From IMG/VR virus record IMGVR_UViG_3300031576_000240, positions 1 through 28,790 of that record: a stretch of 28,790 nt of DNA; one strand, 5' to 3'. The position numbers were made by a program, and so were the translations under genes. Positions 1-28,790 of the stretch are shown piece after piece (position 1 is the first letter of the stretch; each line of letters starts with the position of its first letter). Origin of the DNA: a virus. The notes below the pieces were generated by a model. It searched no databases and had not been told where the DNA came from. It worked only from the letters and a program-made list of their open reading frames with translations.

Positions 1-1
1 G

Positions 2-130
2 GAAACTGTTAAAGCCATAAGGATTTGTCACCTATTTTGGATGCCTCAATGCAAAATAAAACGACTCATCAGTATTAGGCAGCCAACCATTTCTAAAATA
101 ATTCACAATCAAAGATGGGCGGATGTATGA
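2..130 (+). CDS. 3' end of a helix-turn-helix protein (partial)
   Basis: This frame is open from the left edge of the window and ends at a TGA whose first two bases overlap the next gene's ATG (ATGA, 127-130), the normal coupling in this genome. About 42 residues are visible. They end in a pattern typical of small phage HTH domains and of the C-terminal HTH of homing-endonuclease-like proteins: a hydrophobic helix, then RQPTISKIIHNQRWADV, where TISKII is the likely recognition helix and the final W-x-x-V is the usual terminal signature. The rest of the protein lies outside the window, so whether this is a regulator or a nuclease tail cannot be decided. Confidence 0.5.
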   Translation, partial: ETVKAIRICHLFWMPQCKIKRLISIRQPTISKIIHNQRWADV

Positions 131-543
131 AGTTGATTGATTCAATAAATACATACATTGGATCTGTTAAATGGCTAGCAACTATGAATAGATTTATGAA
201 TGATCCTGATAGAGGGCCATCACACGGTGTGACGCAAGGACTCTTCGCTGGCCTCTTACTCTTAGCCGCAACATTCCTTCCTATCTACATAGTCATAACG
301 CTATGCGTCTTGAATCATTGCCGCATCCTATACCAAGAGCTTATTATTGAGGGATGGGCCAAGAAACCCAAAGAACCAGACTTTTATTTCGACACGTTTT
401 TCAGGCCTGCGCAATCAGACGCACTCGTTGCCCTTGCTTATCTGCCACCATTTTGGTGGTTTCTGTGGTGCCCATTTATACTTTTGCTTGGGTATAAAAC
501 ACATTCCGACAAACCTTTCTTAATCCAATGGATTTTCAAATGA
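127..543 (+). CDS. Small phage membrane protein (138 aa), lysis region
   Basis: No family is recognised. The protein has a short polar N-terminus, a strong hydrophobic segment at about residues 38-65 (FAGLLLLAATFLPIYIVITL), a charged middle, and a second aromatic, Trp-rich hydrophobic segment near the C-terminus (YLPPFWWFLWCPFILLL). Two transmembrane segments are likely. An ATG also exists at 115, but the ATG at 127 overlaps the upstream stop as ATGA and is preferred. The stop overlaps the next ATG (540) in the same way. Its place directly before another membrane protein and the muramidase suggests a role in lysis or host-membrane modification, which is inference only. Confidence 0.6.
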   Translation: MKLIDSINTYIGSVKWLATMNRFMNDPDRGPSHGVTQGLFAGLLLLAATFLPIYIVITLCVLNHCRILYQELIIEGWAKKPKEPDFYFDTFFRPAQSDALVALAYLPPFWWFLWCPFILLLGYKTHSDKPFLIQWIFK

Positions 544-770
544 AAAAGTTGATCCCAAATTGGGAGTTTTGGTTTGCTGTTATCGGCGGGATTTGTCTTA
601 GCATAATATATATTTTTGATGTGAAATCCATGGTTATGGTACAATCGGAGCAGATAATACAAATACGATCAGACATCGCAGCGATTAAACAGCACCTAAA
701 GGATCACGATGTCGTTTCTGTCTTCAATCCAGAAGTTCCTAAACAGCCTTTTTACCCCGGGGCCGATTGA
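540..770 (+). CDS. Single-TM protein with coiled-coil tail, possible holin/antiholin
   Basis: This is a 76-residue protein starting at an ATG that overlaps the previous stop. An in-frame ATG at 528 would add four residues but lacks the coupling. Residues about 7-28 (WEFWFAVIGGICLSIIYIF) form one transmembrane segment. They are followed by a heptad-like stretch rich in I, Q and D (about 35-57) and a Pro-rich end. The 3' end overlaps the muramidase start by 62 bases and carries that gene's ribosome-binding site. One-TM proteins with a short coiled coil placed just before an endolysin are often holins, antiholins or pinholins, but no holin family motif is visible here. Confidence 0.55.
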   Translation: MKKLIPNWEFWFAVIGGICLSIIYIFDVKSMVMVQSEQIIQIRSDIAAIKQHLKDHDVVSVFNPEVPKQPFYPGAD

Positions 771-1221
771 CTTGGTCAAGCTTAATTCTATGGACGACGA
801 TGTGGATTTTGAAAGATGTGTTGTTTTTGTTTTGGCGAGAGAGGGTGGGTATGTCAACGACAAGAACGACAGCGGAGGAGAGACCAAGTTTGGTATTAGC
901 AAAAGATCTTTCCCGTCTGAAGACATTAAGAATCTCACCATCGAAAGAGCAAAAGAAATCTACAAACAAAAATATTGGAACGCCGCCGAATGCGATAAGC
1001 GGGAATGGCCGAGCAACTTGATTGTCTTTGACACATCTGTAAACATGGGCGTTTCTGCTGCGCTGAGACTAGCGACAGATCACCCAGATGATGTAGAATA
1101 TTTAAACGCCAGGGTTGAGTTTTACAAAACATTGGCAAAGAAAAAGCCGAAGAACTTAAAGTTTTTGAAAGGTTGGCTTAATCGCATAGCCAGCCTTCGC
1201 AGAGAGGCTGGATTAATTTAA
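709..1221 (+). CDS. Endolysin, GH108 family N-acetylmuramidase
   Basis: The enzyme cleaves the glycan backbone of peptidoglycan for host lysis. The GH108 signature lies at residues about 41-64: VLAREGGYVNDKNDSGGETK followed by FGIS. E45 of EGGY is the catalytic acid. The family continues with the LTIERAKEIYKQKYW segment and a C-terminal part with NMGVSAA, as in family members that carry a peptidoglycan-binding half. At 170 aa the length is normal. The start at 709 has a good site (AAAGGA, 6 bases upstream). A shorter start at 790 would match typical family N-termini (M-D-D-D-V-D-F-E) but has no good site, so the extra 27 amphipathic residues are probably real. The stop overlaps the next ATG as TAATG. 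Confidence 0.93.
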   Translation: MSFLSSIQKFLNSLFTPGPIDLVKLNSMDDDVDFERCVVFVLAREGGYVNDKNDSGGETKFGISKRSFPSEDIKNLTIERAKEIYKQKYWNAAECDKREWPSNLIVFDTSVNMGVSAALRLATDHPDDVEYLNARVEFYKTLAKKKPKNLKFLKGWLNRIASLRREAGLI

Positions 1222-1582
1222 TGGGTGATGATAAATTAAATTTTATTAGGCAATTGTTTAATAGCATTGGCGCTGGGGCTCTAGACAAAGCTAGTGGAAG
1301 AAGCAACCCAAATGCCGTCCTCTTTGGTCATGATAGTAGGGGGGGTATAACCAATATGACATGCCATACGTCCTGAAAGATATGGGGAGGGATGCGGCCT
1401 ATCAAGCTGTGTTCAATCAGTTGTTTGGATCCCCAATTCCGATTGGCAACAAAGAGTTGTTATTCAACAGGCCGAACGAAGGAGGAATTGCTGCGCAGCT
1501 ATCGAACGTCTTTAATGGCCTTGATGTTGGCGCTCAGGTTATCCCTGGCTACTACGGTATAAATTTTAATGGAATATTTTAA
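1221..1582 (+). CDS. Unknown protein read across a G7 run (-1 frameshift needed)
   Basis: A first ORF starts at 1221 (TAATG coupling to the muramidase) and would end at 1376 (51 aa). At 1339-1345 it passes through seven G residues followed by T. Read as AGG GGG GGT, this contains the heptamer G_GGG_GGT. A -1 slip there enters the second frame, giving HDSRGG-YNQYDMPYVLKDMGRDAAYQ and so on to the stop at 1582, a continuous protein of about 120 aa. The second ORF alone would have to start at 1361, which has no ribosome-binding site. Either programmed frameshifting, a natural indel or a homopolymer sequencing error explains it. The product is rich in G, N and F and matches no family I know. It lies between the muramidase and the holin-like gene. 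Confidence 0.5.
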
Positions 1583-1596
1583 ATAAGGAGAGAAGC

Positions 1597-1827
1597 ATGA
1601 AAGACCTAATTAGTGCAGTTTTTGAGGTTCTCGCCAAGTTGTTTGACAAGATCCCTCTGCTTAATAAGCTGAAGGGTTATCGTTCCGTGCTAGGCTTTAT
1701 AGGTTTGGCTGTGCTAGCAGTTCTCTCTGCCAAGGGGGTTGGCGACAGCTCTGTGCTTGAAGCTCTCAAGATGGGGTTTATGGGCTTTACAGGCATGTCT
1801 CTGCTAGCCTCTGGGCGTGATGAGTAA
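1597..1827 (+). CDS. Holin-like membrane protein (76 aa)
   Basis: This small protein has an amphipathic N-terminus (KDLISAVFEVLAKLFDKIPLLNKLK), one clear transmembrane segment at about 31-48 (SVLGFIGLAVLAVLSAKG) and a weaker hydrophobic segment at about 58-72 (MGFMGFTGMSLLASG). That topology and its place between the muramidase and the spanins fit a holin, which permeabilises the inner membrane to time lysis. The start has an excellent site (AAGGAGAGAAGC before ATG). The last bases overlap the i-spanin start. The family is not certain because holins are very diverse. Confidence 0.6.
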   Translation: MKDLISAVFEVLAKLFDKIPLLNKLKGYRSVLGFIGLAVLAVLSAKGVGDSSVLEALKMGFMGFTGMSLLASGRDE

Positions 1828-2110
1828 GTACGGCATCATAGCTTTAGCGACACTTATACCTGCATTAATTAGTTTACTCTACGCTTATTTGTATGGAAGG
1901 TGGAAGCAGAGGCAAAGAGATAGGGTTCTAAATATCCAGGATGCACTATATGCCACTAACATTGCTATAAAAAATAACGAAGAAAGGGCAAAGAAAGATG
2001 CATCTATCACATCTAATCTTCCTAATACTTGGCATAACGATACTGACGACATCAGTTTCCGCGTGCCAGGTGGCCCGACATCCAAAAGTAATAAGCCTCC
2101 CGGCTTATAA
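1820..2110 (+). CDS. i-spanin (Rz-like)
   Basis: This is the inner-membrane half of the spanin pair that fuses inner and outer membranes at the last step of Gram-negative lysis. The protein has a short N-terminal cytoplasmic tip, one transmembrane helix at about residues 4-24 (GIIALATLIPALISLLYAYL), then a basic, helical periplasmic part (RWKQRQRDRVLNIQDALY onward), as in Rz proteins. The ATG at 1820 is preferred over the in-frame GTG at 1817; both overlap the end of the holin-like gene. A different frame inside this gene begins the o-spanin, the classic Rz/Rz1 architecture, which supports both calls. Confidence 0.75.
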   Translation: MSKYGIIALATLIPALISLLYAYLYGRWKQRQRDRVLNIQDALYATNIAIKNNEERAKKDASITSNLPNTWHNDTDDISFRVPGGPTSKSNKPPGL

Positions 2111-2228
2111 TTGTGGGCCTGAAGTGCAGAGTATTTTAGATCTGTTTCATGATGGAGTTCTTTATAATTCTAGAAAGCTGGATCCAAAGACTTGGTATAA
2201 GGTAGTAAGTTGTCTTAACTCTCGCTAA
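1998..2228 (+). CDS. o-spanin lipoprotein (Rz1-like)
   Basis: This is the outer-membrane partner of the i-spanin. The N-terminus is a lipoprotein signal: M-H-L-S-H, then a hydrophobic core LIFLILGITILTTS and the lipobox V-S-A-C with the acylated Cys at residue 23. The mature part is about 54 aa, with two Cys near C39 and C72 that might cross-link dimers. The gene starts inside the i-spanin gene in another frame and runs 118 bases past it, an overlapped rather than fully embedded Rz1. Its TAA (2226-2228) overlaps the TAG of the opposing gene, so this strand ends without intergenic space. Confidence 0.8.
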   Translation: MHLSHLIFLILGITILTTSVSACQVARHPKVISLPAYNCGPEVQSILDLFHDGVLYNSRKLDPKTWYKVVSCLNSR

Positions 2229-2476
2229 TGCAGGCTAGCGTTACATTCTTTCATCGTCACATACTTGATCATGGTTAAGTTATCGAATTCTGTTATAAAA
2301 TGATTATCAACAATATCTTCAACTGTCTCAAGATTCCTATATTTTTCTACCAAACTATCATTATTAGTAATAAACAATACAACGCTTTCGCCTTTTTCGA
2401 TTGCATTTTTTATTGATGAAAGTATTTCATCCATCATAAATAATGGTACTGGAGCTTGCGTTTGTATGCAACTCAT
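2225..2476 (-). CDS. Hypothetical phage protein (83 aa), end of the leftward operon
   Basis: No family is recognised. The sequence is acidic and contains alternating helix and strand-like patches: MMDEILSSIKNAIEKGESVVLFITNNDSL, then a segment with many acidic and hydrophobic residues ending near KYVTMKECNASLH. The GESVVLFITNNDSL part resembles a beta-strand plus turn of an alpha/beta fold, but no catalytic motif is evident. The ATG overlaps the preceding stop as ATGA (2473-2476), so it is translated together with the upstream zinc-site gene. It is the last gene of the 14 kb leftward operon and ends in overlap with the o-spanin stop. Confidence 0.65.
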   Translation of the reverse strand: MSCIQTQAPVPLFMMDEILSSIKNAIEKGESVVLFITNNDSLVEKYRNLETVEDIVDNHFITEFDNLTMIKYVTMKECNASLH

Positions 2477-2781
2477 TTAACATGCCCTAGCCACTTCTCG
2501 CCGTCAAAATACACACGGTTGCACGGCTCGCATATAATAGCCCGTACTGATTGATGATATCCTGGTGCCACACCGTCCCATTTATCCTCCAGCATTTTGT
2601 ATCTGCTGTCGATAAGATCTCTTCCAGGCCTTGCCCATCTTTGCAATACAGGTGATCTGCAAGCACAGCAGTACTGAGTTAACTCACCTGCTTTCAAGCA
2701 CGCTGTATTCATTTTTGCCTGCGCTACCATGGCTTTAAGAACTGCAGGATCTACGTCTTTGATTCCTCTTCCTTTTGCCAT
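2473..2781 (-). CDS. Putative zinc-binding phage protein (102 aa)
   Basis: The protein has a basic N-terminus (MAKGRGIKDVDPAVLKAMVAQ) followed by two pairs of cysteines: C-C-A-C at about residues 38-41 and C-E-P-C at about 86-89, about 45 residues apart. Spacing of CxxC-like pairs suggests one structural zinc ribbon. The segment between them (RWARPGRDLIDSRYKML) is basic and could contact nucleic acid. No family name can be given. It ends in ATGA overlap with the gene at 2476 and starts four bases after the GroES-like gene, so it belongs to the same translational chain. Confidence 0.65.
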   Translation of the reverse strand: MAKGRGIKDVDPAVLKAMVAQAKMNTACLKAGELTQYCCACRSPVLQRWARPGRDLIDSRYKMLEDKWDGVAPGYHQSVRAIICEPCNRVYFDGEKWLGHVK

Positions 2782-2785
2782 AATA

Positions 2786-3184
2786 TCAATTCATTATAGG
2801 TTTATCTGTTTTAAGAACACCGATTACGTCATCAACACCGATGACACGAAGCTCTGGAAAGTTAATGAATGGACCACGCGGAGCTGTATAATCCATATGG
2901 GCAATGCGTGTGCCAATAGCTACCTTGCGCAACTTCGGGTGAGCTTGATGCGCTTCTTGCTTCTCTTCATCGGAGTCGAAGACATACATCTTGAGCACGC
3001 GACTTGATTCGGAAGTGTTGGTTTGCTTTGCTCTAACAGATTCAGGCTTAACAAGAAGGCTGATCTTTCCGTCCTTGGTTTGATACTGCTCCGGTGGTTT
3101 ATCCATCTCGATGAGAAGAACCTCAGGTGACATGACCTCAAAGCTATCGATAGCTTCTTGTTTTGTTAATGCGCCTTCACTCAT
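2786..3184 (-). CDS. Possible GroES-like co-chaperonin (132 aa)
   Basis: The pattern of strands resembles GroES and phage co-chaperonins such as T4 gp31. An opening strand (PEVLLIEMDKPPEQYQTKDG) is followed by a G/K-x-I-x-L-L-V strand as in the GroES mobile-loop region. Then come a long polar insert, a turn like the GroES vGD segment (KVAIGTRIAHMDYTAP), and a closing strand LRVIGVDDVIGVL that matches the GroES ending with D-I-L-A-I. The length fits with an extended N-terminus. If right, it would work with host GroEL to fold the capsid protein. It starts with a strong site (CTGGAGGTTAA) and ATGA overlap with the gene upstream. The call rests on pattern only. Confidence 0.4.
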   Translation of the reverse strand: MSEGALTKQEAIDSFEVMSPEVLLIEMDKPPEQYQTKDGKISLLVKPESVRAKQTNTSESSRVLKMYVFDSDEEKQEAHQAHPKLRKVAIGTRIAHMDYTAPRGPFINFPELRVIGVDDVIGVLKTDKPIMN

Positions 3185-3357
3185 TTAACCTCCAGCTTAA
3201 CAAGCTTCACTTCGTCCTTATCTGACATGATGTTCTTCGCCACCATGTAGCCGGTTGCTTCCATGAGACCACGCAGTACTTCTTTGAGAAGGATGCTTGT
3301 TGTTTTAAGATCAGTTATCTCAGCCTTGAGAGACTCGAGTGTTAGTTCTTCTGACAT
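3181..3357 (-). CDS. Small helical protein (58 aa)
   Basis: This short ORF begins MSEELTLESLKAEITDLKTT and ends KDEVKLVKLEVK. The N-terminal half has a leucine heptad pattern consistent with a coiled coil; the rest is amphipathic. It has a good site (AGAGGATAACAAAC before ATG) and its TGA overlaps the next gene's ATG (ATGA, 3181-3184), with the next gene's ribosome-binding site inside its last codons. It is real by these coupling criteria, but no function is recognised. Confidence 0.6.
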   Translation of the reverse strand: MSEELTLESLKAEITDLKTTSILLKEVLRGLMEATGYMVAKNIMSDKDEVKLVKLEVK

Positions 3358-3369
3358 GTTTGTTATCCT

Positions 3370-3501
3370 CTAGTTACAGGTTGTTACTTGGCCGAAAGTG
3401 CAGCAAGTTGTCGACTTGCCTTTGATAATATAAGTGCGGCAAGCTGCGTTAGCAATATCTGCCACAAGTAATAATGTTAATAGTAATAGTGTCGCCTTCA
3501 T
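3370..3501 (-). CDS. Tiny secreted Cys-containing peptide (43 aa)
   Basis: The N-terminus is a textbook signal peptide: M-K-A-T, a leucine-rich core LLLLTLLLVAD, and a cleavage motif ending A-N-A at residues 17-19. The mature peptide would be about 24 residues (ACRTYIIKGKSTTCC onward) with four cysteines, at C21, C33, C34 and C42, enough for two disulfides after export. The gene starts at an ATG overlapping the DUF3310 stop (ATGA) and has the site GGAG 5 bases upstream. Export from the infected cell to the periplasm suggests superinfection exclusion, lysis control or envelope modification; none of these is proven. Confidence 0.6.
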   Translation of the reverse strand: MKATLLLLTLLLVADIANAACRTYIIKGKSTTCCTFGQVTTCN

Positions 3502-3785
3502 ACTGTCTCCTTTGTTATACGTTTAATTTCACGGTAAATATACCATGCGGCCTTACGTAAATCTTCAACTCCAGCCTTTCCTTCGTGCCTCCAGATATAC
3601 TTCACAGCATTCCCAAGATTGAAGTTCATATGCTCTGTCACCTGAATACATTCAATACCAGATGGGTGGGATTTGTAGTGCAATGGATTTGTGACGGAGC
3701 TTGATATAGAATCTCCTGATACCCATGGTTTATAAGTAGTAACTTTGATACCATCGAACACAGGCTTTTGTTTTTTGGTTTTCAT
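3498..3785 (-). CDS. DUF3310 family phage protein (95 aa)
   Basis: The DUF3310 pattern covers residues about 33-88: NPLHYKSHPSGIECIQVTEH, then NFNLGNAVKYIWRHEGKAG and DLRKAAWYIYREI. This domain is common in phage early genes and is sometimes fused to nucleotide kinases. Its biochemical role is not established. The N-terminal 30 residues are variable and basic. Both ends overlap neighbours as ATGA (3498-3501 and 3782-3785), so its translation is coupled to the genes before and after it. Confidence 0.88.
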   Translation of the reverse strand: MKTKKQKPVFDGIKVTTYKPWVSGDSISSSVTNPLHYKSHPSGIECIQVTEHMNFNLGNAVKYIWRHEGKAGVEDLRKAAWYIYREIKRITKETV

Positions 3786-4429
3786 TTGATTGGCACCTTA
3801 TACATCCCAGTCGCAGGGTCGATTGTGGCTGGCCAGCAGACAAATGAACTTCCTAACATTTCTTTTGCCTCAGCTTCATTCTCAAATGTTACATCAGATA
3901 TATGGTAATCCCCAAAGTTGTTGTAGATAGCCGGAGCCTTGAGCTTGTATGGTTGTTCTGCATATTTATCATCAGCCATTTTGCTTAGGTGTTTTTTTAT
4001 TTCATAGTTAATCTTACCAAGTTTATAAAGATCATCACTAAGCCCATCTAGTTTATCCTGCACCTCATCCTTAATAGGCTCTCCAGTAACTTCCTTTACG
4101 CATCTCTCGCAAACATATAGAACACGGCCATTAGCATCGCACCTTATAATTGGATTATCGTCGCATGTAGCAACAGAAGCTTGAGGCTCTGAAACGCCAG
4201 CATCGACCTCTTGTAGATCACCATAACTATTTCGCCGATAACCAGGCGGAGGTGGTGGCCAAGTACAATTTGGACAATCTTTATCAGGTACCTCCACCTC
4301 GATTTCGATTGAGTCTGGGAATCTAAAACTAACAGTACCATTATCACTCATTGTCGCAAGATAGGGATTGCTTGATGCAACATTAAAAATTTGTTCTCTC
4401 GTTATTTTAACTCTTTGTTTCATAATCAT
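3782..4429 (-). CDS. Hypothetical protein with two CxxC pairs and a polyproline stretch (215 aa)
   Basis: No family is recognised. An N-terminal region (VKITREQIFNVASSNPYLAT) is followed by a beta-rich piece (VSFRFPDSIEIEVEVPD). A CPNC pair at about 52-55 is immediately followed by five prolines (WPPPPPGYRR), and a second pair CERC lies at about 107-110. The cysteine pairs may form a zinc site. A charged helical region (about 120-155) and a C-terminal beta-rich part follow. The start may be the ATG at 4429 or the one at 4423; neither has a clear site. The 3' end overlaps the DUF3310 start as ATGA. Confidence 0.65.
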   Translation of the reverse strand: MIMKQRVKITREQIFNVASSNPYLATMSDNGTVSFRFPDSIEIEVEVPDKDCPNCTWPPPPPGYRRNSYGDLQEVDAGVSEPQASVATCDDNPIIRCDANGRVLYVCERCVKEVTGEPIKDEVQDKLDGLSDDLYKLGKINYEIKKHLSKMADDKYAEQPYKLKAPAIYNNFGDYHISDVTFENEAEAKEMLGSSFVCWPATIDPATGMYKVPIK

Positions 4430-4434
4430 ATAAA

Positions 4435-4578
4435 TTATTTAAAAAAATGAGTTGATCTATTATATAGACACCAAAGCAGTGAATGCCTGCACACACAGCA
4501 AAACTCTTTGTCGTGCATAGAAACATAATAAGGTTTCCTAAAAATCGTCCGCCATAATTTTATGGGAAGTCCATTCAT
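4435..4578 (-). CDS. Tiny Cys/aromatic-rich protein (47 aa)
   Basis: The ORF starts at an ATG overlapping the previous stop (ATGA, 4575-4578) and has AAGG about 6 bases upstream. It reads MNGLPIKLWRTIFRKPYYVS and then EFCCVCRHSLLWC, placing four Cys (C27, C28, C30, C37) with a His between the third and fourth, which could bind a metal. It ends in a lysine and TAA just upstream of the 215-aa gene. It is too short to assign; coupling and composition argue that it is translated. Confidence 0.5.
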   Translation of the reverse strand: MNGLPIKLWRTIFRKPYYVSMHDKEFCCVCRHSLLWCLYNRSTHFFK

Positions 4579-4700
4579 CTAACCTTCTTCATCTTAACAA
4601 TCTTGCCGGTAGAACCGCATAGTGTGTAGCCTTTACTGTTAAAGACATGACCAACACCATCACCTACAATCTTCCCGCATGCTGGACATTTGAGTTTCAT
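4575..4700 (-). CDS. Mini zinc-ribbon-like protein (41 aa)
   Basis: It begins MKLKCPACGKIVGDGVGHVF and continues with GYTLCGSTGKIVKMKKVR. C5 and C8 form a CPAC knuckle typical of zinc ribbons; the partner knuckle is incomplete, with one Cys (C28) and a His (H18). The basic C-terminus may bind nucleic acid or protein. The ATG lies six bases after the interrupted ORF at 4707-4904, and the TGA overlaps the next ATG, so it sits inside the chain of coupled tiny genes. Confidence 0.55.
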   Translation of the reverse strand: MKLKCPACGKIVGDGVGHVFNSKGYTLCGSTGKIVKMKKVR

Positions 4701-4706
4701 ATTTCT

Positions 4707-4904
4707 TTAATCCAGTAATTCCCAAAACAAATATATTGCATCAATCGCCAGAAAAAGTTTGCCCCCTCGTCCTTTGTGTGGTTTCCACTTCAATCATACA
4801 TCCTCTGGTGTACCTCCAAATAAATAACACGACCATTCTGAGTATTCTACTTGTTTCAAAACATGGTATTCTTTATCTTCGTGTACAATAATCACATCCT
4901 CCAT
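4707..4904 (-). pseudogene. Small ORF interrupted by an in-frame TGA
   Basis: From ATG 4904 the frame reads MEDVIIVHEDKEYHVLKQVE, then YSEWSCYLFGGTPEDV, and meets TGA at 4794-4796 (36 aa). Without a change of frame it continues LKWKPHKGRGGKLFLAIDAI and YLFWELLD to TAA at 4707-4709, six bases before the next gene. The continuation has normal protein-like composition and fills a gap that would be unusually large for this packed operon. A TGG (Trp) to TGA change would explain it. Alternatives are two separate products, stop readthrough, or a sequence error. The start has no good site. Function unknown. Confidence 0.45.
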
Positions 4905-4915
4905 TACGTAATGCG

Positions 4916-5134
4916 TTATAAAATAAATATAACTTCACAGTCAGGATATAAAGTCTCATCAGCAAGAAGAGTTATCGTTTCCATCTCTCTATCTTTCTCG
5001 AAAGCGAGGTTATTTTTATCCAAATAAGCACGAACCTTTTCATACGCCTTCGCCGAATCTTCTGCCACAGCGTAATATTCTTTAAAACAATAGCCTCTAA
5101 GATTTATTCTATATAACTTCATAAAATTAATCAT
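4916..5134 (-). CDS. Hypothetical phage protein (72 aa)
   Basis: It begins MINFMKLYRINLRGYCFKEY and resembles a type of small phage protein with a beta-strand followed by an alpha-helix rich in A, Y and K (YYAVAEDSAKAYEKVRAYLD). It ends with a short acidic strand (CEVIFIL). No named family can be assigned with confidence. The second Met (5122) is equally possible as start, as neither has a strong site. It is followed 11 bases later by the interrupted ORF at 4904. Confidence 0.6.
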   Translation of the reverse strand: MINFMKLYRINLRGYCFKEYYAVAEDSAKAYEKVRAYLDKNNLAFEKDREMETITLLADETLYPDCEVIFIL

Positions 5135-5204
5135 GACACGGTTGGATCCATACCAAGCGCCTCACTGCCATACACATGCCTGAGATGCGGCTACTCCCAA
5201 GCCA

Positions 5205-5480
5205 TCAGGGGGTGGCTGTAATAGCTAATATTTTATGTAGCCTTTCGTTCTCTTTTGTTAAATCCTCAATATAATCCAGTATCGCGGTGATATTGCTGCT
5301 GGCAGAAACAATGAAGTCTGCATCACGCTTCAAAGTAGCAGATCTCTCTGCAAACCTTTCAACATGGAATATGTCAGATGCTATAGTTGCACCTTTAAAA
5401 TTTATGGCCCATGAGCCTTTAGTGACATCAGCCACTTTACTCCGCATCTCCGCGATTATTTGTTTGATGTCTTTGGCCAT
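5205..5480 (-). CDS. Ead/Ea22-like small phage protein (91 aa)
   Basis: The C-terminal half, RDADFIVSASSNITAILDYI followed by EDLTKENERLHKIL, matches the recurring pattern of small early phage proteins annotated as Ead/Ea22-like or hypothetical (A-x-F-I-x-x-A-x-x-x-I-P/T-x-L-L-D followed by a coiled coil). The N-terminal half begins MAKDIKQIIAEMRSKVADVT. The function of this group is unknown. A strong site (GGAGATTAATTT before ATG) lies inside the in-frame continuation of YopX. Confidence 0.55.
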   Translation of the reverse strand: MAKDIKQIIAEMRSKVADVTKGSWAINFKGATIASDIFHVERFAERSATLKRDADFIVSASSNITAILDYIEDLTKENERLHKILAITATP

Positions 5481-5549
5481 AAATTAATCTCCAGCTACAG
5501 CCAGCGAAAGGCTTGGATTCTCCCAAATATTGCCAATGATTTCTGCGTT

Positions 5550-5843
5550 CTAATTACATGGGTATAAACCAATCCCATCAGCGAATACGTAACACGAACT
5601 CTTCATGCTAACTTCACCTTGATGGATTCCCCACTTTAAAATATCTCCTTCGTAAATGTGAGTTCCGGCTTTGTCTCTCAGCCCAGTGAATTGCATGACA
5701 TCCACATCATCGTAGCTAGGATCGTACTGCAAAGCGAATCCGTGGCTTCTGCATACCTTTGTTTTCCCATTATGAAAAACTGTAACATTATACAGCATTT
5801 TATTATTGACCTGGTCCAAAGCTCTGAATTTAAATTCTCTCAT
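5550..5843 (-). CDS. YopX family protein interrupted by an in-frame TAG
   Basis: The YopX domain is clear: MREFKFRALDQVNNKMLYNV at the N-terminus and VMQFTGLRDKAGTHIYEGDI at about residues 49-68. The ORF stops at TAG (5550-5552) after 97 aa, short for the family. In the same frame the next codons read NAEIIGNIWENPSLSLAVAG-D and end at TAA 5484-5486. IIGNIWENP is the conserved YopX C-terminal motif, so the intact gene was 5484-5843 (119 codons plus stop). The ATG at 5843 has GGAGGA just upstream and overlaps the previous TGA. YopX proteins are widespread in phages of both Gram-positive and Gram-negative hosts; their function is not known. Confidence 0.85.
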   Translation of the reverse strand: MREFKFRALDQVNNKMLYNVTVFHNGKTKVCRSHGFALQYDPSYDDVDVMQFTGLRDKAGTHIYEGDILKWGIHQGEVSMKSSCYVFADGIGLYPCN

Positions 5844-5948
5844 CACTCCTCCACCAGCTTGTACTTCTTACTGTTGATAATGATACCATCTGCCAGCATC
5901 TTTTGTTCGGTGGATTTTTTGATCTTGCGGGCAATAAAAAATTATCAA
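5843..5948 (-). pseudogene. Small basic ORF broken at a T6 run (minus strand)
   Basis: The frame ending at TGA 5843-5845, which overlaps the YopX ATG as TGATG, reads IARKIKKSTEQKMLADGIII and NSKKYKLVEE. It has no good start, only an internal ATG giving 18 aa. Just upstream, AAAGAGG followed by TTG (5946-5948) is a good initiation site, but in another frame. Removing one T from the T6 tract (A6 on the given strand, 5936-5941) joins TTG-ATA-ATT-TTT-ATT to that frame, giving a 34-residue protein. It is therefore either a frameshifted remnant or a homopolymer error. Confidence 0.35.
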
Positions 5949-5991
5949 AACAACCTCTTTGATTTTTGACAACTAATCGCTCGTTTAACTT

Positions 5992-6300
5992 TTAATCAAC
6001 ACCAAAAAATTCACGCTGTTCCCAATCAGTAGCATCCAAGTTACTCACCTCGATTTCTTCCCCAGGCGTGAACTCGGGGGCGATGCCATAAATATCGCTG
6101 TCTTTTATACGAACCAAGTCGTTTTTAAACAGAACACGGCATGTATCATTGCCGTCATGTTCATCTATCTTAGCCATAACCAAAACCTCATCACCTACTT
6201 TGTATTTTTGTTCTGTCATCTCATAACCACAATCACACAAACTATTATCAGCGACCACATCAGCAGACAGATCATGAATAATTTTGCTGGGGTCATTCAC
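5992..6300 (-). CDS. Hypothetical acidic phage protein (102 aa)
   Basis: The sequence begins NDPSKIIHDLSADVVADNSL (GTG start) and contains DCGYEMTEQKYKVGDEVLVM, which resembles the beta-strand opening of small SH3-like barrel proteins (KVGDEVLVMAKI). The C-terminal part, PEFTPGEEIEVSNLDATDWE, repeats a phrase common in hypothetical early phage proteins. The GTG at 6300 overlaps the TGA of the upstream regulator (GTGA) and sits right behind GAGGGAT. It is co-translated with the regulator. No function is known. Confidence 0.65.
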   Translation of the reverse strand: MNDPSKIIHDLSADVVADNSLCDCGYEMTEQKYKVGDEVLVMAKIDEHDGNDTCRVLFKNDLVRIKDSDIYGIAPEFTPGEEIEVSNLDATDWEQREFFGVD

Positions 6301-6506
6301 ATCCCTCGCTTTTTATTGCCTAACTCAATGATGCCAAGCTTATAAAGCAAGCTTTGCAGTGTGTCGTTGCCAAGCTCGCGCTTGCCGCTTAAGAACATGC
6401 TCATTGTGGGGCGCGATACGCCTACGAATTTCGCCAGGTATTCCTGGGTTATCTTCTGATCTTTCATCGCAGCCCGCATCGTCTTCAGTAATTTTATCGT
6501 GCTCAT
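6297..6506 (-). CDS. Cro/CI-type (XRE) HTH transcriptional regulator (69 aa)
   Basis: This is a single-domain DNA-binding protein. The helix-turn-helix covers residues about 19-45: ITQEYLAKFVGVSRPTMSMF followed by LSGKRELGNDTLQSLLYKLG, with VSRPTMSMF as recognition helix and the usual L-x-x-x-L packing. Its short length resembles Cro more than full CI repressors. It lacks a normal ribosome-binding site, and a candidate promoter (6514-6543) would start transcription within one or two bases of the ATG, like the leaderless lambda cI message. Two direct repeats in that promoter could be its own operator. The stop overlaps the next GTG. Confidence 0.82.
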   Translation of the reverse strand: MSTIKLLKTMRAAMKDQKITQEYLAKFVGVSRPTMSMFLSGKRELGNDTLQSLLYKLGIIELGNKKRGM

Positions 6507-6510
6507 ATTA

Positions 6511-6543
6511 GTTACCGTACAGTACCGTACGTCATCTGGTCAA
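6511..6543 (-). promoter_or_regulatory. Promoter with repeated operator before the HTH regulator
   Basis: Read leftward, TTGACC (6538-6543) is followed after 18 bases by TACGGT (6514-6519), a moderate sigma-70 match. Two copies of TACCGTAC (given strand 6513-6520 and 6523-6530) lie exactly 10 bp apart, one helical turn, and overlap the -10 and spacer. Predicted initiation near 6507 falls at the regulator's ATG (6506). Autoregulation by the HTH protein is inferred. Confidence 0.45.
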
Positions 6544-6696
6544 TATAAATATTAAAAATAATATGCTGACAGCAATACTCCCAAGCATCAACCTGCGCAC
6601 GTATCTACCAAAGTCGTCGTCTAGCTGCCGCTTTATTTCCTGCCTGCTCTTAAGCATTACCGCTATCAGGTCGCGTCCTTTAATATCTCTATTCAT
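6532..6696 (-). CDS. Small C-tail-anchored membrane protein (54 aa)
   Basis: It begins MNRDIKGRDLIAVMLKSRQE and continues with a basic amphipathic helix (IKRQLDDDFGRYVRRLM). A single transmembrane segment, LGSIAVSILFLIFILT (about 38-53), ends one residue before the stop. It should be tail-anchored with the N-terminus in the cytoplasm. It has a good site (GAGGTATT) and its ATG overlaps the stop of the VRR-NUC gene. Its last codons contain the -35 box of the regulator promoter. No function is recognised. Confidence 0.55.
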   Translation of the reverse strand: MNRDIKGRDLIAVMLKSRQEIKRQLDDDFGRYVRRLMLGSIAVSILFLIFILTR

Positions 6697-6995
6697 AATA
6701 CCTCACTATCGAAAAAGAATTGTTTAACATTTTCAATGCTTGTCGCGATGCAATGATCTCCTCCTGCCTCAACGATCTTCTCGCCTATCACTTCCTGTAG
6801 GCGGTTATAGCGCCGCATATCTTTATTATACTCAATACGCTTCACCTCAATACCTATAAACCTGCCTCTGTAGCAGCAGATAATGTCAGGGATACCTGCG
6901 GTAAAGCGGTCCTGCGCGCAGTAGTACCAGATGTCTGGACGCATCGTCTTTAGATAGTCAACGATCTCAGCTTTGACTTTGCCTTCAGGTGTCAT
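6693..6995 (-). CDS. VRR-NUC domain nuclease (100 aa)
   Basis: This is a stand-alone VRR-NUC (PD-(D/E)xK superfamily) nuclease. The core is residues about 34-52: GIPDIICCYRGRFIGIEVKR, with D37 and the E50-x-K52 pair as metal-binding and catalytic residues. The upstream segment (PEGKVKAEIVDYLKTM) matches the family's first helix, and a C-terminal GGDHCIATSIENVKQFF matches its last elements. In phages such single-domain proteins are thought to process replication or recombination intermediates and often occur near SNF2 helicases, one of which lies about 4.7 kb upstream in the same operon. It starts inside the end of the RHH gene. Confidence 0.9.
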   Translation of the reverse strand: MTPEGKVKAEIVDYLKTMRPDIWYYCAQDRFTAGIPDIICCYRGRFIGIEVKRIEYNKDMRRYNRLQEVIGEKIVEAGGDHCIATSIENVKQFFFDSEVL

Positions 6996-7185
6996 GTCGG
7001 TTATTAAACTCCTTAAATAATTTTAATATAAGTTCTTCAACAATTGAAGATGCTGTTCTGTCTTCAACTAAACAAATGTGCGAAAGCTTGGCGCAGCATT
7101 CGTCTGTAAAATTAAGATTAACTTTTCTTTTCGACCCTGTAAGACTCATCTTTGTCTTGGCACTTTTGACATAATATTTGCTCAT
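6985..7185 (-). CDS. Putative ribbon-helix-helix DNA-binding protein (66 aa)
   Basis: After a basic tail (SKYYVKSAKTKMSLTGSKRK) a strand VNLNFTDE leads into two helices: CCAKLSHICLVEDRTASSIV and EELILKLFKEFNN. The order strand, helix, turn (EDRTASS), helix is that of Arc/CopG-type RHH dimers, whose strands enter the DNA major groove. The ATG has a strong site (GGAGGATTTAA) and overlaps the TGA of the primase-helicase gene. A role in controlling the operon or plasmid-like partition is possible but not shown. Confidence 0.6.
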   Translation of the reverse strand: MSKYYVKSAKTKMSLTGSKRKVNLNFTDECCAKLSHICLVEDRTASSIVEELILKLFKEFNNRHDT

Positions 7186-9695
7186 TTAAATCCTCCAAAC
7201 ATATCAGCGCCTTTAAAATTTCTTCGCATCTCATCTGGCATGGCCAACAAATTAAGTTTAATAACTTGCACACTGCCGCCACCAAGGCTCTCCCATCCAG
7301 ACGAAATGAAGTAGTCTTGCTGTGTTAAGTGCTTTAATATCAAGTCAGCATTCACAGGGTTAGTAGTTCTATTGTATTGCCTATTCATTACATCGATGAC
7401 ACCGCTTAGCCACAGCCACACCTCTCTACCGTCACTGCTGAAACTATAATGATCCGCGTTTAAAATCTTCTGCCTAACACCGAATATAAATTCAGAAGCG
7501 AACTTACTAAGCTTGCTAGTCTTTGTCGTCTCCGCCTGTCCTGTCACAAGTCTTGCATTGATATACTCGCCAAGCTCAGCATCAGGCCCGAACATCTCAT
7601 GCCACACCCCCTTGATCACAGCGTAGTTGAAGATGATGCGCGACTCTAACTCTGGGTTGAATTCAGCAAGATCTTTCTTGGCTATGCTGATCGCTGTCAA
7701 AATATTGTCTGCATGTTTGTCATAACCGTTACTTAAAAGCTTCCGCGTGTATCCACTCGCCTCAGGCAATGTCGCCTCTACCTCGTCGTAGCATTCCTTG
7801 CGGCGCTTCATCGGCATGTAGAACTGAAGACATCGACTCGACAAGCCTGCGTCACTGACGATCTCCTCACCTAGGATCGCAAGCGTTGCTCTAAGGTCGT
7901 ACTGCTGGATACCACGCGCTGCCTTCACTCCTTTGATGGATGTCTGCCTGTTATACACACCGAGGAAGTACGGTATAAACTTCTTCATTTCCTGCACATC
8001 CCGCCAGTCGTCCACAACCATGGGCAAGTTGCTGTAGTACCCAAGCACCCGGCTAATCCCAACGATCGACGAGCTTGCCAGGTTGTGCATGTTGTCTGCC
8101 ATGCCTATGAGGTTCAGCATCCAGCGCACGATCGTGGATTTGCCAGATCCCTTATCGCCGTAGAGAAAGAACAGCGGGAACATGTGAAACTTCTGCTGAA
8201 TCACGTCGCAGAATAGCGTCGCAATAAACCAGGCCATCATCGCCTTGGCCATACCTGGCTCTTTGATGTCCACAGTGTCAGCTAGCTGGGTTGTGAACTT
8301 GTCGATGTCAAACGTGTCTTTGCTTAGACTTGGGACTGGGGTCTGGTCGCTCAGAGACGTCGGCTTGTAGCCGATCGCGTCGATCCAGAAGATGCCGTTG
8401 TCGTCAATGTCATACTGAACGCCGTTCTTAATTAGCACATTGTCAAAGATCCAGAAGTCGAACTCCTTCACGTACCCGCAGTTGTACACGATGTTGATGA
8501 TGCCGCCCTCATCGTTATCAAAGATCCACTCCCACATGAGAGTAAGCTGCCGGTCGTCGCCGTAGTAGATGTAATTCCCGTGCCCCATCAACCACTGGCT
8601 AAAGTATTTCTTCGACGACATCTTGTCTGTCGGCATGTCGTATGGCTTTGACTCCTCGCCGTACTCGCCAATGATAACCATCTGCCGAAACACGTTAGAG
8701 CCATTACCATCATCGCCCTCGTAGCTATTCTTGATGCGGATGTGCCCGTTCATGAGCTTGATCTTCTCGGCTGGCTTGTCGTCCTTGGTCGGCTTGTTAA
8801 TGTGGAAGCAGTTGTTCTCCACAAAGATCGGCGACTTGTTAAAGAACATCTTCTTGCGCCGCTCGATGTAGGACCTATGCAGCGGATCAACGCCAGCCTT
8901 ATTTAAAAACATCTCGTTGGCCATAGCCTGATCCACCATCGCTGCAAACTCCGTTGCTGTGCGGCCCTGCGCTAGCGCTGTGTCGATGTCGATCTTGCCG
9001 TCCACCATCCACTCAGCTGGCAGCACCGCGATCTTGCAGTGGATGTTCATGTCGATAATCTTTTTACACATCACGTAAGCGTACAGTATCGTGTCGTAGC
9101 GCTTGCGCCAGTCTGACTTGTAATTGGAAAACGCTGGGTCGTTCTTGATCTCGTTGTCAAAGCAGATCACGAACTCGTCTGCTGGTATCGACGAGATCAC
9201 AGACATGAAGTACTCAAGATGCTTGCCACTCATGCTCGCAATGCCAGGGATGCCGATCGAAGCAAAGCCGAAGCACTCAGCAGCAACAGCCTTGAACTCG
9301 CTCTCAGCTATGATGCATGACTTGTGTTTCTTGCGTGAGCTGTCGGTCCTGTATACTAGCGGCGGCTGATCCTTGAAACCCATCTTGTGGGGGCGCACCT
9401 TGACCACGTTGCCCTGCTCGTCGATGTATGGAATCAAGATGTTCGGTGTTGTAAGCTGTCCGTTGACATGCACATCAGCCCGGTATCGCGGATGCACGGT
9501 GTAGAGCTGCTCGTAAATCATGAGGTCTTGCCCGTGCCTCGACTCCAGCTCTCTTAACTTCGTCGTGATTCCATCATAGCAAGACTTGAAGTGGTACTTG
9601 GCGATAACATCATCAGTAAATCCTCTGGCATGAAGCTTGCCTCTGTCCTCGGCGAGAAGCGGAAGAGACAATACTAGTTCACTGAGTAGCGTCAT
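7182..9695 (-). CDS. Bifunctional primase-helicase (TOPRIM-like plus P-loop helicase), 837 aa
   Basis: This is the main replication enzyme of the window. N-terminal region: a TOPRIM-like domain with E131 in CIIAESEFKAVAAECFG and D180 in EFVICFDNE, the metal-binding acidic residues of DnaG-type catalytic domains. Its strand order recalls phage primases without a full zinc finger. C-terminal region: a P-loop ATPase with Walker A FLYGDKGSGKST (about 511-521), Walker B LPMVVDDW (557-564) and a following ATLAILGEE motif, as in SF3 or D5-like helicases. Length and order fit phage primase-helicases. The ATG has AAGGA 8 bases upstream. A 73-nt nested stem structure lies just ahead of it, and the TGA overlaps the RHH gene. 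Confidence 0.85.
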   Translation of the reverse strand: MTLLSELVLSLPLLAEDRGKLHARGFTDDVIAKYHFKSCYDGITTKLRELESRHGQDLMIYEQLYTVHPRYRADVHVNGQLTTPNILIPYIDEQGNVVKVRPHKMGFKDQPPLVYRTDSSRKKHKSCIIAESEFKAVAAECFGFASIGIPGIASMSGKHLEYFMSVISSIPADEFVICFDNEIKNDPAFSNYKSDWRKRYDTILYAYVMCKKIIDMNIHCKIAVLPAEWMVDGKIDIDTALAQGRTATEFAAMVDQAMANEMFLNKAGVDPLHRSYIERRKKMFFNKSPIFVENNCFHINKPTKDDKPAEKIKLMNGHIRIKNSYEGDDGNGSNVFRQMVIIGEYGEESKPYDMPTDKMSSKKYFSQWLMGHGNYIYYGDDRQLTLMWEWIFDNDEGGIINIVYNCGYVKEFDFWIFDNVLIKNGVQYDIDDNGIFWIDAIGYKPTSLSDQTPVPSLSKDTFDIDKFTTQLADTVDIKEPGMAKAMMAWFIATLFCDVIQQKFHMFPLFFLYGDKGSGKSTIVRWMLNLIGMADNMHNLASSSIVGISRVLGYYSNLPMVVDDWRDVQEMKKFIPYFLGVYNRQTSIKGVKAARGIQQYDLRATLAILGEEIVSDAGLSSRCLQFYMPMKRRKECYDEVEATLPEASGYTRKLLSNGYDKHADNILTAISIAKKDLAEFNPELESRIIFNYAVIKGVWHEMFGPDAELGEYINARLVTGQAETTKTSKLSKFASEFIFGVRQKILNADHYSFSSDGREVWLWLSGVIDVMNRQYNRTTNPVNADLILKHLTQQDYFISSGWESLGGGSVQVIKLNLLAMPDEMRRNFKGADMFGGFK

Positions 9696-9715
9696 TGCTT
9701 CGTCCTTGAAAAATT

Positions 9716-9788
9716 ACGGTGGCGGCAGGCACTGGATAACAATCACGAAAACCAATGCTTTTCATTCGTGGAAATTATCCGCCACCGT
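9716..9788 (-). promoter_or_regulatory. Nested stem structure in the primase-helicase leader
   Basis: Three nested inverted repeats occur: 9716-9723 with 9781-9788 (8 bp, ACGGTGGC/GCCACCGT), 9734-9739 with 9775-9780 (GGATAA/TTATCC), and 9744-9749 with 9765-9770 (CACGAA/TTCGTG). The outer repeat can extend to a perfect 10 bp (9716-9725/9779-9788) if the middle one yields. On the leftward transcript the outer stem is followed by AATTTTTC and then the ribosome-binding site of the primase-helicase. It could act as an attenuator, a translation control element or a replication start hairpin. Confidence 0.5.
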
Positions 9789-9807
9789 GGTGTGGGTTGA
9801 ACTTCTT

Positions 9808-10542
9808 CTAGTATTTAATGTCGTCCTTGGCCTCATCAACAACGTACGCCTTCGGCTCTTCCAGAGTTAACCTCCAGCCGACAGCATCGACACGGTCTTC
9901 ATGACTAGCCTTAAACGGATAAATGAACTTCATAACGAAGTAAGTATTGACCCCGTTCTTTTCCTTGTCGATGCCAAGCCGAAACGCATCGTTGCCAGGA
10001 GACTTCAGTGCTGTGACAGCTGACTCCCACGCACCGTAGCTGGATGACTTGAACGTTAACTGCATTGGCTGCTTGTCCTTGATGCTATACACCATCACGT
10101 CGTAGGTCTTCTGGCACAGCGGCTTGATGTTCTTGCCGTTCTCTTTGCGCCAGTTGTCGTAGTGCGCAGAGTTATTCTTCTCATCGTGATACGGACACGC
10201 GTCGCACTTGCCACCGTGCATGTTGTTGATACGATCGTAGGATCGGCATACCATGCCATCATCGTTGGTCATGTAGATAGCTCCACGCTTGAACGCGATC
10301 GGGATGATGTCGATCGACTCACCGTAGTTGGTATTGGTAAGACTGTTGTGAAACGTCCCCTGCTTGAACGTGCGTGGGCCATCCGATGTCTCAATGCCAT
10401 CCTGCACCACAGGGCTGTTGCTCTGCAGTAGTTGCAGTCTCGGGATCTTGATCATGTCGCTTGTGATCTCGTCGTTGATCAAACTTAAGCTTGATGTGAC
10501 GAGGTTGCGCTCTTCTTTTTGTGTTGATAGTTCAGTACTCAT
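9808..10542 (-). CDS. Phage protein with Cys4 motif, possible ssDNA-binding role (244 aa)
   Basis: The sequence shows a segment common in phage proteins lying beside replication genes: an early SDMIKIPRLQLLQSNSPVVQ part, then beta-rich pieces, then a zinc-like cluster (C-R-S-Y-D, GGKCDACPYHD, PLCQKTYD) at about residues 99-145, followed by VMVYSIKDKQPMQLTFKSSS. Four spaced Cys plus beta strands suggest an OB-like, zinc-stabilised fold. Together with its place immediately upstream of the primase-helicase this makes a single-stranded-DNA-binding role plausible but unproven. The ATG at 10542 has GGAG six bases upstream; a TTG at 10554 lies inside that site and is rejected. Confidence 0.5.
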   Translation of the reverse strand: MSTELSTQKEERNLVTSSLSLINDEITSDMIKIPRLQLLQSNSPVVQDGIETSDGPRTFKQGTFHNSLTNTNYGESIDIIPIAFKRGAIYMTNDDGMVCRSYDRINNMHGGKCDACPYHDEKNNSAHYDNWRKENGKNIKPLCQKTYDVMVYSIKDKQPMQLTFKSSSYGAWESAVTALKSPGNDAFRLGIDKEKNGVNTYFVMKFIYPFKASHEDRVDAVGWRLTLEEPKAYVVDEAKDDIKY

Positions 10543-10565
10543 AGTATTCTCCAAGTGTTATAGTG

Positions 10566-10868
10566 TTACGATTTAATGTGTAGCCACTCAAGATCACCAA
10601 CATCAGTGGTCTCAAGTGCTGCACTTGCTTCGAGCGGATTAGACTCATAAGATTTTTGTTCTAGTTCTAATTTTTTAAGATCATCCTTATACTTCTGTAG
10701 CGCCTCTAAAGGATCGCTATCATCCATGCATACATATTCATTATGAGTGCCGCTACTTATTTCAAATTCAGTCGAAGTTTTAAAATCTTTTCTCTCAATT
10801 GTTATTACAAGTTTGCAGTCACCAGTAGTAACAGCCTCTATCTCTCTAAACATTTCTTTAATATTCAC
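10566..10868 (-). CDS. Hypothetical acidic phage protein (100 aa)
   Basis: From a GTG at 10868 it reads NIKEMFREIEAVTTGDCKLV, a strand-rich part (ITIERKDFKTSTEFEIS), then a helical acidic part (PLEALQKYKDDLKKLELEQK). No family is recognised. The GTG is chosen because AAGGAGGA lies just upstream and its bases overlap the previous TGA as GTGA; longer starts would run through that site. It is coupled to the zinc-site gene upstream and lies just before the Cys4 protein. Confidence 0.6.
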   Translation of the reverse strand: MNIKEMFREIEAVTTGDCKLVITIERKDFKTSTEFEISSGTHNEYVCMDDSDPLEALQKYKDDLKKLELEQKSYESNPLEASAALETTDVGDLEWLHIKS

Positions 10869-11164
10869 GCGTCCTCCTTCATGAGCCAAATCGACTCACC
10901 TTTACTGTACGTCGTCTGCACTATGAACGTGTCGACGGTGTTCTCACCACAGCACGAGCTGAGATTTCCGTCGTCGCTATCAACATCATCCGCTTCTTCC
11001 CCGCATCCAAGGCAGAACGTGTACGTGCCAGGTCTAAGATGATCTCTTACCTCGATGTCTTTCTTATCAGGCCACTTCTTCATGTAATACTCAACCTGAA
11101 CCAAGCCGTGCTTGTCGATGTTGAGATGAATCGCGTAAACATTTTCTTTGTTTATGTTTTTCAT
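10865..11164 (-). CDS. Putative zinc-binding phage protein (99 aa)
   Basis: The protein begins MKNINKENVYAIHLNIDKHG at the ATG 11164, which has GTGAGG seven bases upstream. The open frame reaches further up (to 11314), but that part is out-of-frame overlap with the next gene and lacks a site. Residues about 51-70 carry CLGCGEEADDVDSDDGNLSS and CC, giving two cysteine pairs about 16 residues apart, likely a single zinc site in an acidic loop. A C-terminal strand region (VDTFIVQTTYSKGESIWLM) follows. Function is unknown; it sits in the replication block. Confidence 0.6.
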   Translation of the reverse strand: MKNINKENVYAIHLNIDKHGLVQVEYYMKKWPDKKDIEVRDHLRPGTYTFCLGCGEEADDVDSDDGNLSSCCGENTVDTFIVQTTYSKGESIWLMKEDA

Positions 11165-11171
11165 GGCGACC

Positions 11172-11630
11172 TCACTTGCTTCGTATCGAGATCTTCTCGT
11201 CGATGTAGTAGCTAACACCTGCTTCACGCAGAGACAGCGCTTGCTCGTTGTCGTTCTCAACGATGCGCTTGAGTTCACTCGACAGCGTCTTCCAATGGAT
11301 GCTTTCCTTGACAATGCCAGCTAGCCCGTGATCCTTGAACCACTGCATGGCCCTGAGTTGATCCTCGATCTGCGCCCGGTACGATGTCAGTACCGAGAAG
11401 CTGCCAAGGTTATTCTTGAACTTGTCTATGCCAAGCGCTTGCATGTGCTTCATCAATTCATCTGACACGCGGTGACGCTCGGCGCTTACCTCTTTCTCCT
11501 CACGTGCAATCTGATCAAGCCTGTCGTCAAGCTGCGACAGTAGCAAGGCAAGGTTGCCTAGCTTGTTGTGTATCTCTTCTTCACTTACTTCTTTGTGCTC
11601 GTTGATGAGCGCGGTTGATGTGTCTGACAT
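11172..11630 (-). CDS. Coiled-coil replication-region protein, Gp157/Gam-like in form (152 aa)
   Basis: A long heptad region (LALLLSQLDDRLDQIAREEK, then EVSAERHRVSDELMKHMQAL) is followed by GIDKFKNNLGSFSVLTSYRA, in the manner of Gp157 or Gam-like phage proteins, where a coiled coil leads into a short beta piece containing G-x-x-K-x-x-x-x-x-G-x-F. Such proteins protect phage DNA or interact with recombination enzymes. The resemblance is architectural and not conclusive. Strong site: AAAGGAGAATCTGTA before the ATG. It follows the SNF2 helicase with a 60-base gap that contains a dyad. Confidence 0.5.
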   Translation of the reverse strand: MSDTSTALINEHKEVSEEEIHNKLGNLALLLSQLDDRLDQIAREEKEVSAERHRVSDELMKHMQALGIDKFKNNLGSFSVLTSYRAQIEDQLRAMQWFKDHGLAGIVKESIHWKTLSSELKRIVENDNEQALSLREAGVSYYIDEKISIRSK

Positions 11631-11652
11631 TACAGATTCTCCTTTGAATGCT

Positions 11653-11668
11653 CTGGAACAATTTCCAG
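11653..11668. promoter_or_regulatory. 6-bp dyad before the coiled-coil gene
   Basis: CTGGAA-CAAT-TTCCAG is a perfect inverted repeat with a 4-base centre, just upstream of the ribosome-binding site of the 152-aa gene. Its centre resembles that of the hairpin at 16141-16167 (GGA-CAAT-TCC), so both may be operators for one regulator, or simply RNA hairpins. Confidence 0.35.
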
Positions 11669-11690
11669 TCGCGGTTATATTAGAACAAAA

Positions 11691-13436
11691 CTAAACCAGA
11701 TCAAGTAAATTATTCACGCGCATGCTAGATAGTTGCGAGGCGAAATCTTTTTTATCACGCAGCGCGTTGATGACCGCTGTGTCGATCGTCTGAGATGCCA
11801 CGATGTCAATGTAGTGACAGTTGTTTTTCTGCCCGATGCGGTGGATGCGATCCTCGCACTGAAGTCTATCGATGAGAGAGTACGAGTTACTATAGAACAC
11901 CATGCGACTCGCAGCTGTTAAATTGTACCCAACCCCCATCGTCTGCACCTGGCCAACTAGCACGCGGATCTTGCCTGCCTGAAATAAATCTACCACTTCC
12001 TGCCGGTAATCCATCGGCACTGACCCATCAATATTACCGCACACCCAGTTGTTCTTGCTGCACATCTCTTTAACGTTGGCTATGTCCTGCGTGTACTTAC
12101 ACACCACGATGACAGGGTTGTGGTCCGCATCGATGAGATCCTCAAGCGCTGCCAGCTTCGGGTTCGGATCAGTCTTGCACAGCTGCGTGATGTGCCTCGT
12201 CTGGTCGTCGTCCTCGTGTATGATAAACCCCTGCGTGATCTGAGACAGCTTGCCCATGCGCGTAAGAATATTCTGCGCGATCACGTGCTCTGCCTTGGCA
12301 TCGCCGCTCGCCGCCTTCAGCTCCACAACCATGCAGTTCTTCATCTCGTGGTACGCCTTGCGCAACTCGGGTGTTAACTCCACGTAAATAGTCTGGTACG
12401 ACTTGTCAGGCAGGTCCAAGCAATCCGCCTTGCGTATCGTGTACGTGTACGGGTTGATGATGCTTTGAAGTTCTTCCAGATTCTTGTACCCGGTGATGCG
12501 TGACACACCACGCGGCGCGCCCTGCACCTGCATCATGTTACAGTAGCGGTTCTTGAACGCGTTGAAGGATGGACCAAGGATGCTTTCACTGATGATGCGA
12601 AACTGGCTGAAATAATCCTCTGCTCCTTGGCTGACAGGCGTGCCGGTCATGAGCAAGACGTGCGTGAAATTCTGCGCTGCCTTGGCCATGGCTTTCGACC
12701 GCTGAGAATTGCTAGCCTTCATTTTATGGCTCTCGTCACATATAACAACTGTCTTTTTCAGATTTACTATATCTTCTCTGATGCATGGTCGACCAGCCTT
12801 ATCCTTAACAACAACCCACTCGTAATTAACGATGTGGATTCCAGCTTCTTTCAGTGCAGCTTTCCGCCTTGCCGGCGTGCCGCCCACCACGTGCGCTGTG
12901 ATGCTAGTCGCGCCAGATATTTCTCTTTGCCAATTAATAATCAGTGAGGCAGGACATATCACAAGAACAGATTGCAGTGACACGCCGTGCTCTCTGCACC
13001 ACATAATAGCAGCGATTGATTTTCCAATTCCCATGTCACCAATAAGCATAGCGCGCTTGTGCTGTTTACCCCAGTTAGCGAAGTCGTACTGGTGTTGATA
13101 CGGTGTAATGCATAGTGCTGGCCACTGGTATGTGACCTGCTCTGTCGCGTGATGATGCGCTGCTTGCAGATCACCTGCGTTGCCTTGTCTTGCCGCCTCT
13201 AGTAGCGGCGCGTCGTCGTACCACTTGAGAAGACGCAGTAGTACCGCGTTGACCACGGTGCGCGGTGCAGTCCAGTGCATCCTGCCTGGATGCCAGCGCG
13301 CTCCGGTGAGGGAGCGGACCTGGCTGAGTAGCGTGTCGAAGGTGGCGCGGTCCGCATGGTTGATGTCGATGTGATAGGCGTCGATGAAGAACTCGACCCT
13401 GGCACAGCAATGCTGGTTAGGTGTTGCTTGTAGCAT
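11691..13436 (-). CDS. SNF2-family DEAH/DESH helicase (581 aa)
   Basis: This is an ATP-dependent DNA translocase of superfamily 2. In order, numbered from the ATG 13436: an N-terminal region with HARP-like ARWHPGRMHWTAPRTVVNAV; the Q-like LCITPYQHQYDFAN; Walker A LIGDMGIGKSIAA (about 131-143); motif Ia VLVICPASLIINW; motif II VVICDESHKM (about 231-240); motif III LLMTGTPVSQ; then the second RecA lobe with VGQVQTMGVGYNLTAA and motif VI CEDRIHRIGQKN near the end. The longer frame starts at 13457, but the ATG 13436 lies one base after the upstream stop and fits better. Phage SNF2 enzymes often accompany VRR-NUC nucleases and are thought to aid replication or repair. Confidence 0.93.
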   Translation of the reverse strand: MLQATPNQHCCARVEFFIDAYHIDINHADRATFDTLLSQVRSLTGARWHPGRMHWTAPRTVVNAVLLRLLKWYDDAPLLEAARQGNAGDLQAAHHHATEQVTYQWPALCITPYQHQYDFANWGKQHKRAMLIGDMGIGKSIAAIMWCREHGVSLQSVLVICPASLIINWQREISGATSITAHVVGGTPARRKAALKEAGIHIVNYEWVVVKDKAGRPCIREDIVNLKKTVVICDESHKMKASNSQRSKAMAKAAQNFTHVLLMTGTPVSQGAEDYFSQFRIISESILGPSFNAFKNRYCNMMQVQGAPRGVSRITGYKNLEELQSIINPYTYTIRKADCLDLPDKSYQTIYVELTPELRKAYHEMKNCMVVELKAASGDAKAEHVIAQNILTRMGKLSQITQGFIIHEDDDQTRHITQLCKTDPNPKLAALEDLIDADHNPVIVVCKYTQDIANVKEMCSKNNWVCGNIDGSVPMDYRQEVVDLFQAGKIRVLVGQVQTMGVGYNLTAASRMVFYSNSYSLIDRLQCEDRIHRIGQKNNCHYIDIVASQTIDTAVINALRDKKDFASQLSSMRVNNLLDLV

Positions 13437-13437
13437 G

Positions 13438-13710
13438 TTATTCCAAATCTCCCGCATGCGGGTCGCCTAGCGTGTCAACACAGTGCCACTCGTACTCCCT
13501 AAGGATGCGATCATCTGTGGTAAATAGATCCGGCTTGAGAAGCTTCTTGCCGATGAGCCGGAAAGAGAAGAGACCCGCGCGTGGTACCGGCAACCCGTGC
13601 CATGCCTGTATACCTCTTGCATCCTCTTCGGTGATGATCGAATCCGTCTTCACGTGGAACGTTACCTCGTAGACCCGCGGCATCCCGCGTTGAATATAGA
13701 CGTCTAACAT
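13438..13710 (-). CDS. Hypothetical phage protein (90 aa)
   Basis: It begins MLDVYIQRGMPRVYEVTFHV with alternating strands and ends in an acidic tail (DTLGDPHAGDLE). The middle, ARGIQAWHGLPVPRAGLFSF, is Pro/Gly-rich. No family is recognised. It starts with a usable site (GAGAGGTCTGAG) and stops one base before the SNF2 gene ATG, whose weak site lies in this gene's last codons, so translation of the two is probably linked. Confidence 0.6.
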   Translation of the reverse strand: MLDVYIQRGMPRVYEVTFHVKTDSIITEEDARGIQAWHGLPVPRAGLFSFRLIGKKLLKPDLFTTDDRILREYEWHCVDTLGDPHAGDLE

Positions 13711-13740
13711 CTCAGACCTCTCTTTTTATGGTTAAATAGT

Positions 13741-14064
13741 TTAAGCCAGCTTTTCTTTAATAAGCAATTGCTCTGCATCCATCTTTATCTCAGTATCCAT
13801 CTTTATCTCAGTATCCATCTTTATCTCAGTGCCGCCAAGTTCAAGCGAGCCTATTTTCGCAGCGCCGTTTGTCTTCGACACATCCGACACATACTTGTGA
13901 AACTCAATCTCAACCTCGACAGATTTCAACGCTGTATTAGCCAGCATCGCAAGCGATCTTGCCCTTGCAGGATTCGAGTCGCCCTTTCTCAATGAGTCGA
14001 TCTCATCAAACAGCACGTTCCTTAATCCGGCAGACGTTCTATTCATTTTTTCTTCGCTTTCCAT
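13741..14064 (-). CDS. Hypothetical phage protein with C-terminal TEIKMD repeats (107 aa)
   Basis: Residues about 1-60 are helical (RTSAGLRNVLFDEIDSLRKG, SNPARARSLAMLANTALKSV) and resemble small phage proteins of about 80-100 aa whose role is unknown. The C-terminus holds three perfect copies of the six-residue unit T-E-I-K-M-D (about 79-96), encoded by three identical 18-base units, and then EQLLIKEKLA. The repeat probably grew by replication slippage and may vary in copy number. It lies upstream of the SNF2 pair in the operon. Confidence 0.6.
   Translation of the reverse strand: MESEEKMNRTSAGLRNVLFDEIDSLRKGDSNPARARSLAMLANTALKSVEVEIEFHKYVSDVSKTNGAAKIGSLELGGTEIKMDTEIKMDTEIKMDAEQLLIKEKLA
13777..13830. 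repeat. Tandem 18-bp repeat, three perfect copies
   Basis: The unit ATCCATCTTTATCTCAGT is present three times without a mismatch (13777-13794, 13795-13812, 13813-13830). It encodes the TEIKMD repeats on the minus strand. Copies are in frame, so gain or loss alters only the protein's length. Confidence 0.92.
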
Positions 14065-14070
14065 GTTCCT

Positions 14071-14664
14071 TCATCCTTTCCATCTTTCCATTGATAGGTT
14101 ATATAATATAGTAGCTAAAACAAACTCTTGCTTCCTCTCTCCAACGAGAGAGTCTAATCTAGTAAACTTAAATAACGAATGACCTCTGGCCAAAATAAAA
14201 TATTTAAATAGCAAAGCATAACAATCTTCATGCCAAGATTTTTTAAAAACACATCCAATATAGTCATTGTAATTAATCTTCTTGCTACAAATGACGCAAA
14301 GCATGTTCTCAACAGCACAGCGCTTGCTCCACCTTTCTAATGTCGAACGCTTTTCTTGACACTCACATCTCACCACATATTTTTCCTTATCATAATGATC
14401 AACAACATCTATCCATTCATCATAGCTTTCATAAAATCTGTAGTTCATCATTTGAAGGCCCGAAGAACCAAACTTGTCACCATCTCCTCTGAATAAATGC
14501 GTTGTCATCAAAGCCTTATGGTATCCAATCTTCTCGCAGTATTTATCAACCAAACTCATCACCTTATCTGGGCACGTGTATTTATTCCTTGATATCCTTT
14601 TCAATAAATCTCTCAGCTTCGTTGGCGGAAGCTTACGTTTCCTATAACGGTAAACGTAAGGCAT
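14071..14664 (-). CDS. Hypothetical Cys-rich phage protein (197 aa)
   Basis: It starts MPYVYRYRKRKLPPTKLRDL, a strongly basic lead. The centre (about 99-140) carries several cysteines: RCECQEKRSTLERWSKRCAV and ENMLCVICSKKINYNDYIGC, then SWHEDC. A CxC, a CxxC and two more Cys with a His suggest one or two zinc sites. The end is hydrophobic and helical. The ATG at 14664 is preferred over a TTG at 14679. It overlaps or abuts the stop of the HTH-like gene upstream (14666). No family is recognised; a nucleic-acid-binding role is possible. Confidence 0.6.
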   Translation of the reverse strand: MPYVYRYRKRKLPPTKLRDLLKRISRNKYTCPDKVMSLVDKYCEKIGYHKALMTTHLFRGDGDKFGSSGLQMMNYRFYESYDEWIDVVDHYDKEKYVVRCECQEKRSTLERWSKRCAVENMLCVICSKKINYNDYIGCVFKKSWHEDCYALLFKYFILARGHSLFKFTRLDSLVGERKQEFVLATILYNLSMERWKG

Positions 14665-14665
14665 A

Positions 14666-15067
14666 TCATCCGCCAACAATTAATTTGTTATGCACGATCG
14701 TCGCGAGCGATGACACAGCGTCAGAGCACGCGCGGATGCTCGCCTTGCAGTCGTCGACCTCCACGGCGAGAGCTTTGATCGCTGCGTTATTATGCCCTGT
14801 CCTCGCGTTGTGCGGTGTTGTCACTTGCCGCTTGTCCTTCACCGGGTACGGGCAGGCCTCGAGTAATTCTTGCACGGTGACATTACATGCTGTGGCAATC
14901 TTCTCTAGCGTTGCTTGTACTACCGGCTCGCCGTCGCTAATCTTGTGCCACGTGCCTGTCGATACCGGTGTAACCAAGCTCAACTGCAACGCGTGGTTCT
15001 TCACATGGTCCAATCCCAGTCTCGTTAGCACGTAACTTATTAATGCGTCGCCGTCTTTTGATTTCAT
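14666..15067 (-). CDS. HTH-like phage regulator (133 aa)
   Basis: Residues about 29-72 read LSLVTPVSTGTWHKISDGEP and VVQATLEKIATACNVTVQEL-LEA. This is the second half of a Cro/CI-type HTH (S-x-G-T-W-x-K-I-x-x-G as recognition helix and turn, then T-L-x-K-I-A and the terminal L). The C-terminal half is helical and polar (AIKALAVEVDDCKASIRACS) and may dimerise. It sits near the promoter of the leftward operon, a usual place for a phage middle-gene regulator. Its target is not known. Confidence 0.55.
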   Translation of the reverse strand: MKSKDGDALISYVLTRLGLDHVKNHALQLSLVTPVSTGTWHKISDGEPVVQATLEKIATACNVTVQELLEACPYPVKDKRQVTTPHNARTGHNNAAIKALAVEVDDCKASIRACSDAVSSLATIVHNKLIVGG

Positions 15068-15078
15068 GTCGTCGTTCC

Positions 15079-15411
15079 TTACTTAATTAAACTCATGTAA
15101 CAATTCTCCGTTGCCCACTCAAGACAACAGTCAGTCGGGATCACACCACCATCTTCCATGCAGTTTTTTATGAATGTTGCTGGGAGATAGCGTTTCGCCG
15201 TGTGCGCGCTTATCTTCGCGTCAACCAGTGCCACCGGCCTCGGTTGTGCGCATGAGGTGATGAGCATGACTGTAATTCCAACCGCCACGCCGCAAGCAAA
15301 ACTTATTAGCATTCTAGCCGTGCTTTTCTTGCGATGGTGTGCAGCGCCAAGCTTAAGCGCGTCTATCCTAGCCCATGCCGCCGATAATTCTGGAGGTATT
15401 AGTGTGCCCAT
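15079..15411 (-). CDS. Phage membrane protein (110 aa)
   Basis: The N-terminus is cytoplasmic and basic (IDALKLGAAHHRKKSTARML), then one transmembrane segment ISFACGVAVGITVMLITSCA at about 36-55 is followed by a periplasmic part with five cysteines (NCMEDGGVIPTDCCLEWATE and NCYM), suited to disulfides. L-I-T-S-C could be read as a lipobox but lies too deep after the basic N-terminus to be typical. The ATG at 15411 has GGGGA eight bases upstream; 15426 is the alternative. It overlaps the gene before it by 13 bases. Confidence 0.6.
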   Translation of the reverse strand: MGTLIPPELSAAWARIDALKLGAAHHRKKSTARMLISFACGVAVGITVMLITSCAQPRPVALVDAKISAHTAKRYLPATFIKNCMEDGGVIPTDCCLEWATENCYMSLIK

Positions 15412-15617
15412 TTTATAAATCCCCATTCACCATATTTTAATAACTTACTAGTCATGATTTTATATTTGCCTGAAACATCAACACACTTGCGTGTCTTGAC
15501 TTCACTCGCGGCCTCTTTCAATATTCTTTTGACGTCATCGCATAGCTCTGTGTGCGTCGGTATGCGCCCCAACTTGTCCTGCAAAACTTCGGAAATCGTT
15601 TTCTTTTGTAATTTCAT
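15399..15617 (-). CDS. Hypothetical helical phage protein (72 aa)
   Basis: It begins MKLQKKTISEVLQDKLGRIP and continues THTELCDDVKRILKEAASEV, a pattern of two short helices with a TIS-E-V-L start that could resemble an HTH but lacks a clear recognition helix. The end is aromatic (YGEWGFIKWAH). A G-rich site (GGGGGGATGAGAA) precedes the ATG and lies inside the in-frame continuation of the upstream interrupted ORF. No function is recognised. Confidence 0.55.
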   Translation of the reverse strand: MKLQKKTISEVLQDKLGRIPTHTELCDDVKRILKEAASEVKTRKCVDVSGKYKIMTSKLLKYGEWGFIKWAH

Positions 15618-15674
15618 TTCTCATCCCCCCTTTTCTTTTAAAATATCATCAAAACATTTCTGGCAGACTATAAA

Positions 15675-15854
15675 TCATTTTGCTTTAAACGTATCTGGGA
15701 ATCCCATTTCAAAATAATTCTTCATAACATTGAAAGCATAATCATCCATATCACTGCTACGGACCCTGTTTTCTGGTAATGTTCCCTCACAGCAATTTTT
15801 ACATGGCCAATGGTAGCTAATTCTAACACTGATCATTCCATCAGGTGTTTTCAT
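15675..15854 (-). CDS. Zinc-ribbon-like ORF interrupted by an in-frame TGA
   Basis: From ATG 15854 it reads MKTPDGMISVRISYHWPCKN and CCEGTLPENRVRSSDMDDYA, and stops at TGA 15675-15677 after 59 aa. In the same frame the sequence goes on FIVCQKCFDDILKEKGG to TGA 15621-15623, three bases before the next ATG. The first part holds CKNCC, the continuation holds CQKC, and together they give the two knuckles of a zinc ribbon. The continuation also contains the next gene's ribosome-binding site. The intact gene was thus probably 15621-15854 (77 sense codons plus the interrupting codon). TGG to TGA is the simplest change. Confidence 0.55.
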   Translation of the reverse strand: MKTPDGMISVRISYHWPCKNCCEGTLPENRVRSSDMDDYAFNVMKNYFEMGFPDTFKAK

Positions 15855-15856
15855 AC

Positions 15857-16123
15857 TTATTCCCCCTCTTTGCGTTGTTTAAGGTCATTAAGACTCAATA
15901 TATCCATGAAGTTGTCGTCCGTGCGGCTGTAAGCTTGTAGCGCAGGCGAATTCTCGTGGTGCTCAAGCACTATACTGTATGGGACGTTACCTATGGCCTG
16001 AGTGAGAGTCAGTGGCGACGGGGTGTTGATGCGCTCAATCTTGGCGAATGCAAGAGTGAGCGTGACGCCGATTGCGACACCTGCAGCTAACCAGATAAGA
16101 TTTTTGTGTTGTTGGCTTAACAT
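15857..16123 (-). CDS. Phage membrane protein (88 aa), first gene of the leftward operon
   Basis: It starts MLSQQHKNLIWLAAGVAIGV and has one transmembrane segment at about 8-27, then a polar, probably periplasmic part (VPYSIVLEHHENSPALQAYS) and an acidic end. The ATG has AGGAG nine bases upstream. It is the first gene after the strong promoter at 16169-16197, hence likely expressed earliest. Its single-TM form and place suggest an early host-takeover or exclusion factor, but no family is recognised. Confidence 0.6.
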   Translation of the reverse strand: MLSQQHKNLIWLAAGVAIGVTLTLAFAKIERINTPSPLTLTQAIGNVPYSIVLEHHENSPALQAYSRTDDNFMDILSLNDLKQRKEGE

Positions 16124-16140
16124 TTTAAGCTACTCCTTTT

Positions 16141-16167
16141 GGCACCAGGACAATTCCTTGGTGTGCC
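16141..16167 (-). promoter_or_regulatory. Imperfect dyad at the start of the leftward transcript
   Basis: GGCACCAGGA-CAAT-TCCTTGGTGTGCC is an inverted repeat with two single-base bulges. It begins just downstream of the -10 box at 16169-16174, where transcription should start. It can be an operator or a 5' stabilising hairpin. Its core GGA-CAAT-TCC recurs in the dyad at 11653-11668. Confidence 0.45.
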
Positions 16168-16168
16168 T

Positions 16169-16197
16169 ATCATAATTATTAATTTTGTTTGTGTCAA
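16169..16197 (-). promoter_or_regulatory. Strong sigma-70 promoter for the leftward operon
   Basis: Read leftward, TTGACA (16192-16197, perfect -35) is followed after exactly 17 bases by TATGAT (16169-16174, five of six matches to the -10). Start of transcription is expected near 16162. The first ATG is at 16123. It is the best sigma-70 match seen between genes and can drive the whole set of minus-strand genes. Confidence 0.82.
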
Positions 16198-16306
16198 TAT
16201 GCTTATTTTTGCGGAAGTATATATTGTATGAGTGATATTAATGAGTTAGGTATGTGAAAATAAATAATAAAAAAGATTGTGAAATTAATAAGATTGTTTG
16301 CGTGAC

Positions 16307-16322
16307 GCGGAAGTGCGCGGAA
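16307..16322. repeat. Tandem GCGGAA repeats upstream of the sigma-54 promoter
   Basis: GCGGAAGT at 16307-16314 is followed by GCGGAA at 16317-16322, a 10-bp period. A further GCGGAAGT lies at 16211-16218. The pair sits about 150-170 bp before the predicted sigma-54 start, the usual distance for an enhancer-binding activator site. Function is inferred from position only. Confidence 0.3.
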
Positions 16323-16448
16323 TTTAATGGGAAACTTGGAATAAGAATTTAATAGTGGTTTTGTGCAAAATTGTTAATTTTGTTTTTCAAAATAGGTGGA
16401 TTGTGGGTGGAAAAGAGGGGAAATTTTGCTTTTAAGATTTATTTTTAA

Positions 16449-16465
16449 TTGGCACGAATATTGCA
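16449..16465 (+). promoter_or_regulatory. Sigma-54 (RpoN) promoter
   Basis: The sequence TTGGCACG-AATA-TTGCA matches the full sigma-54 consensus (YTGGCACG-N4-TTGCW), with GG at 16451-16452 and GC at 16463-16464 separated by the required 10 bases. Transcription should start about 12 bases after the GC, near 16475, and run rightward toward the terminase and virion genes. It would need host RpoN and a bacterial enhancer-binding protein; no such activator is encoded in the window. Confidence 0.72.
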
Positions 16466-16471
16466 ACCATA

Positions 16472-16492
16472 AGAGAGAGAGAGAGAGAGAGA
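16472..16492. repeat. (AG)10 dinucleotide tract
   Basis: Ten AG units plus a final A follow the sigma-54 promoter and cover its predicted start site. Such tracts change length by slippage and can cause reiterative initiation by RNA polymerase. Confidence 0.9.
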
Positions 16493-16627
16493 AGATTTTA
16501 CTTATTCATATATATATTATATGCTTATATCACTCTATTTTTTGATTTTTCGATATGTCGTACCCCCCTTTTGGAAGGTATATTACGTATAGCTTATATG
16601 ATATAGACGTATATGTTATAGAGATGT

Positions 16628-16636
16628 TGATATAAT
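16628..16636 (+). promoter_or_regulatory. Extended -10 sigma-70 promoter candidate
   Basis: TG-A-TATAAT is a perfect extended -10 element pointing rightward. No -35 at the right distance is seen, which extended -10 promoters do not need. It could give a second, sigma-70 start for the late transcript. Confidence 0.4.
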
Positions 16637-16729
16637 GACGTAATAGGCTATGACGCGGTAAGTCATAAGTACCTCGTAAATTGCTATATATGTTTAGCCC
16701 CCCCACGGAACGTACGCACATGGTATTGT

Positions 16730-16773
16730 AATTACGAAATTGTGGTTAGTCTGCTATATTTATTTTCGTAATT
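16730..16773. repeat. 10-bp inverted repeat in the late leader
   Basis: AATTACGAAA (16730-16739) and TTTCGTAATT (16764-16773) are perfect complements with a 24-base loop. There is no T-run after it, so it is not a simple terminator; it is a candidate protein-binding or RNA-folding site. Confidence 0.4.
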
Positions 16774-16926
16774 CTTATCATCTTGTCAAATTGTCCGACT
16801 GTACATGACGTTATTTGCATTGGTTTTGACGACAAGTCGCTTTTTTTATAACGATTCGGGTATGTTGGCCTTACTGTTGTACTAACGACAATGACAAGAG
16901 CTATTACAATAACGACGTCATGTGCC

Positions 16927-16981
16927 ACACTTTCCTAGTAACAGGGGGTGTAAAATCATTACAACAATGACTGGAAAGTGT
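16927..16981. repeat. 9-bp inverted repeat in the late leader
   Basis: ACACTTTCC (16927-16935) and GGAAAGTGT (16973-16981) are perfect complements with 37 bases between. Inside the loop GTGTAA could compete for TTACAC just downstream (16987 region), allowing alternative folds of the leader RNA. Role unknown. Confidence 0.35.
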
Positions 16982-17050
16982 TGCGGTTACACGCGATGCG
17001 GCGATTCTTTGTCACGTGCGCCACCTTACCGCGCCATGCCGGGGGCCGAG

Positions 17051-17248
17051 CCACAACCACCCACGACATACTGGATCGGGAACCACCCAATAGCGCACCA
17101 CCTTCTCTCTTATAAGTATAACGACAGTAATCCTACCTCACATGCCATCCATTGCCATACATGACACAACACCCCTAGACAACGCAGCACATTCCTTATA
17201 CACTGCTTACAATGGCATTACAGCCACTGAGCCAACCCAACTGTCACA
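17051..17248 (+). promoter_or_regulatory. C-rich, G-poor leader segment (rut-like)
   Basis: By hand count about 72 C against 24 G occur in these 200 bases, with few stable stems. Such C-over-G stretches are the landing sites of Rho. It precedes the terminase small subunit gene, so untranslated late RNA may be subject to Rho termination unless protected or translated. This is inferred from composition. Confidence 0.35.
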
Positions 17249-17896
17249 ATGTATGCCTTAGCAGGCGATCGTCGATTAAACGGCCATAATAGGGACTCTG
17301 ATAGGGAGATCAAATACCATATGCCACCGATGTCACCGCATTTAGCGAGGAAGTTACAGACTGTGATGGTCCCTGACCGTGCCAGCCAGTTCCAACAGAC
17401 CCCTAGCATCAGTCAGATAGAATTCGACGAGTCGATGAGGGAGTCTCGCAAGCGAGCGATCGACGCGATACTGCTTGAGCATCAGCAGGAGCAGTTAAAG
17501 CAGCAGCACGGGTATGCGCATTCCGTCGAGCTGCGCAAGATGTACGACGAGATGTGGCCGGAGCTGCTCCGCGCAGCCGCAGCAAGAGACACAGCGCGCA
17601 TCATTGATCTCTTCTCACCACTCGCGACGCTGTCTGTTATGGATATTGCGATGAACGGGGAGAGCGAGAAGCACCGCATAGCGGCGCGCACTGAGATGTT
17701 TCATATGGCGCAGGGCAAGCCAGTGGCGCGAGCGATCAACCTGAACAAGAATATCGACGGCATTGATGAGAAGGAGTTGGACGCGCTACTGCGGTCTATG
17801 CTGCATGACAGGGAGTTGCCGCAGCAGCCCTCCTCATCCACGCTTGAGATTCCATCCTCATCAACTTCCTCCCCCACCACTAAGCTCGACTCATGA
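17249..17896 (+). CDS. Terminase small subunit (probable)
   Basis: It is assigned mainly by position: it precedes the large terminase with an ATGA overlap (17893-17896). The N-terminal part has SQIEFDESMRESRKRAIDAI followed by LLEHQQEQLKQQHGYAHSVE, a DNA-binding-sized helical region with a coiled coil. The middle (RDTARIIDLFSPLATLSVMD) resembles the oligomerisation part of small terminases. The tail, Ser/Pro-rich and disordered, may contact the large subunit. An alternative start at 17321 (MPPMSPHLARK) has GGGAG 12 bases upstream; 17249 has no site, so the true N-terminus may be 24 residues shorter. Confidence 0.6.
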   Translation: MYALAGDRRLNGHNRDSDREIKYHMPPMSPHLARKLQTVMVPDRASQFQQTPSISQIEFDESMRESRKRAIDAILLEHQQEQLKQQHGYAHSVELRKMYDEMWPELLRAAAARDTARIIDLFSPLATLSVMDIAMNGESEKHRIAARTEMFHMAQGKPVARAINLNKNIDGIDEKELDALLRSMLHDRELPQQPSSSTLEIPSSSTSSPTTKLDS

Positions 17897-19437
17897 TAGC
17901 GGACCTAACCAAGCTGAGCTACGCGGAGAAGCAGCGTGCGTATGAGCTACTCAAGCTTGAGGACAGCCTCAAGAAGAAGCGCCCCATCGACGGGTATGTG
18001 CCGCATGCGAAGCAGCTTGAGTTTCACAAATCCAACGCTCAAATTAGGCTGTTTGCGGGAAGTAATCGCTCGGGAAAATCGCATGCTGGCGTGTGTGAAG
18101 ATGTATGGACAGCGCTAGGGATTCATCCGTACCGCGAGATCAAGGTGCCGAACAAGGGATGGATTTGTGCTACAGATTATCCGCACGGTATTGCTACGGT
18201 GATATTACCGAAGTTGATGTCGATGCTGCCAACGGACTGCATAGCGCGTACCATCAACAACTCGCAGGGGATACCGAGTATCATTCAGTTCAAGAATGGA
18301 TCTGTTATAGAATTCAAGTCGTACGATCAGGATCAAATGAAATTCGAGTCTTCGGATTTCGACTGGATTCATCTTGATGAACCGTGCAAAGAAAGAGTTT
18401 ACAACGCAGTAATGAGAGGCCTTACCGATCGCAACGGCAGGTTATGGATGACGATGACGCCGCTATCCGAGGCATGGCTGTTTACGAAGTTATGGATGCC
18501 AGGCATTACGCACACAAATCCGCTAATCGAGTGTTTCAAGATGTCGATCTACGACAACCCGTATCTCAGCAAAGAAGGCGTCGAGCAGTTCGCGGCAACG
18601 GTCAGCGACGACTACAAGCAAGCCCGCCTGTACGGCGAGTTCCAGCAACTACAGGGCCGGGTGTTTAAGAACTTCAACTACAAGACGCACGTGCTACATG
18701 GTTTCGTGCCACCACCGCAGTACGTGTGTTATATGGGTGTGGACCCGCACGTGTACGGGCGCAAGAATCAAGCGGCGCTGTGGTGTTGCATTACGCCAGA
18801 TGACGACATCGTGTTCTTCGACGAGATCTGGAAGGACTACACGATCGAGACGCTGCGCGACAAGATTATCGAGCACGACTTCGTGATCGAGGATAATCGC
18901 CCCACGCCGCGCTACAACATCGCAGCCAGAGTCATCGACACGAGCATCAACATCCGCGAGGCGATGAACCATACGAACTTTAAGAACGTGATTGAGGCGA
19001 CTGGCAAGTACGGCAAGCGTCTTTCCTTCAAGATGGCGCAGAAGAAGAATCTTTTAAATTCGGGGCTTGAATATATAAACGTGCTACTTGATAATACCCT
19101 CGCATCACCGCACCGCACCCCGCGCATTTTCGTCGACGACAAGTGCACCCGTCTGATTGAAGAGCTTGATCTTCATGGGTGGAAAAATAGTCAGACCGAG
19201 GATAAGGTCGAGAAAGAACTCAACACGTACAACGACATGATAAGTATCGTGCGTTATATATTATCTATGAATCCAGTAGCCGTCAAACACCACGTCCCGC
19301 TGAGACTACAGTCGCCTGCGTTAGCGGCCAGCGCACACACTTCACACACAAGTAATACAAATGTAATACAGCCATCTCGGTTTGGTTCCTACGCAGGTCC
19401 ATCGACGATACGGTACGGAGGATTTTATGGGCGCTAA
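17893..19437 (+). CDS. Terminase large subunit (514 aa)
   Basis: This is the DNA-packaging motor and nuclease. Walker A is FAGSNRSGKSHAG (about 54-66), Walker B with the catalytic Glu is DWIHLDEP (157-164), and the coupling motif is near LWMTMTPLSEAW (184-195). The C-terminal RNase H-like nuclease has YMGVDPHVYG with D284, VFFDEIW with D310/E311 and VIDTS with D349, the acidic cluster that cuts the concatemer. Length is normal. The C-terminal tail (SRFGSYAGPSTIRYGGFYGR) is Gly/Tyr-rich and may bind the portal. It is GC-richer than the capsid genes. It overlaps the small subunit by 4 bases and the portal gene by 11. Confidence 0.94.
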   Translation: MIADLTKLSYAEKQRAYELLKLEDSLKKKRPIDGYVPHAKQLEFHKSNAQIRLFAGSNRSGKSHAGVCEDVWTALGIHPYREIKVPNKGWICATDYPHGIATVILPKLMSMLPTDCIARTINNSQGIPSIIQFKNGSVIEFKSYDQDQMKFESSDFDWIHLDEPCKERVYNAVMRGLTDRNGRLWMTMTPLSEAWLFTKLWMPGITHTNPLIECFKMSIYDNPYLSKEGVEQFAATVSDDYKQARLYGEFQQLQGRVFKNFNYKTHVLHGFVPPPQYVCYMGVDPHVYGRKNQAALWCCITPDDDIVFFDEIWKDYTIETLRDKIIEHDFVIEDNRPTPRYNIAARVIDTSINIREAMNHTNFKNVIEATGKYGKRLSFKMAQKKNLLNSGLEYINVLLDNTLASPHRTPRIFVDDKCTRLIEELDLHGWKNSQTEDKVEKELNTYNDMISIVRYILSMNPVAVKHHVPLRLQSPALAASAHTSHTSNTNVIQPSRFGSYAGPSTIRYGGFYGR

Positions 19438-21808
19438 TGGTTTTGGGCATCAACCTCCGCAACAAGGTATTCCACCTGGCTTGCCGCAGCAAGCTACATC
19501 ACCGGCAATGCCGGAAATTGGTATGCCGCTACCTTTTCAACCAACGCAGCAAGCCATGCAAGACTACGACGACAATAAAGTTAAGGAGCCTGCTGAAGAA
19601 GATCTGCCTGTTAAGCGCGGCTATGACAAGAAGAAGATCTCAGCCATGCTTCTTGAGCGCATCCGTGTGATGAGCCAAGACCGTGACGAGTGGTTATCAA
19701 GGCAAGTAGAATTTCTATCGGGATGGAACGAGTATTTGTGCCCCACACGCGCAGGGCCTTGGGCTGGGGCGTCTGACCTCCACCTCCCAGTGACCATGGA
19801 GCATTGCCTGACATTACACGCACACCTGTTAGATGTGTTCTTTGGTATGCGCCCTTGGTTTTTTGCGCGCCCAAGAGAGAAGATGGACCGCGAGACAGTG
19901 GAGATGAAGGAAGTCTTTATGCACTGGGCGCTTACTAGCTATGTGAATTACAATGATGGTATTTTCCCGGTGATTGATGAGTGGTTGTGGGAAGTTATTA
20001 CGACAGGCTTCGGCATTCTCAAGCTGCGCTGGGAGTGCCAGTACCGCATGAGTTTGGTAGTTGAAGATTGGCTCAACCCTGAGACAGGCGAGGTTCACAA
20101 GAGAGCTGAGAAGAAGCGTGTTAAGATATTTGAAGGACCGGTACTTGAGCTTTTGCGCAAAGAAGATGTCCTTATGCTTGGGGACTATAACGACATTGAT
20201 CGCATGCCATGCTTTGCGCATCGCATCTGGCTATCTGAGTCTGATGTGAATCGTAGAGTTGAGGCTGGGCTGTACGACAAGGCAGCTGTGAAGCGCATCA
20301 TTGCAGCAAGAGCTGCTAAGAAGGATCGCATCTCTAGTATTGATCAGAGTTCGCACGACTACCGAGATGAGCAGGATTTGAATGAAGGAGTTATTACTCG
20401 TGATAGTCATGCTAACGAGGAGTTGTTTGAGATATATGAGGCGAATCTCACATACGACCTAGATGATGACGGATTTTCTGAGGAAGTTATTCTTTGGGTT
20501 GAGGCGGAGACCGGCGAGATTGTAAGGGATACTGATTTAGACAAGGTGAGCACCACGGGTCGCCGCCCACTGTTCAAGGGTGATCTGTATAAGCGGCCGC
20601 ACCGCGCGTACAGCATGGGGCTTCCGGAGCTTCTGTATCCGTACAACAAAGAGATCGATGCGATACATAACCAGAAGATCGACTTTGCTACTATAACAAC
20701 GATTCCGTGGTTCCTCTACAATCCAGCATCAGGCATGAAGAATGAAGAGATGCGTATTGGTCCAGGAGTTGGTATTCCGGTTGATGATGTTAATAACTCG
20801 GTGCGCTTTCCGACGTTCCAGCAGTCTTCTGGTTTTCACAATCGCGAAGAAGATTCGCTTATGGAGATGGCAGGTAATATTTCTGGTGTGAGTGGCCCCA
20901 TCGCTGGGCAGGCACCGGCATCTCTTGGCGCAGGCAGAACAGCTACTGGTATGTCGTCTCTGCTTCAGAGGCAGAATGTAAGAGTTGATGTGTTTGTGAA
21001 GCGTCTTCAGTATACGTTCGGGCGCATGCTGCAGGAGCTTGATGCGATGATGCAAGTGCGTCTTCCTGACGGGGTTATGTACCGTGTTCTTGGTTCTGAT
21101 GGGTATCAGCTTCTCAAGGATGACGGCACACCTGTGATGAAGGAAATGAAGACGCGCTTTGAGCTGCGTGGTCAGGTTGATTACGAGATGTTGGCTAACT
21201 CGGCGTCTGCTAACAAAGAGCTTGAGTTCCAGAAGGCGATGCTGCGTGCACAGACGATGATTAATCCGCTTGATCTGCAGCTTGGATTGCAATCGCCTCG
21301 CACAGTTTATGAGCTGCGCAAGTCTGTGTTAAAGGCGCAAGGTGTAGTTGATCCTGATTTGTTTTTGGAGAAGCCGGACCGGTTGCAGAAGCCGCTTGAA
21401 GCAAGAGAAGAAGTTATGTCTTGTGTACAGGGCAAGCTGCCATTTATTGTGATGAACGATGATCACCCACACAAGATTGAAGTGCTGAAAGCTTTCATTG
21501 AGTCGCAGGAGTACGCGCAAGGAAAGCAGATTGGAAATATTGCAGCGAATGCGGACGCTATGTTTTTAGATGCAATTAGAAAGCATGAGCAATTTGATCA
21601 AGCAATGCAGGCGCAAGCAGCGCAAGGTAACGTGACAGGGCTTCAGATTAGCCCATCGATGTCAGCAAGAGTTGCAGGTCAGGTTGATCAGCAGACTCAG
21701 CAGCCTGTTGCTACAAGCGGAATGAATCAAGCGCCACCTCCGCCGCAAGGCGAGCGTCCGGAGATGCGTGGTAATAATGTCTCAGTGCCGCCAGTACAAG
21801 TCCAATAG
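19427..21808 (+). CDS. Portal protein (793 aa)
   Basis: This is the dodecameric head-tail connector and DNA channel. The start at 19427 is fixed by GGAGG six bases upstream; the open frame extends 45 bases further without a site. After a Gln/Pro-rich N-terminus comes a region typical of long portals: WLSRQVEFLSGWNEYLCPTR, GASDLHLPVTMEHCLTLHAH, then the clip/stem area and the loop-like TATGMSSLLQRQNVRVDVFV near residue 505. The last 100 residues are Gln/Ala-rich. Its size is like P22-type podovirus portals (P22: 725 aa). Its stop TAG precedes the next ATG by three bases. Confidence 0.85.
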   Translation: MGANGFGHQPPQQGIPPGLPQQATSPAMPEIGMPLPFQPTQQAMQDYDDNKVKEPAEEDLPVKRGYDKKKISAMLLERIRVMSQDRDEWLSRQVEFLSGWNEYLCPTRAGPWAGASDLHLPVTMEHCLTLHAHLLDVFFGMRPWFFARPREKMDRETVEMKEVFMHWALTSYVNYNDGIFPVIDEWLWEVITTGFGILKLRWECQYRMSLVVEDWLNPETGEVHKRAEKKRVKIFEGPVLELLRKEDVLMLGDYNDIDRMPCFAHRIWLSESDVNRRVEAGLYDKAAVKRIIAARAAKKDRISSIDQSSHDYRDEQDLNEGVITRDSHANEELFEIYEANLTYDLDDDGFSEEVILWVEAETGEIVRDTDLDKVSTTGRRPLFKGDLYKRPHRAYSMGLPELLYPYNKEIDAIHNQKIDFATITTIPWFLYNPASGMKNEEMRIGPGVGIPVDDVNNSVRFPTFQQSSGFHNREEDSLMEMAGNISGVSGPIAGQAPASLGAGRTATGMSSLLQRQNVRVDVFVKRLQYTFGRMLQELDAMMQVRLPDGVMYRVLGSDGYQLLKDDGTPVMKEMKTRFELRGQVDYEMLANSASANKELEFQKAMLRAQTMINPLDLQLGLQSPRTVYELRKSVLKAQGVVDPDLFLEKPDRLQKPLEAREEVMSCVQGKLPFIVMNDDHPHKIEVLKAFIESQEYAQGKQIGNIAANADAMFLDAIRKHEQFDQAMQAQAAQGNVTGLQISPSMSARVAGQVDQQTQQPVATSGMNQAPPPPQGERPEMRGNNVSVPPVQVQ

Positions 21809-21811
21809 AAT

Positions 21812-22102
21812 ATGAATCAGATACCAGAAAAGCCGCTTACTGAAGAGCAGAAAAACTTCTACATAAAGTACGGATCTCTAATTGCCGGACTTAAAGAGCA
21901 TCCTGCTTATCAGGAGCTAGAGAAGTTAGACGCTAATATTATTGAAGACATGAAGACTGAAGCGACTTCAGTACATGTATCTTCTCCAGCTCTTGGAGAT
22001 AGATTAATTTATATGAATGGAATGGTTGAAGGGCTGAGACGTCGCCGTGACTATTTGAAAAGTATTTTAGAGAATTGCCGCAAATTAAATAAAGGAGAAT
22101 AA
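21812..22102 (+). CDS. Small head-module protein (96 aa)
   Basis: It is largely helical: PEKPLTEEQKNFYIKYGSLI, AYQELEKLDANIIEDMKTEA, and a basic end GLRRRRDYLKSILENCRKLN. No family is recognised. Its place between portal and scaffold and the one-base gap to the scaffold ATG (site AAAGGAG in its last codons) suggest a role in head assembly. Confidence 0.6.
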   Translation: MNQIPEKPLTEEQKNFYIKYGSLIAGLKEHPAYQELEKLDANIIEDMKTEATSVHVSSPALGDRLIYMNGMVEGLRRRRDYLKSILENCRKLNKGE

Positions 22103-22103
22103 T

Positions 22104-22787
22104 ATGTCTGATGAGATCACTACAGAAACAAAACCAGAAGCTCGTCTTACTGATGAGACTATTAATAAGTTAGCAGCGTCTCTTGATGCGTTAAAGGATG
22201 TTGTAACACAGCCGCGTGAAGTAGCACCTACTGCAGTGCGTGCAGAGCCAGTAATAGATGCTATTGATTTTGATGATATGGATCTTGATAGTGAGCAGGC
22301 GGAGAAGCTTACTAAAAAGCTGCATGCGCGTGATGCCAATTTAAAGAGCGAGATAATTGAAGATATAACAGGAAGATATAAAGTGACAACAACTCGTAAT
22401 AATGTGCTTTCTTCTGTGCTTAAAGATTATCCTGAGATGGGTGATAATAAATCTCAGTTGTGGCGTGAGGCTGATAAGGTGATGCGCGAACGCATGACCG
22501 TCGACAATACTTATAAGGATGGTATTTTTGCAGTGCAGGATTGCACTATAGAAGCAGCTCGCAGAATTAATTATAAGCCTAGATCAGCTGAGGATCGGCG
22601 TCTGTCAGGCCTTACTGGCGGATATACTGAGACAACTTCATCGCAACGCCCGCAGACGCCACAGATGCAGGCAGAAATTAGTACATATCAAATGAAAGTA
22701 GCGGAGCGTATGGGTGTTCCAAATGATGTATTTAGTAAAAATAAGTTTGAGCAAGATGCTAAGGGGGTTTATCGGAAAATATCTTGA
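22104..22787 (+). CDS. Probable scaffolding protein (227 aa)
   Basis: The protein is acidic and mostly helical, as scaffolds are: RLTDETINKLAASLDALKDV, AIDFDDMDLDSEQAEKLTKK, then a helical domain (NLKSEIIEDITGRYKVTTTR) and a Gln/Thr-rich stretch before a conserved-looking end (MKVAERMGVPNDVFSKNKFE). Scaffolds guide capsid assembly and leave the prohead. The position between portal and the major capsid protein is standard. The start has GGAG seven bases upstream. Confidence 0.65.
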   Translation: MSDEITTETKPEARLTDETINKLAASLDALKDVVTQPREVAPTAVRAEPVIDAIDFDDMDLDSEQAEKLTKKLHARDANLKSEIIEDITGRYKVTTTRNNVLSSVLKDYPEMGDNKSQLWREADKVMRERMTVDNTYKDGIFAVQDCTIEAARRINYKPRSAEDRRLSGLTGGYTETTSSQRPQTPQMQAEISTYQMKVAERMGVPNDVFSKNKFEQDAKGVYRKIS

Positions 22788-22838
22788 GAATGCGACGCAT
22801 TAATTTTACAGTTGACATAAATATATAAGGAGTAGAAA

Positions 22839-23273
22839 ATGTCTGATATAAACGTTCCCTCCCAGCAGAGCAAATCAAATGGCGCTGCTGAAGAAAAACG
22901 GCCAACATCCTTCCACAGGCCAGACCTACTGAAGGTCTTAAATAAGAATCCTAGATACAAATACCGTTGGGTGAATTATAATAAAGTTCGTGATATGGGC
23001 GGTGTCCATCAAAACGGCTGGAGGATTCTAACCAACGCATCAAAGAGCGAAGTTGAGATTTTAAAAGAGCATGCGCTGGAAGGTGTGAAGATGGTTGACG
23101 GGGCAGTAAGGCGCTACGAGATGGTTTTAGCTTTCATGCCGATAGACGAGTGGAAAGAGTTGAGGGAGCGTAAAGATTTTGATCGGATTAATGCGAAGCA
23201 GTCGATAAGACGCAAGCAACATAACCGAGATATTGAGACTACAGATTTTGCATTAGAGTCTCGTAGAGACTAA
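22839..23273 (+). CDS. Basic head-module protein (144 aa)
   Basis: After a Ser/Gln-rich N-terminus comes RPDLLKVLNKNPRYKYRWVN, where YRWVN is a phrase seen in phage proteins of this region, then GWRILTNASKSEVEILKEHA and a very basic end (NAKQSIRRKQHNRDIETTDF). It has a good site (AAGGAGTAGAAA). Possible roles are a second scaffold factor or a DNA-contacting head protein. No firm family is assigned. Confidence 0.55.
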   Translation: MSDINVPSQQSKSNGAAEEKRPTSFHRPDLLKVLNKNPRYKYRWVNYNKVRDMGGVHQNGWRILTNASKSEVEILKEHALEGVKMVDGAVRRYEMVLAFMPIDEWKELRERKDFDRINAKQSIRRKQHNRDIETTDFALESRRD

Positions 23274-23287
23274 CTTAGGAGGAATAT

Positions 23288-23794
23288 ATGGCAGGTATTG
23301 TAGACGCACCGCGTGGGTTTATCCCTATCAAGAGTTTCAGTGGAGAGGTTGGCAGAGTAAATGCTTATACATTGGCGGCAGCTAACGCTCTGATTGGCAA
23401 GCATGATATGCTTAATCTTACAAACGCTGGTGTTGTGGATCGTGCTGCTGCATCGGACGTTCAAATTGTTGGCGTGGCTGCTGAATCGGCTGCCGCATCG
23501 GCAGGGACTGTTATTCGCTGTGTTGATACATTTGGAACTATATTTCTTGCGCAGATTTCTGCTAGCGGGATTGTTGCCACTGATTTGAATTTAAATGCTA
23601 ATATTGTGGTTGCGGCTGCTGTGAATGGTATTTCGCAGATGGAAATTGATGATACTACAGAAGCAACCACTAATACACTTCCAGTTAAGCTTCTGCGTTT
23701 CCATAATCAGTCTGGCAATACTGTTGGTGCAAATGTAGCAGTTGAGTGCATTATTAATAATCATGTGCTTAGTGGCAACTTAGCTGGCGTATAA
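23288..23794 (+). CDS. Capsid cement/decoration protein (168 aa, DUF2190-like in form)
   Basis: It has the profile of head cement proteins that lie just before the major capsid gene: a short N-terminal arm (AGIVDAPRGFIPIKSFSGEV), then repeated beta-strands rich in V, A, G and T (VQIVGVAAESAAASAGTVIR, FGTIFLAQISASGIVATDLN). Such proteins bind the assembled shell and stabilise it after expansion. It has a strong site (TAGGAGGAATAT). Third positions are T-rich, like the following genes. Confidence 0.55.
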   Translation: MAGIVDAPRGFIPIKSFSGEVGRVNAYTLAAANALIGKHDMLNLTNAGVVDRAAASDVQIVGVAAESAAASAGTVIRCVDTFGTIFLAQISASGIVATDLNLNANIVVAAAVNGISQMEIDDTTEATTNTLPVKLLRFHNQSGNTVGANVAVECIINNHVLSGNLAGV

Positions 23795-23816
23795 GTTTTA
23801 TTCCTAGGAGGAAATT

Positions 23817-24734
23817 ATGGTTTTGTTACGCAGTAATATGGGTGATATTTTCGGCACGACTCACCTACCATCTATTCATCACATTATCTTTAATGCTTAT
23901 AATCAGAAGAAAGATTTTATTCCGATGATTTTTAATGTGACTAAATCAGATCGGGATATTGAACAAACTACGCAAATTGCAGGGTTTGATATTGCTACCA
24001 CTGTTCTTGAGGGTGAATCGGTTACATACCAAGATCCTATCCAAGGGTTTGATAAGACATATACGATGGCAAAATATGGCAAAGGGTTTAAATGTTCACA
24101 AGAATTAATTGATGATGGCAAGGAATTGACTATCTCAAAACTTAGCCAGGCTCTTGGTAAAAGTATATATGAAGTTCGCCAGGTTGAAGCTGCTGATGAG
24201 TTTAATTCTGGGTTTTCTACAGCAACAGGCAATCCGAATGGTGAGGCATTGTTTTCGACAACTCATGCTCTTGTTCGTGGTGGCACAGAACAAAATCGTC
24301 TTTCAACTGATGCAGATCTTTCGATTACATCACTGCGCCAGGCATTGATTGATTTTCGTGATACGCGTGATGATGGTAATTTACGGACTAATTTAAAACC
24401 GACTAAGTTACTAACATCAGGAATTGGTACAGCAATGTATGATGCTTTTGAGATTTTAAAATCTTCAATGCGTTCAGATACATCTGCTAATGCAATTAAT
24501 GCTTTTCAAATTGAAGGTCTTGAGCCGGTATATTGGGATTATTTAACTGATACTGATGCATGGTTTTTGTTGTGTGAGACTTCTGAAAATCAGATGTATT
24601 TCTTTGATCGTCTGGCCCCAGAAATGTCTTCTGATTATGACTTTGATGCAGGAGCTTATAAAGTTAAAATGTTGACTCGTTTTGCGCATGGCTGGTCTGA
24701 TTGGCGCGGCGTATATGGCACAAACGGGGCTTAA
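23817..24734 (+). CDS. Major capsid protein, Mu gpT-like (305 aa)
   Basis: This is the HK97-fold shell protein. The sequence matches the gpT pattern: an N-terminal arm, then IPMIFNVTKSDRDIEQTTQI, TYQDPIQGFDKTYTMAKYGK, FSTTHALVRGGTEQNRLSTD, LTSGIGTAMYDAFEILKSSM, and a final AYKVKMLTRFAHGWSDWRGV. The length is normal for the gpT group and no cleaved prohead domain is evident. The site is AGGAGGAAATT. If the upstream GroES-like gene is real, this protein would be its likely client (inference). Confidence 0.85.
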   Translation: MVLLRSNMGDIFGTTHLPSIHHIIFNAYNQKKDFIPMIFNVTKSDRDIEQTTQIAGFDIATTVLEGESVTYQDPIQGFDKTYTMAKYGKGFKCSQELIDDGKELTISKLSQALGKSIYEVRQVEAADEFNSGFSTATGNPNGEALFSTTHALVRGGTEQNRLSTDADLSITSLRQALIDFRDTRDDGNLRTNLKPTKLLTSGIGTAMYDAFEILKSSMRSDTSANAINAFQIEGLEPVYWDYLTDTDAWFLLCETSENQMYFFDRLAPEMSSDYDFDAGAYKVKMLTRFAHGWSDWRGVYGTNGA

Positions 24735-24762
24735 AGAATTTAAAAGTTAGAGGGAGAAAAAG

Positions 24763-25707
24763 ATGGCTTTTTATAATCCTGTAGGTTCTACCGGTTTAGT
24801 AACATCGAGCTTCCTTGCTTCACAAGGAATATTCCCAAGTCCTGGTGCGCAAGTTTTGTATGTAGGCAATTCAACGACACTTACTCTTCTTGGTATTGGC
24901 TCATCAAATGGGAATTCTGGTTTGTCTCCTACTGAACCAATGAATACATTATTTGGAACTACTGGGGCATTAACAAAATGTGTATCTGGAAGAGGCGATG
25001 TTGTAATAATTTTGCCAGGGCATTCTGAGACAATTACAGCAGTTGGGACAACGTCTGTAAATGATGTTCAAATTGTTGGATGTCAGACAGGTAATGCTAG
25101 ACCAATTTTTTTGGTTAATGGTGCTGTAGATTTGTTTAGTTTGACTGGAAATAATATTTTGCTTGCCAATCTTCAATTATCGCTTGTGACTACTGATGCA
25201 GCTACTGCGTTTGTTAATATTGCAGGATCTGGATGTAAGCTTTCAAATTTGCTTATGATTGGCTCTGATACTGGGATTAATGTTGTTGATGCAATTACTC
25301 TTGCAACTGGTTCAAATTCTACTGTAATTGAAAATTGTATAGGTTTTAATACTACTGTTGCAATTAATAGTTGGATTAGCATTGAGGCTGCAGTTGCTAG
25401 ATGCAATTTTAGAGGTAATACGTTTAGAGGGGATCTTGTTACTGCAGGGATTATTGATAGTGCTACTGCAACACAGCTAATTATTGAAAATAATAAAATT
25501 GTTACCATTGGTACGAATATACCAGGATGTATTCTTGATTCTAATCCTACTGGGCAGGCTTATGGTAATCATATGTATGGCACAGATGCGACAATTGCGA
25601 ATAATGCGCAGTGGGGAACAGCTTTAATTCTTGGTGATAATTTTACACGTGGCGGAACTGGATCTAGCGTGTCTGCTTCTGATGTTATTCCAGCTCTTGA
25701 TACTTGA
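24763..25707 (+). CDS. Right-handed beta-helix virion protein (314 aa)
   Basis: Short repeating strands with N, G and hydrophobics suggest a pectate-lyase-like beta helix: LFSLTGNNILLANLQLSLVT, FVNIAGSGCKLSNLLMIGSD, STVIENCIGFNTTVAINSWI, CNFRGNTFRGDLVTAGIIDS, TQLIIENNKIVTIGTNIPGC. Strands recur about every 20-25 residues. Beta helices are common in tailspikes with polysaccharide-degrading or binding activity. Here the gene directly follows the capsid gene, so a head-decoration or head-fibre role is also possible. No catalytic site can be assigned. Confidence 0.6.
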   Translation: MAFYNPVGSTGLVTSSFLASQGIFPSPGAQVLYVGNSTTLTLLGIGSSNGNSGLSPTEPMNTLFGTTGALTKCVSGRGDVVIILPGHSETITAVGTTSVNDVQIVGCQTGNARPIFLVNGAVDLFSLTGNNILLANLQLSLVTTDAATAFVNIAGSGCKLSNLLMIGSDTGINVVDAITLATGSNSTVIENCIGFNTTVAINSWISIEAAVARCNFRGNTFRGDLVTAGIIDSATATQLIIENNKIVTIGTNIPGCILDSNPTGQAYGNHMYGTDATIANNAQWGTALILGDNFTRGGTGSSVSASDVIPALDT

Positions 25708-25719
25708 TAGGAGTTTTAA

Positions 25720-26439
25720 ATGGCACGTAGTTTATCAACTGATGCTTCTTGGATTAAGGTTGCAGAACAAAGTTCTGCTGGCATGTGGCAGGATTATGAG
25801 TTTGGAGTCCCTGGCAAATATTCTGTGTATAATAATGATTTTCATCAGTATGTGTCAGCTGATTGGACAGTGACAGAGACTGATGCTGCTGCAACACAAG
25901 CTCTTGCTTCTGTTGCTCCGTGTGTAGGCGGAGTGCTTCTTATAACTGATACAAATGCTGATAATGATGCTGTAAGTATGCAGTTATTGGGCCATGCTTT
26001 TGTTCCTACGGCGGGAACAAAACTTTATTTTGAGGCAAGATTTCAGGCAAGCGAAGCGACATCAATTGATATTTTATTTGGGCTGGTCGCGACTGATACG
26101 ACTCCTCTTGCTAATGCTAATGGAATTTATTTCATTAAGCCAGACGATGGGGCTTCTCTTGATTTTGTAACTAATTCTTCATCTGTTTCTAGCACTGAAA
26201 CATCTACTGCTACATTTGTAGCTAACACTTATTTTAAAGTTGGATTTAAAGTTACAGGAACTTCTTTGGTTGAATATTATGTTAATGATGTGAAGCAAGG
26301 AGAATTTAATACTAATATTCCTACAGCTCCTTTAAGAGTTACAATGCATGTTCAAGATGGAGATACGGCAGCCGCTTTAGGAGCTCTGACAGCTTCAGTT
26401 GATTATGTTATAGTAGCTCAGGAGCGTCCTGGATATTAA
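25720..26439 (+). CDS. LamG/concanavalin-like virion protein (239 aa)
   Basis: Beta-sandwich signs include KLYFEARFQASEATSIDILF, the mid strand GIYFIKPDDGASLDFVTNSS, and the typical lectin-like TYFKVGFKVTGTSLVEYYVN followed by DVKQGEFNTNIPTAPLRVTM, which matches how LamG/ConA domains end. The first 60 residues are an unrelated N-terminal part (QDYEFGVPGKYSVYNNDFHQ). It is probably on the virion surface and may bind host glycans. A rho-independent terminator follows. Confidence 0.6.
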   Translation: MARSLSTDASWIKVAEQSSAGMWQDYEFGVPGKYSVYNNDFHQYVSADWTVTETDAAATQALASVAPCVGGVLLITDTNADNDAVSMQLLGHAFVPTAGTKLYFEARFQASEATSIDILFGLVATDTTPLANANGIYFIKPDDGASLDFVTNSSSVSSTETSTATFVANTYFKVGFKVTGTSLVEYYVNDVKQGEFNTNIPTAPLRVTMHVQDGDTAAALGALTASVDYVIVAQERPGY

Positions 26440-26464
26440 AGATTTTATTTATTATTTATTTATT

Positions 26465-26503
26465 AAGGCGGGTAGCGGGTAGAGTTCTCGCCCCGCCTTT
26501 TTA
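26465..26503 (+). terminator. Rho-independent terminator
   Basis: AAGGCGGG (26465-26472) pairs with CCCGCCTT (from about 26492), with an inner pairing GCGGG/CTCGC, and the stem is followed by TTTTT. It lies between virion genes, so it should end or reduce transcription from the head module before the next genes. Confidence 0.85.
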
Positions 26504-26517
26504 ATTAGGAGATCGTA

Positions 26518-26889
26518 ATGCAAGGACCAATAACAATACAAGATAGATATATTAGATTTACTACTTCTGCGCTTCATAAAGTTATTGGTTTTACAAATAC
26601 AGCACAGGCCATTGAAGATAAATCGATTTCATTTAAAGGGTATATTCTTAATAATGCAGATGCTTCAGTTAGATGGCTTCAAATTTATTTTAGGCCTTCT
26701 ACTGAAGTAATTGTCGGAACTACGCCTCCAGATCTTTCTATTCAGATAGCTCCTACTTCAACAACAGCCATGGACTTTTCACAGATTTTTAAAGAGGGAA
26801 CAGGGCTATCTGTTGCTGCCTCTACTACTGAAACAGGTTCTATAGCTCCGACAATACGTGTAACAGGGACATTACTTTATAGTAAATGA
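26518..26889 (+). CDS. Beta-rich phage virion protein (123 aa)
   Basis: It reads QGPITIQDRYIRFTTSALHK, VIGFTNTAQAIEDKSISFKG, VRWLQIYFRPSTEVIVGTTP, alternating strands of an all-beta fold, and ends with PTIRVTGTLLYSK. No family is recognised. Position after the terminator and before a repeat protein suggests a small decoration or fibre-associated subunit. The site GGAG lies 6 bases before the ATG. Confidence 0.55.
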   Translation: MQGPITIQDRYIRFTTSALHKVIGFTNTAQAIEDKSISFKGYILNNADASVRWLQIYFRPSTEVIVGTTPPDLSIQIAPTSTTAMDFSQIFKEGTGLSVAASTTETGSIAPTIRVTGTLLYSK

Positions 26890-26897
26890 GGTGAAAT

Positions 26898-27797
26898 ATG
26901 GGTGGTTATTCAACTAGTTCTAATAATGTTTCAGTAACTGCAGACACAGAGTTCCCAGCCGCCGCAGCTCTTGCAGACAACACCACCAACCCAACTACCA
27001 CACTTGTTGGGGCCTGTTTAGAAGCTTTTGATGGGGTAACATGGGATCGTGTAACTAATGGGACAGGTACTGCGGCTACATCGTTGCGAGTTAATTTAGC
27101 TACAGATGTTGCGTTACCAGCAGGCACTAACGGAATTGGTAAATTAACAGCAAATAGTGGAGTAGATATTGGCGACGTTGATGTAACAAGTATTGTACCA
27201 GGTACAGCAGCAAATAATTTAGGCAAAGCTGAAGATACTGCGCATACAACCGGTGACACCGGCGTATTTATTTTAGGCGTGAGGAATGACGATGCTGGCA
27301 CATCGCGAGCAGATGCTAATGGTGACTATGCTCCTATATCTGTAGATTCTGCAGGCATTGTTTTTGTTAAAACTAATATTGCCGAAGATTCTGCGCACAC
27401 ATCTGGAGAAAAAGGTTTTTTTATTCTTGGTGTTAGAAATGATGCTAACGCAGCAATGACTTCTACTGATGCTGATTATACAGCTATAGTTACAGACAGT
27501 GCTGGCAGGCAGAATGTTTACCAACAATTATCAACTGGGGCCACGACTTCAGTTGCAAGCTCCGCAACTAATGTGACGCTGCTAGCCGCCAATACAGCTA
27601 GAAAGGCTGCCAGTATTTATAACGACTCTACTCAGGTTCTTTATATTAAGTATGGGGCAACAGCCTCAACCACAAGTTACAAAACTCAGATAGCAGCAGG
27701 GGCTTATTTTGAATTTCCGCAGCCTTGTTATGCTGGAATTGTAGACGGCATATGGGCTGCGGCAAATGGCAATGCGAGAATTTCTGAGGAGACTTGA
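26898..27797 (+). CDS. Repeat-containing phage virion protein (299 aa)
   Basis: Two copies of a unit of about 47 residues are visible: AEDTAHTTGDTGVFILGVRN (about 111-130) and AEDSAHTSGEKGFFILGVRN (about 162-181), each followed by a D-Y-x-x-I-x-x-D-S-A-G stretch. This AHTSGD-G-x-x-x-L-G-V-R-N phrase occurs widely in phage structural proteins of unknown detail. The N-terminus is Ala/Thr-rich. The C-terminus (ARKAASIYNDSTQVLYIKYG and following) resembles small beta-sandwich tail or head decoration domains. Function is unassigned. Confidence 0.65.
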   Translation: MGGYSTSSNNVSVTADTEFPAAAALADNTTNPTTTLVGACLEAFDGVTWDRVTNGTGTAATSLRVNLATDVALPAGTNGIGKLTANSGVDIGDVDVTSIVPGTAANNLGKAEDTAHTTGDTGVFILGVRNDDAGTSRADANGDYAPISVDSAGIVFVKTNIAEDSAHTSGEKGFFILGVRNDANAAMTSTDADYTAIVTDSAGRQNVYQQLSTGATTSVASSATNVTLLAANTARKAASIYNDSTQVLYIKYGATASTTSYKTQIAAGAYFEFPQPCYAGIVDGIWAAANGNARISEET

Positions 27798-27822
27798 GCA
27801 CTGAATAAGTGAGGGAAAAACA

Positions 27823-28647
27823 ATGCCACTTTATTTAAAAACTTTGACTAATTCAATTTATGGAGACGGGAATACTGGAGCTGTGACAATTGGCTCAAAT
27901 ACAACTCTTACCACAAATGTTTTTTATACAACTCTTACAGTGTCATCCACCTTTACATTGTCCACGGCAAACTTTTTAGTTTGTGCTCGTACTTCAATCA
28001 CCAATTCTGGGACCATCAGCAACATTGGAGTCAATGGTTCTGGAGGAACTGGTGGGGCAGCTGTTGCCGCTGGTTATTATGCAACATCTGGTAATGGCGG
28101 AAACGGAGGGACTAATGCTGTTGGCAGTAATGGCACAGGCAGTGCCACAGCTTCTGCAGGAAGCGCTGGAGGATCTGGAGGGGCTGGGGGGGCAAATGGA
28201 GGCGGCGCTGCTGGTGCAGCTACAATTGCCATCCCTCAAGGGTCTGCATTATCTAGGCATTCTGCTGAGTTGATTAGAGGTGTACAGGGTGTCAATAAAA
28301 TGATTGGTGGGAGCGGCGGCGGCGGCGGTGGATCAAATGATGCCACAGCAACTGGTGGCGGCGGAGGGTCAGGCGGAGGGGTGTTAATTTTGGCGTCACC
28401 TGTAATAAATAATGCTTCTGGTACTATTAAGGTAGATGGCGGTAACGGAGGAAATGGTGCAGCTCCTGCAGGGTCTGCTGGAGGTGGCGGTGGAGGAGGT
28501 GGAGGCTTGCTTGGTCTTATTTGTGATTATTTTTCATCTGGCACTGAGACTGCTCTAGGAGGAGCTTTTGGGACAGGGGCTGCTGGCGGCGGCAATGGAT
28601 TGGCAGGCACTGCTGGTAATATTGTTAAATTAACCGGATCACAATAA
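27823..28647 (+). CDS. Glycine-rich virion adhesin-like protein (274 aa)
   Basis: After a beta-rich N-terminal third (YLKTLTNSIYGDGNTGAVTI) the protein has long Gly stretches such as GGSGGGGGGSNDATATGGGG, interspersed with hydrophobic strands (GVLILASPVINNASGTIKVD). This resembles tail-fibre tip adhesins and other proteins with polyglycine-II-type bundles, in which loops between Gly runs bind the host receptor. Near-identical GGC/GGA runs also mean that copy number may vary. It ends TAATG into the next gene. Confidence 0.6.
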   Translation: MPLYLKTLTNSIYGDGNTGAVTIGSNTTLTTNVFYTTLTVSSTFTLSTANFLVCARTSITNSGTISNIGVNGSGGTGGAAVAAGYYATSGNGGNGGTNAVGSNGTGSATASAGSAGGSGGAGGANGGGAAGAATIAIPQGSALSRHSAELIRGVQGVNKMIGGSGGGGGGSNDATATGGGGGSGGGVLILASPVINNASGTIKVDGGNGGNGAAPAGSAGGGGGGGGGLLGLICDYFSSGTETALGGAFGTGAAGGGNGLAGTAGNIVKLTGSQ

Positions 28648-28790
28648 TGATTTATACATATGATAAAAATACTAATCTGGTTGTTATGATTTCAGAATCT
28701 AAAAATAATTATGATAATCAGAATTGGATTGATATTGAGGACGATGATACTGCTTATAAAGAATTTTTATCACGTGAAGAAGGAACATTA
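28647..28790 (+). CDS. Start of an acidic phage protein (partial)
   Basis: The ATG overlaps the previous TAA (TAATG). Forty-eight codons are open to the window end: MIYTYDKNTNLVVMISESKN and then many Asp/Asn (YDNQNWIDIEDDDTAY). It resembles small phage proteins encoded after fibre genes, but too little is visible to assign a family. Confidence 0.5.
   Translation, partial: MIYTYDKNTNLVVMISESKNNYDNQNWIDIEDDDTAYKEFLSREEGTL

Follow-up and report, generated by a model that had tools for sequence, protein, structure and literature searches.

The 28,790-base virus record analysed here (the window) carries a sequence at 16449–16465 on the + strand that matches every consensus position of a sigma-54 (RpoN) promoter and faces the packaging and capsid genes across the spacer that separates them from a divergent block of early genes. 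Judged from its sequence and setting, it is very probably a functional sigma-54 promoter, and it probably drives the late operon. As a rule, transcription of phage late genes relies on sigma-70 assisted by helpers from the phage, on phage sigma factors or on a phage RNA polymerase. Sigma-54 polymerase differs in being silent until an ATP-driven activator opens the complex. A sigma-54 late promoter could keep these genes tightly silent and then couple their expression to a host signal. The promoter class is known; what is unusual is its place before phage packaging and capsid genes.

Sequence and uniqueness of the site

The initial annotation had described a full-consensus RpoN promoter with GG-N10-GC spacing, lying in non-coding DNA between divergent operons and pointing at the late genes, and each element of that description holds. 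The sequence, TTGGCACGAATATTGCA, places exactly 10 bases between GG and GC and matches all sigma-54 consensus positions. It is the only zero-mismatch occurrence of TGGCACG-N4-TTGCA in the window; allowing three mismatches yields 32 matches versus 28 by chance. On a sigma-54 weight matrix built from approximate frequencies that we set ourselves, the site scores 20.7, which is the maximum, and the runner-up in the window reaches 16.3, 4.4 bits lower. Sixty copies generated from the window by an order-2 Markov model gave a best score of 18.9, none equalling 20.7. By arithmetic estimate, about 0.003 full matches to YTGGCACG-N4-TTGCW, counting both strands, are expected by chance per window, and about 7e-5 rightward copies within the spacer; these figures are not proper p-values, because the motif was chosen after reading the sequence, and the spacing-controlled scans of viral DNA described below, which are independent tests, outweigh them.

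The leftward genes (about 2225–16123) encode a large primase/helicase-like protein, an SNF2 helicase and proteins resembling Pam3 gp33 and gp34, and the rightward genes, beginning at 17249, encode a putative terminase small subunit, the terminase large subunit (TerL), the portal and the major capsid protein (Table 1). The early genes also include one for an HTH-like protein (14666–15067). The site lies within the spacer of about 1.1 kb between the two blocks, where the short open reading frames have no convincing ribosome-binding site before them. The first late ORF found no family match in profile searches and is assigned by position. Further left, a rightward lysis cassette (709–2228) comprises a GH108 lysin and an overlapping spanin-like pair; in a circular or permuted genome it would form the end of the late unit. 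The spanin-like genes (1817–2228) consist of a small membrane protein with an embedded lipoprotein-like ORF and, together with the GH108 lysin, suggest a Gram-negative host. Within the early region, three perfect 18-bp repeats (13777–13830) give the protein encoded at 13741–14064 on the − strand a recurring EIKMDT motif in its C-terminal part.

Table 1. Features of the divergent spacer and the flanking operons (window coordinates)
Feature	Position	Strand	Basis or remark
First gene of leftward early operon, 88 aa, N-terminal membrane segment	15857..16123	−	ORF
Sigma-70 type promoter TTGACA-17-TATGAT of leftward early operon	16169..16197	−	11/12 consensus positions
21-nt element copy 1, AATTATTAATTTTGTTTGTGT	16174..16194	+	Three-copy family; fills −35/−10 space of early sigma-70 promoter
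21-nt element copy 2, AATTAATAAGATTGTTTGCGT	16283..16303	+	Three-copy family; centre about −183 from predicted late start
21-nt element copy 3, AATTGTTAATTTTGTTTTTCA	16369..16389	+	Three-copy family; centre about −97 from predicted late start
Predicted sigma-54 (−24/−12) promoter, TTGGCACG-N4-TTGCA	16449..16465	+	Unique exact match, maximum matrix score
(AG)10.5 dinucleotide run over predicted start / initial transcribed sequence	16472..16492	+	Tandem Repeats Finder
Predicted transcription start, ~12 nt past −12 GC	16474..16478	+	Promoter geometry
Long non-coding leader of putative late transcript	16476..17248	+	About 770–780 nt to first late ORF
First late ORF, putative terminase small subunit; true start may be 17321	17249..17896	+	ORF; function by position
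Terminase large subunit	17893..19437	+	phrog_2 E 5.8e-25, PF03237
Portal / head-tail connector	19382..21808	+	phrog_332, phrog_1216
Major capsid protein	23817..24734	+	phrog_371; 32–34% identity to annotated major capsid proteins

Elements of the divergent spacer

The early and late operons clearly have different promoter types, since the early operon is preceded by a sigma-70 promoter with 11 of 12 consensus positions, and in a consensus scan of the + strand of the spacer sigma-70 matches did not exceed chance (5 against 5.2 expected). The spacer also contains a 21-nt element in three copies, all upstream of the sigma-54 site and none elsewhere in the window; the repeat strength it confers on the spacer was reached in none of 200 dinucleotide shuffles. 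Copy 3 overlaps a perfect dyad, CAAAATT-gtt-AATTTTG, at 16366–16382. Sigma-54 activators normally bind about 80–200 bp upstream of the start, and copies 2 and 3 lie at such distances; no known activator consensus could be assigned to them. A search of the spacer for IHF sites gave chance-level matches only, and no sequence match pointed to a plasmid origin of the spacer. A GCACC...GGTG pair at about 16141–16163 was considered as an NtrC site and rejected, as its spacing is wrong; it may fold into a hairpin within the 5' leader of the early transcript, with a stability that is not significant.

At sigma-54 promoters transcription starts about 12 nt downstream of the −12 GC, a geometry that would place the late start within the AG run. 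The leader predicted from there has an overall folding z of −1.5, which is not unusual, and includes three consecutive hairpins at 16720–16780, 16800–16925 and 16922–16988 with z values of −3.35, −2.40 and −2.82 against shuffles. These hairpins, spanning 16720–16988, might represent an RNA element or mark a packaging site. Neither an intrinsic terminator nor an Rfam family was detected between 16476 and 17248.

Spacing of sigma-54-type sites in viral DNA

Searches of viral contigs, genome contigs and phages returned no close relative of the window virus, the best TerL identity being about 35%. About 1.17 Mb of sequence around distant relatives contained no site comparable to that at 16449–16465, and no strong sigma-54 site was present in two Manatee Spring phages that are distantly related. 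Because close relatives were not found, sigma-54 sites in viral DNA were tested as a class, with the −24/−12 spacing serving as an internal control.

In a first scan of IMG/VR we searched for TTGGCACG-N{2-6}-TTGCAA, in which N4 is the sigma-54 spacing. Among the matches listed, N2, N3, N4, N5 and N6 occurred 25, 11, 45, 27 and 13 times, respectively (N4, 45/121; p = 9e-6 for the excess), and all nine intergenic matches listed had N4 (p = 8e-5 for the bias). A second scan, using a different −24/−12 pair with the same spacing series, gave 20, 16, 48, 24 and 14 among the matches listed (N4, 48/122; p = 7e-7), with six of eight intergenic matches listed at N4 (p = 0.06). In both scans, the sigma-54 spacing alone was in excess among the matches listed, and pooling them placed it at 15 of the 17 intergenic sites listed. 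Some matches are near-copies, some contigs possibly carry host genes (HSP20, HSP90) and the gene calls are crude, and the results are statements about the class of sites; at that level, they indicate that selection acts on the spacing of sigma-54-type sites in viral DNA.

A comparable arrangement in a marine phage clade

The arrangement seen in the window, a sigma-54 site facing the late genes, recurs in an unrelated clade of uncultured marine phages (L188/L226, L229, L235, L238, L239, L258 and others) that is distantly related to phages of the Roseobacter CRP-3 and Pelagibacter HTVC103P types. The L188 virus, which bears one of the intergenic matches, has leftward early genes and rightward genes for the terminase small subunit (TerS), TerL, portal, scaffold and capsid, and its divergent region has three tandem sigma-54 sites directed toward TerS and one toward the early genes (8494–8713 in its record, L226; further members are loci L229–L258). 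Across 66 regions upstream of terL in terminase relatives of L188 we counted 47 YTGGCA-N6-TTGC sites, which have the sigma-54 spacing, and none at eight other spacings; the 47 come from related sequences and are not independent, although their number and positions vary between members. The clade has one to six sites, in both orientations, in the interval between the early genes and terS, 200–300 bp or more upstream of terS, and nearly all sites in the longer records are confined to this divergent region. Dense AAAAGCTT repeats surround the sites in 10 of the 14 members examined.

The window and the marine clade share sigma-54 sites in a divergent region between early genes and a TerS-TerL-portal-scaffold-capsid block, with short repeats nearby, but differ in detail: the marine phages have one to six sites in both orientations and AAAAGCTT repeats, whereas the window has one site and the 21-nt element. 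Their TerL proteins share 21% identity over 355 residues; the two are therefore not closely related, and the arrangement would be of independent origin.

A subgroup of the terminase relatives that matches only residues 90–611, and has Pelagibacter phages as its closest cultured members, had no sigma-54 sites upstream of terL; to our knowledge, SAR11 bacteria lack RpoN. The cultured relatives CRP-1, CRP-3, CRP-235, CRP-738, HTVC033P and HTVC115P do not carry a sigma-54 array, and DNA similarity searches revealed no cultured phage with similar arrays.

Alternative explanations

Several features count against the site being the promoter of the late operon: distant relatives lack it, the window has one site against one to six in the marine clade, neither a known activator site nor a significant IHF site was recognised, and the first late ORF begins about 780 bp downstream. 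The long gap is compatible with a sigma-54 promoter that serves a separate non-coding transcript or leader element, extending from 16476 to about 17000, with the late operon promoter located nearer the first late gene. The three tandem hairpins lie within the gap, and a weak sigma-70-like sequence, TAGACA-17-TACACT at 17176–17204, is found just upstream of the first late ORF. That sequence, however, is within the number of matches expected by chance, the gap shows neither a terminator that would end such a transcript nor an Rfam family, and the marine-clade arrays are likewise remote from terS, so we consider a separate transcript rather unlikely.

The consensus match could also be fortuitous, in which case late transcription would come from a promoter that was not recognised or from read-through. 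The motif was picked post hoc, a full match is expected by arithmetic estimate about once per 300 windows of this size, and the lack of the site in distant relatives would fit as well. Yet an intergenic match is rarely due to chance, since among the matches listed in the viral scans 2 intergenic sites had one of the four wrong spacings and 15 had the right one; moreover, location and direction fit, and no rival promoter on the + strand rises above chance, which makes a fortuitous match quite improbable. Reuse of TTGGCA as the −35 element of a sigma-70 or other promoter (TTGGCA-15-CATAAG) is very improbable: TTGGCA agrees with TTGACA at five of six positions and CATAAG with TATAAT at four of six, but the 15-bp spacer is too short, the −10 element lacks the final T, the combination was not listed in the consensus scan, and the perfect −12 element would be left unexplained.

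A possible early-to-late switch

If the site is the sigma-54 promoter of the late operon, host sigma-70 RNA polymerase would transcribe the leftward genes from 16197–16169 early in infection, and host sigma-54 polymerase would sit on 16449–16465 as a closed complex. Binding upstream, an enhancer-binding protein of the AAA+ type, most likely host-encoded, would open the complex, and transcription would begin near 16476 and continue through the putative TerS, TerL, portal and capsid genes and beyond. The best candidate operator is the three-copy 21-nt element. A single factor could serve both promoters, since copy 1 lies in the early promoter and copy 3 about 97 bp before the predicted late start; bound to the element, it might repress the early promoter and assist the late one, acting as an early-to-late switch.

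The activator would most likely come from the host because the Sigma54_activat domain (PF00158) was found neither in the window, as the initial annotation had noted for enhancer-binding proteins, nor in 15 of the 16 viral records bearing sigma-54-type sites; the remaining record, of 116 kb, gave a weak match. The window is a fragment, and an activator gene may sit in the missing part. A search of the window for a T7-type RNA polymerase, run without a positive control, gave no match. The suggested ties of the site to nitrogen, envelope stress or motility signals are speculation.

More generally, host sigma-54 might act as an early-to-late timer that is widespread and independently evolved in uncultured phages, with one repeat-bound regulator shutting the early and opening the late promoter and an ATP-dependent activator perhaps reading the state of the host; we put this forward as a tentative and rather doubtful generalisation. 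The spacing-controlled scans and the marine-clade arrays predict that phages with such sites should fail or yield few virions in rpoN-deficient hosts.

Known systems and other viral sites

Compared with bacterial sigma-54 −24/−12 promoters, the window site shares every consensus position, the GG-N10-GC spacing and repeats at a plausible activator distance; it differs in lying in a phage, in having a start that is predicted only and in the lack of a recognised activator site. The only annotated phage precedent that we met is Pseudomonas phage YuA (Yuavirus; NC_010116), in which three late-region promoters amid structural genes are annotated as "-24/-12 consensus, high activity (2000 MU)". These promoters (38392–38570, 40888–41035 and 47152–47312) scored low on our approximate matrix and have no recognisable sigma-54 consensus, and the YuA genome has no YTGGCA-N6-TTGC. 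They lie inside the structural region, whereas the window site is in the early/late divergent spacer. A Yuavirus-type late promoter was rejected for the window, as no −24/−12 sequence is shared with YuA. A search mostly confined to the open-access literature yielded no publication on a phage late promoter that depends on sigma-54. The earlier statement that few phages use sigma-54 agrees with this literature, but the scans suggest that such sites are not rare in uncultured viruses.

Other viral records have sigma-54 sites in further settings. In two other related records, L125 (4980–5230, − strand) and L149 (4976–5163, − strand), tandem sites each stand behind a GAGTTATGTAAAT-like element; TTATGTAA occurs in eight copies at L149 and six at L125, and nowhere else in those loci. 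A phage represented by L112 has sites before an endolysin gene and before a head scaffold gene (L112 11979–11996; L227 3608). In large virus contigs, sigma-54 consensus sites precede genes for HSP20 (L192 724–741), HSP90 (L215 9090–9107) and a sigma-70-family factor (L221 2277–2294).
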